Assembly (NCBI GenBank): GCA_018266435.1 | Contig: JAFEAL010000005.1 | Span: 62,001 to 126,000, forward strand | Origin: Bacteroidota bacterium | GTDB lineage: Bacteria; Bacteroidota; Bacteroidia; Cytophagales; Cyclobacteriaceae | Length of the DNA: 64,000 nucleotides | Reading direction: 5' to 3' | Shown: positions 1 through 64,000 of the stretch, piece after piece | How the letters are laid out: each line of letters starts with the position of its first letter | Position numbering within the stretch: position 1 is the stretch's first letter | Notes under the pieces: model-generated | The model's input: the letters and a program-made list of their open reading frames with translations, nothing else | Told to the model about the DNA's origin: nothing | Database searches by the model: none | Program-made: the position numbers and the translations under genes

Positions 1-186
1 GGCTTCGGCATCAACTTGTTTTTTGTATTCAATAGCCTGATCGTGGGGAAGTTTCTGCAAGCGGTAAGCATACAACAGGGTAAGGGGAATATGCAGGTCT
101 TTTGCCAATTCAACAGACCAACGCAAAGCACTTTTTGAAGGCGCAGAAAAATCAATAGCGCATAAAATCCCTTTATCCATTCTCAT
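1..186 (-). CDS. Universal stress protein (UspA family), N-terminal part, cut by the window edge
   Basis: The reverse strand from 186 (or 180) reads MRMDKGILCAIDFS, followed by alternating hydrophobic strand and helix. This is the standard start of a UspA fold, where the first strand ends in a conserved Asp (here CAIDFS) that contacts the nucleotide. About 62 residues are visible and the reading frame runs off base 1. UspA proteins are cytoplasmic ATP- or AMP-binding stress proteins. The gene is divergent from the histidine kinase at 302, with a Fnr-like palindrome at 253-264 between them. A TAGGTTTG element on the minus strand (206-199) fits the Bacteroidota -7 consensus. Two ATGs (186, 180) are possible. 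The family call is firm for a fragment; the length and any second domain cannot be seen. Confidence 0.8.
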   Translation of the reverse strand, partial: MRMDKGILCAIDFSAPSKSALRWSVELAKDLHIPLTLLYAYRLQKLPHDQAIEYKKQVDAEA

Positions 187-252
187 GATTCGTTTGCTCA
201 AACCTATTTCTTTTTTCAGAATACCGTTTCAAACGTTTGTCATGGATAAAAA

Positions 253-264
253 TGATTTTTATCA
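253..264. promoter_or_regulatory. Fnr/FixK-like palindrome TGAT-TTTT-ATCA
   Basis: The sequence TGATTTTTATCA is a perfect TGAT-N4-ATCA inverted repeat, the core of the Fnr/FixK box, lying between the divergent usp and histidine-kinase genes. The outer bases are A and T instead of the classic T and A. It lies about 64 bp upstream of the start point inferred from the minus-strand element TAGGTTTG (206-199) and 38 bp before the kinase ATG at 302. Related boxes occur at 8666, 13757, 13792 and 13815. Binding itself is inferred. Confidence 0.6.
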
Positions 265-301
265 TAATGACAGGCTTATTAATTTTAGGAAATTGACCCC
301 A

Positions 302-1552
302 ATGCAGAAGAACATTTCTACCATATTCAGCACCGCATACCAGGAGATATTTCAAAGTATGTCGGAGGGGATAATTATGGTAGATGACAAAGGAATCATG
401 GCAGCGGCCAACCCGGTGGCCGAGTTATTTTTTGGATACGAAAAAAACGAAATGAACGGCAAGCATATTGAAACATTATTACCTGAGCGCTTTCGCAAGG
501 GGCATGCCGGCATGCGTCTGCATTTTCTTGCTGACCCCAAACCCAGGCGCATGGGCGTGGGCCGCGATTTGTTAGGGCTGCGTAAAGACGGCTCAGAATT
601 TCCCATCGAAATCAGCTTGAGTTATTTTCACATTCAAAACGCTGTGATGGTCATGGCTTTTGTAAGCGACATTTCGCAGCGGAAGAAAACTGAAGACGCC
701 CTCAAACGAAGCGAAGAGCAACTCATTGTTTATGCTGCCGAGTTGGAAAAAAGAGTGGAGATGCGTACTCAGGCATTGAATAAATCGGTGCTTACTCTTG
801 AAAATGAAATCAAAGAACGAAAAAAAGCCGAAGACGAAACCAAACGGTCACTTGAAAAGGAGCGTGAACTCAATGAACTGAAAACAAAATTTGTTTCCAT
901 TGCTTCGCATGAATTTCGCACCCCGTTAAGCACTATTCTCAGCTCGGCTTCACTCATTCAACAATACAAAGAGCGTGGTGAATTAGAAAAAATTGAGAAG
1001 CACATACAACGGGTAAAGTCATCGGTTAATCATCTCACGGCCATTTTAAATGATTTTCTCTCCCTCGGAAAACTGGACGAAGGCAAGGTGGAAGTTCATT
1101 ATGAAACGATTGAGGTGCAGCCCTTTCTTCAGGAGACGATTGAAGAATTATTGGCTACCCTGAAAGAGGGTCAGAAAATCAGTCTCCTGGCCGAGTCAAA
1201 ACTGAAAGAAGTAAAAACAGACCCCCGCATTTTGCGCAACATCTTGTTCAACCTAATCTCTAACGCAAGCAAATACTCAGAACCCGGAAAACCCATTGTT
1301 GTACAACATTTAAATGATCCGACCTTCCTGCATATCAGTGTAATTGATGAAGGAATCGGTATTATAAATGCTGACCAAAAACATTTATTCGACCGGTTTT
1401 ATCGGGCCAGCAACGCAGGCAATGTGCAAGGCACCGGCTTGGGGCTTAACATCGTGAAACGGTACGTTGATTTATTAAATGGTAAAATTTCTTTTATGAG
1501 CGAATACGGAGTAGGTAGTACCTTTACCATTAGCCTGCCATTAACCAAATAA
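302..1552 (+). CDS. PAS-domain sensor histidine kinase with FixL-like PAS motif
   Basis: This cytoplasmic two-component kinase has no membrane segment. From the ATG at 302, a PAS domain covers residues 10-125, a coiled-coil linker 130-190, a HisKA domain has the phospho-acceptor His at about 203 (ASHEFRTPLS), and a HATPase_c domain carries the N box (LFNLISNAS), G1 (DEGIGI) and G2 (GTGLGLNIVKRY) motifs. In the PAS domain a His (KGHAGM, base 503) and an Arg (MGVGRDLLG) sit where FixL has its heme-ligating His and its O2-contacting Arg, before RKDGSEFP. That makes heme sensing possible but not proven, since related non-heme PAS domains share part of the motif. The frame is open back to 185, but 302 is preferred: TAGGAAA lies 9 bases upstream, and the longer start would place the palindrome at 253-264 inside the gene. 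The response regulator at 1641 is probably its partner. Confidence 0.85.
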   Translation: MQKNISTIFSTAYQEIFQSMSEGIIMVDDKGIMAAANPVAELFFGYEKNEMNGKHIETLLPERFRKGHAGMRLHFLADPKPRRMGVGRDLLGLRKDGSEFPIEISLSYFHIQNAVMVMAFVSDISQRKKTEDALKRSEEQLIVYAAELEKRVEMRTQALNKSVLTLENEIKERKKAEDETKRSLEKERELNELKTKFVSIASHEFRTPLSTILSSASLIQQYKERGELEKIEKHIQRVKSSVNHLTAILNDFLSLGKLDEGKVEVHYETIEVQPFLQETIEELLATLKEGQKISLLAESKLKEVKTDPRILRNILFNLISNASKYSEPGKPIVVQHLNDPTFLHISVIDEGIGIINADQKHLFDRFYRASNAGNVQGTGLGLNIVKRYVDLLNGKISFMSEYGVGSTFTISLPLTK

Positions 1553-1640
1553 TTAGCTGTGAAATGTCACCCGGAAAAGTAAGTCAAACACACCTATATT
1601 TATCAATAATGTATTACACGGCTGTAAAAAACAATAACCA

Positions 1641-2702
1641 ATGAAAAAAATTGTTTTGATCGAAGACAACCTTGAGGTAAGAGAAAACACCCAGGAAATT
1701 TTAGAGCTGGCCAATTACCGTGTGGTCACAGCCAAAAACGGACGCGAGGGCGTAGAACTGGCTCAACGCGAAAAACCTGATTTGATTATTTGCGACATCA
1801 TGATGCCTGAATTAGATGGCTATGGAGTTTTGCATATCCTCAGCAAAAACCCTGAAACGGCCGTGATCCCCTTCATCTTTCTCACAGCCAAAACTGAAAA
1901 GACTGACATACGCAAAGGGATGAACCTGGGGGCAGACGATTACATCACCAAACCCTTTGATGATACTGACCTGCTGAACGCTATCGAAACACGGTTGCAA
2001 AAAGCTGGCATAAAACAAAAATTGTACGAAAGCACCTCCGAAGGGCTGGATGAATTTATTCGCGATGCACAAAAAGTACTTAACCTGAAAGAGCTGTGCA
2101 AGGACAAAAAAATAAAGCAATTAAAAAAGAAAGCCGAGTTATTTGCCGAAGGCGATACTCCGCTCAATGTTTATTTAGTTAAATCCGGAAGTGTGAAGGT
2201 ATTCAAATCACACCCTGATGGCAAAGAACTGATCACCTCACTTTATCATGCCAATGATTTTTTTGGATTTGAACCGATACTGGAAGACAGCGTGTACGGA
2301 GAGTCAGCCGTGGCTATGCAAGACTCTGAAATTGTATGCATTCCTAAATATGATTTTATGCTTTTGTTGCAGAGCCACCCGGATGTATCGCAAGGATTTA
2401 TTTCGTTGCTCTGCAAAAAAGTAGCTGAAAAGGAAAAACAATTATTGCACCTGGCGTATAACTCTGTTCGCCAACGCACTGCCGAAGCACTGCTACGGGT
2501 TCAACAACTCAAAGATTCCAATGAAGTTATCCAGATTTCGCGCGATGACTTAGCCAAACTGGTGGGCACTGCTTCAGAGTCAGTCATTCGTGTGCTGTCC
2601 GACTTCAAAGATGAAAAATTGATTGAGATAGACAGTGGCAAAATAAGAATTGTACAACCGACTAAATTAGAAAAAGTGGTGAGATCCAATGTGGCAAGAT
2701 AA
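1641..2702 (+). CDS. Response regulator: receiver domain fused to a Crp/Fnr-type regulator
   Basis: The protein has 353 residues. Residues 3-120 are a CheY-like receiver with the acidic pair E8/D9, phospho-acceptor D52 (CDIMMPELDG), T82 and K104 (ITKPFDD). Residues 150-270 are a cyclic-nucleotide-binding-type beta-roll, and 275-340 a Crp-type winged helix. The recognition helix (TASESVIRVL) keeps Glu313 and Arg317, the residues that read the TGA half-site in Crp and Fnr, but has Ile at the position of the Fnr Ser. There is no N-terminal Fnr-type cysteine cluster, so it is unlikely to sense O2 itself; phosphorylation by the kinase 88 bp upstream is the more likely input. Functionally it would combine FixJ and FixK in one chain. 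It is convergent with the cco accessory genes, with 3 bases between the stops. The domain calls are firm; its target genes are inferred. Confidence 0.88.
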   Translation: MKKIVLIEDNLEVRENTQEILELANYRVVTAKNGREGVELAQREKPDLIICDIMMPELDGYGVLHILSKNPETAVIPFIFLTAKTEKTDIRKGMNLGADDYITKPFDDTDLLNAIETRLQKAGIKQKLYESTSEGLDEFIRDAQKVLNLKELCKDKKIKQLKKKAELFAEGDTPLNVYLVKSGSVKVFKSHPDGKELITSLYHANDFFGFEPILEDSVYGESAVAMQDSEIVCIPKYDFMLLLQSHPDVSQGFISLLCKKVAEKEKQLLHLAYNSVRQRTAEALLRVQQLKDSNEVIQISRDDLAKLVGTASESVIRVLSDFKDEKLIEIDSGKIRIVQPTKLEKVVRSNVAR

Positions 2703-2705
2703 ATT

Positions 2706-3389
2706 TTATCGACACATCACCATATCTACCAGCGATTGGTGAGCCGGGCCATCATGGGTGTGAAAAATAAAAACCCGTGCGACCAATAAAATGCCTGAAA
2801 TAAAAAACATAGCCTTGGTGGCGTAGAGGATATTGAGGTGAAAATAGGTTATAACTTTTGAGAGTATGCCGGCCATGCCAATCATGGCAGGTAAAGTGCC
2901 GAGGCCGAAACACAACATAAACACAAACCCTTCTCGCGGTGAAGGAAGTATTACACAATACGTTAAGGCGAGTAAACTGAGCCCACAAGGAAGAAGCCCA
3001 TTGATGAGGCCAAGAGAAAAAACAGAGCCGTAATTATTTTTTTGAAGTAAAGCAGAAAACCATTTTTTTAACTGGTAAGCGATAGATGCCAGAAATGAAA
3101 AAAAGAGACCGGATCTCATTTTTCCAAAACTAACAACACTCAGTACAACTAAGGCAAGGCCAAGAACCAATGACATCACGTTTTGATAATGAGTCAGAGG
3201 GAGAGCAAACCCCACTGAAGCAACGGTTGCCCCTAAAATACTATAGGTAAGAATTCGGCCGCTGTTGTAAAGCAGCCGGCTGATCATTGTGCGTGGCGAT
3301 AAGTTGGCAACAGCCATGGCCAACGGGCTGCACATGCCTACGCAGTGCAAACTGCCCATAAAACCGATGATCAGGGCCGTGTAAAACAT
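2706..3389 (-). CDS. TauE/SafE-like (DsbD-type) membrane protein of the cbb3 assembly cluster
   Basis: This 227-residue inner-membrane protein has about six hydrophobic segments. It carries the paired motifs GSLHCVGMC (residues 12-20) and NGLLPCGLSL (about 130-139), typical of the COG2836/DsbD_2 family that accompanies ccoGHIS genes in many Bacteroidota and Proteobacteria. The cysteines and His suggest a copper or thiol role in loading the oxidase; the exact activity is not known. Its ATG overlaps the stop of fixH in TGATG, so the two are probably translationally coupled and belong to the ccoNO operon. It is the last gene of that operon. The label 'sulfite exporter' often given to this family is not supported here. 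Confidence 0.75.
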   Translation of the reverse strand: MFYTALIIGFMGSLHCVGMCSPLAMAVANLSPRTMISRLLYNSGRILTYSILGATVASVGFALPLTHYQNVMSLVLGLALVVLSVVSFGKMRSGLFFSFLASIAYQLKKWFSALLQKNNYGSVFSLGLINGLLPCGLSLLALTYCVILPSPREGFVFMLCFGLGTLPAMIGMAGILSKVITYFHLNILYATKAMFFISGILLVARVFIFHTHDGPAHQSLVDMVMCR

Positions 3390-3811
3390 CAGATGGTAAT
3401 TTGATCTTCGAAGTAATAATTTTTTCCGCTCATAGACCAGCTTAATTTTATGCGATACATGCCTTTGGCCATCGTGAGTTTAAATACTTGTTCTTGAATT
3501 GGTTTCAGTTCAAAATGTTGGTCGAGCCGGGCATTGGAGGGGCAAAACAATTTCATCTCTCCTTTTTCAAGAGTTGAGCCACCGGGAATTGTTACTGTTA
3601 TTCCACTTTGCTCGTGGTAAGTAATCATCGGCTTTTGAGTAAGCCCCTTTGTATTTTGCTCACGCTCAATTTGCTGTTGATAAGCCAACTCCTCATCGTA
3701 ATAATCTTTAGAAACCAGGCTGATGTCTTCGCGCATACACAGCATGACCAATGAACCAATGAAAACAACAAAGAGTACAAGCGAAACGAAGATCCATTTT
3801 CCAAAGTTCAT
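3389..3811 (-). CDS. ccoH: FixH/CcoH family cbb3 oxidase assembly protein
   Basis: The protein has 140 residues. One N-terminal membrane anchor (WIFVSLVLFVVFIGSLVML) is followed by the conserved stretch VSKDYYDEELAYQQQI and a periplasmic beta-rich domain. That is the FixH layout, a single-span protein needed to assemble cbb3 oxidase, probably working with the copper ATPase CcoI. It lies 12 bp after ccoG and overlaps the TauE/SafE-like gene. Length and motif fit the family well. The Bacteroidota members are diverged from rhizobial FixH, so the name rests on the KDYYxxE motif and the context. Confidence 0.85.
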   Translation of the reverse strand: MNFGKWIFVSLVLFVVFIGSLVMLCMREDISLVSKDYYDEELAYQQQIEREQNTKGLTQKPMITYHEQSGITVTIPGGSTLEKGEMKLFCPSNARLDQHFELKPIQEQVFKLTMAKGMYRIKLSWSMSGKNYYFEDQITI

Positions 3812-3823
3812 AGATAGAATAGT

Positions 3824-5257
3824 TTATCGTTTAGCATCGGTAGCGTGATGCACCGGGCCAATAAATTTTACTTTCAGGGTTTCAATGATTTTTCCTTCAT
3901 GCAAGGCATTTAATTTGATCACTGTTCTGGCATTGGTGATCGCGTTTTCAGGAATCTTGATGAAGTACACACGTTTCAACAACCCATTTGCCGGAATAAT
4001 GAGTTCTTTTCCGTCCACATTTTTTAACTCAGCCGAAGAAGGTTCTGCTATTTGCAATTCGAGTTTGATTTCTTTCAGTGTTTTGTTGATGAATTCAAAA
4101 TTATACAGATTGGTAACGTATTCACCATCGCGCTGGTAAAGCGTGCCCGGAACTTTCAATGCCGTTACCCGCACATCGTCACGATTGACCAATAAAAAAC
4201 TAAGCAGGCCAATTAAAACCATCAGCACAAATGAGTAACCAATAACTCTGGGTGTAATAATTTTTTGAATACCTTCTTTGATTGAGTGGTAAGAAGCAAA
4301 GCGAATTAACCCCTTGGGTTTTCCGATTTTTACCATTACATCATCGCAGGCATCAATGCAGGCTGTGCAGTTGACACATTCAAGTTGGGTGCCGTTGCGT
4401 ATGTCAATGCCTGTGGGGCAAACGTGCACACACAATTTGCAGTCGATGCAATCTCCTGATTTTTCAATACTTGCGTTTTTTTTAATTTTTCCTCGCGGTT
4501 CACCGCGCAACCAATCGTATGCCACCACGATGGAATCTTTGATCAGCAGTACTCCCTGCAACCGGCCATACGGGCAAACGGCAATGCAAGCTTGCTCGCG
4601 AAACTTGGCGAAGTTGAAATAAAAAATAATAGTGAAAGACAACAGGCCGATAAAACCCGCCAGATGTTCAGCGGGGGGTTCAGTTATGATTTCTCCCACC
4701 TGCTCTATGCCGATTAGGTAGGCCATGGCCGTGTGTGAGATTAAGACTGAGATGGCAATAAACAGAAAATGCTTAAGCGTTTTTTTCCAAATCTTTTCAC
4801 TGTTCAGAGGCTGGGAATTAAGCCTGCGCTGAGCCGGTGCATCGCCTTCAATCCAATACTCGATTTTGCGGAATACCATTTCCATGAAAAGCGTTTGAGG
4901 GCAGGCCCATCCACACCACAAGCGACCGTACACTACGGTGAATAAAATCACAAATACAAAAAAAATGATCAGTGTTATGGCCAGCAGAATAAAATCTTGT
5001 GGCCAAAACGGATGACCAAAAATCACAAACTTGCGCTCGAACACATTGAGCAGCAAGAGTGGTTCGCCTGCGATTTTTATAAACGGTCCTGCAAAGAATA
5101 GCGCCAACAAAAAGATGCTGAAAATAATTCTCCGTACGTGGTACCTTCCCGAAGGCTTTTTAGGATAAACCCAGACTCGTTTTCCTTTCGCATCAACCGT
5201 GGCGATGCTGTCGCGAAATTGCTCGTCATAAATATACAGTTCATCCGATTTTTCCAT
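3824..5257 (-). CDS. ccoG: CcoG (FixG/RdxA): iron-sulfur protein for cbb3 oxidase assembly
   Basis: This 477-residue membrane protein has several transmembrane segments. The first is near residues 44-60, the second near 88-110, and it ends in WCGWACPQTLFMEM. A ferredoxin-like region has two cysteine runs, CIDCKLCVHVCP and CVNCTACIDACD, enough for two [4Fe-4S] clusters. A C-terminal Ig-like periplasmic domain of about 120 residues follows. In the family CcoG is a cupric reductase that supplies Cu(I) for the CuB site of cbb3 oxidase. It sits 3 bp after ccoP and 12 bp before fixH in the same operon. All expected cysteines are present and the length is normal. Confidence 0.95.
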   Translation of the reverse strand: MEKSDELYIYDEQFRDSIATVDAKGKRVWVYPKKPSGRYHVRRIIFSIFLLALFFAGPFIKIAGEPLLLLNVFERKFVIFGHPFWPQDFILLAITLIIFFVFVILFTVVYGRLWCGWACPQTLFMEMVFRKIEYWIEGDAPAQRRLNSQPLNSEKIWKKTLKHFLFIAISVLISHTAMAYLIGIEQVGEIITEPPAEHLAGFIGLLSFTIIFYFNFAKFREQACIAVCPYGRLQGVLLIKDSIVVAYDWLRGEPRGKIKKNASIEKSGDCIDCKLCVHVCPTGIDIRNGTQLECVNCTACIDACDDVMVKIGKPKGLIRFASYHSIKEGIQKIITPRVIGYSFVLMVLIGLLSFLLVNRDDVRVTALKVPGTLYQRDGEYVTNLYNFEFINKTLKEIKLELQIAEPSSAELKNVDGKELIIPANGLLKRVYFIKIPENAITNARTVIKLNALHEGKIIETLKVKFIGPVHHATDAKR

Positions 5258-5260
5258 GCT

Positions 5261-6187
5261 TTACTTTACTGGTGCTGAGGTTTTAGTACTGTCACTTTTT
5301 TCAGGTGCGGGTTTATACAGCTCACCTTGTGGTGCTTTGGGAGCAGCCGGTTTTGAGCCCTGCAGGCTCATAACAAAAAAGGTTACATCACGCACATCAT
5401 TAATACTCATGGCCTTACCCCAGGCAGGCATTCCTTTTTCTACCACACCGTTTTTAATAGTGGAGAAAACATTTTTTATTCCTCCGCCATGAATCCAGTA
5501 TGAGTCAGTGAGGTTTGGGCCAATGGTATTTCCGCCACCATCATTGGCATGGCATGACCCACAGGCATTTCGGGCAAATACTTCTTTACCGCGCTCGATG
5601 ATTTTTTCGTCTTTGGTGTAAACCAGGGTATTTTCATCAATGGCATTTTGAGGTTGTGCAGCCGAAGCTTTTTGCTGAGAAGATTTTGCCTGGGCTACTT
5701 CTGTATCATATTCTTGTTTCATCAGCGGAAGCGAATCGGAAACATGGTAAATGAAGAAATAAACCACTGCCCACACAATGCATCCGTAAAACAGCCATTT
5801 CCACCATGGGGGCAAATGATTATCCAGTTCGCGTATGCCATCGTAATCATGCTCAAGTTCAATGTCTTTTTCCTGTTCAACAGGGACGGAGTCATTTAAT
5901 TTTTGTGAAAATTTCTCCCACCACGAGGGCGAAGGTACATACTCTTTGCCGGTTAGCTTTGCCCGTTGCAGTTCTACACGCTCAATGAAGAGGTTGAGTG
6001 TACGGATGAGAATAACCAGCACAATAATAATCAGGAAGAAGACAATGCCAATGAAGGCAACCGTGGCGTAATAAGGAAGCATCGGGCTGTTAAACGGATC
6101 TTCCCAAAAGGTTTTTTTTGCTGCCTCCTGAGCAAAGCCACTCACGGATGCCAGCAGGAACATAATGACAGAAATAATTTTTTTCAT
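5261..6187 (-). CDS. ccoP: cbb3 oxidase subunit III (CcoP), single-heme form
   Basis: The protein has 308 residues. The N-terminus has a signal-like segment, then a membrane helix at about 40-62, a FixP-type N-terminal domain, a second helix at about 130-150 (WWKWLFYGCIVWAVVYFF) and one cytochrome c domain with the heme site C209-GS-C212-H213 and a distal Met (KGMPAWG). Classic CcoP has two heme c domains; here only one CxxCH is present. I take this as the usual shorter Bacteroidota form, not a truncation, since the gene is intact and in its operon place. It passes electrons to the CcoO part of the fused subunit. A 60-bp gap separates it from ccoQ. Confidence 0.93.
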   Translation of the reverse strand: MKKIISVIMFLLASVSGFAQEAAKKTFWEDPFNSPMLPYYATVAFIGIVFFLIIIVLVILIRTLNLFIERVELQRAKLTGKEYVPSPSWWEKFSQKLNDSVPVEQEKDIELEHDYDGIRELDNHLPPWWKWLFYGCIVWAVVYFFIYHVSDSLPLMKQEYDTEVAQAKSSQQKASAAQPQNAIDENTLVYTKDEKIIERGKEVFARNACGSCHANDGGGNTIGPNLTDSYWIHGGGIKNVFSTIKNGVVEKGMPAWGKAMSINDVRDVTFFVMSLQGSKPAAPKAPQGELYKPAPEKSDSTKTSAPVK

Positions 6188-6247
6188 GTGTTTATAGTTT
6201 TATGGTATGATCACAGGTTATACCTGCAGGGATGGTGAAAAGACATT

Positions 6248-6445
6248 TCATAATGACTGTTTCTTATCGGTTGGCCTATCTTGTGCATCCAGCGGAAGTT
6301 CACTCATTTTTTGTATGAATTTTTTATCTGTGCTGAAAACCCACCACAGCAGACAAAGAAAAAAAATAAAGAAAATAACAAATGAAATCACTGGCCAAGT
6401 GGCGATGTGATCGATGTGCTGAAGTACATTTTTTTCCTTTTCCAT
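6248..6445 (-). CDS. ccoQ: Small cbb3 oxidase subunit CcoQ
   Basis: The start is taken at 6445 (MEKEKNVLQHIDHIA), giving 65 residues; the open frame extends into ccoNO, but this ATG lies 7 bp after the ccoNO stop. One transmembrane helix (WPVISFVIFFIFFLCLLWWVF) is followed by a short charged tail, the standard CcoQ/FixQ layout. The subunit stabilises the oxidase and is not catalytic. The position between ccoNO and ccoP is the canonical one. Confidence 0.85.
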   Translation of the reverse strand: MEKEKNVLQHIDHIATWPVISFVIFFIFFLCLLWWVFSTDKKFIQKMSELPLDAQDRPTDKKQSL

Positions 6446-6452
6446 AGTTGCT

Positions 6453-8585
6453 TTAGTTTTGTTCGGCCACTTTTTCTGCTTTGATATCTGTACCCAGCCG
6501 CTGCAGGTAAGCAATCAGCGCTACAATTTCTGCATCGCTGGGTACTTCAATGCCATCGGCTTTCAGGCTGCGGGCAATATCATCGGCTTGCTTTTGCAAG
6601 TCATCATTGGCTGTGGCTTCATATCCTTCTGCATAGGGCACACCAATCTTTCTTAAGGCCGTGATCTTTCCGGTTGTCAGATCCTTATCAATCGTGTGTT
6701 CGTGCAGCCACGGATAGGCCGGCATGATCGAGCCGTTTGAAACAGCATCAGGTGCCAGCATGTGGTTGTAGTGCCAGGAGTTAGAGTATTTTCCACCTAC
6801 ACGCGCCAGGTCAGGGCCGGTGCGTTTGGATCCCCACAAAAACGGGTGGTCGTAAACAAACTCTCCGGCTTTAGAATATTCGCCATATCGTTCTGTTTCT
6901 GAACGGAACGGACGCACCATTTGTGTGTGGCAGTTTACACACCCTTCGCGAATGTAAATATCTCGGCCATGCAACTCCAGTGGAGTATAGGGCTTTACAC
7001 TACTGATGGTTGGTATGTTAGATTTAATCAAAAACGTAGGAACCATTTCGATGATGCCCCCGATTAATATTGCCACTAAAGAAAGCACGGTAAAGAGAAT
7101 GGGTTTGTGTTCCAGCACCCGGTGGTGCCAGCCCGCGTTTCTGCTGGCCACATATTCTTTTACCAGCGGTGCTGCTTCGGCTTCTTCGTTGGCTACAAAT
7201 TTTCCAGCGTATGCGGTTTTAATCAGGTTGTAAGTCATGATGATGGTGCCGATTAAATACAAGGTGCCGCCCGTGGCTCGCAACATGTGCAATGGCAAAA
7301 TAGACGTGGTGGTTTCCAGGAAATTTTTATAAACTAAAAATCCTTCGGGGTTGAATTCTTTCCACATCAGACTTTGGGTCAGCCCCGAAACATACATGGG
7401 CAGCGTGTAGAAGATGATGCCCAGTGTGCCCACCCAAAAGTGAACGTTGGCCAGTTGCTTAGAATATAGTGTGGTATTCCACATGCGTGGAATGGCCCAA
7501 TAGAGTACGGCAAAAATGAGGAAGCCATTCCAGCCCAATGCGCCCAAGTGTACGTGAGCCACAATCCAATCGGTGAAGTGGGCAATGGCATTCACATTTT
7601 TTAGCGAGAGCAACGGTCCTTCTAATGTGGCCATACCATACGCAGTGATGGCTACAACCATGAATTTTAAAACCGGATCTTCACGCACACGATCCCACGC
7701 CCCACGCAAGGTCATCAACCCGTTAAGCATACCGCCCCATGAAGGGGCAATGAGCATAACAGAAAATACCGTGCCCAGCGACTGTGCCCAGTCAGGTAGG
7801 GAAGTATACAATAAATGGTGAGGGCCTGCCCAGATGTAAATAAATATCAACGACCAAAAGTGGATGATAGAAAGTTTGTATGAATAAACCGGGCGGTTGG
7901 CAGCCTTGGGCAGGAAGTAATACATCATGCCCAAAAAAGGAGTGGTAAGAAAAAATGCTACGGCATTGTGCCCATACCACCACTGCACCAGCGCATCTTG
8001 TACCCCGGCATACCATGAATAGCTTTTAAAAAGTGTAACCGGCATTTCAAACGAATTGACAATGTGCAGCACAGCCACTGTAACGAATGTGGCAATGTAA
8101 AACCAGATGGCCACATACATGTGCCGTTCTCTGCGCCTGATAATGGTACCAATCATGTTAATACCAAAAGCCACCCACACTATAGTTATGGCCACGTCAA
8201 TGGGCCACTCTAACTCGGCATATTCTTTTGAGGTAGTAAACCCCAGCGGCAACGTAATGGCTGCAGCAAGAATGATCAATTGCCAGCCCCAAAAGTGAAA
8301 CCAACTAAGGGTATCGCTGTACATCCGGGTTTTTAGCAACCGCTGCATGGAGTAATAGATGGCCCCAAACATGGCATTGCCCACAAAGGCAAAAATGATG
8401 GCATTGGTGTGCAAGGGCCGGATGCGACCAAAAGAAGTATAGGGCAAATCAAAATTAAACAGCGGGTAGAACAATTGAATGGCAGCCGTGAGGCCCACCA
8501 GCATGCCCACCAGCCCAAAGACAACTGTAGCAATAAAAAACGCCTTAACAATTTTGTTGTCGTAGTAGAACTTTTGTAACTCCAT
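6453..8585 (-). CDS. ccoNO: Fused cbb3 cytochrome c oxidase subunits I and II (CcoN-CcoO)
   Basis: The protein has 710 residues. Residues 1-470 are the CcoN catalytic subunit with about twelve helices. Expected metal ligands are visible: H59 (RPLHTN) for low-spin heme, H206 (WWYGHNAVAF) and H256/H257 (AGPHHLLY) for CuB, and H344/H346 (IVAHVHLGALGWNG) for the hemes. Residues 490-710 are CcoO: an anchor helix at about 497-519, heme c site C549-VN-C552-H553, and an axial Met in SIMPAYPWL. The enzyme is the high-affinity proton-pumping terminal oxidase used at low O2. CcoN and CcoO are separate in Proteobacteria; the fusion is typical of Bacteroidota. It is the first gene of a six-gene operon. 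An Fnr-like box lies 81 bp upstream of the start. Confidence 0.97.
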   Translation of the reverse strand: MELQKFYYDNKIVKAFFIATVVFGLVGMLVGLTAAIQLFYPLFNFDLPYTSFGRIRPLHTNAIIFAFVGNAMFGAIYYSMQRLLKTRMYSDTLSWFHFWGWQLIILAAAITLPLGFTTSKEYAELEWPIDVAITIVWVAFGINMIGTIIRRRERHMYVAIWFYIATFVTVAVLHIVNSFEMPVTLFKSYSWYAGVQDALVQWWYGHNAVAFFLTTPFLGMMYYFLPKAANRPVYSYKLSIIHFWSLIFIYIWAGPHHLLYTSLPDWAQSLGTVFSVMLIAPSWGGMLNGLMTLRGAWDRVREDPVLKFMVVAITAYGMATLEGPLLSLKNVNAIAHFTDWIVAHVHLGALGWNGFLIFAVLYWAIPRMWNTTLYSKQLANVHFWVGTLGIIFYTLPMYVSGLTQSLMWKEFNPEGFLVYKNFLETTTSILPLHMLRATGGTLYLIGTIIMTYNLIKTAYAGKFVANEEAEAAPLVKEYVASRNAGWHHRVLEHKPILFTVLSLVAILIGGIIEMVPTFLIKSNIPTISSVKPYTPLELHGRDIYIREGCVNCHTQMVRPFRSETERYGEYSKAGEFVYDHPFLWGSKRTGPDLARVGGKYSNSWHYNHMLAPDAVSNGSIMPAYPWLHEHTIDKDLTTGKITALRKIGVPYAEGYEATANDDLQKQADDIARSLKADGIEVPSDAEIVALIAYLQRLGTDIKAEKVAEQN

Positions 8586-8665
8586 GTTTAGAGGGGGTTT
8601 GAATTTTTGCGTTAAAAATATAATTGCCCGATAGGGTATTGACCGACTTATGCTTTAAAAAAATA

Positions 8666-8677
8666 TGATTTTTGTCA
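8666..8677. promoter_or_regulatory. Fnr/FixK-like palindrome TGAT-TTTT-GTCA
   Basis: TGATTTTTGTCA lies in the 181-bp divergent space between ccoNO (minus, start 8585) and the DUF1003 gene (plus, start 8767). It has the same A-TGAT-TTTT left half as the box at 253 and the TGAT-N4-GTCA form common for FixK/Dnr sites. For the plus-strand gene a near-consensus -7 element (CACCTTTG, 8699-8706) puts the box roughly 40 bp upstream of a start point, the activating position. No clear -7 element was found for ccoNO. Confidence 0.55.
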
Positions 8678-8766
8678 GGGACTTTTATTCCATATATGCA
8701 CCTTTGATAAAAAATTAAATACACACGTTTGCCAATTTCGATTTATTTTTTTTAAAATTTTAAAAG

Positions 8767-9459
8767 ATGAAGACATTTATCAGCGATATATCAAGAAAAG
8801 AATTTCCGTCTGATCAAAAAATTTCAGCTAAAACTATCCGGCCATCCATACTGGCAACCATTCAAAAAGAGAACCCCAGCTTCGGCCTGGCCAGCAACCT
8901 GGCCGTGAGCGAATTGAATAAGTACCGACAAAAATACATCGGTGATTACCTGATGCGTGAGGTTGGAGAATTGAACGAGTTGGAACAGTACGTTCTGGGT
9001 TCGCTGAAAAACCACACCATCATTACCGACAAAGCCGAGGAAGGAGTGGTGGAAGAATATACGTTTGCCCAAAAAATGACCGATAAGGTGGCGTCATTTG
9101 GCGGAAGTTGGAAATTCATCACCTTGTTTGTGATTTTTCTTTTGCTATGGGTTTTGGTGAATACTGCAATGTATTTTAACAAACCGTTTGACCCGTATCC
9201 TTTTATTTTGTTGAATTTGATTTTGTCTTGCACAGCAGCCTTACAGGCCCCGGTAATTATGATGAGCCAAAACCGTCAGGACGAAAAAGACCGCGATCGT
9301 GCCAAAAAAGATTACATGATCAATTTAAAATCAGAACTCGAAATACGCATGCTCCACGAAAAATTAGATCACCTCATCATTCACCAGCAACACGAACTAT
9401 TGGAAATACAGAAAGTGCAGGTCGAAATGATGAATGATATTATGACGAGAATGAAGTGA
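8767..9459 (+). CDS. DUF1003 membrane protein
   Basis: The protein has 230 residues. An N-terminal soluble part of about 110 residues is followed by the DUF1003 core, with two transmembrane helices (about 117-136 and 142-160) joined by a short FNKPFDPYPFILLN-type loop, then MMSQNRQDEKDRDRAKKDY and a C-terminal helical region rich in charged residues. The MSQNRQxxxDR motif is the family signature. The function is unknown; it is an inner-membrane protein. It is transcribed divergently from ccoNO and shares the promoter region with the Fnr-like box, so co-regulation with the oxidase is plausible. No operon partner follows it. Confidence 0.85.
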   Translation: MKTFISDISRKEFPSDQKISAKTIRPSILATIQKENPSFGLASNLAVSELNKYRQKYIGDYLMREVGELNELEQYVLGSLKNHTIITDKAEEGVVEEYTFAQKMTDKVASFGGSWKFITLFVIFLLLWVLVNTAMYFNKPFDPYPFILLNLILSCTAALQAPVIMMSQNRQDEKDRDRAKKDYMINLKSELEIRMLHEKLDHLIIHQQHELLEIQKVQVEMMNDIMTRMK

Positions 9460-9831
9460 GATCCGTTATTTACGCAGACTAAGATGCTATTAGCGCGCGA
9501 TTATACGGTGTCCATTGTTGGGTGGATGGGATGATTGATAAATTCTAACTGAATAATAAAAAAACAGTTGCGCCTGATGAAGTGCGATGAACAAAATCCG
9601 ATGATCTGTGGCAAATAGCAATGAAGGATAAAGAGCTGGTAACATTGCTTGGTGTGTTTGTAGTAAGGTGAAGGAGTAGGGAAAAATCAATTATCAAAAA
9701 TTTTTCATGAGTTTGATGTTTCAGTGGTGTGAAAAAGAAGTTGAGGTCGCATATCGCAAAGTACGACACCAATAGTCAGCGCGTGCTGACATCACGCGAA
9801 GTCAGGAAATTTCAAATTTGAAAATCGTTCG
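9460..9831. other. Gene-free stretch between convergent DUF1003 and globin genes
   Basis: No convincing coding region lies in these 372 bases; the open frames across it have no recognisable motif. A CGCGTG...CACGCG hairpin (9780-9785 with 9793-9798) lies 30-50 bases beyond the globin stop and could act at the 3' end of that transcript, though no T-run follows it on the minus strand. Confidence 0.5.
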
Positions 9832-10197
9832 TTACGCCAATTTCAGCCTATGCCGAAATAGCGAGGCAATGGACTCGGCCCTCATTTTAGCTTCTGCTGC
9901 CATGGCTCCAGAAAAATGTTCGTCCACAGTATTTTTAAAATGCAGCAGCCATCGGTTAAAATGGATGGTTTGTATGGGCAGGTGAATGTGCTTTTGAAAC
10001 GGATTGCCTTGGTACGATTGATCACCCAGTAACATAGACGACCAAAAATTGTACATCACCGGCAAGTGCGTGGGCCAATTTACGTGACTGAATACCGGGC
10101 TCAACAAATCATCTTGCCTTACCTTTTCATAAAAACGATCGACCAGCGTAATGATGCTTTCCCGATCTGTAATATCAGGAAGCGGTTGATTCATCAT
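9832..10197 (-). CDS. Group III truncated hemoglobin
   Basis: The start is chosen at 10197 (MMNQPLPDITDRES), giving 121 residues; the longer frame upstream runs in a different phase through ccoS and is not expected. The protein matches group III truncated globins: FYEKVRQDDLLSPVF in helix A/B, VMYNFWSSMLLG, and HFNRWLLHF containing the proximal His. Such globins bind O2 or NO with high affinity and often accompany micro-aerobic or nitrosative conditions. It overlaps ccoS by 23 bases at the end of the usp-ccoI-ccoS operon, opposite the nos operon, so a role in handling O2 or NO near cbb3 and N2O reductase is plausible. The substrate is not shown by sequence. Confidence 0.88.
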   Translation of the reverse strand: MMNQPLPDITDRESIITLVDRFYEKVRQDDLLSPVFSHVNWPTHLPVMYNFWSSMLLGDQSYQGNPFQKHIHLPIQTIHFNRWLLHFKNTVDEHFSGAMAAEAKMRAESIASLFRHRLKLA

Positions 10198-10345
10198 CTT
10201 CTTTTTTGGGTTCATCAAACAACATCCGTACCGAAGGAGTGTAAACATCTTCATACTGCCCGCTCTTGATGCTCCAAAAAAAAGCAATCAAAAAAACCAC
10301 GGCAATCGTGAGGCTGATCAGGATGAGGCCGGCAATGATGATCAT
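10175..10345 (-). CDS. ccoS: CcoS, small cbb3 oxidase assembly protein
   Basis: This 56-residue protein falls below usual length cutoffs. It reads MIIIAGLILISLTIA at the N-terminus, a single helix, then FFWSIKSGQYEDVYTPSVRM. The W-x3-GQYED motif after the helix is the CcoS/FixS signature. CcoS is needed for cofactor insertion into cbb3 oxidase. Its ATG overlaps the ccoI stop in ATGA and its 3' end overlaps the globin gene by 23 bases, which fits tight translational coupling. The tail (LFDEPKKEDDESTAS) is acidic, as usual. Confidence 0.92.
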   Translation of the reverse strand: MIIIAGLILISLTIAVVFLIAFFWSIKSGQYEDVYTPSVRMLFDEPKKEDDESTAS

Positions 10346-12759
10346 GTCAGTTTTCTTTTCGCAATAAAGTTAACAGCAACAAACGAAAATACCACAACGC
10401 TAATGCTGCTCAGGGGCATTAAGATGGCGGCCACTAACGGGGTAAGGTGCCCGCTCACGGCAAACGAAAGTGCAACGGCATTGTAAACGAAAGAAATAAC
10501 AAAAGCAGTCTTTAAAATAACTAATGACGATTGGGCCAATTCAATAAACTTATCCAGCAGGCCAAGTTGGTTCCCCTCTAAAATTCCATCACAGGCCGGG
10601 GTAAATACCCCAGCTTTATCAGTAATGGCTATACCCACATCGCTTTGTTTCAACGCCCCCGAATCATTCAGCCCATCGCCCACCATCAGTACTGTTTTTC
10701 CGTTTCGTTGCAAATTATAAATGTACTCCAGTTTGTCGTGTGGACTTTGATTAAAAAAGAAAAGCGTAGAGGAACTAAACAGCGATCTTAATTCAGTCGT
10801 TTGGTTTTCCTGATCGCCCGAGAGCAAAGCATCAATCTTATGGCCCAGGGCAGAGATCATGCGCCTGATATTTTTGCGCAAGGAGGTGGGAATCAAAAAA
10901 TAACCCAGGGTTTCTCCGTTTACCGAAACGTAAACATGTGAACCGCCCGTGTCTTTTATCGGGAGGGTGCCAACAAATTCGGCCGATCCGATTTTATAAA
11001 GTTGTTGATTCACCCTTCCTTCAATTCCCTTGCCTGGAATTTCTTTGAAGCCTGAAATTTTTTCAGTCGAAACTTTTCCGCGCCACTGAGCAATGATCAT
11101 ACTTAATGGATGCGATGAGGCACCAGTAAGCGAATGTACAGCTGCCCATTCCGCATCGTTCAGTTTCCCGATAAATTCTGCTTTGGGTTTTTCACCGTGC
11201 GTCAATGTACCTGTTTTATCCAGCACCACGGTATCTACCGCTGCCAGTCGTTCAATGACATCTACGTTTTTCAGATACAACTTATGTTTTCCGAAAACAC
11301 GCAGCATATTTCCAAAAGTGAAAGGTGCCGACAGTGCCAAGGCGCATGGGCAGGCCACCATCAGTACCGAAACAAGTACCAACCACATTTGGTTGGGCCG
11401 GGTAAGCTGCCAATATATGCCGGTGATAATGGCCAGGGCCAGCACAATCCAGGTAAACCTGCGCGCGGCACGGTCAATTATTTTTTTGTAACGGCTTTCG
11501 TTCACTTTTCCAAAAGCCGGGTTGTTCCACAAACTGGTGAGGTGGCTTTGCGATACCGACTTTTCTACCACCAACTGCACGGGTTGGCCAATCAGTCGCC
11601 CGCCTGCATAGATCAGGTCACCCAGACTGGCTTTTACCGGTCGTGATTCGCCCGTAACAAAACTGTAATCAATGAAGGCATGGTCGTCAATCAGTTTTCC
11701 ATCGGCCGGCACTACTTCCATATTTCTTAATTGAATGCGATCGCCCACTTGCAACTGATGGATGACGGCTGGCTGCCAGAGGTTGTTGTGCAGGCGCTGA
11801 ACGGCCAGTGGAAAATAGGATTTATAATCACGATCGAAGGCGAGAGTTTCATACGTTTTTTCCTGAAACCAACGACCAATCAGAAGAAAGAAAACCAAAC
11901 CGGTAAATGAATCGAGATAGCCAGGGTCGCTGTGGGTGATGATGGCATAAGCACTGTGTACAAACAAGGCCACCAGGCCGGCTGCAATGGGCACATCTAT
12001 ATTAATTTGTTTTTGTTTAAAGCTTTTTAAAGCAGCCTTTAAATAATCAGAACTGCTATAAAAAAAAACCGGAACGGACAACAAAAGATTAAGCCATGAA
12101 AACGCACGGTTCAGCAGGGCATCGTGCTGGCTGATTCCTAAGTATTCCGGAAAACTAAACAGCATCACATTGCCAAAACAAAATCCGGCTACGGTTAACT
12201 TGATCAGAAGCGAGCGGTTGTCAGGCTTTTCGTTTTTAGCTGAATCGCTGAGTGTAATGTGGGGCGCATAGCCAAGCGAACTGAGTAATGAAGCGATGTG
12301 GCTTAGTTTGATTCGGGCCGGATGGTAGTCAAGAGTCACTGATTTTTTAGCAAAATGAGTTTCTGATCTGAGTATTCCGGGCTCTATCTTTCGAAGGTTT
12401 TCCAGTAACCAAATGCACGACACGCAATGGATGGCCGGAATGTAAAATGTGATCCGTGCAAAGTCTTCTGAATCAAATGACAACAACTTCTTTTGGATGG
12501 TCTTTTCATTTAAATACAAAAAACTGTCATCGTTTGGCTGGCGGAGCGAAATGCCCGGATGATCACCTAACTGATAGTATTGACAAAGGTTGTTGGTGTT
12601 GAGTATTTCGTAAACGGTCTTGCAGCCGTAGCAACAAAATTGTTTTTCATCAAGGTAAAGTGACTCTTCGCATTTTTGCCCGCAGTGATAGCAGAGCACA
12701 GGCGCTTCGGTTTCTTTAAGTAAGGAGTCTTGTGCAATTTCATGCATAAGTCGGCTCAT
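10342..12759 (-). CDS. ccoI: CcoI (FixI) copper-transporting P-type ATPase
   Basis: The protein has 805 residues. An N-terminal cysteine-rich metal-binding domain (C23, C26, C30, C42, C43, C46; PF12156 type) is followed by an HMA-like domain with C112-VS-C115. The P1B-ATPase core then shows TGESRPVK, the membrane metal site ACPCALALSAP, the phosphorylation motif DKTGTLTHG, the SSHPLS motif and GDGLNDSGALKQSD. The double N-terminal domain and CPC motif mark the CcoI/FixI branch, which exports Cu(I) to the periplasmic side for building the CuB site of cbb3 oxidase and possibly other cuproenzymes such as NosZ. It overlaps the upstream usp gene by 20 bases and ccoS by 4. The length is typical. 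Confidence 0.94.
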   Translation of the reverse strand: MSRLMHEIAQDSLLKETEAPVLCYHCGQKCEESLYLDEKQFCCYGCKTVYEILNTNNLCQYYQLGDHPGISLRQPNDDSFLYLNEKTIQKKLLSFDSEDFARITFYIPAIHCVSCIWLLENLRKIEPGILRSETHFAKKSVTLDYHPARIKLSHIASLLSSLGYAPHITLSDSAKNEKPDNRSLLIKLTVAGFCFGNVMLFSFPEYLGISQHDALLNRAFSWLNLLLSVPVFFYSSSDYLKAALKSFKQKQINIDVPIAAGLVALFVHSAYAIITHSDPGYLDSFTGLVFFLLIGRWFQEKTYETLAFDRDYKSYFPLAVQRLHNNLWQPAVIHQLQVGDRIQLRNMEVVPADGKLIDDHAFIDYSFVTGESRPVKASLGDLIYAGGRLIGQPVQLVVEKSVSQSHLTSLWNNPAFGKVNESRYKKIIDRAARRFTWIVLALAIITGIYWQLTRPNQMWLVLVSVLMVACPCALALSAPFTFGNMLRVFGKHKLYLKNVDVIERLAAVDTVVLDKTGTLTHGEKPKAEFIGKLNDAEWAAVHSLTGASSHPLSMIIAQWRGKVSTEKISGFKEIPGKGIEGRVNQQLYKIGSAEFVGTLPIKDTGGSHVYVSVNGETLGYFLIPTSLRKNIRRMISALGHKIDALLSGDQENQTTELRSLFSSSTLFFFNQSPHDKLEYIYNLQRNGKTVLMVGDGLNDSGALKQSDVGIAITDKAGVFTPACDGILEGNQLGLLDKFIELAQSSLVILKTAFVISFVYNAVALSFAVSGHLTPLVAAILMPLSSISVVVFSFVAVNFIAKRKLT

Positions 12760-13591
12760 TTTTTAAAGTGTATGTCCAAACAAGACCATCTGAGTGATTG
12801 ACCACATCTTCGGCAATGCTGGTGTTGAGCAAATGAGCAATGCCGGTGCGGCCGTGAGTTCCGATTGCAATTAAATCTCCGCTAACGAGTTTTGCAAACT
12901 CAAGAATTCCTTCCTGCTTTGAAGTGTGGTTGAATATATTAAGGGTGAAGTTGCGGAACATATACCGTTTGGCAAAATCATCCAGTCGTTTTCGGGTTAC
13001 GGTGTCGGCCACAAAATTGGCGGGGGTGTTGACCCAAACAATGTGCAGGGTAGCATCAAAGAATTTTTGCAGCTCTTTTACTTTTGCGGTCAGGTCTTCC
13101 TGGTGTTCGAGGTTAAGTTCGTTGGGAAACACAATATTTTTTACCGGTTTCGAACCGGCTTGTTTCACAATCATTACCGGTACAGGAGATTGACGAACAA
13201 TGCGCTCAGCGTTTGAGCCGATTAAATATTCTTTCATACCGCTTGCGCCATGAGAACCCATCACCACCAAATCAATGGATTGGTCTTGAATGCACTGGCT
13301 AATTACAACGGGCACAGCCCCATATTTTATTTCATACGTTACGGCAGTGCCGTGCTCTTTGCTTTTTTTTGTAAACTCTTTAAATTTTTGAATCGCATTG
13401 GTTTCTAACTCCTTCATGAGTTCGGCCTCAAAACTCAGGGTAGGCATTAATAAGGTATCATTCATTACCGGAGGTTCGATAACGTGCAAAAAATGAATGG
13501 TTGCATAAGACTTTTCGGCCAATGCTTGTGCTTGGGCATATGCGTGAATGGCTGGCTCTGAAAAATCGCAAGGGACTAATATTTTTTTCAT
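12740..13591 (-). CDS. Tandem-domain universal stress protein
   Basis: The start is set at 13591 (MKKILVPCDFSEPA), giving 283 residues; the frame is open upstream but without Usp sequence. There are two Usp folds, residues 1-145 and 150-283. The first has the nucleotide-binding motif GSHGASGMKEYLIGSNAE; the second has GTHGRTGIAHLLNTSIAE. Tandem Usps bind ATP and respond to energy or oxygen stress in several bacteria. It leads the usp-ccoI-ccoS-globin operon and overlaps ccoI by 20 bases. It faces the nos operon across a 282-bp region with three Fnr-like boxes. Together with the partial usp at the window start this makes two usp genes next to Fnr-like boxes. Confidence 0.9.
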   Translation of the reverse strand: MKKILVPCDFSEPAIHAYAQAQALAEKSYATIHFLHVIEPPVMNDTLLMPTLSFEAELMKELETNAIQKFKEFTKKSKEHGTAVTYEIKYGAVPVVISQCIQDQSIDLVVMGSHGASGMKEYLIGSNAERIVRQSPVPVMIVKQAGSKPVKNIVFPNELNLEHQEDLTAKVKELQKFFDATLHIVWVNTPANFVADTVTRKRLDDFAKRYMFRNFTLNIFNHTSKQEGILEFAKLVSGDLIAIGTHGRTGIAHLLNTSIAEDVVNHSDGLVWTYTLKNEPTYA

Positions 13592-13756
13592 GTGTTTGAG
13601 ATTTATTTTTTCGAAATCATTCAGAATTAGTAAGGCTACATCAAACAAGGTTGATCAGGCTTGCCAAGGGGCCGCCCTCATCACAACCCGATCGGGCACT
13701 CAACAAAATTATCAGTTAGGCTTAGCTATGGAGTTGACACCCATCAATCATACTAA

Positions 13757-13768
13757 TGATATAAGTCA
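13757..13768. promoter_or_regulatory. Fnr/FixK-like palindrome 1 of the usp-nos divergent promoter (TGAT-ATAA-GTCA)
   Basis: TGATATAAGTCA has the TGAT-N4-GTCA pattern. Its centre lies about 63 bp upstream of a start point inferred for the usp-ccoI-ccoS-globin operon from a minus-strand TAATTTTG element (13711-13704). It is the first of three boxes within 70 bp. Confidence 0.55.
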
Positions 13769-13791
13769 GAAAGCCGCATTTTAGCTGTTTC

Positions 13792-13803
13792 TGATATGAA
13801 TCA
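13792..13803. promoter_or_regulatory. Fnr/FixK-like palindrome 2 of the usp-nos divergent promoter (TGAT-ATGA-ATCA)
   Basis: TGATATGAATCA is a perfect TGAT-N4-ATCA palindrome, centred 35 bp from box 1 and 23 bp from box 3. It lies between the two divergent operons. Confidence 0.6.
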
Positions 13804-13814
13804 TGCAGGTAAAC

Positions 13815-13826
13815 TGACGTAAATCA
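13815..13826. promoter_or_regulatory. Fnr/FixK-like palindrome 3 of the usp-nos divergent promoter (TGAC-GTAA-ATCA)
   Basis: TGACGTAAATCA is a TGAC-N4-ATCA site. With the -7 element TACGTTTG at 13850-13857, the start point should fall near 13862, which puts this box at about -41.5, the classical position for Crp/Fnr activation. The distance depends on an inferred start point. Confidence 0.6.
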
Positions 13827-13849
13827 TTATTTGCCGTTCATTGGCTATC

Positions 13850-13857
13850 TACGTTTG
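13850..13857 (+). promoter_or_regulatory. Bacteroidota -7 element TACGTTTG of the nos operon
   Basis: TACGTTTG matches the TAnnTTTG consensus and lies 16 bases before the cytochrome c ATG at 13874. No good TTG element is seen about 19-21 bases upstream; instead the Fnr-like box 3 occupies that area, as expected for an activator-dependent promoter. Confidence 0.5.
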
Positions 13858-13873
13858 ATGCGTAAAAAAAAAT

Positions 13874-14362
13874 ATGTCCATGAAAAAGACCTCACTTATA
13901 GTAGTAGCAGCAGCAACGATCATATTTGCCTGCTCTCCCGGAAAACCTCAAGTAGCCCAGGAAGATACCTCCATCCCTCAAGCGGAAACTGTGCCTGCAC
14001 CGGCAGCCAATCAACAAGACCCACGCAAAGGGTTGGGCGAGGTGAAGCACGTTACACTCAAAACCCCTCTTGAGCAAGATCGCGTAAGACGCGGAGAAGA
14101 AATTTATGAGATGAAATGTGGAGCCTGCCACAAACTGACAGACGAACGGTTAGTGGGTCCCGGATGGAAAGGTGTAACCCAACGCAGACACCCCGAGTGG
14201 ATCATGAATATGGTTACTAATGTGGATGTAATGCTCGATCAGGATGCAGAAGCTCAAAAGCTGCTCGAACTTTGCCTGACACGCATGCCTAACCAAAACG
14301 TATCCATAGGCGATGCCCGCGATGTGCTGGAATTCATGCGTAGCAACGATGGACAGAAATAA
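13874..14362 (+). CDS. Lipoprotein cytochrome c of the nos operon
   Basis: The protein has 162 residues. A lipoprotein signal ends in the lipobox IFAC (Cys20), followed by a Pro/Ala/Gln-rich linker and a single cytochrome c domain with the heme site KCGACHKL and a likely axial Met in LTRMPNQNV. It is probably anchored in a membrane facing the periplasm. It is the first gene of the nos operon, 28 bp before nosZ, so it is the likely electron donor to N2O reductase or its relay from the quinol pool. Monoheme cytochromes are commonly found at this place in clade II nos clusters. The ATG at 13880 is an alternative start. Confidence 0.88.
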   Translation: MSMKKTSLIVVAAATIIFACSPGKPQVAQEDTSIPQAETVPAPAANQQDPRKGLGEVKHVTLKTPLEQDRVRRGEEIYEMKCGACHKLTDERLVGPGWKGVTQRRHPEWIMNMVTNVDVMLDQDAEAQKLLELCLTRMPNQNVSIGDARDVLEFMRSNDGQK

Positions 14363-14390
14363 AAACAAATCCTACCTATCAACAATAATT

Positions 14391-16373
14391 ATGAATACAA
14401 ACAAATTTATTTCACTCGGGGTGTTGGCCGTAGCCGCATCTCTTACCATGATCGGTTGTAAGCCCAAAGGGCCGCAAACCGTTACCACCGGTGGCGCAGC
14501 CGAAAAAGTTTATGTAGCTCCCGGTAAGTACGATGAGTTTTACGATATCGTATCGGGAGGATTCAACGGACAGATGTCGGTATATGGATTACCTTCTGGC
14601 CGCTTGTTTCGCATCATTCCCGTGTTTTCTCTTTTTCCTGAAAACGGATATGGATTCAGCGAAGAAACCAAACCTATGCTTAACACTTCACACGGGTTTG
14701 TGCCTTGGGATGACCTTCACCACATTGCCCTTTCGCAAACTAAAGGTGAGCACGATGGCCGCTGGGCATTTGGTAATGCCAACAACACTCCGCGCATCGG
14801 CCGGGTTGACATGAAAACATTCCGCACAATGGAGATTATTGAATTGCCTAACAGTGGAGGCAATCACTCTTCACCTTTCATTACTGAAAATAGTGAATAC
14901 GTTGTGGCCGGCACACGCTTCAGTGTGCCCGTGGGTGAAAACCGCGATGTACCAGTTAGCTCATACAAGAAAAATTTTCGCGGTACGCTGAGCTTTGTCA
15001 GCGTAGATCCGGCCAACGGAGGAATGAAGATTGCCTTTCAATTGGCTACACCTCCCGTTGACTTTGATTTGTCAAGAGCAGGCAAAGGCCCTTCGCACGG
15101 GTGGTTCTTCTTCTCTTGTTACAATACTGAGCAGGCTTATACTTTGCTGGAAGTGAATGCCAGCCAACGCGACAAAGACTTTATTTTGGCCGTGAACTGG
15201 AAAAAAGCTGAAGAATACCTGAAGGCAGGTAAAGCCAAAAAAATCACCAATGTAAAATATGCTCACAACTACCTGGATGAAAAAACACACACGGCTACTT
15301 CTGAAATGCTGAATGAAGTGATGGAGCTGGACATTGCACAACTGAAAGACATTGCGTATTTTATTCCTTGCCCTAAATCACCGCACGGATGTGATACCGA
15401 TCCTTCAGGCGAATACATTGTGGCCAGTGGAAAATTGGCTGCGCTGATTCCGGTCTTCTCATTCAAGAAAATTCAGGATGCTATTGCCAATAAAGATTTC
15501 GATGGAGAGTTTGGCGGAGTACCCATTATTAAATACGAATCAGCCCTGAAGGGAGAAGTACAGAAGCCAGGCTTAGGACCGTTGCACACCGAGTTTGACG
15601 GCCGTGGAAATGCCTACACCTCAATGTTTGTGTCATCTGAAATTGTGAAGTGGGATTTGAATACGCTGCAAGTATTAGATCGCGTTCCTACTTACTACTC
15701 AGTTGGTCACTTGAGCGTGCCAGGAGGCCCTACTGCTAAACCGTATGGCAAGTATGTAATTGCGTACAATAAAATTACCAAAGACCGTTACCTGCCTACA
15801 GGTCCTGAGTTGACACAAAGCGCACAGATATATTCTATCGATGGCGACAAGATGCAGTTGTTGCTCGACTTCCCAACAACGGGTGAACCGCACTATGCCG
15901 AAGCTATCGCAGCTGAGAAAGTGGCTCCCAATTCAACCAAGATTTACAAAATTGAAGACAACAACCACCCTTATGTGGCACGAGGAGAGAAACAAACGAA
16001 AGTTGAGCGCAAGGGCAACCGCGTAGATGTTTACATGACGGCCATCCGCTCGCACTTAACCCCTGATAATATTGAAGGTGTAAAACTGGGCGATGAGGTG
16101 TACTTCCATGTGACTAACCTGGAGCAAGACTGGGATATACCGCACGGCTTTGCCGTAAAAGGTGCGGCTAATGCCGAGATATTGATCATGCCAGGCGAAA
16201 CACAAACCTTGAAATGGAAACCGACAGAAGTAGGCGTAGTACCCTTCTATTGCACAGACTTTTGTTCAGCCCTTCACCAAGAAATGCAAGGATATGTTCG
16301 GGTGTCTCCCCCTAACAGCAATGTTCCTCTGAAATTTTCTACCGGCAAGATCGAGCCTTCCGGAGAAAAGTGA
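14391..16373 (+). CDS. nosZ: Nitrous oxide reductase, clade II lipoprotein type
   Basis: The start at 14391 gives 660 residues, with a Sec-type lipoprotein signal ending MIGC (Cys23) and no twin-arginine motif. The beta-propeller carries His motifs of the CuZ centre (DDLHHIAL, GNHSSPF, GPSHGWFF, SPHGCDTDPSGEY, GPLHTEFDGRGNAY, YSVGHLSVPGG). The C-terminal cupredoxin has the CuA site FYCTDFCSALHQEM. The enzyme reduces N2O to N2. A Sec signal, a lipobox, and neighbours nosL-nosD-nosF-nosY without nosR define clade II, common in Bacteroidota. The frame is open upstream to 14313, but that part overlaps the cytochrome gene. A strong hairpin follows at 16411-16450. Confidence 0.97.
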   Translation: MNTNKFISLGVLAVAASLTMIGCKPKGPQTVTTGGAAEKVYVAPGKYDEFYDIVSGGFNGQMSVYGLPSGRLFRIIPVFSLFPENGYGFSEETKPMLNTSHGFVPWDDLHHIALSQTKGEHDGRWAFGNANNTPRIGRVDMKTFRTMEIIELPNSGGNHSSPFITENSEYVVAGTRFSVPVGENRDVPVSSYKKNFRGTLSFVSVDPANGGMKIAFQLATPPVDFDLSRAGKGPSHGWFFFSCYNTEQAYTLLEVNASQRDKDFILAVNWKKAEEYLKAGKAKKITNVKYAHNYLDEKTHTATSEMLNEVMELDIAQLKDIAYFIPCPKSPHGCDTDPSGEYIVASGKLAALIPVFSFKKIQDAIANKDFDGEFGGVPIIKYESALKGEVQKPGLGPLHTEFDGRGNAYTSMFVSSEIVKWDLNTLQVLDRVPTYYSVGHLSVPGGPTAKPYGKYVIAYNKITKDRYLPTGPELTQSAQIYSIDGDKMQLLLDFPTTGEPHYAEAIAAEKVAPNSTKIYKIEDNNHPYVARGEKQTKVERKGNRVDVYMTAIRSHLTPDNIEGVKLGDEVYFHVTNLEQDWDIPHGFAVKGAANAEILIMPGETQTLKWKPTEVGVVPFYCTDFCSALHQEMQGYVRVSPPNSNVPLKFSTGKIEPSGEK

Positions 16374-16410
16374 CCTGAATTCATAGTTTAGAGGTTAAAG
16401 GATCAGGTCT

Positions 16411-16450
16411 GAAACCCTTCCCGGAAGAAGATGTCTTCCGGAAGGGTTTC
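16411..16450. terminator. Strong hairpin between nosZ and the downstream nos genes
   Basis: GAAACCCTTCCCGGAAGA pairs with TCTTCCGGAAGGGTTTC with one bulged C and a short loop, 38 bases after the nosZ stop. TAAAAAAG and no T-run follow, so it looks more like a partial terminator or an mRNA-stabilising structure than a full stop. It would set nosZ levels apart from those of the assembly genes. Confidence 0.65.
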
Positions 16451-16493
16451 TAAAAAAGTCTCACGTTTATTTATAACCAGCAAAATCAAGGCC

Positions 16494-17084
16494 ATGAACC
16501 AACCATTAAATAAAATTTCAAGAATACTAATCATGATTGCTTCGTTGGCACTGTGCAGTGCCTACGTTACTCCGCTGTGGCAAATCCTGATGTGGGCTCC
16601 TCAATACCCCGAAGGGCTCGAAATGAAAATCTGGATTAATACCCTGACGGGCAATATCAAGATTATCAGCGCACTGAATCACTACATTGGTATGGCACAC
16701 ATTGAAGTATCCATGTTTCCCGAATTCAAGTACATGATTTACATTGTTGGCGTAATTATTTTAATAGGTCTGTTCAGTACGCTCATTAATCGCAGGTGGT
16801 CTTTGCTGGTATTTTTCTTTTCACTGGGTGCTGCCGGTCTTGCCGCACTAGTTGATTTTTATTTGTGGGGTTACAAGTACGGGCACAACCTGAACCCCGA
16901 TGCACCCATTAAAGTACCGGGTATGGTTTACCAACCTCCGCTTATTGGTACCAAACAACTGCTGAATTTCACCGCTTTTTCAGGCCCCGACATTGGCGGA
17001 TGGGTTTTTATTGTGGTGGCTGTGATGGTGTTTACACTTCTGGTACTTGAACAATTCTATTTTAAAAAAAATGACCCACAATAA
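16494..17084 (+). CDS. Membrane protein of the nos cluster (NosB-like position)
   Basis: The start at 16494 gives 196 residues; the longer frame begins inside the nosZ hairpin and is rejected. Four hydrophobic segments are visible (about 10-30, 78-96, 102-125, 168-190), with soluble loops containing WAPQYPEGLEMKIW, HYIGMAHIEV and a GxDIGGW motif near the last helix. Proteins of this type occur between nosZ and nosL/nosD in clade II clusters and may take part in electron transfer or assembly. I do not know a proven function. Its end overlaps nosL by 14 bases, which supports membership of the operon. Confidence 0.8.
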   Translation: MNQPLNKISRILIMIASLALCSAYVTPLWQILMWAPQYPEGLEMKIWINTLTGNIKIISALNHYIGMAHIEVSMFPEFKYMIYIVGVIILIGLFSTLINRRWSLLVFFFSLGAAGLAALVDFYLWGYKYGHNLNPDAPIKVPGMVYQPPLIGTKQLLNFTAFSGPDIGGWVFIVVAVMVFTLLVLEQFYFKKNDPQ

Positions 17085-17550
17085 AAATGATAAAGCCCGG
17101 CTGTTGAGGGCGAGGAGTGGATGGAGCCATTCTGTGATTAGTCTTATTTTTTTGCTCACGGCTTGTTCCGTCAGTCCTGAAAAATTGAAGTACAATCAGG
17201 ATAACTGCAGTTTTTGTAAAATGACTTTGGTTGATGAAAAATTTGGTGCAGAATTGGTTACCGCAAAGGGAAAGATTTTCAAATTTGACGACATTAAATG
17301 TATGGTGTTGTTTCTGAATACACCAGAAGGAAAAAACGAATACGCTTACCAACTGGCAACCGATTACTCCCTCAAGAGTAACGAATTGATTCCCGTAAAA
17401 AATGCGTTATACCTGCACGCACAAGAATTACGGTCGCCCATGGGTGGAAACATTGCATCGTTTGCTAATCAACCGGATCTGCAACTTGTACAAAACGTGA
17501 TGCACGGTCAGGTACTAAACTGGGAGCAGGTAATGCAAGCATTCCAATGA
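17071..17550 (+). CDS. nosL: NosL copper chaperone lipoprotein
   Basis: The start at 17071 gives 159 residues. After a basic N-terminus, a hydrophobic stretch ends in the lipobox LLTAC (Cys32). The Cu(I)-binding motif NCSFCKM (C46, C49, M51) and the FDDIKCMVLFL segment are typical of NosL. NosL delivers copper to apo-NosZ for the CuZ site, together with NosDFY. It overlaps the upstream membrane gene by 14 bases and nosD by 4 (ATGA). The basic N-terminus is unusually long for a lipoprotein signal, so a later start is possible. Confidence 0.92.
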   Translation: MTHNKNDKARLLRARSGWSHSVISLIFLLTACSVSPEKLKYNQDNCSFCKMTLVDEKFGAELVTAKGKIFKFDDIKCMVLFLNTPEGKNEYAYQLATDYSLKSNELIPVKNALYLHAQELRSPMGGNIASFANQPDLQLVQNVMHGQVLNWEQVMQAFQ

Positions 17551-18782
17551 AAAGTTTTGTTTTAGCAGTAGTATGTTTAATAAGCCTTCAAGCCGCTGCC
17601 AGGCAATTTACACTTGAAGGGAAATCACTGGCTTCAGCAATCAATCAAGCTGCAATTGGCGACACCATCATCATTCCATTTGGTCACTACCGCTTTGGCA
17701 ATGTTGTACTTGATAAAAGCATTTCGATCATCGGAAAAGATATGCCTGTGCTGGATGGAGAAAATAAATTTGAACTATTTACCGTCACGGCAAAAAATGT
17801 GTTCTTATCCGGTTTGCATTTGATCAACTCTGCCTTTTCCAGTTCAGTAGATTATGCGGCTATTAAAGCCCTTCATGCAGATGGGTTAACGGTAACCAAC
17901 TGTATCATTGAAAATTCTTTTTTTGGCATTCACTTGTCGGGCACAGACCAGGTAAAAATCAGCGATAACAAAATTAATTGTCATCGCCCGCCTGAATCGA
18001 ACATTGGCAATGCCATTCATTTATGGAAGTGCAACCAGGCACTCATTACAAACAATTTTGTTTCCGGCCACCGCGATGGTATTTATTTTGAGTTTGTCAC
18101 ACAATCCATCATTGAAAATAACCACAGCGAGAAAAACCAACGCTATGGCCTTCACTTCATGTTTTCACATGAAAATCAGTATTTAAATAATCAGTTTATC
18201 GACAACGGAGCAGGCGTAGCCGTGATGTACTCGCACACGGTTACTATGAAGAATAATCTGTTTGCCAAAAATTGGGGTGCGGCATCTTATGGGTTGTTGC
18301 TTAAAGATATTCGCGACAGTGAGGTAGAGTTTAACCGGTTTGTAAGTAATACTATGGGACTGTACATGGAAGGAAGCAGCCGTATAAAATTTATATCCAA
18401 TGAATTTAAGAGCAATGGTTATGCAGCACGGGTACAAGCCAGCTGCGATGACAATGTTTTTGAACGCAACAATTTTCAGGGTAACACTTTTGATGTTGCC
18501 ACCAATGGAAGTATGGTACTTAATACACTGGGAAAAAACTACTGGGATAAATACGAAGGGTATGACCTCAACAAAGACGGCTGGGGAGATATTGCGTATC
18601 ACCCGGTCAGTTTGTATTCAATGGTAGTGGAACGCGTACCTGCCTCAATTCTTTTATGGAGAAGTTTTATGGTTTTCTTGTTAGATCGCGCTGAAAAAAA
18701 TATTCCCTCCATCACACCTCAAAATTTAATGGACACTCAACCTGCAATGAAGCCCTATGATCTCTCTGCAAAAAGTAAGTAA
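17547..18782 (+). CDS. nosD: NosD periplasmic maturation protein
   Basis: The protein has 411 residues. An N-terminal signal peptide (cleaved near AAARQF) is followed by a right-handed parallel beta-helix of CASH/NosD repeats, seen as repeated short strands with Asn ladders (ITNNFVSGH, IIENNHSEKN, MKNNLFAKNW). The end has NYWDKYEGYDLNKDGWGD, characteristic of NosD. It works with the NosFY ABC transporter in building the CuZ cluster, probably receiving sulfur or copper. It overlaps nosL by 4 and nosF by 26 bases. Confidence 0.95.
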   Translation: MKSFVLAVVCLISLQAAARQFTLEGKSLASAINQAAIGDTIIIPFGHYRFGNVVLDKSISIIGKDMPVLDGENKFELFTVTAKNVFLSGLHLINSAFSSSVDYAAIKALHADGLTVTNCIIENSFFGIHLSGTDQVKISDNKINCHRPPESNIGNAIHLWKCNQALITNNFVSGHRDGIYFEFVTQSIIENNHSEKNQRYGLHFMFSHENQYLNNQFIDNGAGVAVMYSHTVTMKNNLFAKNWGAASYGLLLKDIRDSEVEFNRFVSNTMGLYMEGSSRIKFISNEFKSNGYAARVQASCDDNVFERNNFQGNTFDVATNGSMVLNTLGKNYWDKYEGYDLNKDGWGDIAYHPVSLYSMVVERVPASILLWRSFMVFLLDRAEKNIPSITPQNLMDTQPAMKPYDLSAKSK

Positions 18783-19488
18783 GAAATACGGCAAGCTGAA
18801 TGTGCTGAGCGAAGTAACCCTTGACCTGAAGGCGGGTCATTGCTATGCCCTGCTAGGCCCCAACGGTTCAGGTAAAACAACATTGATCAAAAGTATTTTG
18901 GGTATGGCTATTCCCGATAGTGGAGAAGTAAAGGTGGCCAATCAAAATATTGCGGGGCAATACCAGTACCGCAAATGGATAGGATACATGCCACAGATTG
19001 GCCAATATCCCGGAGGCCTGCGCATGGCTCAGCTTTTTGATATGATGAAGTCGCTTCGGATGGATGTAAAAAACACGGACGAAGAACTGATTGAGTCGTT
19101 AGGGTTACGCCCGTTGATGGACAAACGAATGTATTCTCTTTCGGGCGGTACTCGCCAAAAAGTAAGTGCAGCACTGGCTTTTTTGTTTAATCCCACAATT
19201 TTGATTTTGGATGAGCCTACGGCCGGGCTTGACCCATTGGCCGTGCAAATACTGAAAGAAAAATTGTTGCGTGAGAAAGCGGCCGGAAAACTTTTCCTTA
19301 TCACATCACACATATTAAGTGACCTGGATGATTTAGTAACCGACACCATATACCTCTTTGAAGGGGTGGTGCGCTACCACAGCAGCATAGTCGATTTAAA
19401 AACCGAAACAGGAGAAGCCTCTTTTGCCAAAGCCATCGCTTCACTGATTCGTACACAGGATTTACAAATTAAAGAACTGATCGGATGA
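18757..19488 (+). CDS. nosF: NosF ABC transporter ATPase
   Basis: The protein has 243 residues with all ABC motifs: Walker A GPNGSGKTT, the Q loop (GYMPQIGQYP), signature LSGGTRQKV, Walker B ILILDEPTAGLD and the H-loop His in ITSHILSD. It pairs with NosY in the inner membrane and energises NosD-dependent maturation of NosZ. It overlaps nosD by 26 bases and nosY by 4. Confidence 0.95.
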   Translation: MISLQKVSKKYGKLNVLSEVTLDLKAGHCYALLGPNGSGKTTLIKSILGMAIPDSGEVKVANQNIAGQYQYRKWIGYMPQIGQYPGGLRMAQLFDMMKSLRMDVKNTDEELIESLGLRPLMDKRMYSLSGGTRQKVSAALAFLFNPTILILDEPTAGLDPLAVQILKEKLLREKAAGKLFLITSHILSDLDDLVTDTIYLFEGVVRYHSSIVDLKTETGEASFAKAIASLIRTQDLQIKELIG

Positions 19489-20252
19489 TACAGATACTAA
19501 AATACGTTTTGCGCGATGTGTTGCGGGCGAGGTTTGTCTTGTTTTATACCTTGTTTTTGTTGCTCAGCACATCTTTGCTCTTGCAACTGGATAGTGACCC
19601 CGACAAGGCTGTGATGAGCTTGTTAAACATAGTACTGTTAGTCGTTCCTTTGGTTAGCATTATTTTTACTACCATTCATTATTTCAATTCGTATGAATTC
19701 ATTCTCCTGTTGATGGCACAACCCATTGACAGACGCTCGGTTTTTTTAAGCCAATACCTGGGCGTTGCATTGTCATTGTGTGCAGCATTTGCCGTGGGTG
19801 TTGGAGTGCCGGCCTTGCTGTTTGGGGTAGCTTCAAAAATGGGATTGATGATTTTAGTGGGCATGGCTTCCACTATTGTATTTGTATCACTTGCTTTTTT
19901 GTCGACCAGTTTTACCCGCGATAAAGCAAAAGGTATTGGTATTGCCTTATTGTTTTGGTTTTATTTTTCGCTGATTTACGATGGCATTTTGTTGTGGGTG
20001 GTTTACTCATTTAGTGATTACCCCATGGAAACAGCTACGCTGGTATTGTCAAGTTTAAACCCCATTGACTTGGCGCGCATTACCATGCTCTTGTCACTGG
20101 ATGCATCAGCTTTGATGGGCTACACCGGTGCATTTTTTAAAAATTTTTTTGGAAGCGGGCTAGGTATTTCATTCACCGCGGCTATGATGCTGATGTGGAT
20201 GTTTTGGCCAGTGCAGGTTTCGCTCAGACGATTTAAAAAGAATGATTTATAA
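19485..20252 (+). CDS. nosY: NosY ABC transporter permease
   Basis: This 255-residue polytopic membrane protein has about six helices, starting at residue 15 (FVLFYTLFLLLSTSLLLQL). The conserved SLNPIDLARI segment near residue 200 is typical of NosY. It forms the membrane part of the NosFY transporter. Its ATG overlaps the nosF stop. It ends the nos operon; the next gene starts 82 bp further on. Confidence 0.93.
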   Translation: MIQILKYVLRDVLRARFVLFYTLFLLLSTSLLLQLDSDPDKAVMSLLNIVLLVVPLVSIIFTTIHYFNSYEFILLLMAQPIDRRSVFLSQYLGVALSLCAAFAVGVGVPALLFGVASKMGLMILVGMASTIVFVSLAFLSTSFTRDKAKGIGIALLFWFYFSLIYDGILLWVVYSFSDYPMETATLVLSSLNPIDLARITMLLSLDASALMGYTGAFFKNFFGSGLGISFTAAMMLMWMFWPVQVSLRRFKKNDL

Positions 20253-20334
20253 TACTGAAAATTTAATATAACCTCAGGTCATCAAAAAAATATTGGATTA
20301 GGATTAATCAACAAAAAAACAAAAAAACAAACTT

Positions 20335-20901
20335 ATGAAAACCCTACTTGCAAAAACCTTTGTTCTGTTAACCCTCGTGCTGATGACTGCCTGCTCGCAA
20401 AAGCAAGCCGAAAGCACACCAACCCAGGCAACAACCAATGATGCTCCTTTGGCCGGAGGTGAGTCTGCTGTTAAAGATGATGTTTCTGAGAAGAACGTAG
20501 TTCAAGTAGCCGTGTCTTCGGCTGACCACACAACATTGGTTACGGCAGTAAAGGCGGCAGAGTTGGTGGATGCGCTTTCTAATGCCGGCCCGTTTACGGT
20601 GTTTGCACCTACCAACGAAGCATTTAATCAGCTGCCTGCCGGCACCGTAGAAGGATTGCTCAAGCCAGAAAAAAAATCTGACCTTCAAAATATTTTACAG
20701 TATCATGTGGCCGTGGGTGTATATCATTTAGAAAACCTGGCGGATGGACAAACACTGGGTATGGTAAATGGAGACAATGTTACGTTTGCCGTGAAAGATG
20801 GAAAAGTTACCATTAACGGTGCAGCAATCAAAGGAACAGTAAAGGGATCTAACGGTATAGTGCACGTGATTGACAAAGTATTGTTGCCTCCCACAAAATA
20901 A
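20335..20901 (+). CDS. Fasciclin (FAS1) domain lipoprotein
   Basis: The protein has 188 residues. A lipoprotein signal ends in MTAC, followed by a Gln/Ala/Thr-rich linker and one FAS1 domain (about 60-188) with the H1 motif GPFTVFAPTNEAFNQLP and the H2 region IVHVIDKVLLPP. FAS1 domains mediate adhesion or ligand binding outside the cell. It lies 82 bp after nosY in the same direction and has its own spacer. FAS1 lipoproteins are seen close to nos clusters in some Bacteroidota, but no functional link is proven here. A hairpin follows at 20960. Confidence 0.9.
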   Translation: MKTLLAKTFVLLTLVLMTACSQKQAESTPTQATTNDAPLAGGESAVKDDVSEKNVVQVAVSSADHTTLVTAVKAAELVDALSNAGPFTVFAPTNEAFNQLPAGTVEGLLKPEKKSDLQNILQYHVAVGVYHLENLADGQTLGMVNGDNVTFAVKDGKVTINGAAIKGTVKGSNGIVHVIDKVLLPPTK

Positions 20902-20959
20902 ATTTTTTTGATCAGCCATTCGATTTATTGAAAAACTGGTACTGGTCAAAACAAACAAC

Positions 20960-20991
20960 AAGCATCCACAGATAAAAACCTGTGGGTGCTT
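20960..20991. terminator. Hairpin after the fasciclin gene
   Basis: AAGCATCCACAG pairs with CTGTGGGTGCTT (one G-T pair) around an 8-base loop, 58 bases after the stop codon. An A-rich run follows on the plus strand, so it is not a textbook intrinsic terminator, but the stem is strong. Confidence 0.5.
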
Positions 20992-21034
20992 GAAAAAAAT
21001 AAATACAGGTATCTTTCGCGATAACTGAATACAA

Positions 21035-21418
21035 TTGATAACAAGAAAATTTCTGGCTGCCTTGGTGTTGTTTGCCATGATCCTCCACTGCTCATGTCGG
21101 CTCGGTTTTCTTAACCTCATTTACCAAAATCGTCAGCAAATCTCACTGTCGTTAGGGCTGATCAGTGAAATACCCATTGCCATGTGTAACAGTGATTATG
21201 ATTTTGGCCATGAGTTGAAAGTCCAGTTAAGCGATGAGACCGCCTCCCCACTTCCTCCACTTTTAATTCAGGCAAGAGAAATTATTCTCTTTTTTGATTT
21301 TGAAAATTTATTAATCACTTTCGAAAGTGCATTCGTTTTTGCCGGCAGATTTTCTAGTTACCCGGAACACACCTATGCCACACCGCTGATTGATATTTTT
21401 CAGCCTCCCAGGGTATAG
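21035..21418 (+). CDS. Small secreted protein of unknown function (TTG start)
   Basis: The protein has 127 residues if read from TTG at 21035; no ATG is available before the hydrophobic N-terminus. It starts with a signal-like segment (FLAALVLFAMILHCSC), followed by a short helix region and a C-terminus reading TPLIDIFQPPRV. The arrangement (signal, YQNRQQISL, a single CNSD site, QLSDE, a hydrophobic region, and an F-x-PP end) resembles small Bacteroidota proteins found before metal-transport or outer-membrane genes, in which Cys-rich CxGKC-type motifs occupy the middle; here those cysteines are mostly absent. I cannot assign a function. It lies 176 bp before the Cys-rich barrel-like gene on the same strand. 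Confidence 0.5.
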   Translation: MITRKFLAALVLFAMILHCSCRLGFLNLIYQNRQQISLSLGLISEIPIAMCNSDYDFGHELKVQLSDETASPLPPLLIQAREIILFFDFENLLITFESAFVFAGRFSSYPEHTYATPLIDIFQPPRV

Positions 21419-21447
21419 CTTTTCATCAGTCCATCCGGACAGATTTC

Positions 21448-21459
21448 TATCAATTGATA
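21448..21459. promoter_or_regulatory. 12-bp palindrome upstream of the CPFCGC protein
   Basis: TATCAATTGATA is a perfect palindrome in the 176-bp space between the two secreted-protein genes, 136 bp before the ATG at 21595. It has the look of an operator, but its half-sites abut, so it does not fit the Fnr-like boxes. Confidence 0.3.
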
Positions 21460-21594
21460 GCCTAACACAGTGTGGCCAACCAATGGTTGTGCTGCATTAA
21501 AATTCAGTAACAATCTAACACGATGACATGCTCATGAGCAAATCCAATTGCCCTGATCGGTTCATCAGACTATAAATCAAAAAAATCTATACCC

Positions 21595-22500
21595 ATGAAA
21601 AAAATTTTTATTTCGATAGTATTACTCTTTGGTGCATCTTACTTTGTTAAGGCCTGTCCTTTTTGTGGATGTGGCAACAGCAATTTTCAGATTGGTGTTC
21701 TGCCCACGTTTTCCAATGCCTTTGCCGGAGTGCGCTACTCGTATTCAACATTCAATACCGACAGCGGCAGCCAATACAGCCGCGACTATTTTCATACCAC
21801 AGAAATATGGGGTGGCTATAAGCGCGGAAAATTTCAAGTGATGGCGTTTATCCCTTACCTCTCCATTCACAAACGCAGCGATGATGGGGTAGTAAATTCT
21901 TCTGGTCTTGGAGATATTACAATTTTAGGCAATTACCAGTTGATGAGTAATGCCAAACCAGTGAGTGAAAACGGGCGTTACTTTGCTCACACTCTTTGGG
22001 CAGGTGGCGGCATCAAACTAAAGACCGGTCAAAGCGCAGTAGATGTTAACGACCATTGTTTTTCAGTGGGCGACTTCACCGGTACACCGGGCACCGGCAG
22101 CACCGATTACCTGATTAATATTAACGATGCCTTGCTTTTTGGCAACCACGGAATTGTTACCAACATTGCTTATAAGATTAACACCCAAAACAATCAACAC
22201 TACCGTTACGGAAACCAGTTGTATGTAAACACTGCTTATTTTTATTCCATTGCATTGAACAATTGGACAATTCGCCCGTCAGCCGGAGTAAACGTGATGA
22301 GGAATGAAACGAATCGATACCACGGGCAAGAAGTGCAAGACAGCCAGGGGTACACGGTTAGCGGTATGGCTGGCCTCAATGTGCAGCGAAAAAAAATTGG
22401 TTTGCTGCTCAACGGATTTCTACCCGTTTCTCAAAATTTATTTAACGGCTTCACCCGGTTTAATGAGCGTACTTCGGTTGCGTTGACGTATTCTTTTTGA
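21595..22500 (+). CDS. Secreted, probably outer-membrane beta-barrel protein with N-terminal CPFCGC motif
   Basis: The protein has 301 residues. A signal peptide is followed directly by Cys-Pro-Phe-Cys-Gly-Cys-Gly (residues 21-27), then many alternating amphipathic strands (FAGVRYSYSTF, IWGGYKRGKFQVMAFIPYL, NYQLMSNAKP) and a final strand ending in Phe (TSVALTYSF). That matches transporter-like barrels with a C-terminal aromatic residue. The mature N-terminus would start with a Cys cluster able to bind a metal, or be lipid-modified if VKAC is read as a lipobox. The function is unknown. Copper or another soft metal is a plausible ligand given the cuproenzyme genes upstream, but this is a guess from context. 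Confidence 0.7.
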   Translation: MKKIFISIVLLFGASYFVKACPFCGCGNSNFQIGVLPTFSNAFAGVRYSYSTFNTDSGSQYSRDYFHTTEIWGGYKRGKFQVMAFIPYLSIHKRSDDGVVNSSGLGDITILGNYQLMSNAKPVSENGRYFAHTLWAGGGIKLKTGQSAVDVNDHCFSVGDFTGTPGTGSTDYLININDALLFGNHGIVTNIAYKINTQNNQHYRYGNQLYVNTAYFYSIALNNWTIRPSAGVNVMRNETNRYHGQEVQDSQGYTVSGMAGLNVQRKKIGLLLNGFLPVSQNLFNGFTRFNERTSVALTYSF

Positions 22501-22603
22501 TTAAACCATCCAAACTATACCAGCGTCTATGTATTTTTGAGATAAAGACAAGCGATCAGTCATTTGACAAAGTTTAATTATCCAATCAAAGGATGTTTGT
22601 AGT

Positions 22604-24001
22604 ATGGATGTAACCGTAAAATTTTTAGGTGGCGCAGAGTCAGTAACAGGCTCGCGCTACCTGCTTACCCTGGACGATTTTCGGTTGCTGTTTGATTGCG
22701 GTCTTTTTCAAGGATTGAAAGAATTGCGTTTGCGCAACTGGGATGTTTTTCCTGTTGATGCCGCGAGTATTGATGCCGTAGTGATCAGCCATGCACACAT
22801 TGACCATACCGGGTACTTGCCCCGGTTACTAAAAGAAGGATTTCACGGACCAATTTATTGCACGCACCCTACAGCTGATTTATTGGAAATCATGTTACTC
22901 GATTCTGCAAAGCTGCAGGAAGAGGAAGCAATTTTTGCTAAAGAACATGGTTACTCCAAGCACGCTAACCCACTGCCGCTATATACCGTTGGTGATGTTC
23001 ACGCAGTGTTTCCTCTGCTTCGGCCATATGGAGTTAATCAAAAGATCAAATTGCATGAATCGCTTGAAATTATTTTTCGGGGAGCCGGGCATCTGCTGGG
23101 AGCTGCCATTACCGAAGTTTTGATCAAAGGAAAAATACAAACTAAAAAAATTACTTTCTCGGGAGATTTAGGACGCTCAAACGATGCTATTCTTGCACCC
23201 CCCGAGCCGATCGACAACACAGATATTCTTTTTATAGAATCTACCTATGGTGCAAAAGACAATCCGGCCGGAGACCCCGGCAAAGAATTGGAGCGAATTG
23301 TGAACGAAACATTTAATCGTCAAGGGGTGCTGTTAATTCCTGCATTTGCTGTTGGCCGCACACAAACACTGATGCACATTTTTCATAAATTAATATCAGA
23401 AAAACGCATTCCTGATGTACCCGTGTACGTAGATAGCCCCATGGCCATTTCGGCTACCTACTTGTACTACAAATACCCCACCTATCATCATGCTGATTTT
23501 AATAAAACAGAATTTGCCCGCAGCATGGAAACCAATATGATGGTATTTGTAAAAACTTCTGAACACTCCAAACACCTGAATAACCTGAAGAGCCGCGCAA
23601 TCATTATTTCGTCCAGCGGCATGATGACGGGCGGACGTATTTTACACCACCTGTACCACCGGCTGAGAAATCCTAATGATACGCTGCTCATTGCCGGTTA
23701 CCAGGCCGAAGGCACACGTGGCCGAAGGTTGATGGATAAAGAACCCACCATTCGGATTTTCGGTGAAGAAGTACCTGTAAATTGCAAAGTGGAATGTATC
23801 ACCTCGTTATCTGGTCATGCAGACCGTGGGGAATTATTTCAATGGATGAAAAATTTTAAAGCCAAACCAAAAATGGTATTTACTGTTCATGGCGAAAATC
23901 CCGACTTGTCAATTTATGCCGAAGCCATCCGTAAACAAATGGACTGGAACGTACGGGTGCCCCAATACCTTGAGTCAATAAAATTATTCAGCGGGTTGTA
24001 G
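22604..24001 (+). CDS. Beta-CASP metallo-beta-lactamase (RNA-processing exonuclease family)
   Basis: The protein has 465 residues. The metallo-beta-lactamase motif SHAHIDHTG (H63, H65, D67, H68) is followed by GAGHLLGAA and TFSGDLGRSND; the beta-CASP insertion has ESTYGAKDN, and the C-terminal RNA-metabolising part has SSSGMMTGGRILHH and LSGHADRGEL. This is the family of prokaryotic CPSF-73-like proteins with RNA endo- or exonuclease activity. It stands alone, 103 bp after the barrel gene, and faces the convergent DUF4105 gene. Confidence 0.9.
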   Translation: MDVTVKFLGGAESVTGSRYLLTLDDFRLLFDCGLFQGLKELRLRNWDVFPVDAASIDAVVISHAHIDHTGYLPRLLKEGFHGPIYCTHPTADLLEIMLLDSAKLQEEEAIFAKEHGYSKHANPLPLYTVGDVHAVFPLLRPYGVNQKIKLHESLEIIFRGAGHLLGAAITEVLIKGKIQTKKITFSGDLGRSNDAILAPPEPIDNTDILFIESTYGAKDNPAGDPGKELERIVNETFNRQGVLLIPAFAVGRTQTLMHIFHKLISEKRIPDVPVYVDSPMAISATYLYYKYPTYHHADFNKTEFARSMETNMMVFVKTSEHSKHLNNLKSRAIIISSSGMMTGGRILHHLYHRLRNPNDTLLIAGYQAEGTRGRRLMDKEPTIRIFGEEVPVNCKVECITSLSGHADRGELFQWMKNFKAKPKMVFTVHGENPDLSIYAEAIRKQMDWNVRVPQYLESIKLFSGL

Positions 24002-24080
24002 TTGCCGAACTCAAACAATCTTACGGTGGTTGAGTATCACCGGATGGAGTGTTCAATAGAATAACCTCAAGAGCAATGGC

Positions 24081-25316
24081 TTACGAGGCAGACGAGACTC
24101 TCTTTAGCAATAGAAAATTTAACGCAGAACGCATCAGCAAAAGACATACGAAGGGTATTAAATAAACGCTCAGCGCCTGAGGTAACAAAAACCAAAAACC
24201 CAACAACAGTGCATAAATCAGTGTAGTGACTAAAAAATAATTTTTCAGCCATTTCGGTTTCCACCTTTTTTTCAATAAGAAGAAGATCAAAATAAAATGG
24301 GTAGGCAAGGCCCACAGCAAATTAAAGTTCTTGGCAGCCGCCTTGTGGTCGGTAGCGGTCCATAGCAAGAGAAGCAAAAGGCCAATAACCCCACAAACAA
24401 AAAAGAGAGAGGCATCAAGCCATGCCGAGGTTTTTGCTCGTCTCCAATCACGGTGTGTAATCCAGGCTCCCGCCAGCAGTAGTAAACCAAAGACAACCCA
24501 GGGATGAAACCACTGAAAGGGAATTTTTTCTATAGCGGGTTCAAACACCACAATTTTTCTTTTTACCAAAGGCAGGCTTAAGAATTGATTGGTGGCGTGA
24601 TCAAATGAAGATTCAATATAATCGGGCAAAAACATGTATTCATAAGGTCGTGCTTTTTTGTCCATAGGGAGACCCAAGCAAATATCAATACCCAGGTCGC
24701 CCCAGGGTTGTTGCTGCAAATACAAGTCGGTAAGTTGCCGGATTGTATAATCTGTTTGGATGAACGTAGAATCAAAAGCTACGTCTTCATTCAACACGTG
24801 TTCAAATACATCGCGCACTTTGGTAGCACAATTGTTATAAAAATAATCGTAGAGGTAATCCTTATTTTCGGGTTGCACATTCCAGGCTAAAAACGAAAAA
24901 ATTTTTTGTGCCTGAGCAGGAGTAAGGTTCAGCAGTTGTTCGTGTACAAAACGTTTATTTTCAATGTAGTATTCCCGAAAGGCAGGATACGGATAAACAT
25001 CTACTGAGTAAAGCAAATGGCCGCGGGTAAAATTCAGATAAAAATTAGGTTGGTTGAAATTGAAAACACCGTAGTTAAAAAACAGATCGAGATTACCCAG
25101 CGAATCGTAAACCCGGATGCCGCTATGCCCAAAGGCGGAATAAAGTTCTTCCTGCGTGGGGCCAAAAGTGATGACCGAAATTTGAGCATGGGGCGAGAGG
25201 GTGTTGAGTTGAGAAAAGCTATAAAAGGGGAGTAACGATAGCCATGAAATGACAAACAGACTTTTGACCGAAAGAGTTGTTCTTGAGTTTGGACAGATAC
25301 TTTGTTTAGTAAACAT
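24081..25316 (-). CDS. DUF4105 domain membrane protein
   Basis: The start at 25316 (MFTKQSICPNS) gives 411 residues. After a signal segment, the N-terminal DUF4105 domain includes ITFGPTQEELYSAFGHSGIRVYD and YFYNNCATKVRD, with conserved His and Cys residues that resemble a papain-like (NlpC/YiiX-type) active site. The C-terminal half has about five transmembrane helices. This layout is widespread in Bacteroidota; the function is not established, and a peptidase role is only a possibility. It is convergent with the beta-CASP gene and divergent from the alcohol dehydrogenase gene, so it is a single transcription unit. Confidence 0.85.
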   Translation of the reverse strand: MFTKQSICPNSRTTLSVKSLFVISWLSLLPFYSFSQLNTLSPHAQISVITFGPTQEELYSAFGHSGIRVYDSLGNLDLFFNYGVFNFNQPNFYLNFTRGHLLYSVDVYPYPAFREYYIENKRFVHEQLLNLTPAQAQKIFSFLAWNVQPENKDYLYDYFYNNCATKVRDVFEHVLNEDVAFDSTFIQTDYTIRQLTDLYLQQQPWGDLGIDICLGLPMDKKARPYEYMFLPDYIESSFDHATNQFLSLPLVKRKIVVFEPAIEKIPFQWFHPWVVFGLLLLAGAWITHRDWRRAKTSAWLDASLFFVCGVIGLLLLLLWTATDHKAAAKNFNLLWALPTHFILIFFLLKKRWKPKWLKNYFLVTTLIYALLLGFWFLLPQALSVYLIPFVCLLLMRSALNFLLLKRVSSAS

Positions 25317-25491
25317 GGTTTGTAAATAAACCATAAAACTATAAAAACATTAGAACCTCCTTAAAAGAATATAGCTTTTTAAACACCGGCTCTAAAAGAA
25401 AAATACATTTTTCTGCTTTTCAGTGATGCTGTTTGAACACATCGTGTGCCCCATTATCTTTACCATGCCAAGCATCAGCGCAGTACAGCTA

Positions 25492-25518
25492 TAAGTTAAG
25501 GTATTTATTTTTAACTTA
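25492..25518. promoter_or_regulatory. Inverted repeat upstream of the alcohol dehydrogenase operon
   Basis: TAAGTTAA and TTAACTTA, separated by 11 bases, form a perfect 8-bp inverted repeat with a 19-base centre-to-centre distance, suitable for a dimeric regulator. It lies 60-86 bp before the ATG at 25578. The 261-bp divergent space otherwise shows no clear promoter. Confidence 0.35.
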
Positions 25519-25577
25519 ATACGTGAAATTTCTGCACCTTAAACAGAATAAAACTTTGCATAAATAAAAGACTGTTC

Positions 25578-26726
25578 ATGACCTTCGATAAAATCTATCA
25601 ATACAATTTCCCTACGATTATCAGGTTCGGTGCCAATTCGGTGAAAGAACTTCCTGATTACCTCAAAAAAAATAATTTATCAAGACCGCTACTGGTGACC
25701 GACCCAACCGTAGCCCAACTTAGTTTTTTCAGGTCGATAGCTGATTCGCTAAAAAAGCAAAATATTTCAGTTGAGGTATTTCACGATATCCATAAAAATC
25801 CGGTGAAGTCGGATGTATACAAAGGCACCAATGTTTTTGATCAAACGAAGCGAGATTCTGTAATCGGTATTGGCGGAGGTGCAGCACTCGATGTGGCCCG
25901 TGCCGTTGTGCTGCAGATTAATCACCGCGAAGATCTTTTTAAGTATGATGATTTGGTCGGTGGCGATGTATTTGTAATCAACGAGGTTCCGCATTTTATT
26001 ACCGTGCCCACTACAGCCGGAACAGGCAGTGAAGTGGGCCGCAGCGCGATCATTGCCGATGATGAAACACACCAAAAGAAAATTCTCTTCTCACCCAAAC
26101 TGTTGGCAAAAATTGTTTTTGCTGACCCTATACTGACCATGGAGTTGCCTTCGTTCATTACGGCTGCCACAGGCATGGATGCGCTCACACACAATATGGA
26201 AGCCTACTTGGCCAAAATGCCGCATCCTATGTGTGAAGGAATTGCGCTTGAAGGTATTTCGTTAATTCATCAATCGCTTGAAAAAGCAGTGAATCAACCT
26301 GACCTGGAATCGCGAAGTAAAATGCTGATTGCTTCGTTGATGGGTGCAGTTGCTTTTCAAAAAGGATTAGGCGTGGTACATTCATTGGCTCATCCGCTTT
26401 CTTCGTTGCTGGATACACACCATGGCCTGGCTAACGCGGTGAACATTCCGTATGGAATGGAATTTAACGTAAAAGGATTTGAACATAAATTTAAAAACAT
26501 CGCCCGAACACTGGATCTGAAAGACGAAACCGGCAAGGGTGTAGTAAATTATTTGTTTGACCTGAATTCTAAAATAAAAATTCCACACAAACTTCGCGAA
26601 ATCGGAATGAAGAACGAACATATTGAAACACTGGCCGATTTGGCCATTGCTGATTTCGCTCACCCCAATAATCCAAAACCTGTTACGCGCGAAGATTTTA
26701 AACAACTTTATCTGAAAGCACTGTGA
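25578..26726 (+). CDS. Iron-containing (group III) alcohol dehydrogenase
   Basis: The protein has 382 residues. An NAD-binding GGGAALDVARAV stretch is followed by TVPTTAGTGSE, and the metal-binding region has HSLAHPLSSLLDTHHGLANAVNIP, giving the Asp/His set of Fe-ADHs. It oxidises alcohols to aldehydes with NAD(P). It is the first of three overlapping genes with a gamma-glutamyl hydrolase (4-base overlap) and an aldehyde dehydrogenase. That association suggests the substrate is a gamma-glutamylated amino alcohol, such as gamma-glutamylethanolamide, rather than free ethanol. The family is sure; the substrate is inferred. Confidence 0.93.
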   Translation: MTFDKIYQYNFPTIIRFGANSVKELPDYLKKNNLSRPLLVTDPTVAQLSFFRSIADSLKKQNISVEVFHDIHKNPVKSDVYKGTNVFDQTKRDSVIGIGGGAALDVARAVVLQINHREDLFKYDDLVGGDVFVINEVPHFITVPTTAGTGSEVGRSAIIADDETHQKKILFSPKLLAKIVFADPILTMELPSFITAATGMDALTHNMEAYLAKMPHPMCEGIALEGISLIHQSLEKAVNQPDLESRSKMLIASLMGAVAFQKGLGVVHSLAHPLSSLLDTHHGLANAVNIPYGMEFNVKGFEHKFKNIARTLDLKDETGKGVVNYLFDLNSKIKIPHKLREIGMKNEHIETLADLAIADFAHPNNPKPVTREDFKQLYLKAL

Positions 26727-27421
26727 GTAAAAAAATTGTTATCGGCATAACGGATTGCGGAAAAAAACATCTCAATTATGAGAACTGGATAAAAAAAGTG
26801 CCTGATGAGGTAGACGTGATCAGATTGGGTCATTCATTTTCAAACCTGGAAGATGTAAAAAAATGCCATGGAATTTTATTGACAGGCGGTGAAGATATTC
26901 ACCCAAGCCTTTATGGAAGCAACGAAGTTCATTATGCAAATGCTCCCGATTATTTTGAACATGATCGAGACGAATTTGAAAAAAAAGTTTTTGGCGAAGC
27001 TCAAAATAATAAACTGCCTGTATTAGGAATATGCCGCGGATTGCAACTTATTAATTGCTTGCTTGGCGGAACACTAAAACAAGACCTATCGGGTTTGAAT
27101 GAAATACACAGGCGGGTGTCAAAAGAGGATAAAGTTCATCCAGTAGAAGTGGATCAAAACACGCTTCTCCACCGTATTGTAAAAACAGATGCTGGTAAAG
27201 TAAACAGCTCGCACCATCAAGCTATCAACAACCTTGGTAATGACCTAAAAATAAATTGCCGGGCAGAAGACGGAACGATTGAAGGTATTGAAAGAATGGA
27301 TTTATCTAAGCCGTTTCTTATGGCCGTTCAATGGCATCCTGAACGAATGACCGATCAACACAATTCGTTATCAAAAAATATTCGCGATTATTTTATAGAA
27401 GAGAGCAAGAAAATACAATGA
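26723..27421 (+). CDS. Gamma-glutamyl hydrolase of the PuuD type (peptidase C26, class-I amidotransferase fold)
   Basis: The protein has 232 residues with a GTG start overlapping the ADH stop (GTGA). The nucleophile elbow LGICRGLQLIN has Cys104; GGEDIHPSLYG and AVQWHPERM (H205, E207) complete the triad and oxyanion area. PuuD-type enzymes cleave the gamma-glutamyl amide of oxidised polyamine or amino-alcohol products, releasing glutamate. The stop overlaps the aldehyde dehydrogenase start (ATGA), so expression is coupled. Released products could be GABA (from putrescine) or glycine (from ethanolamine); the accompanying alcohol dehydrogenase favours the latter. Confidence 0.9.
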   Translation: MSKKIVIGITDCGKKHLNYENWIKKVPDEVDVIRLGHSFSNLEDVKKCHGILLTGGEDIHPSLYGSNEVHYANAPDYFEHDRDEFEKKVFGEAQNNKLPVLGICRGLQLINCLLGGTLKQDLSGLNEIHRRVSKEDKVHPVEVDQNTLLHRIVKTDAGKVNSSHHQAINNLGNDLKINCRAEDGTIEGIERMDLSKPFLMAVQWHPERMTDQHNSLSKNIRDYFIEESKKIQ

Positions 27422-28782
27422 AAATTATCAATCCCGCTACCGAAGAAATCATCAAAGAAATTAACGAAGATGACACAGCTTCTGTTTTAACAAAATACAA
27501 ACTGCTGACAGAAGGGCAAAAAAAATGGCAAACTGTGTCGCTGGGTGAACGAGCAAACCGGTTGAAAAATTTTAGTGAGTCGCTCCAATCAACCATTGAG
27601 CCACTGGCAGCCGTACTTACAGCCGAAGTAGGTAAGCCCTTACAACAATCGAGGAATGAAATCAATGGGGCCTGTGCACGCGTTCAATGGCTCACCGCTC
27701 ATGCCGAAAAATACCTGGCTGATGAAACAATGGTGCTGGAAAAAGGTCTTGTTGAAAAAATTAAATACGAACCGCTGGGTGTTATTGCAAATATTTCGGC
27801 CTGGAATTATCCTTACCTCGTTGGGGTCAATGTTTTTGTTCCGGCTTTGCTTGCCGGCAATGCGGTAATGTATAAGCCATCGGAGTACGCAACATTAACC
27901 GGACTGGAAATTGAAAGAATATTAAAAAAGGCCGGTATTCCCGATGAAGTGTTTCAGGTTGCGGTTGGAGGAAAAGAAGTGGGAGAGATTTTATTAAACA
28001 CGTCATTTGATGGATATTTTTTTACGGGTTCATACAAAACCGGAAAATACATTTACGAAAAAGTAGCTTCGAAAATGGTTCCGTGTCAATGCGAGTTGGG
28101 CGGAAAAGATCCACTCTATGTGGCTGACGATATTGCCGATGTGAAGGCTGTGGCTGCCGGCACTGCCGATGGAGCTTTTTACAACAACGGACAAAGCTGT
28201 TGTGCCGTGGAACGGATTTATGTGCACCAAAAAATTTACGATCAATATGTGGAGGAATTTGTGAAAGAGCTGAAAAGTTGGAAACAGGGAAGCCCGACTG
28301 AAGCCGGTGTTTATTTTGGACCTCTCACACGCCAAGACCAGGGTAGAGTGTTGCAGCATCAAGTGGAAGAAGCCGTGCGGGGCGGTGCCAAAATTTTATC
28401 CGGTGGAAAACCAATTGCCGGCAAAGGATATTACTTTGAGCCCACCGTATTAGTAAATGTAAACAATCAAATGGCCATCATGCGTGATGAGTCGTTTGGC
28501 CCGGTGATCGGTATCATGAAAGTAAAGGACGATGACGAAGCCATTCGGCTTATGCAGGACACAGAATATGGACTAACGGCATCGGTTTACAGCAGCGACC
28601 AACAACGTGCGGAAAATATTTTACAACAAATTAACTCGGGCACTGGGTATTGGAATTGTTGCGACCGGGTGAGTGCGGCTGTACCCTGGAGCGGAAGAAA
28701 ACATTCAGGCTTTGGCTCAACATTATCTCATGCCGGGCTACGCGCGTTTGCCAAACCTAAAGCGTATCATTTACGGGGGTGA
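27418..28782 (+). CDS. NAD(P)-dependent aldehyde dehydrogenase
   Basis: This 454-residue ALDH superfamily member has the catalytic Cys261 in NNGQSCCAVERI, the general base Glu226 in CELGGKDPLYV and the Rossmann FTGSYKTGK. It oxidises an aldehyde to the carboxylate. It is third in the adh-hydrolase-aldh operon; in the proposed pathway it converts a gamma-glutamyl amino aldehyde to the acid before hydrolysis. Its stop codon abuts the stop of the convergent ilvA gene with no base between them. The length is slightly short for the family (about 480) but the domain set is complete. Confidence 0.92.
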   Translation: MKIINPATEEIIKEINEDDTASVLTKYKLLTEGQKKWQTVSLGERANRLKNFSESLQSTIEPLAAVLTAEVGKPLQQSRNEINGACARVQWLTAHAEKYLADETMVLEKGLVEKIKYEPLGVIANISAWNYPYLVGVNVFVPALLAGNAVMYKPSEYATLTGLEIERILKKAGIPDEVFQVAVGGKEVGEILLNTSFDGYFFTGSYKTGKYIYEKVASKMVPCQCELGGKDPLYVADDIADVKAVAAGTADGAFYNNGQSCCAVERIYVHQKIYDQYVEEFVKELKSWKQGSPTEAGVYFGPLTRQDQGRVLQHQVEEAVRGGAKILSGGKPIAGKGYYFEPTVLVNVNNQMAIMRDESFGPVIGIMKVKDDDEAIRLMQDTEYGLTASVYSSDQQRAENILQQINSGTGYWNCCDRVSAAVPWSGRKHSGFGSTLSHAGLRAFAKPKAYHLRG

Positions 28783-30015
28783 TTAAATCAGGTACTCAAA
28801 CAGATTTTCGTTCTGGTTGATTTCAGTATAATTGAGTTTGTACTTATTCATTCGGGCTGTCAGCAAGCCGTAATCATCTTTTGATTTTACTTCAATGCCG
28901 ATCAATGCGGGGCCTGTTTCTTTATTATTTTTTTGAATAAATTCAAAACGAACAATGTCGTCAGTCGGTCCTAAAATAGAATTGACAAATTCCTTCAGCG
29001 CACCGGGGCGCTGTGCAAAGCGCACAATGAAATAATGTTTTAATCCTTCGTATAGCAATGATCGTTCTTTTATTTCCTGCATCCGATCAATGTCATTGTT
29101 GCCCCCACTCAACACACACACCACAGTTTTGCCTTTGATTGTGTCGGCATATTGATCGAGCGCGGCAATGGTGAGTGCTCCGGCAGGCTCAGCTACGATG
29201 GCATCTTCATTATAGAGTTGTAAGATGGTAGTGCTCACTTTGCCTTCGGGTACGAGCAACACATCGCTGAGGATATCTTTGCAGATTGAAAAAGTGAGGT
29301 CGCCTACTTTTTTTACCGAGGCGCCATCTACAAAACGTTGGATTTTTTCTAATGTAACCGGGGCACCGGCCTTCATTGCTTCTTTCATGGAGGGAGCACC
29401 TTCGGGTTCTACCCCAATGATTTTTGTTTGGGGTGAATGGGATTTGAAATAACTCCCAATTCCGGCACTCAGTCCGCCTCCGCCTACCGGCACAAAAAGG
29501 ATATCTACCTGCGACAGTTCTTCCAAAATTTCTTTACCTACTGTGGCCTGGCCCTCAATCACTTTAAGATGGTCAAAGGGAGGGATAAATACTTTATTTT
29601 TTTCTAGGCAGTAAGCAAGCGCGTGAGCCTGACATTCGTCAAATGTATCTCCGGTGAGTACAATCTCAACCAACCCATTGCCAAACATTTTTACCTGATT
29701 GATTTTTTGTTTGGGTGTAATGGCCGGCATATAAATAATGCCCTGAATATTCAGCAACCGGCAAGAAAGCGCTACTCCTTGTGCGTGGTTGCCTGCACTG
29801 GCGCATACCACACCTTGCTTTCGTTGGTCTTCACTTAAACTTTGAATCAGGTTGTAAGCTCCACGGATTTTGTACGAGCGAACTACCTGCAAGTCTTCGC
29901 GTTTCAAATACACCGTAGCTTGAAATTTGTTGGAAAGCTTTTTATGAAGTTGGAGCGGAGTTTTGATGGCCACCCCTTTCAGGGTTTCTGCAGCCAAATT
30001 GATGTTCAAGGTCAT
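28783..30015 (-). CDS. ilvA: Threonine ammonia-lyase (threonine deaminase)
   Basis: The start is taken at 30015 (MTLNINLAAETLKG), giving 410 residues. The longer open frame (to 30069) would run across the small Cys-rich gene at 30029, which begins upstream. The PLP-lysine motif RSYKIRGAYN, the GGGGLSAGIG phosphate loop and a C-terminal ACT-like regulatory part (ALKEFVNSILGP...) are present. It deaminates threonine to 2-oxobutanoate for isoleucine synthesis; the short ACT region is the single-domain biosynthetic type. It sits between the two halves of the amino-alcohol cluster without obvious functional connection. Confidence 0.92.
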   Translation of the reverse strand: MTLNINLAAETLKGVAIKTPLQLHKKLSNKFQATVYLKREDLQVVRSYKIRGAYNLIQSLSEDQRKQGVVCASAGNHAQGVALSCRLLNIQGIIYMPAITPKQKINQVKMFGNGLVEIVLTGDTFDECQAHALAYCLEKNKVFIPPFDHLKVIEGQATVGKEILEELSQVDILFVPVGGGGLSAGIGSYFKSHSPQTKIIGVEPEGAPSMKEAMKAGAPVTLEKIQRFVDGASVKKVGDLTFSICKDILSDVLLVPEGKVSTTILQLYNEDAIVAEPAGALTIAALDQYADTIKGKTVVCVLSGGNNDIDRMQEIKERSLLYEGLKHYFIVRFAQRPGALKEFVNSILGPTDDIVRFEFIQKNNKETGPALIGIEVKSKDDYGLLTARMNKYKLNYTEINQNENLFEYLI

Positions 30016-30028
30016 GTAAGAAAAGAAA

Positions 30029-30175
30029 TCAGGCTTTGCGAACAGAGGTAGACTCAGCACATTTGCCACAACCTGTGGCGCATGAATTTTTAGCTTTAAA
30101 AGACTGGTAGAGCAACCGGCCTAAGTAAGCAACCGCACCAATCACCATAAGGACTAACAAAATTTGCTGAAGCAT
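30029..30175 (-). CDS. Small membrane protein with C-terminal cysteine cluster (FeoB-associated-like)
   Basis: The protein has 48 residues, too short for usual cutoffs. A hydrophobic helix (LLVLMVIGAVAYLG) is followed by RLLYQSFKAKN and a CATGCGKC cluster. This is the layout of the FeoB-associated Cys-rich membrane protein family (single helix, then C-x3-C-x2-C). In other bacteria such proteins help iron transport, but no feoAB is seen here. It ends 13 bp before the chosen ilvA start on the same strand, so it may be co-transcribed with ilvA. Its presence is the reason for placing the ilvA start at 30015. Confidence 0.75.
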   Translation of the reverse strand: MLQQILLVLMVIGAVAYLGRLLYQSFKAKNSCATGCGKCAESTSVRKA

Positions 30176-30346
30176 GGATCAAAGATACAAAAATATAGAG
30201 TGCAGCAGGTTCATTTTCAACTACTTTTCATTCTCACACATTGACTTGTGTTTTTTTGATATAGTTAGCCGTTATTCAATCGATTGTTTTTTGATAATTG
30301 ACAGGCTGGGTTATGCGAGGGTCTCATCTCGGGTGCCGGCTCATTT

Positions 30347-30598
30347 TTATTTTTTGAACTTATTAATCCACCGGTTGGCTTCTTGTTGCAACTTCATTTT
30401 TCCACTCCTGAGTTGTTGGTCGAGCCGGTCGTTTATTTTTCCTTTGGATGTAAAATGCCAGTACCCACAATCTTCACACAGGTATACTGCAATTGGGCCT
30501 TTGCCTGAATAACAGGTGCGGGCGTGGGCATCAATCAAGGCATCAATAGCCAGGGCTTCTGTTGGGTAAATTCTTTTTCCGGTATGACACGTAAGCAT
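30347..30598 (-). CDS. Small protein with zinc-ribbon-like CEDCGYWHF motif
   Basis: The protein has 83 residues. Cys4 and Cys29 flank a helix (YPTEALAIDALIDAHART), and CEDCGYWHFTSKG at about 46-58 provides a C-x2-C with a nearby His. It looks like a small zinc-binding protein. It begins 2 bp after the stop of the glutamine-synthetase-like gene, so it belongs to that transcript. I do not know a function. The C-terminus is basic and helical (RLDQQLRSGKMKLQQEANRW). Similar small proteins with GYWHxTS occur widely, often annotated as hypothetical. Confidence 0.7.
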   Translation of the reverse strand: MLTCHTGKRIYPTEALAIDALIDAHARTCYSGKGPIAVYLCEDCGYWHFTSKGKINDRLDQQLRSGKMKLQQEANRWINKFKK

Positions 30599-30600
30599 AA

Positions 30601-31956
30601 TCAGATGATCTCAAAATACCTTTTCATTTCCCAGTCAGTAACAGGCTTTAAGTGTTGGCGCCATTCCCATTCGCGTGTTTGCACAAAGTGTTCAACAAAT
30701 TTTTCACCGAGTATTTCTTTTGCGAGGGAAGATTTTTTCATGGCCTGAGTGGCATCGTGCAGAGTGCTGTGCAGGGTGCCGTGCGAGTAATCACGATAGC
30801 CATTGCCTTCGGTTGCTTTTTGCAACTTCAATTTCTTTTTGATGCCATACAAGCCTGAGGCTAATGCTGCGGCCATGGCTAAGTGAGGATTGACATCCGA
30901 GCCGACTACGCGTATTTCTACCCGGGTAGATTTTTCACTTCCGTTGAGCACACGCAAGGCTACTGTGCGGTTGTCAATTCCCCAGGTTAATGTGGTGGGA
31001 GCCCAGGCTCCTTCCACCAGCCGTTTATAGCTGTTGATCGTGGGCGCGTACATGGGCAACACGTGCGGCAGACAATACAACTGACCGGCTATATAGTTTT
31101 TCATCAACTCACTCATGCCGTATTTGTCAGCAGTTGCGTAAAACAAATTTTTCTTTGCTGATTTATTCCACAAGCTTTGGTGCACATGCCCGCCACATCC
31201 GGGCAGTTGTTCATTCACTTTAGCCATAAACGTAGCCATGATGTTATGCCGGTAAGCAATTTCTTTCACGGCAGTTTTGAAGAGCAGGGCACGATCGGCC
31301 GCTTCTAATATTCCGGCTTGCACAATGGCCGCCTCTAAAGCACCCGGGCCGGTTTCGGTATGTAAGCCTTCGAGGGGCACATCAAATTTTTTTAACCCAT
31401 CAAATAAGTCGGTAAATAAGGCATTTTGTAAAGTTGATCTCAGAATTGAATACCCAAACATGCCGGGGGTGATGGGCGTGAGGTCTTTGTAGTTTTTTTC
31501 ATTTGCACGATGAGGTGTTTCAGCATAGTTAAACCATTCAAATTCCTGTGAAAAAACAGGGTAGAAGTTTGCCTTTGCAGCCTCAGCCAAAATTTTTTTC
31601 AAGAGTTGCCTCGGGCAAACGTGCGAGGGTAATCCTTTTTTATCAAGGATCTCACCGAGGAAAAACGGAAGATCATTTTCCCACGGAATTTTCCGAAAGG
31701 TAGTCAGGTCAACGCGTGCTGGAGCATCCGGATAACCCGAGTGCCAGCCGGTATACCTGCCGTTATCGTAAGAGGCATCGCCACAGTCCCATCCGAAAAT
31801 GACATCACAAAAAGAAGTTGTGCGATTGGCCGTGGAGAGAAATTTTTCAGTTGAAACATATTTTCCACGAAGAATGCCGTCATTATCTGCGTAAGCAATT
31901 TTTACTTTTCCCGAGGGATGATTTTTAACGTAATTGAGAATGGCACGAGTTGTCAT
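30601..31956 (-). CDS. Glutamine-synthetase-like gamma-glutamyl amine ligase
   Basis: The protein has 451 residues. The N-terminal beta-grasp (VKIAYADNDGILRGKYV) is followed by the GS catalytic core with EFEWF, HTETGPGALEAA (metal ligands), GCGGHVHQSLW (the GxGxHxHxS-like ATP/glutamate loop) and NRTVALRVL, and ends with the RxE motif ESTRVEIRVVGSDVNPHLAMAA. This is the branch that ligates glutamate to amines (PuuA, IpuC and ethanolamine-type enzymes), not ammonia-fixing GS: it lacks the Tyr adenylylation segment. With the alcohol dehydrogenase and ethanolamine permease nearby, ethanolamine or a similar amino alcohol is the favoured amine. The small zinc-ribbon-like gene follows at once. Confidence 0.88.
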   Translation of the reverse strand: MTTRAILNYVKNHPSGKVKIAYADNDGILRGKYVSTEKFLSTANRTTSFCDVIFGWDCGDASYDNGRYTGWHSGYPDAPARVDLTTFRKIPWENDLPFFLGEILDKKGLPSHVCPRQLLKKILAEAAKANFYPVFSQEFEWFNYAETPHRANEKNYKDLTPITPGMFGYSILRSTLQNALFTDLFDGLKKFDVPLEGLHTETGPGALEAAIVQAGILEAADRALLFKTAVKEIAYRHNIMATFMAKVNEQLPGCGGHVHQSLWNKSAKKNLFYATADKYGMSELMKNYIAGQLYCLPHVLPMYAPTINSYKRLVEGAWAPTTLTWGIDNRTVALRVLNGSEKSTRVEIRVVGSDVNPHLAMAAALASGLYGIKKKLKLQKATEGNGYRDYSHGTLHSTLHDATQAMKKSSLAKEILGEKFVEHFVQTREWEWRQHLKPVTDWEMKRYFEII

Positions 31957-32049
31957 AACGTTAAATAAAAGTACGAAAGATAGCCGATTGGTGCAGGGGT
32001 AGTTTTTTGTATTTTTAATTTTTCAGGATTAAAATACAAACTACGCAGG

Positions 32050-32438
32050 TTAAATAGGGTACAAGTGGTCATTGTTGATGGCTGTTTTTAGGTATTCAAA
32101 AAAACAGTTGTACATATCTTCTTCAACTAGTTTTGAAAACTCTGTTAAATTCTTAACAACCGGTTGATGTAAATAACCATACCATGTTAAGCCTGCCCGC
32201 ATCCAAAATGTTTTCCACGTACCGTTAGTCTTTTCAAAGGTTGCCTTTGCAGATGGATGTTTGAGAATGATTTGCGGATTGTTCCACTATGGCCTGATTT
32301 CAAAAACGATAATGCTTTGGTCGTCAATTTATACCCAATATCCAATTCATCTCTTATATGTTCAGGAGGCCTCATTCTGGTTAGAAAACTCTCCACCACT
32401 TCAATAATTTCTAAAATTTGTAAAGTAGTGATAGCCAT
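32050..32438 (-). pseudogene. Decayed DUF3024 gene (frameshift plus stop)
   Basis: The reverse strand starts with MAITTLQILEIIEVVE and RMRPPEHIRDELDIGYK, the N-terminal half of a DUF3024 protein. A one-base loss after codons IGYK shifts the frame. The continuation in the other frame reads DDQSIIVFEIRP, then an in-frame TAG (32287-32289) where Gln is expected, then WNNPQIILKHPSAKA, KTFWMRAGLTWYGY and PVVKNLTEFSKLVEED, to a normal TAA at 32050. So two independent lesions interrupt an otherwise readable 128-codon gene. DUF3024 is a small cytoplasmic domain of unknown function. It is located between the GS-like and permease genes. Confidence 0.85.
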
Positions 32439-32463
32439 ACTTACAAAGTACGGATTAATCCAT

Positions 32464-33768
32464 TTATTTCTTTATCAGCTTAAAACCGATGTAGCTAAGA
32501 GCGATAATGAGCAAATATAACAGCGCCAGGTGGAGGTTGTAAAATGCCATTGCCACAAAAGAAAACGAAGCGATGATCAATGCTGTGATCGGAAAGTAAG
32601 GAAAGAACGGTGCAACATAAGGCCGGGGAAGTTCCGGCTCTGACTGCCTCAACTTCAGTACAGTAATCATTGAAACGATGTAAAGTGTGAGTGCACCAAA
32701 AACAGAAAGGGTAATCAGCTCACCTGTTTTACCGGTGAGTAGTGCGATGATGCCAATGATCATGTTGAAGAATAAAGCATTGGTGGGTGTTTGAAATTTA
32801 GAATTTACTTTTCCGAGAAAGGCAGGAGCGAATCCTACGTTACCAAATTCAAACGTAGAGCGCCCTCCGGCTAACATGAGCCCGTGAAAAGAAGCTACCA
32901 GTCCAAACAATCCGACAATCACCACGGTACTGTATGACCAGCTTTCTATACTCACAAGGCTAGCCATAGCCAGCGGAAGGGGGGAATCAGAAATTTTTCC
33001 TGAGGAATCATACACAATAGCTTCCCATCCTGATATTCCAATTGAACTGGTGAAGGTGATAAGGCAAAGAATTACCAGTGTTATCATGGCCGAAACAAAA
33101 CCGATGCGGATAGTTTGTTGAGGGTTTAATGTTTCTTCTGCCAGATTGGCCACACCCTCAATGCCAAGAAAAAACCATATCGCAAAAGGTACAGCTGCAA
33201 AAATTCCTTCCCACCCGTGAGGCCAGGCGCTGCGTTGCAAGTTTTCAATCTGAAAATGTGGAAACGTAATCATACAAAATAGAATGATAGCAGCTACAGC
33301 CAATGATGTAACAACTAACTCAACGGTTGCTGCCAACTTTACTCCACTTGCATTGAGCAGGAAAAAAATAAAATACGCACCAACAGAAAAAAATAGAGTA
33401 GAAACATGTGGAAAGAAAAGCTGAACGTAGGCACCAATGCCCGAGGCAATGGCCGGTGGTGCAAAAATAAATTCAATATTCTGTGCCATGCCAGTAATAA
33501 ACCCAATGTCTTTTCCCCAAACACGACTGGCATAATCAAAAGCTCCGCCCGATTTAGGAATGGCACAGGCCAGTTCGGTATAAGAAAAAGTAAATGTAAC
33601 GTACAGTGTGATGATGAATACCAAGGCAATACCCAGCCCAAGCGTGCCACCTTTTTCTAACCCAAGGTTCCACCCAAAATAATTTCCAGAGATGACGTAG
33701 CCAACACCCAAACCCCACACCATCAGTGGCGAAAGTGTACGTTTTAGTGCAGCAGGTTTGGATTTCAT
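32464..33768 (-). CDS. APC-family permease, ethanolamine permease type
   Basis: This 434-residue protein has about 12 hydrophobic helices. The N-terminus MVWGLGVGYVISGNYFGW, the TFSYTELACAIPKSGGAFDYA loop and GMAQNIEFIFAPPA correspond to what I recall of the Eat/TIGR00908 ethanolamine permease branch of the APC superfamily. It lies 163 bp after the GS-like start on the same strand, so it is upstream of that gene in the transcript order. It probably imports the amine substrate for the gamma-glutamyl pathway. A neutral amino acid or another amine cannot be excluded from sequence alone. Confidence 0.8.
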   Translation of the reverse strand: MKSKPAALKRTLSPLMVWGLGVGYVISGNYFGWNLGLEKGGTLGLGIALVFIITLYVTFTFSYTELACAIPKSGGAFDYASRVWGKDIGFITGMAQNIEFIFAPPAIASGIGAYVQLFFPHVSTLFFSVGAYFIFFLLNASGVKLAATVELVVTSLAVAAIILFCMITFPHFQIENLQRSAWPHGWEGIFAAVPFAIWFFLGIEGVANLAEETLNPQQTIRIGFVSAMITLVILCLITFTSSIGISGWEAIVYDSSGKISDSPLPLAMASLVSIESWSYSTVVIVGLFGLVASFHGLMLAGGRSTFEFGNVGFAPAFLGKVNSKFQTPTNALFFNMIIGIIALLTGKTGELITLSVFGALTLYIVSMITVLKLRQSEPELPRPYVAPFFPYFPITALIIASFSFVAMAFYNLHLALLYLLIIALSYIGFKLIKK

Positions 33769-33823
33769 AATACAAAATTCTTTTATAATAGCGGCTGCTC
33801 GCTGCCTATGGGTATAGCTTGGC

Positions 33824-35239
33824 CTAGTGGCTAACTGGCTTCCGGTCTTTCCAATAAAAATAAAAAGGCACTCCCGATGCCATTAAGGTCAGTCCCATTA
33901 ATGCTTCGCGTGGTTTGCTTATAAATGAAACTACCAACAGTACGATACAGAATAAAATAAAAAGAGCCGGCAGCACAGGATAGCCCCACGCTTTGTAAGG
34001 CCTGGGTGCATCAGGCATTTTTATGCGCAACACAAAAACACCCAGTGCAGTTGATCCGTAAAAAATAAACGAAGCAAAAATGAGCATGTCGGTAAGTTGA
34101 TCAAAACTTCCGCTCATTACCAGCACGCCTGACCATACTCCCTGAAAAATCAGGGCTTTGGTTGGGGTGTGGTGTTGAGGATGAACTTCTTGTGCGCTCT
34201 TGAAAAACAATCCCTCTTTTGCCATGGCATAAAATAATCGGGGCGAAGCCAAAATGGTGGTGTTGGTGCAACCCAATGTGGTAAGTAAGATCAACAAAGA
34301 AATAAAGATGCCTCCAACCGGTCCTAAAATATGTTCGATCACAGTAACCGCAGCAATGGAGTTGCCCGAATGACCAATCAGTTGGTCAATTGGTAAGACA
34401 TACAAATACGCAAAATTGGTCAGCAAATAAATGACCATGATGGCAATCATGCCAAATACCAGCGCCAGAGGTAAGTTGCGTTGGGCATCTTTAATTTCAC
34501 CGCCCAGGTAGCCGATGGTGCTCCATCCTTCATAACCCCAAAATGCCGAGAGCAAGGCCGTAAACATAGCGCTGATGAAAATCGGATCTGTCCACGATCG
34601 TTCAACATAATTTGATCCATGAGATTGAATGTTTTGCCAACTTCCTACACCGGAGAACAATCCTAATAAAATGATTCCCAAAATGCTAACAAGTACAATG
34701 TAAAGAATGGATTTGCTAAATTCCTCTCCTATTTTTAGCCCGATGTAGTTGATGTAAGAGAGAACAGCAATCAGGGCAATGGTCAGCAACTTCACCCCCA
34801 GGTTATCAAATGGAGTAAGAAAACCCAGCACGGTGATGGATTCCCACTTAGCCGATAAATGAGGAAGAGTTACCAATGAGTTGAACGACTGGCCAAATAC
34901 ATACGCAATGGAGGCAACAGAGGCTGTACGGATAGCAGTGAAGTTTGCCCATCCGTATAAAAAAGCAAAAAAGCGATTGAAGATTTTTTTGTAATAAACA
35001 AATTCTCCACCTGAGTCGGCCAGCATGCTGGCCACTTCGGCATTGCTCAACGTGCCGATCAGCGTGAGCAGGCCACCCAGCAGCCAAGCCAGCAAAACCA
35101 ATCCGGGAGATTGCAAGGCTTCGGCCATAGGTGCTACTTTTTTGTAAACACCTGAACCAATAACTGAACTGATGACCAGAAAAAATGCGGAGGCTAAGCC
35201 AAGTGTACGAACGAGTTGGCCTTGGGGTGATTTATTCAA
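33824..35239 (-). CDS. APC-family amino acid permease
   Basis: This 471-residue protein has about 12 helices. The N-terminal GLASAFFLVISSVIGSGVYKKVAPM is the helix-1 motif of the LAT/APC families, followed by SMLADSGGEFVYYKKIFNRFFAFLYGW. It most resembles the LAT-type neutral amino acid permeases. It is 55 bp upstream of the ethanolamine-type permease on the same strand and probably in the same transcription unit. The substrate is not readable. Two APC permeases in tandem beside a gamma-glutamylation cluster suggest one imports amine and the other an amino acid. Confidence 0.85.
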   Translation of the reverse strand: MNKSPQGQLVRTLGLASAFFLVISSVIGSGVYKKVAPMAEALQSPGLVLLAWLLGGLLTLIGTLSNAEVASMLADSGGEFVYYKKIFNRFFAFLYGWANFTAIRTASVASIAYVFGQSFNSLVTLPHLSAKWESITVLGFLTPFDNLGVKLLTIALIAVLSYINYIGLKIGEEFSKSILYIVLVSILGIILLGLFSGVGSWQNIQSHGSNYVERSWTDPIFISAMFTALLSAFWGYEGWSTIGYLGGEIKDAQRNLPLALVFGMIAIMVIYLLTNFAYLYVLPIDQLIGHSGNSIAAVTVIEHILGPVGGIFISLLILLTTLGCTNTTILASPRLFYAMAKEGLFFKSAQEVHPQHHTPTKALIFQGVWSGVLVMSGSFDQLTDMLIFASFIFYGSTALGVFVLRIKMPDAPRPYKAWGYPVLPALFILFCIVLLVVSFISKPREALMGLTLMASGVPFYFYWKDRKPVSH

Positions 35240-35311
35240 GATTCAAAATTTAAACAATTGATTTTTTAAAACTCACAAGAAGGTTTTTATTACGGTGAAA
35301 TGATTCAGCAA

Positions 35312-36214
35312 TCAATAGCCCCAATTTTTCATTACCTGATAGTCTTCTTTAACAGAGTCAATGGGTGCTTGGCCTTGATAAGCCTCTTGCTCAATGATAA
35401 AATGTTTTGTGCCTTCGCTGGCGCAGAGGTCAATCACGTCTTTTACCTGGGCAATTCCTTTTCCTAAAACAGTGCTTTCGTATTTTTCAGGATTGCCGGC
35501 AGACGCTATTTCATCTTTTACATGCAGCAACTCAAAACGCCCGGGAAATTTTTTCACAATGTCTATAGCTTTTACTCCGGCATTAAAGAGATTTCCGGTA
35601 TCCAGTTGTTGAACGACTACCCTCGGGTCGGTCAGCTTCAGAATGAGATCATACAATACTTTGCCATTCACTTTTTTGCTAAACTCAAAATCATGGTTGT
35701 GATAGCCGTACTTCATTCCCGATTGATGGCATAATTCTCCACACTTATTAAATACATCCATAAATTTTTTGAGGCTGTCTTCGGTTTCATAAATGGAAGC
35801 ATCAAGCCACGGGCTTACCACATATTGCTGCCCGGCTGTGGCAGCGTCCTCTACGGTGTATTTCCAACTGTCAGTAAAATCTTTTTTAACTTCGTCCCAG
35901 TGTTGCTTTCCTAACACCGTGTGGCCGCTGGGCATATTCATACCCATATCGGCCAGCATTTTTTTGAATTCGGCAGGTGCATATCCATAAAATTTCCGAT
36001 TTACATAGTTAGCATGTTCCACGTGTTGGTAGCCCATCGCAGCCAGTTGCTTGAGGGTGCCCTGCGGGTCTTTTTTCATGTCATCTCGCACAGAATAAAG
36101 TTGAATACCAAGTGTGCCCTTAGAGGCAAAAAATGAAAATGATTTTGCTGATGAGAGCGTTACAACGGAGGCTGTCATAACACTTTGTTTAAGAAAAGTT
36201 CTGCGGGTGATCAT
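35312..36214 (-). CDS. Exported sugar phosphate isomerase/epimerase-like TIM-barrel protein
   Basis: The protein has 300 residues. The N-terminus (TRRTFLKQSV) fits the Tat signal (S/T)RRxFLK followed by a hydrophobic stretch, so export in folded form is likely. The AP-endonuclease-2-like TIM barrel shows LGIQLYSVRDDM, GYQHVEHANY, GYHNHDFEF, QLDTGNLFNAG and HFIIEQEAYQGQ, which contain the usual Glu/His/Asp metal ligands. Substrates in this large family are sugars or inositols; here it is not known. It is the first gene of the minus-strand block running to the permeases. A perfect 17-base palindrome at 36241-36257 lies 27 bp upstream of its ATG. Confidence 0.85.
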   Translation of the reverse strand: MITRRTFLKQSVMTASVVTLSSAKSFSFFASKGTLGIQLYSVRDDMKKDPQGTLKQLAAMGYQHVEHANYVNRKFYGYAPAEFKKMLADMGMNMPSGHTVLGKQHWDEVKKDFTDSWKYTVEDAATAGQQYVVSPWLDASIYETEDSLKKFMDVFNKCGELCHQSGMKYGYHNHDFEFSKKVNGKVLYDLILKLTDPRVVVQQLDTGNLFNAGVKAIDIVKKFPGRFELLHVKDEIASAGNPEKYESTVLGKGIAQVKDVIDLCASEGTKHFIIEQEAYQGQAPIDSVKEDYQVMKNWGY

Positions 36215-36240
36215 GGTTGGAGTACTTTTTAAATTAGTGG

Positions 36241-36257
36241 ATTCTAAAGTTTAGAAT
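36241..36257. promoter_or_regulatory. 17-bp palindrome ATTCTAAA-G-TTTAGAAT
   Basis: ATTCTAAAGTTTAGAAT is a perfect inverted repeat with a single-base centre, 27-43 bp upstream of the TIM-barrel gene start (36214, minus). It could be an operator for that gene and the permeases behind it. Another reading is a short stem in the 5' leader. Confidence 0.35.
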
Positions 36258-36502
36258 TTGTTGTGAATAAATGAAGGGGCTCATCATTTTCTTTATCAAA
36301 TTTCTATCAGCAGACGATATCGGGCATTTGCAAAGCTTAATGGTAATGGAAACTTACAGAGACAAAAGCTCGGGCAGTTAAGCTGAGGCAACGGGATAAT
36401 ATCAGCCTAATTCACAGAAAATGAGGAAGATTGGAACAAAAATTGTACTTTTGCGGTTGCTATTAAAAACAGGCCTTGCAAGCCGCTAAATCAATCAAAA
36501 AT

Positions 36503-36760
36503 ATGGGAAGACCACCGATTTTACCGAAAAAAAAGAAGGATGGATGGTACATTGAAGTGCGCAACAAAGGCGCTAAGTCTGGCCTTATCCTCATCCGCGA
36601 CAGCTATGAGGCGATGATGCAGGCTGCCCGCCAATACCAGACCACAAAAGACATTATTTTGTTAGGCGAACACCGCAACGGCAAAAGAGTTGAGGATAGC
36701 ATGAAGCAGGAGAAGCAAAAAGAAAAAGCAGCCGCTAAAACAAAAAAAATTAAGGCGTAA
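36503..36760 (+). CDS. Small basic protein of unknown function
   Basis: The start at 36503 (MGRPPILPKKKKDGWYIEV) gives 85 residues; the frame is open upstream to 36476 but the preceding residues look non-coding. The protein is rich in Lys and Arg, with a short beta region (GWYIEVRNKGAKSGLILIRDSYEAMMQAA) and a charged C-terminal helix ending in AAAKTKKIKA. The family is common in Cytophagales; no function is known to me, and nucleic-acid binding is a guess from charge. A -7 element TACTTTTG is found at 36446-36453. Its terminator overlaps the 3' end of convergent tadA. Confidence 0.75.
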   Translation: MGRPPILPKKKKDGWYIEVRNKGAKSGLILIRDSYEAMMQAARQYQTTKDIILLGEHRNGKRVEDSMKQEKQKEKAAAKTKKIKA

Positions 36761-36771
36761 GCACAAATTTT

Positions 36772-37215
36772 TTACGAACGGATCCTTCTAAAGAACGCAT
36801 TAATTAATTCTTTGGAAGGGTCTTTTTTTATGCCCTTGACAATTTCAGTTTTAGGATGGAGCAAGGGAGTTTTTGCCAGCGAGAAGCCGCGCTGTATATC
36901 ATCGGCACCGTACACCAGTCTTTTAAGTTGCACCCAGTGCAAAGCGCCCGCACACATCACACAGGGCTCGAGTGTAACGTACAATTCACATTCATCCAAG
37001 TATTTTGAACCAAGTTTATGAGCAGCCGCGGTTATGGCCAGCATTTCGGCATGTGCCGTGGCATCGGTCAATTGCTCAGTTTGGTTATGTGCCCGGGCAA
37101 TGATTTTATTTTGACAAACCACTACGGCCCCCACCGGCACCTCACCGTTATCAAACGCTTTTTGTGCTTCTTTTAAGGCTTCTGTCATGAAATAATCAGG
37201 AGAGGAAAAATCCAT
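36772..37215 (-). CDS. tadA: tRNA-adenosine deaminase / nucleoside deaminase
   Basis: The protein has 147 residues with the cytidine/deoxycytidylate deaminase zinc motif H55-A-E57 (TAHAEMLAI) and P84-C85-VM-C88 (TLEPCVMCAGALHW). It best fits TadA, which converts A34 to inosine in tRNA-Arg(ACG); some relatives act on guanine or other bases. It is convergent with the small basic gene and its final codons contain that gene's terminator. It stands alone, 89 bp after the AraC gene. Confidence 0.88.
   Translation of the reverse strand: MDFSSPDYFMTEALKEAQKAFDNGEVPVGAVVVCQNKIIARAHNQTEQLTDATAHAEMLAITAAAHKLGSKYLDECELYVTLEPCVMCAGALHWVQLKRLVYGADDIQRGFSLAKTPLLHPKTEIVKGIKKDPSKELINAFFRRIRS
36781..36831 (+). 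terminator. Intrinsic terminator inside the tadA 3' end
   Basis: GATCCTTCTAAAGAA pairs with TTCTTTGGAAGGGTC (two G-T pairs) around a 12-base loop and is followed by TTTTTTTAT. It stands 20 bases after the small basic gene (stop 36760) and entirely within the last codons of tadA on the opposite strand. Confidence 0.75.
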
Positions 37216-37304
37216 GATTCATTTTTGATTGGTGGATTAAATGTACGACTGACGATTTGTATTTATGGTTTGGGAAATAAAAAAATGGAATTGTAGATCA
37301 GTGG

Positions 37305-38204
37305 TCAATTTTTCCCCATTAAATATTTTTTTGGTGTTACACCAAATTTTTTTTTGAATGCAGCAATAAAGTGGCTCGGATTGTTGTAGCCTATCTCATA
37401 CGCTACTTCAGCCACTTGGTATTTATGTGTGTCGAGCAGCGCACGTGCCTGATCCAATTTGTGGTCTAGCAAATACCCGTACACACTGTTGCCATAAATT
37501 TCCTTAAACCCGGCCTTTAGCTGATACTCGTTAAGGCCGGCAAATTTTGAAAGTTCTTTTAAGCCCGGAGGTGTGTGTGCATTTTTTAACAAGTGTTCTT
37601 TGGCGTGTTTGATTTTGCGCACAGTTTCTTCATTGTTGAGAAACGGGCAGTTTTCTGTATCGGGCTTTTTATCGGAGAAATACAAACTTAAAATTTCATA
37701 CGCCTTGCCATGAAAAAATAATCTCCGGGTGTTCTCATCCAAATTGACCGAGAAAAGTTGATTGAGCACCACATAAAGTGCAGCAGGGATTTGCCGCTCA
37801 TCATATAGTTTAGTTTTTGCATTCTCAGGCTTTAGAAAGGGTATAGAATCATGTGTGAAAAGTTTGTGCAGTTCAGTCAGTGAAACCGATAACTCAACCA
37901 TTCGTGTGCCGCTTGACAAACTGATTTCGAATGGAAGGTTTTTTTCGGGGTTGTAGAAAAAATAATTGTGTTTACTTTCAATTTCTCGCGCATAATGCGG
38001 GCTGAATTGAAACCGCGCTTTCCCCGCCAGACAAAAATAAAAATGTACCAATCCTTGTGTTACCAAGCCTTCGAGGGTCTGAGTTTCTGCCTCGTTATTT
38101 TCAATGCAAAAAAGTGATAAATCGCCTTGGTCAAACAATACATTAAAATTCCGTTTATGGGTATTTTCTTTTTTATGATGATTTCCATTTGTCAATAGAT
38201 TCAT
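37305..38204 (-). CDS. AraC-family transcription regulator
   Basis: About 299 residues from the ATG at 38204; 38216 is an alternative start. The N-terminal 170 residues show no strong family signature. The C-terminal AraC domain has two helix-turn-helix units (LKELSKFAGLNEYQLKAGFKEIYG and VAEVAYEIGYNNPSHFIAAFKKKFGVTPKKYL). This layout matches regulators found next to TonB-dependent iron or heme receptors (PchR type). It is divergent from the receptor gene at 38351, which is its probable target. Confidence 0.88.
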   Translation of the reverse strand: MNLLTNGNHHKKENTHKRNFNVLFDQGDLSLFCIENNEAETQTLEGLVTQGLVHFYFCLAGKARFQFSPHYAREIESKHNYFFYNPEKNLPFEISLSSGTRMVELSVSLTELHKLFTHDSIPFLKPENAKTKLYDERQIPAALYVVLNQLFSVNLDENTRRLFFHGKAYEILSLYFSDKKPDTENCPFLNNEETVRKIKHAKEHLLKNAHTPPGLKELSKFAGLNEYQLKAGFKEIYGNSVYGYLLDHKLDQARALLDTHKYQVAEVAYEIGYNNPSHFIAAFKKKFGVTPKKYLMGKN

Positions 38205-38350
38205 ATAAAATAACATTAATTTTTAATAATTCACCCTGATTTCACCTAAAGCAGTACAAAAATAACCAATTGTGCTATTCATTTGAATTTTGGTACTAAT
38301 TATACTTTTACAGGTATTTTTTAAAATGAGCACACCCGATTTTTGCCGCG

Positions 38351-40501
38351 GTGAAAAAAGTCAGTATCCTCATTTTTATTCTTGGGTTAACAAGGCTGTG
38401 GGCTCAAGATTCGCTTCAAACAAAAAAACTTGAGGAAGTTGTTGTAACCGCTACCCGCAACGATCACCCCGTGGCATCTTTGCCCATGCCGGTTTCAATA
38501 GTGAGCAAATCTCAGATACAAACGATGGGTTCGCTCAGGCTCAACAATGTATTGACCGAACAAACGGGGTTGGTAATTGTACCCCAGGTAAATGGGGTGG
38601 GAAACGGTCTGCAAATGCAGGGTTTTGATCCTGACTATACACTTATATTAGTGGATGGCGAACCTTTGATCGGGCGTTTTACCGGTTCGCTGGATCTCAG
38701 CCGCATAACAGTAGGAAACATCAAGCAAATCGAAATTGTGAAAGGCCCCTCATCCAGTTTGTATGGATCAGATGCCTTGGCCGGTGTGGTAAATATTATA
38801 ACCGATGGAGCAGCCGCACGAGGAGGCACTTTTTCGGCCCGCTATGGAACATTCAACACTACCAACTTTAATGCTGACATGGGCACAAAAGAAAAAAAAT
38901 GGTCTTCTTTTGTCTCGTTCAATCGGTACGGTACGGATGGGTATTCCATGGGCGCAAGCACTAACAAAATAGTTTCGCCCTTTACCAACAATACCCTGAG
39001 TGGTAAATTTTCAGCTAAGCTTTCTCCCAGTACCCTGTTAAAATTCTCCGGCCGTTGGTTTGAAGAAAACCAGCAACAAAATTTTTTGGTAAATGCCGGA
39101 GTGAACCAGATGCTGCGCACCATCGGACAGGGCAAAATCAAGGACTGGAACATGATTGGTACGTTGGTTCAGCGTGTATCCAGCCGGCTGAAAGCCACAG
39201 CACGGTTTTACTCCACGCGCTACTCGACTCAGACCAGCCTCAACATTCAACCGGCTGATACACTTTATTACCACGATGATTTTGCACAAGGATTTACACG
39301 GCCCGAGTTAGTTGTTGAATATTTTGCCAATTCAAAAAATATCTTTACCGCAGGAGCCGGAGCTGTTTTTGAAAGTGTACAAACTTCGCGTTACGGTGAT
39401 GAAAGCCCACGCCATCAACAAACAGACTATTCGTTTTTGCAGCATGAATGGTTACCGCAGGAAAAATTTCATTTAATCACCGGAGCACGATGGGACAGAA
39501 ACTCCATTTACGGATCTCAACTCAGCCCTAAGATTTCTGCCCTTTGGCAGGTGAATGAAGCGGTATCATTGAAGGCATCGTATGGGTTGGGCTTTAAGGC
39601 CCCTGACTTCAGACAGTTGTATTTGAATTTCAACAACACGGCTGCGGGCGGTTACAGTGTGTTGGGTACAGAGATTGTTGAGCAGCGCATCAGGCAACTT
39701 CAGGCACAAGGCCAAATCGGTTCATTGTTTTATAACCTGGATCAACTCGGAAAACTGGAAGCCGAGCGATCGCGAGCACTAAATGTTGGCGGCAAGGTGC
39801 TTCTCAATAAAAAATGGTGGGCGGATGTTAATATTTTTCGCAACGATATTGATAACCTGATTGAAACGCAGATTGTGGCCAACACTGTGGCCAGCCAGAA
39901 TATTTACAGTTACCGCAACCTGAAGCGTGTGTTTACACAGGGTCTGGAACTTAATGTAACCTATGCTGTAACCCGATATGTGTCAGCTCAGGCGGGGTAT
40001 CAATTGCTTTATGCCAAAGACAAAGATGTGATGGCCAATATTGAAAGCGGTGGCGTATACAGCTACTACCGAGATCCGGTTACGTTAGAAACCAAGCGGC
40101 TTACCATTTCTGAATATTTTGGGTTGAGCAACCGCTCACGCCATACAGGCAATTTCAAATTGTTTTACAAAAACCCAAACAGCGGATGGGAAGCAAGTCT
40201 GCGCACCATATATCGGGGAAAGTACGGAGCCGGAAGTTTGCAGGGCAATGTGCAGGGAATTAGCATACCACCTTCTGATCGCAACAACAACGGCATCTTG
40301 GATGTGTACGACAATTTTGTAAAAGGTTATTTACTATTCAATTTTTCTGTAGCAAAAACCTTCAAAGATAAGTTTCGGGTACAGGCAGGTGTAGATAATC
40401 TATTGAACTACACTGACCCGATGTATATACCCAATCTTCCGGGCCGGCAATTGTACTTAAGCCTGGCCTACTCATTCCGTGCTATACCACATGAACGTTA
40501 G
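38351..40501 (+). CDS. TonB-dependent outer-membrane receptor
   Basis: The protein has 716 residues with a GTG start. The signal peptide (cleaved near WAQDS) is followed by a TonB box-like KLEEVVVTATRN, a plug domain (PVSIVSKSQIQTM, VNGVGNGLQMQGF, VKGPSSSLYGSDALAGVVNI) and a 22-strand barrel ending in LYLSLAYSF. FKAPDFRQLYLNF resembles the FRAP region of heme receptors, but the His between FRAP and NPNL is not evident. The following HmuY-type lipoprotein and the divergent AraC regulator make heme or an iron chelate the likely substrate. A promoter-like TTTG (38283) with TACTTTTA further on is possible. Confidence 0.92.
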   Translation: MKKVSILIFILGLTRLWAQDSLQTKKLEEVVVTATRNDHPVASLPMPVSIVSKSQIQTMGSLRLNNVLTEQTGLVIVPQVNGVGNGLQMQGFDPDYTLILVDGEPLIGRFTGSLDLSRITVGNIKQIEIVKGPSSSLYGSDALAGVVNIITDGAAARGGTFSARYGTFNTTNFNADMGTKEKKWSSFVSFNRYGTDGYSMGASTNKIVSPFTNNTLSGKFSAKLSPSTLLKFSGRWFEENQQQNFLVNAGVNQMLRTIGQGKIKDWNMIGTLVQRVSSRLKATARFYSTRYSTQTSLNIQPADTLYYHDDFAQGFTRPELVVEYFANSKNIFTAGAGAVFESVQTSRYGDESPRHQQTDYSFLQHEWLPQEKFHLITGARWDRNSIYGSQLSPKISALWQVNEAVSLKASYGLGFKAPDFRQLYLNFNNTAAGGYSVLGTEIVEQRIRQLQAQGQIGSLFYNLDQLGKLEAERSRALNVGGKVLLNKKWWADVNIFRNDIDNLIETQIVANTVASQNIYSYRNLKRVFTQGLELNVTYAVTRYVSAQAGYQLLYAKDKDVMANIESGGVYSYYRDPVTLETKRLTISEYFGLSNRSRHTGNFKLFYKNPNSGWEASLRTIYRGKYGAGSLQGNVQGISIPPSDRNNNGILDVYDNFVKGYLLFNFSVAKTFKDKFRVQAGVDNLLNYTDPMYIPNLPGRQLYLSLAYSFRAIPHER

Positions 40502-40529
40502 TCAATTCAACTTTTAAATAAATCCATCC

Positions 40530-41171
40530 ATGAAAAATCGATTCATCATTCTTTCGCTTTCTGCAGGAGTAATTCTGTTCAGTGCCTGTCAAAAAAATGA
40601 CTCTGTTGCACCCGCTTTAAATGCCGTTACCTATACTAATCTGCCGGCCGATCCGCCTTCAGGTGGGTACAACCCCACCAATGGTCAGGCCATAGGGGTC
40701 ACTAATAAATTTACTTTCTTCAGTTTTGCTACCGGGGCAATTGTGGCTAACACAGACAGCGCAACAACTAAATGGGATCTGGGTTTTAGAGGCACAACCA
40801 TTATTGTGAATGGAGGAACCAGTGGCCCGGGTAATGCGGCAGCACAAGTGGTAACGGGTATTTTTGAAAACCTGACCACGGCACCCAATTCAGGATTTGG
40901 TCAAGACAATAGCAGGTCGGCCTCAGCGCCTTATGCTATTCCGACAGGGTCTGGCAACGGGTGGTATAATTATGACCCGGCATCGAACCTCATTACACCT
41001 ATTGCCGGCCGGGTAATTATGGTGAAGACAAGCGGAGGAGAATATGCGAAAATGGAGATACTCAGTTATTACAAAAACACTGTTATGCCCACCACGCCCA
41101 CACTCACACCCAACGACCGATATTATACATTCAGGTATGTTTATCAGCCCAGTGGTACCAAACTGCAATAA
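40530..41171 (+). CDS. HmuY-family lipoprotein (probable hemophore)
   Basis: The protein has 213 residues. A lipoprotein signal ends in FSAC (about residue 19), followed by a beta-rich domain with DSATTKWDLGFRGTTIIVNGG, the characteristic HmuY segment, and an end with YYTFRYVYQPSGT. HmuY proteins bind heme at the cell surface and pass it to a TonB receptor. It lies 28 bp after the receptor gene and is followed by a strong terminator, so the two form an operon. Heme binding is inferred from the family; the His ligands known from Porphyromonas are not conserved across it. Confidence 0.82.
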   Translation: MKNRFIILSLSAGVILFSACQKNDSVAPALNAVTYTNLPADPPSGGYNPTNGQAIGVTNKFTFFSFATGAIVANTDSATTKWDLGFRGTTIIVNGGTSGPGNAAAQVVTGIFENLTTAPNSGFGQDNSRSASAPYAIPTGSGNGWYNYDPASNLITPIAGRVIMVKTSGGEYAKMEILSYYKNTVMPTTPTLTPNDRYYTFRYVYQPSGTKLQ

Positions 41172-41193
41172 GCAACACCGGATATAGCGTTTG

Positions 41194-41229
41194 AAAAAAC
41201 CTTGTGGAGACACAAGGTTTTTTTTATTT
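41194..41229 (+). terminator. Intrinsic terminator of the receptor-hmuY operon
   Basis: AAAAAACCTTGTG and CACAAGGTTTTTT form a perfect 13-bp stem with a GAGA loop, followed by further T residues. It is 22 bases after the hmuY stop and ends 8 bases before the next ATG (41237). Confidence 0.9.
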
Positions 41230-41236
41230 TTCTACC

Positions 41237-42337
41237 ATGAATGAGCGCGTTCTTTCACTTGATGTCCTTCGAGGCATGACAGTTTGTTTGATGATCATTG
41301 TCAATACTCCCGGAAACAGCGCTACTACTTTTGCTCCTCTGCTGCATGCGCACTGGCATGGATTTACACCCACAGATTGGGTATTTCCCACCTTTATGTT
41401 TGTGGTGGGCAATGCCATGAGTTTTAGTCTGACAAAACATGAATCGAAGGGGGAGAGAGTTTTTCTTAAAAAAATATTCAAACGATTTGCCTTAATTTTT
41501 TTGTTGGGATTTTTAATGTACTGGTTCCCTTTTTTTCACGAAGAGAACGGGGTGTGGGTGTTTAATCCGCTCAGTCAAACCCGGGTATTGGGCGTGTTGC
41601 AGCGCATTGCATTAGGCTACTTGTTGGCGTCACTAATTCTGCATTACTGGAAAGAAAAAGGTGCGGTAGTATTTAGTGTGGTTGCTTTGTTGGGATATTG
41701 GTTTTTGCTTTATGCGTTTGGAGATTACACGCTCACCGGCAATGCTGTACTGAAATTAGATCTGGCTTTGCTGGGAGAGAATCATTTGTATCACGGAGAA
41801 GGCCTTGCGTTTGATCCGGAAGGATTACTCAGCACCTTACCTGCCATTGTGAATGTAATTGCAGGATATTTGGCCGGTAGGTTTATTTTGAAAAAGGGCA
41901 ACTCGTACGAAACCATTGCTAAACTCATGATAGCCGGTGTAGTTTTATTGTTTGTGGCATGGTGCTGGAATATGATTTTTCCCATCAACAAAAAATTGTG
42001 GACCAGTTCATTTGTGATTCACACCGTAGGGCTGGATTTATTGATATTACCGTTACTCATTTTTACAATTGATATTAAACATTACAAAAGCTGGACCTAT
42101 TTTTTTGAAGTCTTCGGAAAAAATACCCTGTTCATTTATTTACTTTCAGAGATTGGTATTGTCTTTTTCTGGATGATAAACGTGGGCGACCAGACCTTGT
42201 ACAGTTGGTTGTACCAACACGTGTTTCAAATAACAGGTGATTACACGGGCTCGTTGTTGTTTGCTATGGGCTGGATGCTTACCTGCTGGAGTGCGGGGTG
42301 GTGGATGGACAAAAAGAAAATTTATGTCAAGGTTTAA
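41237..42337 (+). CDS. DUF5009/heparan-alpha-glucosaminide N-acetyltransferase-like membrane protein
   Basis: The start at 41237 (MNERVLSLDVLRGMTVC) gives 366 residues; the longer frame starts inside the terminator. It has about ten hydrophobic helices. The N-terminal RVLSLDVLRGMTVCLMIIVN and HWHGFTPTDWVFPTFMFVVG match the NagX/HGSNAT-like acyltransferase family, which transfers acetyl groups to sugars across the membrane. The substrate is unknown. It begins after the terminator of the previous operon and is followed by the SMP-30 gene 14 bp later, so it may start a new transcription unit. Confidence 0.85.
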   Translation: MNERVLSLDVLRGMTVCLMIIVNTPGNSATTFAPLLHAHWHGFTPTDWVFPTFMFVVGNAMSFSLTKHESKGERVFLKKIFKRFALIFLLGFLMYWFPFFHEENGVWVFNPLSQTRVLGVLQRIALGYLLASLILHYWKEKGAVVFSVVALLGYWFLLYAFGDYTLTGNAVLKLDLALLGENHLYHGEGLAFDPEGLLSTLPAIVNVIAGYLAGRFILKKGNSYETIAKLMIAGVVLLFVAWCWNMIFPINKKLWTSSFVIHTVGLDLLILPLLIFTIDIKHYKSWTYFFEVFGKNTLFIYLLSEIGIVFFWMINVGDQTLYSWLYQHVFQITGDYTGSLLFAMGWMLTCWSAGWWMDKKKIYVKV

Positions 42338-42351
42338 ATGGAACGGCAGTT

Positions 42352-43338
42352 ATGAAATACCTTATCCCAGTCTTTATTATTGTAGCGGCCTGTTCACTAA
42401 AAAAAGAAAAACAGACCATCGGTTCAGTTGAAAAATTTGCCCCGGCTCTGGATGAAATAATTTCATTGGATAGTAAAGCCGAAATTATTGGCGAAGGATA
42501 CGATTGGAGCGAAGGCCCCGTATGGGTAGCAAGCGAAAACATGCTGTTGTTTTCAGATGTTCCTAAAAATATCATTTACAAATGGACTGAAGAAAGAGGT
42601 GTAGAGCCGTTTCTTTCTCCTTCAGGATATACCGGCATAGTTCCACGCGGAGGCGAGCCCGGCTCAAACGGACTGGCCATAGATAATGAAGGACAACTGG
42701 TGCTTTGTCAGCATGGCGACCGAAGAGTGGCCCGCCTGACTTCATCACTTAAAAACCCAGCACCTCAGTTCAAAACGATAGCCGATGCTTATCAAGGAAA
42801 AAAACTAAACAGCCCCAACGATTTGATATTTGATAAAATGGGAAACCTGTATTTCACTGATCCTCCCTACGGCTTACTAAAAAACGCAAATGACTCATCC
42901 AAAGAAATTCCTTTTCAGGGAGTGTATAAAGTGAAGCCGGACGGAAAAGTAATCCTGCTCGTAGATTCTCTGACACGTCCTAACGGAATTGCCATAAGTC
43001 CTGATCAAAAAACTTTATATGTGGCCAACTCCGATCAGCCCATTGCAAAATGGTACTCGTTTCAACTCAGCAATGATTCGCTTCGCAAGGGAAGGATTTT
43101 CTATTCAACTGAATATGCAGAAGGAGAAAAAGGGGCACCCGATGGGTTGAAAGTAGGTGCCTCAGGAAATATTTTTGCAACTGGCCCCGGAGGAATATGG
43201 ATTTTTAGTTCCGAAGGAAAAGCACTTGGGCGTATCCGGCTGCCCGAAGCAGCCTCTAACTGCGCCTTATCAGCCGATGAGAAAATATTGTATGTCACGA
43301 GCAAAATGAATTTGCTGAGGATCAGGTTAAAAAAATAA
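42352..43338 (+). CDS. SMP-30/gluconolactonase-family lipoprotein
   Basis: The start at 42352 gives 328 residues, with a lipoprotein signal ending in VAAC. A six-bladed propeller follows, with EGPVWVASENMLLFSDVP (metal Glu), NGLAIDNEGQLVLCQHGDR, SPNDLIFDKMGNLYFTDPPYG and PDGLKVGASGNIFATGPGG, giving the Glu/Asn/Asn/Asp metal site of SMP-30 lactonases. It probably hydrolyses a sugar lactone outside the inner membrane. It starts 14 bp after the acyltransferase-like gene. Confidence 0.9.
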   Translation: MKYLIPVFIIVAACSLKKEKQTIGSVEKFAPALDEIISLDSKAEIIGEGYDWSEGPVWVASENMLLFSDVPKNIIYKWTEERGVEPFLSPSGYTGIVPRGGEPGSNGLAIDNEGQLVLCQHGDRRVARLTSSLKNPAPQFKTIADAYQGKKLNSPNDLIFDKMGNLYFTDPPYGLLKNANDSSKEIPFQGVYKVKPDGKVILLVDSLTRPNGIAISPDQKTLYVANSDQPIAKWYSFQLSNDSLRKGRIFYSTEYAEGEKGAPDGLKVGASGNIFATGPGGIWIFSSEGKALGRIRLPEAASNCALSADEKILYVTSKMNLLRIRLKK

Positions 43339-43432
43339 CTTCAGGGTGGGCATGTGTTTATCTACTTATGCTGGTTTTGGCAAAACAAAAAAATTATATT
43401 TCGATATTCTTGCATTCATAAAAAATTAACAA

Positions 43433-45247
43433 ATGAAAACAACCCTACCCATTCTCTTTCTTTTTATAGCGGCCACCTCTTTCGCCCAAAAAAAAACAAC
43501 TTCTGACACACGCCTGGCGGGTATAGATGAAAAACTTCAAGCCGTGCTGACCGATTGGCACGTGGCCGGCTTCGCAGTAGCCGTGGTTGAGAAAGATAAA
43601 ATTGTATATGCCAAAGGCTTCGGCTACCGCGACTACGAAAATAAAAAACCGGCAACACCCAATACACTCTTTGCTATTGGTAGTTGCACCAAAGCATTCA
43701 CTGCCGGGCTGCTCGGCATGTTGCGCAACGATAATAAGATTTCATTTGATGAAAGGCCGTCCACGTATGTGCCCGAACTGAAATTTTTCAATGATGAAAT
43801 GAACTCGGTCATCACCGTAAAAGATTTGATGCGCCACAGCACTGGCTTGCCACGCCATGACCTGAGTTGGTATTTTTTCAACACACCGTCAAAAGACAGT
43901 TTGATCAGAAGGATTCAGTACATGGAACCTTCCGCACACGTGCGCGAGAAGTGGCAATACAACAACTTCATGTTTTTGGCCCAAGGTGTTATGGCCGAGC
44001 GCCTGACCGGCCAAAGCTGGGAAAAGAATATCTCTGAAAGATTTTTCAAGCCGCTGGAGATGAACACCTCCAATGCCTCAATTACTGAACTGAAAAAAAG
44101 TGGCGAGCCCTCATTGGGCTATGAAGTAAAAAACGATAAAGACATTGTAAAGATGGACTACTACAATATCAGTGGCATGAGCCCGGCCGGCAGCATCAAC
44201 AGCAGTGTGAATGAAATGGCTCACTGGCTGAGGACTTGGATACACGGAGGAAAATATAATGGAAAAGAAATTTTACCCGCCTCGTATGTAAACGAAGCAA
44301 TCAGTTCACAAATGATTATTGGAGCGGCTCTTCCTACCAAAGAACACCCCGATGTTCAGTTTGCTAACTACGGATATGGATGGTTTCTGGCTTCATACAA
44401 AGGGCATTACCGTGTGGAGCACGGGGGTAATATCAATGGATTTTCTGCCAGCACGTGCTTTTTTCCTTCCGATAGTTTGGGTGTGGTAGTGTTGGTTAAC
44501 CAAGACGGTTCTCCGGTTCCTTCTATTGTGCGCAACATGATAGCCGACCGCATGCTCAAACTTTCGCTTTCTGATTGGAATAAAGAACTGAAAGACGCAG
44601 TGGAAAAAAATAAAAAAGCAGAAAAAGAAACAACAGCAAAAGCCACCTCTTCTATGAAGAAAGGCACCAAGCCATCGCATTTGCCCGAAGAGTTTGAAGG
44701 AAAATACTCACTGGATGGCTACGGCACGTTCTCCATCCGCTCACGGCACGATTCATTGTTTGCCAACATGGGCACCTACACTTATTGGCTAAAGCATTTT
44801 CATTATGATATTTTTCAACCTTTTGAAGTCGATAAGAAATACAAAGCCGATACTACAGATAAACCCAGCATGAGGTTTAGTTTCATCACGGGTCTGAATG
44901 GAGAAGTTGAGCGAGTAGCCATTCATGACCTTGAGCCAAGCCTGAAAAAAGCCCTGGAGTTTGTACGCCAGCCGGCATCGAAAGAAATCAAACCGGAAGA
45001 ACTAAAAAAATATATCGGAGACTATGAGTTGGCGGCAATAGTGGCCAAAGTCTTTGTGAAGGGCGATAAAACTCTTTTTCTTTTTGTGCCGGGCCAGCCA
45101 GAGTATGAACTGGTTTATTTGGGTAACGATAAGTTTTCGATAAAAGGCTTATCAGGCTATAAAGTAGAATTTGAAAATAACGGAGGTAAAATATCGGCCT
45201 GCTCTTTTGTGCAACCCAATGGAACATACAAGGCAAAACGAAAATAA
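43433..45247 (+). CDS. Serine hydrolase of the class C beta-lactamase family
   Basis: The protein has 604 residues. A signal peptide (FIAATSFAQ) is followed by a penicillin-binding-protein-like catalytic domain (about 28-360) with S84-CT-K87, the Tyr motif WQYNNFMF and VEHGGNINGF (HGG in place of KTG). The C-terminal 220 residues hold a Lys-rich linker and a beta-rich domain of the DUF3471 type. Such proteins are esterases or D-amino-acid peptidases rather than antibiotic lactamases. It has its own spacer of 94 bp and is followed 12 bp later by the TIM-barrel gene. Confidence 0.88.
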   Translation: MKTTLPILFLFIAATSFAQKKTTSDTRLAGIDEKLQAVLTDWHVAGFAVAVVEKDKIVYAKGFGYRDYENKKPATPNTLFAIGSCTKAFTAGLLGMLRNDNKISFDERPSTYVPELKFFNDEMNSVITVKDLMRHSTGLPRHDLSWYFFNTPSKDSLIRRIQYMEPSAHVREKWQYNNFMFLAQGVMAERLTGQSWEKNISERFFKPLEMNTSNASITELKKSGEPSLGYEVKNDKDIVKMDYYNISGMSPAGSINSSVNEMAHWLRTWIHGGKYNGKEILPASYVNEAISSQMIIGAALPTKEHPDVQFANYGYGWFLASYKGHYRVEHGGNINGFSASTCFFPSDSLGVVVLVNQDGSPVPSIVRNMIADRMLKLSLSDWNKELKDAVEKNKKAEKETTAKATSSMKKGTKPSHLPEEFEGKYSLDGYGTFSIRSRHDSLFANMGTYTYWLKHFHYDIFQPFEVDKKYKADTTDKPSMRFSFITGLNGEVERVAIHDLEPSLKKALEFVRQPASKEIKPEELKKYIGDYELAAIVAKVFVKGDKTLFLFVPGQPEYELVYLGNDKFSIKGLSGYKVEFENNGGKISACSFVQPNGTYKAKRK

Positions 45248-45259
45248 AATTTTAGAACT

Positions 45260-46216
45260 ATGAACAGGCGCAAATTTATTCAATCATCTGTTGTGTTAAC
45301 ATCTTCGGCCATGTTGGCCGGTCAGGATGTGCTGGCTGCCCCGTTGCTAAAAAATATCGGCATCCAGCTTTTTTCGTTGCCAAAAATTTTGGAAAAAGAT
45401 TTTGCAACAGGTATAGCTATGCTTTCGCAAATGGGCTACAAAGAAATTGAAATGTACGGACCATTTCCGTTCAGTGCCCAGGCTGCCATTGACAGGTGGG
45501 CAGCGATTACTCCAAACCTCGGGTTTAGTGGAAGCGGTTATTTTGGTAAGTCTGCTAAAGAAGTTTTGACTATTATAAAAGAGAGCCACATCAAAGTTCC
45601 GTCCATTCACACTGACCTGGAGACACTTCGGCATAAGATGGGGCAATTAGCTGAGGCCGCGCAGGTCCTTGGGTTTACCTATGTCACGCTTCCGGCAATC
45701 CCGGATGAGGAAAGAAAAACGTTAGATGATTACAAAAAAATTATTGACGACTTTAATCACATTGGCGAAAGCGCGAAAAAAGAGGGAATTCGTTTTGCCT
45801 ACCACAACCACGGGTATGGCATGGTGGAGATGCAAGGCCAGGTACCATTGAACCTGATCATAGAAAAAACTGACCCGGAACTGGTTCACCTGGAAATGGA
45901 TTTGTACTGGACGGTAGCAGGCGGAGGCGATCCGGTTGCCTACTTGAAAAAATATCCTAACCGATACAAAATGATGCATGTGAAGAATATGAAAAAACAC
46001 ATACGGTTTTCTGGCGATGGCGGTGATCCTAAGCAATGGATAGAATTGTTCCCTTTTATGACTACGGCCGATGATGGCGTATTGGATTTGAAATCCATAT
46101 TGGAGCAAGCAAAAAAATCAGGTGTAAAACATTTTTTTGTAGAGCAAGACATGGCGAAAAACCCCGAAGTAGAGTTGAAGAAAAGCATTGATTATTTAAA
46201 AAAACTGAATGGTTAA
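45260..46216 (+). CDS. Exported sugar phosphate isomerase/epimerase-like TIM-barrel protein
   Basis: The protein has 318 residues. The N-terminus NRRKFIQSSVVLTSSAM resembles a Tat signal (RRxFI) and is probably cleaved near QDVLAAP. The AP-endonuclease-2-like barrel shows GIQLFSLPKI, GYKEIEMYGPF, AYHNHGYGMVEM, HLEMDLYWTV and HFFVEQDMAKNP, with the Glu/Asp/His metal ligands. It is a paralogue in family of the gene at 35312 but not closely similar in detail. It follows the serine hydrolase by 12 bp and overlaps the next gene by 8 bases. Confidence 0.87.
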   Translation: MNRRKFIQSSVVLTSSAMLAGQDVLAAPLLKNIGIQLFSLPKILEKDFATGIAMLSQMGYKEIEMYGPFPFSAQAAIDRWAAITPNLGFSGSGYFGKSAKEVLTIIKESHIKVPSIHTDLETLRHKMGQLAEAAQVLGFTYVTLPAIPDEERKTLDDYKKIIDDFNHIGESAKKEGIRFAYHNHGYGMVEMQGQVPLNLIIEKTDPELVHLEMDLYWTVAGGGDPVAYLKKYPNRYKMMHVKNMKKHIRFSGDGGDPKQWIELFPFMTTADDGVLDLKSILEQAKKSGVKHFFVEQDMAKNPEVELKKSIDYLKKLNG

Positions 46217-46574
46217 CGATCCCGAACTGAGCGGCAAATACCTGGGCACGATTTCGCAGGACTTTGTGAAAGTGGCCGACACCCTGAAGGAAGCATCGTA
46301 CCAAATACGCAAAGCCCGGTTTGAATATCCGGTGTTTGTCATTTCAAGAGATGAGACGCCCATCGGGCAACTGCTGATCAGAAAATTTGAACTTAACCTC
46401 GACTGGAATTACTACGCCTCTTTTCTGGATGAATTTGTGCAACGCGAATTGATATCCCGTGACAAGCAAGCAGATTTTATAAATGCCTATAAAGACCCCG
46501 ATGAATTTTGCTGCCTGTTTGTAATAGACGAAGGCTTTACCAGTTTTGTTTTTATTCCGTACCCGGAAGATTAG
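46209..46574 (+). CDS. Conserved hypothetical protein, 121 residues
   Basis: The ATG at 46209 overlaps the TIM-barrel stop by 8 bases, suggesting coupling. No domain is recognised. The protein is acidic, with QDFVKVADTLKEASYQIRKA helix, strands FPVFVISRD-like (FEYPVFVISRDETPIGQLL) and ending FIPYPED. There is no signal peptide, so it should be cytoplasmic. It appears to be a conserved Bacteroidota protein of unknown function. The only neighbour information is the serine hydrolase and barrel genes before it and convergent thiL after it. Confidence 0.75.
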   Translation: MVNDPELSGKYLGTISQDFVKVADTLKEASYQIRKARFEYPVFVISRDETPIGQLLIRKFELNLDWNYYASFLDEFVQRELISRDKQADFINAYKDPDEFCCLFVIDEGFTSFVFIPYPED

Positions 46575-46649
46575 GGAGCCGTAAGTGGCGAGGTATAAGC
46601 TGAAAGTTGATGCAGAAAAGCCGCCTATCTTATTTCTTGTGGTTTTGTC

Positions 46650-47678
46650 TTAAAAATGTTTCCATCCCTGCGCCTTCAAGGGTACGGCTGTTCCTTGTTT
46701 GGTAATCATCAAGTGCTGGTGCGGTTGGTCATGTGTATGGCCAATGAAATGAATATCCGGATAGTTTTTTAGCTTTTCAAAATCGGTCGGGCTGATGGTG
46801 AAAAGCAATTCGTAATCTTCACCACCATTGAGTGCTGCGGTGATCGGATCAACCTTAAATTCTATAGCAGTATCATAAGTCATCGAGTCAACCGGAATTT
46901 TATCTTCAAAAATTTTGATTCCCGTTTTTGAGTTTTTGGCTAAATGAAAAAGTTCGCTGGCCAGCCCATCTGAAATATCGATCATCGAAGTAGGTACCAC
47001 ATTTTTTTCTTCCAATTCATAGATAATATCCATACGCGCTTCAGGCTTGAGTTGTCGGCCAACCACGTAGTCATATTTTTCTAACTCAGGTTGCATGTTT
47101 GGGTTGGCCTGAAAAACTTCTTTCTCACGTTCCAACACCTGAAGCCCCAGGTAAGCGGCACCCAAATCTCCGGTTACGCAGAGGATGTCGTTAGCTTTTG
47201 CCCCACTTCGCAAAACGGTTTTATTTTTTTTAACTCGACCAATGGCTGTTATCGAAATCACCAAGCCTGAAGGAGATGCAGTGGTATCTCCGCCCACCAG
47301 ATCAACGTTATAGTTTTTACAGGCTGATTGTATCCCTTCATATAACGCATCAATTGCTTCTACAGAAAACCGGTTGCTCAGTGCCAGTGATACTACAATT
47401 TGTTCGGGTTTTCCGTTCATCGCGGCAATGTCGCTTATGTTCACGGCTACGGCTTTATACCCCAAATGCTGAATGGGTGTATACGACAGATCGAAGTGTG
47501 TTCCTTCTACCAGCATGTCTGTTGAGACCAGCAAATTTTCTGCACCGATATCAATTACGGCTGCATCATCGCCAATTCCTTTCAGCGATGTAAGGTTTTG
47601 AAGAGAAATGTGTTGATTGATCCGGTCAATTAAACCGAATTCGCCTAAATCGGCAATTTCTGTTCGTTTTTCATTCAT
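46650..47678 (-). CDS. thiL: Thiamine-monophosphate kinase
   Basis: The protein has 342 residues of the PurM/ThiL (AIRS) fold: GIGDDAAVIDI near the start (nucleotide/Mg site), TDMLVEGTHFDL, VNISDIAAMNGKPEQIVVSLAL, LVGGDTTASPSGLVISITAIG, MIDISDGLASELFHLA and ALNGGEDYELLFT. It phosphorylates thiamine monophosphate to thiamine diphosphate. It is divergent from the small lipoprotein at 47797. No thi-box riboswitch was seen upstream. Confidence 0.95.
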   Translation of the reverse strand: MNEKRTEIADLGEFGLIDRINQHISLQNLTSLKGIGDDAAVIDIGAENLLVSTDMLVEGTHFDLSYTPIQHLGYKAVAVNISDIAAMNGKPEQIVVSLALSNRFSVEAIDALYEGIQSACKNYNVDLVGGDTTASPSGLVISITAIGRVKKNKTVLRSGAKANDILCVTGDLGAAYLGLQVLEREKEVFQANPNMQPELEKYDYVVGRQLKPEARMDIIYELEEKNVVPTSMIDISDGLASELFHLAKNSKTGIKIFEDKIPVDSMTYDTAIEFKVDPITAALNGGEDYELLFTISPTDFEKLKNYPDIHFIGHTHDQPHQHLMITKQGTAVPLKAQGWKHF

Positions 47679-47796
47679 GGTAAATATCGGTTGGTCGATT
47701 GTGGTTGCTGTTTGTCCGGCAAAAATACGATTTGCAGTTCACTGCCGTAGGATTTGTTTTTTACATAGTATTTATGAGCAACCAATCGAAACGACT

Positions 47797-47955
47797 ATGA
47801 AAAAAGGGGTTGTACTGTTTGTGGCTGCTTTAATCATGTTGGGTGCGTGTGCTTCACCTAAGCCATACTATGAAACTTCCATCGGCAAAAAAAAGCTGAA
47901 ATACTTTAACTCCATTCAATTTGGCCAGAAAGAAAGGCCGAAGGTTAAATTTTGA
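47797..47955 (+). CDS. Small lipoprotein of unknown function
   Basis: The start at 47797 gives 52 residues, with a signal (GVVLFVAALIMLGAC) ending in a lipobox, then YYETSIGKKKLKYFNSIQFG and a basic end. The mature part is only about 32 residues. The YFNSIQFGQKxRPKxKF ending occurs in small Bacteroidota proteins of unknown function. It lies 118 bp from the divergent thiL start. Confidence 0.7.
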   Translation: MKKGVVLFVAALIMLGACASPKPYYETSIGKKKLKYFNSIQFGQKERPKVKF

Positions 47956-47992
47956 AAATGAATTGGGTCAATTAATTTTTTTATAAAAAGCA

Positions 47993-48205
47993 TCAACCGG
48001 GATAATCCTGAGCAGCAACGGTGACTGACTTTTTCAAAGCCGATACTGAACAGCACGAGTGGGAGGTGAGTTGATTAATTTTTTGTTGTAAAAAATAATC
48101 CATTACAATTTGATCTTGTTCACTTTCGCTTGAGGTGCCCAAGTTGATCTCTATTTCTTCAAAAGGTATGGTGGTTGATTTCTCATAGTTGACAAATCCA
48201 GCCAC
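47993..48205 (-). CDS. Doubtful small ORF, 70 codons
   Basis: The reverse strand from a GTG at 48205 gives FEEIEINLGTSSESEQDQ and a C-terminus with SHSCCSVSALKKSV. It has no recognisable domain, no clear ribosome-binding site, and the frame is closed by a TGA shortly upstream of the GTG. It lies in a 461-bp region between the small lipoprotein and rplC that otherwise holds only the rplC promoter. It may be a remnant of a larger gene or a non-coding frame. Confidence 0.25.
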   Translation of the reverse strand: MAGFVNYEKSTTIPFEEIEINLGTSSESEQDQIVMDYFLQQKINQLTSHSCCSVSALKKSVTVAAQDYPG

Positions 48206-48325
48206 ACTTAGAAATTCACCACTATATCAAACGTCAAACCGTGGTTTAATAATAGCTTTGGTTGGATGGTGCGCTATATTTCATGGTGGTTTTCTCTTTC
48301 CCTTCTAATTTTTTCAATCCCACTC

Positions 48326-48355
48326 TTGCTCGCTTCGCATTAGTTCCTATCTTTG
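48326..48355 (+). promoter_or_regulatory. Promoter of the S10 ribosomal operon (TTG-N19-TATCTTTG)
   Basis: TTG at 48326-48328, 19 bases, then TATCTTTG at 48348-48355 fits the Bacteroidota promoter consensus. About 58 bases of leader precede the rplC ATG, with a small GGG-CGAAAA-CCC stem. The same element layout stands before rpsH at 54983. Confidence 0.75.
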
Positions 48356-48417
48356 CAGTCCTTTTTGCGGGCGAAAACCCTCAAATCGGCTCAAAATCAG
48401 ATAAATAGGTTTCAATT

Positions 48418-49053
48418 ATGCCTGGAATATTAGGACGTAAGGTAGGAATGACCAGCATTTTCGGCTCAAATGGCGAAAGCATAGCCGTTACTGTGATCGA
48501 GGCAGGGCCTTGTGTGGTTACCCAAGTAAAAACCGGAGAGTCGAAAGACGGTTACAAGGCCGTGCAATTAGCTTTCGGTGAGAAAAAAGAAAAAAATACT
48601 CCGGCAGCTATGGTTGGCCATTTCAAAAAAGCCAACACCACGCCCAAGCGTCATGTGGTCGAGTTTCGCGATTTTAGTGATGAGTTTGCCGGCTTGATTG
48701 AACTAGGCAAAGAAATAAAAGTCAGTGATATATTTACTGAAGGTGATTTTCTCGATGCCGTGGGCACATCTAAAGGTAAAGGATTCCAGGGCGTAGTGAA
48801 GCGTTACGGATTCAGTGGTGTAGGTGGGCAAACACACGGTCAGCATAACCGTCTTCGTGCGCCCGGTTCTATGGGTAATGCCTCGTTTGCGGCTCGCGTT
48901 ATCAAAGGCAAGCGTTTGCCAGGCCGCATGGGTGGCGATCGCGTAAAAGTGACCAATCTAAAAGTAGTAAAAATTGTACCGGATCAAAACCTCATCATGA
49001 TCAGCGGCTCAATTCCAGGTGCAAAAAATTCAACAGTAATCCTTGAAAAGTAA
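48418..49053 (+). CDS. rplC: 50S ribosomal protein L3
   Basis: The protein has 211 residues. The start [15 protein letters not shown] and the later [29 protein letters not shown] are L3 signatures. It binds 23S rRNA near the peptidyl-transferase centre. It is the first gene of the S10 block here; rpsJ is not immediately upstream. It overlaps rplD by one base (TAATG). Confidence 0.98.
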
Positions 49054-49685
49054 TGGACTTAGCGGTTGTAAAATATAACGGTGAAAAAACAGGTCGTAAC
49101 GTAAGCCTCTCAACAGACGTTTTCGGTATTGAACCTAACGATCAGGCAATTTACCTGGATGTGAAAAGCTACCTGGCTAACCAACGCCAAGGCACACACA
49201 AGTCAAAGCAACGAAATGAAATTTCTGGATCTTCTAAAAAGATCAAAAAACAAAAGGGAACAGGTGGTGCCCGTGCGGGTAACATCAAAAACCCTCAGTT
49301 CAAAGGCGGTGGCCGTATTTTTGGCCCGGTGCCGCGCGATTACTCGTTCAAACTCAATAAGAAAGTAAAAGACTTGGCTCGCAAGTCGGCCTTGACGTAT
49401 AAGGCAAAAGATAATTCTATCGCAGTAGTTGAAGATTTCAATTTTGAAGCGCCAAAGACCAAGCAATATATTCAAATGCTGAAGTCACTCGCGCTCGATT
49501 CTAAGAAAACACTGCTGGTTCTCCCTGAGGTTACAAAAAATGTAGTGCTGTCGGGCAAGAACTTACAAAACACGAAAGTGATTACCGCATCCCAGATCAA
49601 TACATATGACGTGCTTCATGCTGATCATTTGATCCTGGCAGAAGGTTCAGTTCAAAAAATCAGTAACCTGTTAAACAAAGCATAA
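49053..49685 (+). CDS. rplD: 50S ribosomal protein L4
   Basis: The protein has 210 residues. [22 protein letters not shown] and [15 protein letters not shown] are the conserved L4 loop and start of the globular part. It lines the exit tunnel. In E. coli L4 autoregulates the S10 operon; no equivalent leader structure was recognised here. Confidence 0.98.
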
Positions 49686-49686
49686 G

Positions 49687-49974
49687 ATGAGTATTTTGAT
49701 TAGCCCTTTGGTAACAGAAAAAATTTCTGCCCTCAACGAAAAAGGCACGTACGGGTTCATTGTTGAAAAAACAGCCAACAAAGTAGAGATCAAAAACGCA
49801 GTAGAAAAAACCTACGGTGTAAATGTGGAGAAAGTGAATACCATCAATGTGCTGGGCAAGAAAAAATCACGCTTCACTAAAGCCGGTACTTTAACCGGGC
49901 GTAAACCTTCTTATAAAAAAGCGTTGGTGACTTTGGCACAAGGAGAAGTAATTGATTTTTATAGCAACGTATAA
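49687..49974 (+). CDS. rplW: 50S ribosomal protein L23
   Basis: The protein has 95 residues. ISPLVTEKISALNEKGTYGF and VEKTYGVNVEKVNTINVLGK are typical of L23, which sits at the tunnel exit and binds trigger factor and SRP. It lies 1 bp after rplD. Confidence 0.97.
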   Translation: MSILISPLVTEKISALNEKGTYGFIVEKTANKVEIKNAVEKTYGVNVEKVNTINVLGKKKSRFTKAGTLTGRKPSYKKALVTLAQGEVIDFYSNV

Positions 49975-50007
49975 CTTAGATAGACAACCCCATAACAAAG
50001 GTCAGTC

Positions 50008-50832
50008 ATGGCAATGAAGAAATTAAAACCAGTAACCCCCGGCACACGTCACCGGTTAGCACCGAGTTTCGATGATATCACCGAGTCGCGTCCGGAGAAA
50101 TCACTGGTGGTAACACTAAAAAAGACAGGCGGACGCAATAGTGCCGGACGCATGACAATGCGCTACATCGGTGGGGGACACAAGCAAAAACTTCGCCTGA
50201 TTGATTTCAAGAGGGATAAGTTTGGTATTCCTGCAGTAGTTAAGTCTATTGAGTATGACCCCACCCGCACGGCACGTGTAGCCAAGTTGTATTATGCCGA
50301 TGGGCATAAAGCATATATTGTCGCTCCCAACGGAATAAAAGTTGGTCAGACTATAGTGTCGGGGTCCGATGTAGCACCTGAAGTGGGTAATGCACTACCT
50401 CTGGCTAAAATTCCGGTAGGTACGGTTGTTCACAATGTAGAAATTCAGCCGGGTAAAGGGGCTTCGATTGCACGCAGCGCTGGCTCGTTTGTTCAGTTAG
50501 TAGCTCGCGAAGGAGATTACGCCACGTTGCGCATGCCCTCAGGCGAGATGAGAAATGTGTTGGTGAACTGTATTGCAGTGGTGGGTTCAGTTTCAAATGC
50601 AGAACATATGAACGAGAAGGTGGGCAAAGCCGGCCGCACTCGTTGGAGAGGCAGACGTCCGCGTGTTCGTGGTGTGGCGATGAATCCGGTTGATCACCCG
50701 ATGGGTGGTGGCGAAGGTCGGGCATCGGGCGGGCATCCTCGTTCTCGTAAAGGGCTTTTGGCAAAAGGTAAAAAAACACGTCATCCAAAAAAATATAGTG
50801 ATCACTTAATCATTGCAAGGAGGAAAAAATAA
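50008..50832 (+). CDS. rplB: 50S ribosomal protein L2
   Basis: The protein has 274 residues. [31 protein letters not shown] and [18 protein letters not shown] (with the conserved His for peptidyl transfer structure) identify L2. Stop and the rpsS ATG overlap at 50832. Confidence 0.98.
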
Positions 50833-51116
50833 TGGGAAGGTCAATTAAAAAAGGTCCATACCTCGACAATCGCTTGCTCAAGAAAGTGCAAGTAATGGAG
50901 CAGTCAGGCAAAAAATCAGTGATCAAAACTTGGTCGCGCAGAAGTACAATCACGCCTGACTTGATTGGGTTTACGTTTGCTGTCCACAATGGAAACAAGT
51001 TTATTCCGGTGTATGTTACCGAAAATATGGTAGGACATAAACTGGGAGAATTTGCACCTACCCGTACCTTCAAAGGTCACTCAGGAAATAACAAAGCAGA
51101 GGCTGCAGCAAAATAA
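50832..51116 (+). CDS. rpsS: 30S ribosomal protein S19
   Basis: The protein has 94 residues. [19 protein letters not shown] and the later [18 protein letters not shown] are S19 signatures. The ATG overlaps the rplB stop by one base. Confidence 0.98.
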
Positions 51117-51144
51117 TCAGGCATAACTTTCAACGACCCTGAAA

Positions 51145-51615
51145 ATGGAAACGGAAAAGAAAAAGAAAAGATCAGTAGTGAAACGCGAGAAACTTGAGAC
51201 GATCAAGTTAGCCGCCAAGACAGGCCCGGCTACCGCATACCTTAACGATTCTCCATCGTCACCACGCAAGATGAGATTGATAGCCGATTTGATCCGTGGC
51301 GAACGTGTGAGCAAAGCATTAAATATCCTAAAGTTTGATGCCAAGCATCCTTCAGCCAAGATGGAAAAGCTGTTGCTCTCAGCGATAAACAACTGGGAAT
51401 CAAAAAATACAGATGTGAAGTTGGAAGAAGCTGATCTTTTTGTAAAAGAAGTTCATGTAGGAGGAGGACGCATTTTAAAAAGATTGAGACCTGCTCCACA
51501 AGGCCGTGCCCATCGCATCAGAAAACGTTCAAACCATGTAACCTTAGTAGTTGACCGTATGCCGGCTAATGTAGGTAAGAAGAAAAAAGTTAACGAAACT
51601 GAAACTAAAGAGTAA
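51145..51615 (+). CDS. rplV: 50S ribosomal protein L22 with basic N-terminal extension
   Basis: The protein has 156 residues, longer than the usual 110-120. The first 27 residues ([16 protein letters not shown]...) are a basic extension before the core [22 protein letters not shown] and [21 protein letters not shown]22 lines the exit tunnel. The extension was also seen in other Bacteroidota L22 proteins as I recall, so it is probably normal for the group. Confidence 0.96.
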
Positions 51616-52407
51616 ATGGGACAAAAAATTAACCCGGTAGGCCTTCGTTTAGGCATCGTTCGTGGATGGGACTCCAGCTGGTTTGGTGGGAGTACCTTTT
51701 CTGATAAACTGATTGAAGATCACAAGATCAGAAAATACGTTGATGCCCGTATTCAAAAAGGGGGCATTGCGAAAGTGGTAATTGAACGCACGCTCAAACG
51801 TATTACACTCACCATCCACACAGCTCGCCCCGGTGTTGTAATTGGCAAGGGAGGAACAGAAGTGGATAAGATCAAGGAAGAATTAAAAAAACTTACGAAT
51901 AAAGACGTTCAGATCAACATCTACGAAATCAAGCGTCCGGAGTTGGATGCAAAATTGGTAGGAGAGTCAATCGCCCAGCAATTAGAAGCTCGCATTTCGT
52001 ACCGCAGAGCAATGAAACAAGCCATTGCCTCTACTATGCGAGTAGGCGCAGAAGGAATTAAAGTAAAGTTGTCTGGACGCTTGGCGGGTGCTGATATGGC
52101 CCGTACAGAACAATACAAAGAAGGGCGCATCCCCTTGCATACTCTTCGTGCAGATATAGACTTTGCCATTTCTGAAGCACAAACAGTTTACGGAAAAATA
52201 GGCATCAAGGTATGGATATTTAAAGGAGAGGTTTACGGCAAACGCGATCTTTCTCCAAACGTTGGAATGGTAAGTAACTCTGGAGCAGAAGGAAAAGGCG
52301 GAGCCCAGGGCGGTGGAGAAAGAAGAGGAAGGGGAGAGGACAGAAGAAGAGGTGGAGAGGGCGAAGAACGCAGAGGAAGAGGTGAAGGCAGAGGCAGAAA
52401 GAAATAA
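51616..52407 (+). CDS. rpsC: 30S ribosomal protein S3 with Arg/Gly-rich tail
   Basis: The protein has 263 residues. [37 protein letters not shown] (KH domain) and [16 protein letters not shown] identify S3. The last 45 or so residues are an Arg/Gly/Glu tail ([18 protein letters not shown]), longer than in E. coli and low in complexity. It contacts mRNA at the entry site; the tail could add RNA-binding. Confidence 0.97.
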
Positions 52408-52437
52408 ATTTAGTTGAAAAAGATTTAAGGTAAAGTC

Positions 52438-52872
52438 ATGTTACAACCGAAGCGAACTAAATTCAGGAAAATGCAAAAAGGCAAAGTAAAGGGGTTGGCC
52501 ACTCGTGGTCACCAAATTGCCTTTGGTTCTTTTGGCCTGAAAGCATTGGAACCAGGATGGATTACAGCCCGACAACTTGAAGCAGCACGCGTTGCTCTTA
52601 CTCGTGCCATGAAGCGCGAAGGTCAGGTGTGGATTCGTATTTTCCCGGATAAACCCATTACCCGCAAACCTGCAGAGGTGCGTATGGGTAAAGGTAAGGG
52701 AGCTCCCGAGTACTGGGTAGCCGTAGTAAAACCCGGAACGATTTTGTTTGAAGCAGGTGGTGTTACCACGGCTACAGCAAAAGAAGCATTGGCACTGGCC
52801 GATGGTAAGTTGCCGATCAAGACACGCTTTACTATTCGCAGAGACTATGTTGAACAAACCGCTTCAAAATAA
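52438..52872 (+). CDS. rplP: 50S ribosomal protein L16
   Basis: The protein has 144 residues. [20 protein letters not shown] and [33 protein letters not shown], broken here only for quoting, identify L16 at the A-site side of 23S rRNA. Confidence 0.97.
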
Positions 52873-52880
52873 TTTGAATT

Positions 52881-53075
52881 ATGAAGAACGCAGAAATTAA
52901 AGGATTAACAATAGCTGAGTTGAGCGATAAAATCGTCAGTGAAAAAGAAAATTTGCGCAAAATGAAATTTGCTCATCACGTTTCGGCCATTGAAAACCCC
53001 ATGCGCATACGCGAAACGAGAAAGTTGATTGCGAGATTGAAAACCGAAATGACAGCGAAAGAACGCCAAAAGTAA
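52881..53075 (+). CDS. rpmC: 50S ribosomal protein L29
   Basis: The protein has 64 residues. NAEIKGLTIAELSDKI and ENPMRIRETRKLIARLKTE are the two helices of L29, at the tunnel exit beside L23. It lies 8 bp after rplP. Confidence 0.95.
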   Translation: MKNAEIKGLTIAELSDKIVSEKENLRKMKFAHHVSAIENPMRIRETRKLIARLKTEMTAKERQK

Positions 53076-53081
53076 TTCACC

Positions 53082-53375
53082 ATGGAAACGACTGAAACAA
53101 CAGCAACAGGAACCGCTACAATCGAGCGCAACAACAGGAAAGAAAGAATTGGCAAAGTGGTGAGCAATAAAATGCAAAAATCTATTGTAGTGGCACTCGA
53201 TCGAAAAGTGAAACACCCGATCTACGGAAAATTCATGACCAAAACCACCAAGTTTATGGCGCATGACGAAAAAAATGAAGCCGGCATAGGTGATACTGTA
53301 CGCATTATGGAAACTCGCCCGCTGAGTAAAACCAAGCGTTGGAGATTAGTAGAAATCATTGAAAAAGCAAAGTAA
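53082..53375 (+). CDS. rpsQ: 30S ribosomal protein S17
   Basis: The protein has 97 residues; the first 15 ([17 protein letters not shown]) are an acidic/Thr extension. The core [20 protein letters not shown] and [20 protein letters not shown] is S17. It lies 6 bp after rpmC. Confidence 0.95.
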
Positions 53376-53377
53376 TT

Positions 53378-53746
53378 ATGATATCAACCGAAACCCGTCT
53401 AACCGTAGCCGATAACAGCGGAGCAAAAGAAGTACTTTGCTTGCACGTACTCGGAGGTACCAAAAGACGCTCAGCCAGCGTGGGCGATAAAATAGTAGTA
53501 ACGGTAAAATCAGCTTTGCCTACCAGTCAAATTAAAAAAGGTACGGTTAGCAAAGCGGTAATTGTCCGCACAAAAAAAGAAGTACGCAGAAAAGATGGTT
53601 CATACATCCGTTTTGAAGATAACGCAGCCGTTCTTTTAACTGCTCAAGATGAACCTCGGGGCACCCGTATTTTTGGACCCGTGGCACGCGAACTTCGTGA
53701 AAAACAGTTCATGAAAATTGTATCGTTAGCGCCTGAAGTTTTATAA
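53378..53746 (+). CDS. rplN: 50S ribosomal protein L14
   Basis: The protein has 122 residues. [19 protein letters not shown] and [20 protein letters not shown] are L14 signatures. It lies 2 bp after rpsQ. Confidence 0.98.
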
Positions 53747-53748
53747 TT

Positions 53749-54090
53749 ATGGAAAGGAAATTTAACAAACAGCAAAAACTACACATTCGCAGAGGCGATA
53801 CCGTAAAGGTTTTGTCAGGTGATGACAAAAACAAAACCGGGAAAGTGTTGGAGGTTATGCGTGAAAAAAATCGCGCCATAGTTGAAGGTGCAAACATTGT
53901 AACTAAGCACCAAAAACCATCAGCAGGAAAACCTGAGGGAGGCATCAAGAAAGTAGAGGCAGGTATTCACCTGAGCAACTTGATGTTGATTGATCCTTCA
54001 TCAGGCAAGCCCACACGCACCGGCCGCAAACTAAACGAAAAAGGCAGCCTGCAACGGTATTCTAAAAAATCAGGAGAATTTATAAAGTAA
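53749..54090 (+). CDS. rplX: 50S ribosomal protein L24
   Basis: The protein has 113 residues. The KOW motif [20 protein letters not shown] and [20 protein letters not shown] identify L24. It starts 2 bp after rplN. Confidence 0.97.
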
Positions 54091-54097
54091 CAAAGTC

Positions 54098-54649
54098 ATG
54101 GCAGCGCCAAGATTAAAAGACAAATACACAAAAGAAATTGTGCCGAGCCTGAAACAAAAGTTTCAGTATAAATCGGTGATGCAAGTGCCCAAAATTGAAA
54201 AAATCTGTGTGAACAAAGGATTGGGTGGAGCCGTGGCCGATAAAAAAATTATTGATATTGGTATTGAAGAAATCACTTCAATCACCGGCCAAAAGGCAGT
54301 AGCAACCAAATCGAAAAAAGATATTTCAAATTTTAAGTTGCGCGCAGGTCAAGCTATTGGGGTGAAAGTAACTTTGCGCGGCAACCGTATGTATGAGTTT
54401 TTAGATAGGCTGATGAATGTGGCACTTCCCCGCGTACGTGATTTCAAAGGAGTTAGCGACAAGGGTTTTGACGGTCGCGGAAATTATACTTTGGGTGTAA
54501 AAGAGCAGATCATTTTCCCCGAGATTTCTATAGACAAGGTGAGCAAGATCAACGGAATGGACATCACATTCGTTACCACTGCTCAAACAGATGAAGAAAG
54601 TTATGAACTCCTAAAAGCATTTGGGATGCCCTTTGTAAACAAAAACTGA
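54098..54649 (+). CDS. rplE: 50S ribosomal protein L5
   Basis: The protein has 183 residues. [39 protein letters not shown] and [20 protein letters not shown] identify L5, which binds 5S rRNA and contacts P-site tRNA. Confidence 0.98.
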
Positions 54650-54651
54650 TC

Positions 54652-54921
54652 ATGGCAAAATTATCGATCATAACAAGAGACCAAAAAAAGGAAGCGTTAG
54701 TAAAACGCTATGCCGAAAAACGGAAGACGCTGAAAGCTGCCGGTGATTATGCAGCACTGGACAAACTGCCTCGCAGTTCTTCTGCTGTACGTTTGCGTAG
54801 TCGCTGTAAATTAACAGGTCGGCCCCGCGGCTACATGAGTAAGTTTGGTCTTTGCCGTAACCAGTTTAGAAAATTGGCTAGCGAAGGGAAAATCCCTGGC
54901 TTGACCAAGGCAAGCTGGTGA
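54652..54921 (+). CDS. rpsN: 30S ribosomal protein S14, zinc-independent form
   Basis: The protein has 89 residues. The long form with [20 protein letters not shown] lacks the two CxxC pairs of zinc-binding S14, so it folds without zinc. It lies 2 bp after rplE. A 133-bp gap with a promoter follows before rpsH. Confidence 0.96.
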
Positions 54922-54982
54922 GCTTGAAATAGTAGGTTGCTGAGTATCCAGGCCCCGATAAGTTGGGGAACCAGGTAACAGT

Positions 54983-55012
54983 TTGGATAACCAAAATTGT
55001 TAATTATCTTTG
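54983..55012 (+). promoter_or_regulatory. Internal promoter before rpsH (TTG-N19-TATCTTTG)
   Basis: TTG (54983-54985), 19 bases, and TATCTTTG (55005-55012) match the consensus and repeat the exact layout of the promoter at 48326. The 133-bp gap between rpsN and rpsH is the widest within the ribosomal block. A short TTTAAAAGACGGGTTT leader follows. Confidence 0.7.
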
Positions 55013-55054
55013 CAGCCCGTTTAAAAGACGGGTTTGCTTTTTAAAGTAAGTGAT

Positions 55055-55459
55055 ATGAAGATTACTGATCCTATTGCAGATTATTTAACCCGGGTGCGCA
55101 ACGCCATCAAGGCTCGCCACCGTGTGGTAGAGGTGCCTGCTTCTAACCTGAAAAAAGAGGTAACTAAAGTGCTCTTTGATAAAGGCTACATACTCAACTA
55201 CAAATTTGAAGATACCGAGAACAAGCAAGGTAAAATCAAAATTGCGTTGAAGTATAACCCTGAAACAAAGGAGTCGGCCATTACTCACCTAGAGCGTGTG
55301 AGTTCTCCTGGGTTACGTCAGTACCGGGGAGCCACAGAACTGCCGCGAGTATTAAGCGGGTTGGGCATTGCCATCCTGTCAACCTCCAAAGGTGTGATTA
55401 CTGATAAGGAAGCAAAGGCAATGAATGTAGGGGGTGAAGTATTGTGTTACGTTTATTAA
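55055..55459 (+). CDS. rpsH: 30S ribosomal protein S8
   Basis: The start at 55055 ([17 protein letters not shown]) gives 134 residues; the frame extends upstream but without S8 sequence, and TAAAGTAAG precedes this ATG. The C-terminal [19 protein letters not shown] is the rRNA-binding signature. In E. coli S8 represses the spc operon. Confidence 0.97.
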
Positions 55460-55471
55460 CCGAGCAAAACG

Positions 55472-56032
55472 ATGTCACGTATAGGAAGATTACCCATTAG
55501 CTTGCCAAACGGTGTAAGTTGCACCTTTTCAGAAGCTGAACATAAAGTAACAGTGAAGGGCCCCAAAGGCGAACTGAAACAACAACTGGATCCTGATTTT
55601 AAAATTTCTTTAGAAGAAGGGAAAGTTATGATTCAGCGCCCAACAGAGCAGAAAAGACACAAAGCCATGCACGGTTTATACCGTTCATTGATTGCCAATA
55701 TGGTGGAGGGTGTGAGCAAAGGATATCGCAGAGAATTAGAAGTAATTGGCGTAGGATATAAGGCAACAGCACAAGGTAATGTGTTAGACCTCAGTTTAGG
55801 TTTTTCGCATAGTGTAATTGTGGCTATCCCTTCAGAATTGAAATTACAAGCAGTTCAGGAGAAAGGGCAAAACCCAATGATCATTTTGGAAGGAATGGAT
55901 AAGCAGTTGATTGGCCAGGTGGCCGCAAAAATAAAGTCACTCCGCCCGGTGGAGCCATACAAAGGAAAGGGCATCCGCTATGTAGGAGAATTTGTACGTA
56001 GAAAAGCCGGAAAAGCAGCCGCTAAAGCTTAA
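55472..56032 (+). CDS. rplF: 50S ribosomal protein L6
   Basis: The protein has 186 residues. MSRIGRLPISLPNGVSCTF, GVSKGYRRELEVIGVGYKA and EPYKGKGIRYVGEFVRRKAG identify L6, near the factor-binding site. Confidence 0.98.
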   Translation: MSRIGRLPISLPNGVSCTFSEAEHKVTVKGPKGELKQQLDPDFKISLEEGKVMIQRPTEQKRHKAMHGLYRSLIANMVEGVSKGYRRELEVIGVGYKATAQGNVLDLSLGFSHSVIVAIPSELKLQAVQEKGQNPMIILEGMDKQLIGQVAAKIKSLRPVEPYKGKGIRYVGEFVRRKAGKAAAKA

Positions 56033-56037
56033 TTGTT

Positions 56038-56382
56038 ATGCCAACCATAAAAAACAGAAGAAAGCGGATCAAATTAGGCATCCGCAGTAAAATTGAAGGT
56101 ACTTCCGTCAGACCAAGACTTTCAGTTTTTAAAAGTAATACTGCGATTTATGCGCAAGTAATTGATGATTCAAAAGGACAGACACTCACTGCCACCTCAT
56201 CAAAAGAAATGGAGTTAAAAGGAGTGAACCTCGGAGTCTCAAAAGAGGTTGGTAAAAAGATAGCAGAGAAAGCAATGGCCGCAGGCATTAAACAAATTGT
56301 TTTCGATCGTAACGGGTATTTGTATCACGGAAACGTCAAAGCTTTGGCTGATGGAGCTAGAGAAGGCGGATTAAATTTTTAA
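56038..56382 (+). CDS. rplR: 50S ribosomal protein L18
   Basis: The protein has 114 residues. RRKRIKLGIRSKIEGTSVRP and FDRNGYLYHGNVKALADGAR identify L18, a 5S rRNA binder. It starts 5 bp after rplF. Confidence 0.97.
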   Translation: MPTIKNRRKRIKLGIRSKIEGTSVRPRLSVFKSNTAIYAQVIDDSKGQTLTATSSKEMELKGVNLGVSKEVGKKIAEKAMAAGIKQIVFDRNGYLYHGNVKALADGAREGGLNF

Positions 56383-56385
56383 CGA

Positions 56386-56904
56386 ATGACACAGAGTAAC
56401 GTCAGCACGGTAAAGGCCAGTGAAATCGATCTGAAAGAAAAGGTCGTGGCTATTCAACGCGTAGCTAAAGTAGTGAAAGGCGGACGCAGGTTCAGTTTCG
56501 CTGCAATAGTAGTGGTAGGCGATGGCAACGGAGTAGTGGGGTACGGATTAGGCAAAGCCAATGAGGTAACAGATGCAATCACCAAAGGAATTGATGATGC
56601 AAAAAAACACTTGGTAAAAGTGCCGATCATCAAAGGTACCGTACCACATGAATCGCTTGGTAAATTTGGTGGCGGTTTTGTTTTGTTAAAACCTGCATCT
56701 CCCGGTACAGGTGTAATAGCCGGAGGTGCCATGCGTGCCGTGCTTGAAAGTGCCGGTGTGCATAATGTATTGGCAAAATCGAAAGGATCTTCTAATCCGC
56801 ACAACGTAGTGAAAGCAACATTTAAAGCGCTCACTACCATGCGTGATCCTCAAACGATTGCCCGCAATCGTGGTATTTCATTATCAAAAGTTTTTAACGG
56901 ATAA
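56386..56904 (+). CDS. rpsE: 30S ribosomal protein S5
   Basis: The protein has 172 residues. [37 protein letters not shown] and [20 protein letters not shown] identify S5, involved in decoding accuracy. Confidence 0.98.
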
Positions 56905-56909
56905 ATGAC

Positions 56910-57089
56910 ATGGCAAAAGTGAGAATAACACAAGTGCGAAGTACCATCAAGCGTCCGGAAACCCAAGTAAGAACGATTAAGTCACTGGGGTTAGGAAAAA
57001 TCCATTCAACGGTAGAGGTGGAAATGACTCCTCAGATTCAAGGAATGGTGAAGAAAGTAAATCATTTGGTGAGCGTAATTACTTTATAA
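56910..57089 (+). CDS. rpmD: 50S ribosomal protein L30
   Basis: The protein has 59 residues. It reads MAKVRITQVRSTIKRPETQ followed by IKSLGLGKIHSTVEVEMTP, the L30 signature. It begins 5 bases after the rpsE stop and ends 3 bases before rplO. Confidence 0.96.
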   Translation: MAKVRITQVRSTIKRPETQVRTIKSLGLGKIHSTVEVEMTPQIQGMVKKVNHLVSVITL

Positions 57090-57092
57090 TAT

Positions 57093-57539
57093 ATGAGGTT
57101 GCACAACTTAAAGCCTGCTGAGGGCTCTACTAAAACAAACAAGAGACGAGGTCGTGGTCAGGGTAGCGGTGGCAGCACTGCCGGCCGTGGACACAAAGGT
57201 GCGCAGTCTCGCTCGGGCTATCACAAGAAGATAGGTTTTGAGGGAGGACAAATGCCTTTGCAAAGACGCGTTCCAAAATTTGGCTTTAAGAACAACGAAA
57301 AAATTTACTACAAGCCGATCAATTTAGATACGTTAGAAGAATTGATAAAAAAAACTAATTCGGCATCAGTTAATTTTCAACTGATGTACGAACACGGCAT
57401 TGTAGGGAAGAAAGACCGGGTAAAAATTTTAGGCCGCGGAGAATTAAAATCTAAGGTAGCAGTTGAAGCTCACGCATTTTCGGCTACTGCATCGAAAGCA
57501 ATTGAAACAGCAGGAGGAAGCGTTACCATCATAAAGTAA
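57093..57539 (+). CDS. rplO: 50S ribosomal protein L15
   Basis: The protein has 148 residues. MRLHNLKPAEGSTKTNKRRG and GRGQGSGGSTAGRGHKGAQS, then GFEGGQMPLQRRVPKFGF, identify L15. Its stop overlaps the secY ATG by one base. Confidence 0.97.
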   Translation: MRLHNLKPAEGSTKTNKRRGRGQGSGGSTAGRGHKGAQSRSGYHKKIGFEGGQMPLQRRVPKFGFKNNEKIYYKPINLDTLEELIKKTNSASVNFQLMYEHGIVGKKDRVKILGRGELKSKVAVEAHAFSATASKAIETAGGSVTIIK

Positions 57540-58849
57540 TGAAACGGTTTTTTGAGACCATAAAGAATATTTTTTCCATCGAAGAACTTCGGATGAGGAT
57601 ACTCAACACGATTGGTTACTTAATCATTTTTCGGTTGGGTTCTTACATTGTTTTGCCGGGGATTGACGCCAACAAACTGACCGGAAACCAAGGTGGAATT
57701 TTTGATTTACTGAATACCTTTTTAGGTGGATCATTTACACGTGCCTCCATCTTTGCGTTGGGCATCATGCCTTACATTTCGGCATCCATTGTGGTGCAAT
57801 TGCTTACCGTAGCCGTTCCGCACTTTACCAAGCTGCAAAAAGAAGGCGAAAGCGGAAGAAAAAAATTAAATCAGTTTACCCGTGTATTGACAATCGCCAT
57901 TACGGCAGCTCAGTCGTTTGGGTATTTGAAGTCAATCGTTAATCCGGAAGCCATCATTCAGCCAGGCATGTTTTACACCATCTCCTCCATGATCATCATT
58001 GTATCAGGAACCATGTTCTGCATGTGGTTGGGTGAACGTATTACAGACAAAGGAATTGGTAATGGTATTAGTATGCTAATCATGATTGGTATTGTATCAC
58101 GCTTACCGGTTGCGATTGTTCAGGAAATACAAGATAAGGCGCTGACCGGGGCATTGCGCCTGATCATTGAGTTTTTGGCCTTGTTCTTTGTAGTGATCGG
58201 GGTAATAGCACTAACACAGGCAGCAAGAAAAATTCCGATTCAGTATGCCAAGCAAGTAGTTGGGAACAAGTTGTACGGTGGCAAAAGAGATTTTATTCCG
58301 TTGAAACTAAACTCAGCCGGAGTAATGCCGATCATTTTTGCTCAGGCATTGATGTTCATTCCCCCGTTGATGGCCAGCATTTGGCGTGATAGTGACCTTG
58401 GTGCGTATGTAGGTACCACATTTGCCGACTTTACATCGTGGCAATACAATGTGTTGTTTGCATCACTGATCATCATCTTCACATATTTTTACACTGCAAT
58501 TACGGTTCCGTCTAATGACATCGCAGATAACCTAAAACGAAATGGCGGTTTTATTCCAGGTATTAAACCCGGAAAACAAACATCTGAATTTATAGACAGT
58601 GTCTTATCAAAAATTACATTGCCCGGGGCAATTTTCTTGGCAATGGTGGCTGTTATCCCTGCATTTGCAGTGATGGCCGGCATCAAGCAGAACTTTGCTT
58701 ATTTCTACGGTGGCACTTCCCTGCTGATTTTGGTAGGAGTTGTGCTTGATACATTGCAGCAGATTGAAAGCTATCTGTTGATGCGTCACTACGAAGGAAT
58801 GATGAAATCGGGCAGAGTGAAGGGACGTTCTCAATTTGCTGCGGCTTGA
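57539..58849 (+). CDS. secY: Protein translocase subunit SecY
   Basis: The protein has 436 residues with ten hydrophobic helices. FRLGSYIVLPGIDANKL, GIMPYISASIVVQLL, GNGISMLIMIGIV and YAKQVVGNKLYGGKRDFIPL are SecY signatures. It forms the Sec channel for signal-peptide export. The position between rplO and map is canonical. Confidence 0.98.
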   Translation: MKRFFETIKNIFSIEELRMRILNTIGYLIIFRLGSYIVLPGIDANKLTGNQGGIFDLLNTFLGGSFTRASIFALGIMPYISASIVVQLLTVAVPHFTKLQKEGESGRKKLNQFTRVLTIAITAAQSFGYLKSIVNPEAIIQPGMFYTISSMIIIVSGTMFCMWLGERITDKGIGNGISMLIMIGIVSRLPVAIVQEIQDKALTGALRLIIEFLALFFVVIGVIALTQAARKIPIQYAKQVVGNKLYGGKRDFIPLKLNSAGVMPIIFAQALMFIPPLMASIWRDSDLGAYVGTTFADFTSWQYNVLFASLIIIFTYFYTAITVPSNDIADNLKRNGGFIPGIKPGKQTSEFIDSVLSKITLPGAIFLAMVAVIPAFAVMAGIKQNFAYFYGGTSLLILVGVVLDTLQQIESYLLMRHYEGMMKSGRVKGRSQFAAA

Positions 58850-58855
58850 AATTGA

Positions 58856-59650
58856 ATGATTCATTATAAATCGGCACAGGAAGTAGAGGCCATTAAAGCA
58901 AGCGCCCAGATATTGGGAAAAGCGCATGCAGAAGTAGCCAAGAGTATTAAACCCGGGGCGAAAACAAAGGACCTCGACAAAATAGCTGATGAATACATTC
59001 ACGACCATGGCGGGTGGCCATCGTTCAAAAATTATCACGGGTTTCCATCGGCATTGTGTATTTCAGTGAATGATGTGGTGGTACATGGAATACCCAACGA
59101 GTATGTGTTGAAAGAAGGAGATATTGTCTCGGTTGACTGTGGCGTTAAGTACAAAGGGTATCACAGCGACTCTGCGTACACTTACCCACTGGAAGGGACG
59201 AGCGAAGAAGTGTTGAAGTTGTTGCAACGGACGTACGAATCGCTGTATCTCGGTATTGCCCAGGCAAAATCGGGAAACCGAATTGGAGATGTCAGCTATG
59301 CGATTCAACATTTTGTTGAGCAGTTTGGTTATGGTGTAGTGAGAGAACTAGTCGGGCACGGAGTGGGTAAAGAGTTACATGAAGATCCTGAAGTGCCAAA
59401 CTATGGAAAACGGGGCAAAGGCCCCTTGATCAAGGAAGGAATGGTTTTTGCCATCGAGCCAATGATCAACATGGGAACAAAGAACGTGGTGCAAGAAAAA
59501 GATGGATGGACCATACGAACCAACGACCGAAAACCATCCGCTCATTTTGAGCATATGGTAGCGGTCTTTAAGGATAGAACAGAAATAGTAACGACACACG
59601 AGTACATTGAAGAAAGTTATCAGTTCAAATGGCGAAACAAAAGTCGATAG
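58856..59650 (+). CDS. map: Type I methionine aminopeptidase
   Basis: The protein has 264 residues. The metal ligands appear in [20 protein letters not shown] (two Asp), [19 protein letters not shown] (His), [13 protein letters not shown] (Glu) and [18 protein letters not shown] (Glu). It removes the initiator Met. It overlaps infA by 22 bases. Confidence 0.97.
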
Positions 59651-59847
59651 AACAAGACGGAACGATACTCGAAGCGCTTTCCAATGCGATGTTTAAAGTG
59701 CAGTTGGAAAATGGCCACGAAGTGTTGGCACATATTTCAGGTAAGATGAGGATGCACTACATCCGTATTTTGCCGGGTGATAAAGTAAGGTTAGAAATGT
59801 CACCTTATGATTTGACAAAAGGAAGGATAACGTTTAGATACAAGTAG
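59629..59847 (+). CDS. infA: Translation initiation factor IF-1
   Basis: The protein has 72 residues. [20 protein letters not shown] and [20 protein letters not shown] with [18 protein letters not shown] show the single OB fold of IF-1. Its ATG is within the 3' end of map. Confidence 0.98.
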
Positions 59848-59848
59848 T

Positions 59849-59965
59849 ATGAAAGTAAGAGCATCCATAAAAAAACGAAGCGCAGATTGCAAAATCATCA
59901 GGCGCAAGGGTAAGTTGTATGTGATCAACAAAAAAAATCCAAGATATAAACAAAGACAAGGATAA
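59849..59965 (+). CDS. rpmJ: 50S ribosomal protein L36, zinc-free form
   Basis: The protein has 38 residues, below usual cutoffs. It reads [20 protein letters not shown] and ends NPRYKQRQG. Of the usual three Cys and one His zinc ligands only one Cys remains, so this is the zinc-independent form. It starts 1 bp after infA and ends 2 bp before rpsM. Confidence 0.96.
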
Positions 59966-59967
59966 TT

Positions 59968-60348
59968 ATGGCACGTATTGCAGGTGTTGACATTCCGGAC
60001 AACAAGCGAGGCGAAATTGGCCTCACGTACATTTTTGGCATTGGCCGTAGGTCAGCGCAAAAAATTCTTAGCCAGGCTAACATTAGTCCAGATAAGAAAG
60101 TAAAAGATTGGAATGATGAAGAATCAAATATGATTCGTTCGATCATTTCTGAAAACTTTCGAATTGAGGGTTCACTTAAATCAGAAACCCAGTTAAATAT
60201 TAAGCGCCTGATGGACATTGGCTGTTACCGCGGATTGCGCCACCGCAGAGGATTGCCTGTGCGTGGGCAAACTACAAAAAATAATGCCCGCACCCGCAAG
60301 GGCAAACGCAAGACCGTAGCAAATAAGAAGAAAGCAACTAAAGGATAA
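59968..60348 (+). CDS. rpsM: 30S ribosomal protein S13
   Basis: The protein has 126 residues. [20 protein letters not shown] and [20 protein letters not shown] identify S13. It starts 2 bp after rpmJ. Confidence 0.98.
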
Positions 60349-60370
60349 TTGAAACGATAATACTTTTCGT

Positions 60371-60778
60371 ATGGCAACAACACCAGTAGCAGAAAAGAAA
60401 AAAGACAAAAGCAAGAAGCGCACCGTAGTGGTCGAGGTTGTAGGACAAGCCCACATTCAGGCGACTTTTAACAACATCATCATTTCGCTGACGAACAGCA
60501 CCGGTCAGGTAGTGGCATGGGCTTCGGCAGGGAAGATGGGCTTTAAAGGGTCGAAGAAAAATACACCCTATGCCGCTCAGGTGGCGGCTCAAGAAGCTGC
60601 AACCAAAGCATTTGAGCAAGGCCTTCGCAAAGTCGAGGTGTTTGTTAAGGGCCCTGGGGCAGGACGCGAGTCTGCTATTCGCAGCATTCAAGCATCAGGC
60701 ATTGAAGTAACAACAATCAAAGACGTAACTCCATTGCCGCACAATGGTTGCCGTCCTCCGAAGAAAAGAAGAGTTTAA
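60371..60778 (+). CDS. rpsK: 30S ribosomal protein S11
   Basis: The protein has 135 residues. [20 protein letters not shown] and [17 protein letters not shown] identify S11, on the platform of the 30S subunit. Confidence 0.98.
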
Positions 60779-60837
60779 AAAAATAAAAAATTGATTGCCA
60801 ACAGACATAAAACAGCAATCGTAAACCTAAAATAGAA

Positions 60838-61443
60838 ATGGCACGATATACCGGACCAAAAGTTAGGATCTCCAGAAAATTCAATGAGCCCGTGATGGGC
60901 GAAAGCAAGGTTTTGGCAAAGAAAAATTATGCCCCCGGACAGCACGGCAAAACCAAGAAGAGAAAACTTTCTGAGTATGCTACCCAGCTAGCTGAAAAAC
61001 AAAAGGCAAAGTACATCTATGGTGTGCTAGAACGTCAGTTTGAAAATACCTTCACAAAAGCGTCCCGCAAAAAAGGTGTAACAGGCGAGGTGTTGCTGCA
61101 AATGTTGGAGGCAAGATTGGATAACACCGTATATCGTCTGGGAGTGGCTCCTACGCGAAGAGCCGCCCGCCAATTGGTTGTGCACAAACACATTACAGTA
61201 AATGGAGATGTGGTGGGTATTCCATCATACCAATTACGCCCGGGCGATAAAGTGGCCGTACGCGAAAAGTCAAAATCACTTGAAACAATCACCACTTCCC
61301 TTTCAGTTAATGGAGCAAAAAAATACAATTGGCTGGAATGGGATAACAAAGAACTCGAAGGCAAAGTAATTAATCTTCCGCCCCGTGAAGAAATTCCTGA
61401 AAACATCAACGAGCAGTTGATAGTTGAATTGTACTCTAAGTAA
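60838..61443 (+). CDS. rpsD: 30S ribosomal protein S4
   Basis: The protein has 201 residues. [39 protein letters not shown] and the S4 domain [20 protein letters not shown] identify S4. There is a 59-bp gap before it. Confidence 0.98.
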
Positions 61444-61469
61444 TAGTTGAAACATAAAGTAATAAGCGT

Positions 61470-62459
61470 ATGTCAATATTAGCATTTCAAATGCCGGACA
61501 AAGTGGTGATGGAAAAGTCGGATGATTTCCATGGCCTGTTTACTTTCAAACCCCTGGAAAAAGGGTATGGAGTGACTATCGGCAATGCATTAAGAAGAAT
61601 TTTGTTGTCTTCGTTGGAAGGCTATGCAATCACTGGCATCAAATTGCCCGGTGTATTGCACGAGTTCTCTACCATTGAAGGTGTGGTGGAAGATGTTTCT
61701 GAAATTATTTTGAATTTGAAACAAGTTCGCCTCCGTAAGGTAGGCGAAACCAACGAAAGCAAAATAACCGTAAACATTAAGAAACAAAAGCAATTCAAAG
61801 CTGGTGATATTGCAAAGTTTACTTCTGGTTTTGAAGTGCTCAACAGCGACCACGTAATCTGTAATTTAGATGAAGCAGCACATTTTGAAATTGAACTGAC
61901 CATCGAAAAAGGCCGAGGTTACCTTCCAGCCGAAGAAAACAAACCTAATGAACAAGTATTTGGGTTCATTCCGATCGATGCTATTTTCACCCCGGTGAAA
62001 AATGTAAAGTACAGCGTGGAGAACACTCGCGTGGAGCAGAAAACTGACTACGAAAAACTGATGGTAGAAATTGAGACCGATGGGTCGATTCACCCAGAAA
62101 AAGCGTTGGAAGGGGCTGCGTTTATTTTGATCCAACACTTCCGTTTGTTCTCTGATAAATCCATCGAGCTGGAAACCACAAAAGATAGCGAAGTGGAGCA
62201 AGTAGACGAAGAGATGCTACACATGCGCAAGCTGCTGAAGACACAATTGCACGACCTCGATCTGTCTGTGCGGGCCTACAATTGCTTGAAAGCTGCGGAT
62301 GTAAAAACGTTGGGAGATTTAGTACAACTCGATATCTCTGATATGATGAAGTTTAGAAACTTCGGAAAAAAATCTTTGGCAGAATTAGAACAATTAGTAG
62401 CTGAGAAAAACCTGACTTTCGGAATGGATCTTGGCAAATATAAATTAGAAGAAGACTAA
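61470..62459 (+). CDS. rpoA: RNA polymerase alpha subunit
   Basis: The protein has 329 residues. The N-terminal dimerisation domain has [20 protein letters not shown] and the C-terminal domain has [20 protein letters not shown] and [13 protein letters not shown]. Its stop overlaps rplQ start (TAATG). Confidence 0.98.
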
Positions 62460-62983
62460 TGAGACACGGTAAAAAAATAAATCACTTGGGAAGAACGTCA
62501 GCGCATCGCCATGCGCTGCTTTCCAACTTGGCATCCTCGCTGATCCTTAATAAACGGATCACAACCACAGTAGCGAAGGCCAAAGCTTTACGCAAGTATG
62601 TTGAGCCGTTGATTACGAAAGCCAAAACAGACTCAACCCACTCACGCAGAACAGCATTTGCTTATTTGCAAAACAAAGAATCGATAAAAATACTGTTTGG
62701 CGAAATAGCCGGACGCACGGCAGACCGTCCCGGAGGCTACACACGCATCATCAAGTTGAGCGGTGTGCGCTTAGGTGATGCAGCCGATATGTGCTTGATG
62801 GAGTTAGTTGATTTTAACGATACCTACAAAAAAGAAGGTGCAGCTAAAAAAGCTAAAACCCGCAGAAGTGGCAAAGGAAAAAAAGAAGAAACGGCTACAA
62901 TAACCGCTGAACCAGCAGCGGCTGCGGAAGCAAAAGAAGAAAAGCCTAAAAAAGCAACCAAGAAAGCTAAAAAAGAAGAATAG
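62459..62983 (+). CDS. rplQ: 50S ribosomal protein L17 with Lys/Ala-rich tail
   Basis: The protein has 174 residues. [20 protein letters not shown] and [19 protein letters not shown] identify L17. The last 50 or so residues are a Lys/Glu/Ala tail ([19 protein letters not shown]), typical of Bacteroidota L17. It ends the alpha operon. Confidence 0.97.
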
Positions 62984-63006
62984 ATTGAAGGCTTTGAAAA
63001 CGTTTG

Positions 63007-63043
63007 AAAAAGGGATTGAATTCATGTTCAATCCCTTTTTTAT
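63007..63043 (+). terminator. Intrinsic terminator of the ribosomal superoperon
   Basis: AAAAAGGGATTGAA and TTCAATCCCTTTTT form a perfect 14-bp stem with a 6-base loop and run into a T-rich tail, 24 bases after the rplQ stop. Confidence 0.93.
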
Positions 63044-63095
63044 TTTTAAAATGAATTAGCCGAAGACTTTATTTACTTTTGTTGATACTCAAACT

Positions 63096-64000
63096 ATGAC
63101 GGATAAAGCATATCTCTTGTTAGCAGATGGTCTTCTGCTGGAAGGAAAATCAATAGGGAAACGAGGCACTTCCGGTGGAGAAATTTGTTTCAACACGGGT
63201 ATGACTGGCTACGAAGAAATTTATACAGACCCTTCTTATTATGGTCAGATTGTGGTGAATACAGCAGCACATATAGGCAACTATGGTACGGTGGATGACG
63301 AACAAGAATCAACCCGCCCGCAGATCAACGGAATCGTGGTAAATGAATTTTCAAATGAATTCAGCCGCAAAGCATCAAAAGAAAGTTTACAGACATACTT
63401 GGCTAAACACAACGTGGTTGGCATTACCGATGTTGATACAAGAAAGCTGGTGAGGCACATTCGCAGCAAGGGAGCGATGAATGCAATCATTTCTTCAGAA
63501 CTTACCCCCGAGCAACTGAAGGAAGAATTAAAAAAAGTACCCTCCATGGATGGTCTCGAACTTTCATCCGTGGTAAGCACCAAGAAACCCTATTTCGTAG
63601 GGCAGCCCTCTTCGCCTTATAGAATTGCCGCATTAGATTATGGTATGAAGACCAGCATCTTGAAAAATCTGGTAACAAGAGGATGTTATGTGCAAGTTTT
63701 TCCGGCAAAGACATCGGTTAGCGAAATAGAAAAATGGAATCCTGATGGTTATTTTCTCTCCAACGGACCCGGTGATCCTTCAGTAATGGAGTATGCCATT
63801 CAAACGGTGAAAAAAATTATTACATTAGGTAAACCTGTTTTCGGAATTTGCTTAGGACATCAGTTGATTGCACTGGCAACGGGACTTTCTACCTATAAAA
63901 TGCATCATGGTCATCGCGGGCTTAATCATCCTGTCAAAAACCTGATTACAGGTCTGGGCGAAATGACTTCTCAAAATCATGGCTTTGCTGTAATGAGCGA
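63096..64000 (+). CDS. carA: Carbamoyl-phosphate synthase small subunit, cut by window end
   Basis: The start at 63096 (MTDKAYLLLADGLLLEGKS) opens a frame to the end of the window, about 301 residues. CarA signatures are NTGMTGYEEIYTDPSYYGQI, the later GLSNGPGDPS-like FLSNGPGDP, and FGICLGHQLIALATG with the catalytic Cys of the glutaminase. The C-terminus, including the catalytic His/Glu, lies beyond base 64000. It begins pyrimidine and arginine synthesis by supplying ammonia to CarB. A -7 element TACTTTTG at 63074-63081 lies 15 bases before the ATG. Confidence 0.95.
   Translation, partial: MTDKAYLLLADGLLLEGKSIGKRGTSGGEICFNTGMTGYEEIYTDPSYYGQIVVNTAAHIGNYGTVDDEQESTRPQINGIVVNEFSNEFSRKASKESLQTYLAKHNVVGITDVDTRKLVRHIRSKGAMNAIISSELTPEQLKEELKKVPSMDGLELSSVVSTKKPYFVGQPSSPYRIAALDYGMKTSILKNLVTRGCYVQVFPAKTSVSEIEKWNPDGYFLSNGPGDPSVMEYAIQTVKKIITLGKPVFGICLGHQLIALATGLSTYKMHHGHRGLNHPVKNLITGLGEMTSQNHGFAVMS

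Follow-up and report, generated by a model that had tools for sequence, protein, structure and literature searches.

The described systems closest to the locus analysed here are FixL-FixJ-FixK, regulators of the FNR/Anr/FixK type, and DosRS, lxa and NmpRSTU. FixK and FNR recognise the site TTGAT-N4-ATCAA, and -41.5 is the position of a class II activator. DosR of mycobacteria is a LuxR-type regulator, not a Crp protein, and its gene set is similar to those of lxa and Nmp. In those parts of the sources that deal with them, the lxa locus of Burkholderia comprises Usp, heat-shock, BON and metallo-beta-lactamase genes (PMC6127331), NmpRSTU of Myxococcus is linked to Usp, HemN and cbb3 under hypoxia, with NmpR presented as an NtrC-like regulator and not a Crp protein (PMC11841059), and FixJ of Burkholderia carries a LuxR-type HTH (PMC5234846).

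The window, a stretch of 64,000 nucleotides from a Bacteroidota genome of the Cyclobacteriaceae, holds a PAS kinase gene followed by a gene for a receiver-Crp fusion. A description of a receiver-Crp regulator for low-oxygen control of cbb3 oxidase or N2O reduction in Bacteroidota was not found in the literature searched. Comparative sequence evidence makes it quite probable that kinase and fusion together act as a two-component switch controlling low-oxygen respiration and stress survival, via boxes at target promoters.

The locus and its two regulatory genes

The genes of the locus are given below, with starts taken from a simple longest-ORF caller.

1..180, minus strand: 5' part of a single-domain usp gene, divergent from the kinase and extending upstream beyond the window (contiguous own-genome DNA; Pfam Usp 5.4e-10)
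302..1552, plus strand: PAS-HisKA-HATPase_c kinase (Pfam, alignment with the FixL PAS)
1641..2702, plus strand: receiver-cNMP-HTH_Crp fusion regulator, 353 aa (Pfam, alignment)
2706..3389, minus strand: DsbD_2 family (CcoH2/SafE-like) assembly protein (Pfam)
3389..3811, minus strand: FixH/CcoH (Pfam FixH 3.6e-16)
3824..5257, minus strand: ccoG (TIGR02745, 413 bits, above cut-off)
5261..6187, minus strand: ccoP (FixP_N 2.2e-20; TIGR00782 113 bits, below cut-off)
6453..8585, minus strand: ccoN-ccoO fusion, cbb3 oxidase subunits I/II (NF011053, 1284 bits)
10342..12759, minus strand: ccoI-like heavy-metal P-type ATPase, named ccoI by context (below the cut-offs of copper models)
12740..13591, minus strand: two-domain Usp protein just upstream of ccoI, same direction (two Usp stretches)
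13874..16373, plus strand: cytochrome c and Sec-dependent nosZ (NosZ TIGR04246, 915 bits)
After nosZ, to 20252: nosL-like, nosD-like and ABC transporter genes (named by eye)

The nearby matches to TIGR02745, NF011053, FixP_N, FixH, TIGR04246 and Usp agree with the preliminary description, which had placed the two regulatory genes next to cco and nos genes.

The kinase reading frame is open from 185 to 1552 in its longest form. A start at 302 is more likely than one at 185, because the box at 252-265 precedes 302 and the resulting length of 416 aa matches the adjacent kinases of other loci, which were called at 394-455 aa in 38 of 53 cases and at 518-1105 aa in the others. Pfam identified PAS_9/PAS, HisKA (7.7e-14) and HATPase_c (4.2e-25) domains, and the phospho-acceptor is His203 (908-910). 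The mean hydropathy of any 19-residue stretch reaches 1.29 at most, and therefore no membrane segment is expected. H68 (503-505) and R88 (563-565) of the PAS domain align with FixL positions, whose roles we take to be those of the proximal His and the distal-side Arg. The His is present in 116 of 132 partner PAS domains versus 18 of 27 similar non-partner PAS domains; being common in the latter too, it is no proof of heme. Oxygen sensing via a FixL-like heme PAS domain is plausible.

The fusion matches Response_reg (4.5e-29), cNMP_binding (3.8e-19), HTH_Crp_2 (5.2e-15) and Crp (2.9e-7). Its receiver has the acidic pocket, phospho-Asp and Lys of response regulators (D9, D52, K104; D52 codon 1794-1796), and its cNMP_binding and HTH_Crp half has the recognition-helix Glu and Arg of Crp/Fnr proteins (E313 and R317, in the helix ESVIR at residues 313-317). 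All five residues are invariant across 54 aligned fusions; together with the Pfam matches they bear out the domain content first proposed, a PAS kinase and a receiver-Crp-type fusion. A PADLOC match of the fusion was set aside, as it covers the receiver only. The N-terminal cysteine cluster of the FNR Fe-S sensor is missing: CxxC is absent from residues 111-200 in 60 fusions and present in 18 of 18 related stand-alone Crps. The idea that C153 is a cysteine left over from a stand-alone ancestor was rejected, its alignment column not being conserved. In the predicted structure the domains are good and their arrangement is uncertain (pTM 0.42).

The preliminary description had further proposed that FixJ and FixK are merged here into one polypeptide. 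Such a merger is not supported: the Crp-type HTH, the PDB matches and the tree of the Crp half speak against it. FixJ has a LuxR-type HTH, whereas the fusion has no GerE/LuxR Pfam match; the 50 PDB matches listed in the fold comparison are all Crp/Fnr-type chains, and the 60 PDB matches listed, of 337, include no chain under the name FixJ. Other fusions aside, the nearest relatives found for the Crp half are stand-alone Crp proteins, mostly beside cco genes.

The fusion is recurrent in many Bacteroidota and no oddity of one genome. Full-length fusions numbered 61 copies in 56 of the 395 phylum genomes searched (E <= 1e-40), all within the class of the window. Ohtaekwangia koreensis and Chryseolinea serpens are among the species that have it. 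The neighbour tables comprise 60 loci from 55 other genomes and the window's own 40-kb stretch; in 54 of these 61 loci the fusion gene is directly preceded by a gene for a similar kinase on the same strand, which supports it as the partner gene. The association with respiration genes that was to be expected from the preliminary description held in part: cbb3-oxidase, universal-stress, Hsp20 and hemN genes are frequent neighbours, but cbb3 genes adjoin the fusion in only 21 of 61 loci, and the fusion is common.

Boxes, promoter elements and the recognition helix

The boxes and promoter elements of the window are as follows; boxes are given without strand.

199..206, minus strand: -7 promoter element TAGGTTTG belonging to usp; box 252 is centred 52 bp away
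252..265: ATGAT-TTTT-ATCAT, a perfect box at a spacing that suits usp
8665..8678: box ATGAT-TTTT-GTCAG, between ccoNO and DUF1003
13704..13711, minus strand: -7 element TAATTTTG belonging to the usp-ccoI unit, with box 13734 at 29 bp and box 13756 at 51 bp
13734..13747: box TTGAC-ACCC-ATCAA, a T/T variant absent from the preliminary description; the other five boxes in this list are those of that description, and all exist
13756..13769: box ATGAT-ATAA-GTCAG
13791..13804: box CTGAT-ATGA-ATCAT
13814..13827: box CTGAC-GTAA-ATCAT
13850..13857, plus strand: -7 element TACGTTTG belonging to the nos unit, with box 13814 at 29 bp and box 13791 at 52 bp

Toward the kinase, box 252-265 has a one-mismatch -7 element only, at 21 bp; its role as a kinase promoter site is weakened, and its spacing fits the divergent usp gene. 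An exact -7 element is absent from the cco promoter of the window, where box 8665-8678 has one-mismatch elements only, at 49 and 51 bp on the cco side and at 27 and 52 bp on the DUF1003 side. The general pattern NTGAY-N4-RTCAN is confined to intergenic DNA at positions 1-20300, with all 6 sites in the 2,969 bp called intergenic and none in 17,331 bp of coding DNA. Elsewhere in the window there are 0 sites in 9,228 bp of intergenic DNA and 4 in 34,472 bp of coding DNA; the corresponding counts for 21 control loci from this genome are 2 in 12,759 bp and 2 in 63,511 bp.

Exact box-plus-promoter matches in the own genome fell within the locus in 5 of 6 cases, at three promoters; a match at C20:374528, inside a 279-aa ORF, was taken as chance. 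Together with the box spacing and the helix fit described below, this clustering makes direct activation of the usp, cco and nos genes by the fusion the most likely reading. Exact ATGAY boxes lacking a promoter element occurred at 28 places, versus 11 for the control, too many to interpret.

In an unbiased count of palindromes in the intergenic DNA of fusion loci, ATGAT-N4-ATCAT shared first place by number of loci: its 18 intergenic sites are spread over 14 loci, against 4 coding sites, a 12.6-fold enrichment; two AT-only repeats also reached 14 loci, yet were enriched only 2-3-fold. Refinement gave the box [A/C]TGAY-N4-RTCA[T/G], which is often followed downstream by the Bacteroidota -7 element TAnnTTTG at a distance of exactly 29 or of 51-52 bp. 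When up to one mismatch in this element was allowed, 89 of 205 box-gene pairs had it at precisely 29 bp from the centre of the box; other distances had 0-5 pairs each, except 51 bp (29 pairs) and 52 bp (7 pairs). Counted by box (n = 170), it was present at 28-30 bp in 89 and at 50-52 bp in 36. Irrespective of gene direction, 46 of 57 loci have one or more boxes at such a spacing, and 7 of 57 have no box. Locus L013, where the gene caller gave no fusion gene, is missing from the box and helix tables, and the Thr/Asn-helix loci L020, L029 and L059 were left out of the class tables. Box centres fall near -41.5 or -63.5; the former value follows for the 29-bp spacing from the -7 element of F. psychrophilum, located at -12 to -5 in the relevant part of PMC9723704.

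The variable base of the box is C where the fusion helix has Ile at what we take to be the FNR-S212 position, residue 316 in the fusion of this window, and G where it has Ser, as in one clade. At 29-bp spacing, the first bases of the half-sites were AC 50, AA 29 and AG 7 for the Ile type, and AG 20, AA 6 and AC 1 for the Ser type. Over intergenic sites, which are not independent, AC+CC versus AG+GG gave a Fisher p of 6e-16. The change between Ile and Ser maps to a single event on the tree (89/96), and the covariation of helix and base is therefore one evolutionary contrast. Intergenic sites near Ile-type fusions (n = 166) were AC in 69 cases, AA in 31 and CC in 15; the T/T bases of the FixK/FNR site were seen in 5 of the 166, with one T/T box at 13734. 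Taken together, spacing, helix covariation and own-genome clustering suggest that the boxes, earlier proposed as sites of the regulator, are genuine activator sites, with the fusion as their most likely reader.

Among class genomes with ccoNO, the ccoN promoter tests covered 48 of the 51 that have the fusion and 26 of the 33 that lack it; also covered were 7 outgroup genomes taken from the top of the list of places; G146, G158 and G072, with other or unread helices, are not in the Ile group. Where an Ile-type fusion occurs with no cco-linked stand-alone Crp, NTGAY-N4-RTCAN was found upstream of ccoN in 22 of 23 genomes, an AA, AC or CC site in 17 and a spaced -7 element in 19, as compared with 0 of 7 outgroup genomes and a mean of 0.8 (maximum 5 of 23) for shuffled controls. 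The ccoN sites of these genomes are mixed (n = 29: AC 9, AA 6, CC 4, CG 3, AG 2, five others).

Proposed mechanism and alternatives

The kinase is predicted to sense a signal, most likely oxygen or NO via heme, through its FixL-like PAS domain, to autophosphorylate at His203 and to phosphorylate D52 of the fusion, as conserved residues and adjacency suggest. The receiver would stand in for the input that ordinary Crp/Fnr activators have at their N-terminus. After phosphorylation the fusion may dimerise through its Crp-type helix and bind [A/C]TGAY-N4-RTCA[T/G], in keeping with the comparative fit of box and helix. From the class II position at -41.5 and from about -63.5 it would then activate TAnnTTTG promoters. 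Predicted own-genome targets are the usp gene, usp-ccoI and nos; the cbb3 oxidase operon is most likely another, and a cytochrome c/NorB-like pair probably belongs with them.

The box is not a signature of the fusion only. A stand-alone Crp lies within 10 kb of ccoN in 22 of the 26 fusion-less class genomes examined (search thresholds E <= 1e-8 or 1e-15), all 22 have a site at ccoN, and the helix E[ST]xIR is present in all 16 cco-linked stand-alone Crps read. Because fusion-less genomes also have cco boxes, presumably read by stand-alone Crps with the same helix, the box alone cannot single out the fusion. These genomes lend some support to a reading in which the boxes are sites of a different, unfused Crp/Fnr protein and the fusion is merely nearby or modulates that protein. 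Three further Crp-type proteins of the own genome are above the Pfam cut-off, one of them (C20:667370, in L296) with an FNR-like helix, E-V-I-S-R, which also speaks for a separate regulator; the other two have recognition helices unlike that of the fusion. Nevertheless, no E[ST]xIR Crp besides the fusion was seen there, a fifth, sub-threshold match on C11 being left out, and the ccoN site persists in the Ile-type fusion genomes that have no linked stand-alone Crp. Moreover, in the six genomes of genus g14, which combine a fusion of the Ser type with a stand-alone Crp linked to ccoN, the ccoN sites are A/A (6 of 6), whereas A/G predominates near the fusion (24 of 36 sites), matching the fusion's own helix. 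A separate reader is thus unlikely.

It is possible, if somewhat doubtful, that the system responds to a signal other than oxygen (NO, redox state or some metabolite, for example) and that low-oxygen genes make up only part of its output. The predicted targets include nos and a NorB-like gene, many fusion loci carry usp, hsp20 or osmC genes instead of cbb3, and the Arg aligned with that of FixL occurs in 39 of 55 rows only; nevertheless, the best named PDB matches of the PAS domain are the heme-PAS sensors FixL and DosP, and cbb3 genes are the commonest respiratory neighbours. It is very improbable that a generic response regulator lies near respiration genes by coincidence, exerting no specific control. 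Co-occurrence with ccoNO is indeed weak at the genome level (51 of 56 class genomes with the fusion versus 33 of 42 without it, 98 in all; p 0.09, not significant), but the box, the helix covariation and the own-genome clustering argue for specific control, and the promoter spacing makes coincidence unlikely.

For the two-component switch, box, promoter position and the pairing of helix residue and base would make the regulon predictable genome by genome. It bears on how Bacteroidota turn on cbb3 oxidase and N2O reduction at low oxygen, the window having a Sec-dependent nosZ.

Comparison with known systems

As in FixL-FixJ-FixK of rhizobia and FixLJ of Burkholderia, a PAS kinase lies beside a receiver protein, DNA binding is of the Crp type, and the outputs, predicted in the case of the present locus, are cbb3 (fixNOQP/fixGHIS-like) and denitrification genes. 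Unlike in these systems, receiver and Crp-type DNA binding are joined, with no FixJ-type LuxR HTH. By analogy, kinase and fusion may act like FixL-FixJ-FixK in two proteins, one of them doing the work of both FixJ and FixK. The fusion shares with FNR, Anr and FixK the cNMP fold, HTH_Crp_2, the helix Glu and Arg, a 5-4-5 box and the class II position; it differs in the receiver that replaces the N-terminal cysteine motif, in the Ile or Ser at the FNR-S212 position and in a box with [A/C]TGAY instead of TTGAT. Stand-alone cco-linked Crps of the same class, such as that of L250, are the nearest non-fused relatives found for its Crp half (28-38% identity) and have the E[ST]xIR helix, but carry an N-terminal CxxC and no receiver.

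We lean slightly toward a class-wide Bacteroidota oxygen-response system that arose by addition of a receiver to an FNR-type cco regulator and came to control cbb3, nos and nor together with a DosR/lxa-like Usp-Hsp20 stress regulon, its site having since diverged in step with one helix residue. The architecture is unlike those of FixJ, DosR and NmpR. The gene sets are similar to those of DosRS, the lxa locus and NmpRSTU, and the locus would be a further case of the Usp-Hsp20-HemN-cbb3 gene set under an unrelated oxygen-response regulator.

Fusion and partner kinase

The PAS histidine kinase and the single receiver-Crp polypeptide proposed in the preliminary description were both found in place, with strong Pfam support:

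302-1552, PAS histidine kinase
1641-2702, receiver-cNMP-HTH_Crp fusion

The fusion is a conserved protein: among 7,999 scored homologues, the 120 that were listed show 76-100% identity, and D9, D52, K104, E313 and R317 are invariant in an alignment of 54 members. Among 395 genomes of the phylum (E ≤ 1e-40), 56 hold 61 full-length fusion places, all within Bacteroidia. Outside the class there were seven matches, to the receiver only, one of which extends to residue 190. Five non-class genomes (G341, G279, G051, G287 and G283) have ORFs of 366-388 aa in which only the receiver was matched, at 52-58% identity. In a species-genome scan, the best 80 of 523 relatives were labelled Bacteroidota or uncultured bacterium, except for one 3-kb contig labelled Alphaproteobacteria. 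The literature searched, which took in few subscription papers, yielded no account of a receiver-Crp protein regulating respiration in Bacteroidota.

In 54 of 61 loci, the gene directly upstream of the fusion, with the same orientation, encodes a kinase like that of the window; such a kinase is absent from this position in L011, L015, L018, L023, L024, L027 and L029. The FixL-type His was present in 116 of 132 detected partner PAS domains (His and Arg in 71) and, with the same profile, in 18 of 27 non-partner domains. Compared with PDB sequences, the window PAS matched a multi-sensor kinase (10jx) first, followed by FixL (2.5e-10) and DosP. Heme is thus a likely, predicted ligand of this PAS domain. 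None of 21 other kinase matches in the same genome aligned to the window PAS region.

Box motif and promoters

All 5-mer inverted repeats with gaps of 2-8 were counted in the intergenic DNA of the 61 loci. In this unbiased count, ATGAT-N4-ATCAT occurred in 14 loci (12.6-fold versus coding DNA) and ATGAC-N4-GTCAT in nine (10.5-fold). AATGA-N6-TCATT, which is the same box shifted by one base, reached 10 loci (21-fold). The repeats TTTTT/AAAAA and ATTTT/AAAAT likewise reached 14 loci, with enrichments of 2.2- and 3.3-fold. The boxes reported earlier for the window are present in its sequence, and an extra one was located at 13734:

252-265, box
8665-8678, box
13734-13747, box (extra)
13756-13769, box
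13791-13804, box
13814-13827, box

Measured from the box centre, exact TAnnTTTG elements in 205 box-gene pairs clustered at 29 bp (22 pairs) and at 51-52 bp (14), with at most one pair at any other distance. PMC9723704 puts this -7 element at -12 to -5, so the boxes would be centred at -41.5 and about -63.5. With one mismatch allowed in the -7 element, 89 pairs lay at 29 bp. A centre at -41.5 is the class II activator position.

Genes with a box upstream
CcoNO, 10/17
CcoI/P-ATPase, 7/17
Usp, 22/60
Hsp20, 7/13
kinase, 20/55
OsmC, 5/5
PPDK-like, 4/4
HemN, 3/13
operon-internal CcoP/G/H/DsbD, 0/69
beta-CASP, 0/10
LdhA-like, 0/7
fusion, 4/59
other, 87/593

A family of ~136 aa (L052:11812-12222 (+) and seven other loci) has no Pfam or NCBIfam match and has a box upstream in 8/8 cases; it is a putative, unnamed regulon member.

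The window nos promoter has TACGTTTG as -7 element, with boxes 29 and 52 bp away. The divergent usp-ccoI promoter has TAATTTTG, with boxes at 29 and 51 bp, and for the usp gene with which the window opens, the -7 element is TAGGTTTG, 52 bp from box 252. A box is present at the cco promoter, where the only -7 elements, at 49/51 bp, carry one mismatch; no well-placed -7 element relative to the box was found for the kinase. Four boxes lie within the 94 bp of 13734-13827, as tandem pairs spaced 22-23 bp that serve two divergent promoters. Because the promoter-proximal box on the usp side has the T/T form, as in FNR sites, this site could be shared with a second Crp.

In the 3.48-Mb genome, the exact 29-bp pattern occurs three times, twice in the window locus, and the exact 51-52-bp pattern three times, always in the window locus (nos, usp-ccoI and usp). 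With one mismatch, the 29-bp pattern was found at 21 places versus two for the reversed control; several of the 21 fall within coding frames. At one of them, a perfect box precedes a gene for cytochrome c and one of the COX1 family (the pair at L284:3-1464 (-)); the COX1-family gene has PDB matches to NorB only (2.8e-10) and ccoN as best NCBIfam model, at 42 bits, far under the cut-off of 583. An ABC transporter is divergent from this pair. Another, with one mismatch in the -7 element, precedes an OsmC-like gene (L296).

Reader of the boxes

NTGAY-N4-RTCAN was enriched between genes in loci of both fusion types, with 166 sites in 180 kb intergenic versus 63 in 669 kb coding DNA for Ile-type loci, and 64 in 71 kb versus 21 in 213 kb for Ser-type loci. 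The variable residue of the recognition helix, Ile or Ser, is at the position of FNR S212. First bases of the two half-sites differed by type: AC 69, AA 31, CC 15, AG 14 and AT 14 of the 166 Ile-type sites, versus AG 34, AA 16, GG 5 and AC 5 of the 64 Ser-type sites. Among boxes with a -7 element at 29 bp, the counts were AC 50, AA 29, AT 8, AG 7 and CC 3 of 101 (Ile-type) and AG 20 and AA 6 of 30 (Ser-type). Ser-type proteins form one side of a tree branch (support 89/96), so the base change represents a single evolutionary switch, seen at many sites.

NTGAY-N4-RTCAN sites were sought at ccoN, in a region made up of 450 bp of upstream DNA and the first 60 bp of the gene.

Genomes with a ccoN site, by regulator
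Ile-type fusion, no cco-linked stand-alone Crp, 22/23
Ile-type fusion and cco-linked stand-alone Crp, 7/9
Ser-type fusion, no cco-linked stand-alone Crp, 6/7 (mostly A/G)
Ser-type fusion and cco-linked stand-alone Crp, 6/6 (all A/A)
fusion with other or unread helix, 3/3
stand-alone Crp only, 22/22
neither, 2/4
outgroup, 0/7

An ATGAY box (at most one mismatch) was absent upstream of ccoN in G049 and G186, the closest fusion-bearing relatives. The stand-alone Crps have an N-terminal CxxC and the helix E(S/T)xIR, and a tree branch separates them from the fusions, except for one distant row. The cco-linked stand-alone Crps (L237-L252) are candidates for a second oxygen regulator of the class. 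They share the CxxC and mostly have two further cysteines; these are possible Fe-S or redox ligands. Four Crp-type proteins exceed the Pfam cut-off in the window's genome. Besides the fusion, these are two proteins whose helices are unlike its own and a third with EVISR. The last adjoins the boxed OsmC-like gene (L296:793-2215 (-)). In a flavobacterium, cbb3 is strongly induced by oxygen limitation, according to PMC9723704, the main text of which does not contain the words 'crp' and 'fnr'.

Neighbouring genes

The neighbours of the fusion were tabulated over the window and sixty loci of at most 20 kb. CcoN, P or G lay within ~10 kb in 21 of the 61 loci; NosZ was present in three (in the window, 11.7 kb away). 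As a 20-kb stretch is ~0.5% of a 4-Mb genome, chance is roughly estimated to give well under one such locus. Clustering without prior choice of genes recovered Usp (64 genes, 30 loci), CcoP (20 loci), CcoNO, CcoG, FixH-like and P-ATPase (18 each), HemN (14; representative passes TIGR00538), Hsp20 (14) and beta-CASP metallo-hydrolase (10), with 2-hydroxyacid-dehydrogenase-like, PPDK-like, OsmC and BON genes below the last. Similar gene sets are described for the lxa locus of Burkholderia (PMC6127331) and the Nmp regulon of Myxococcus (PMC11841059).
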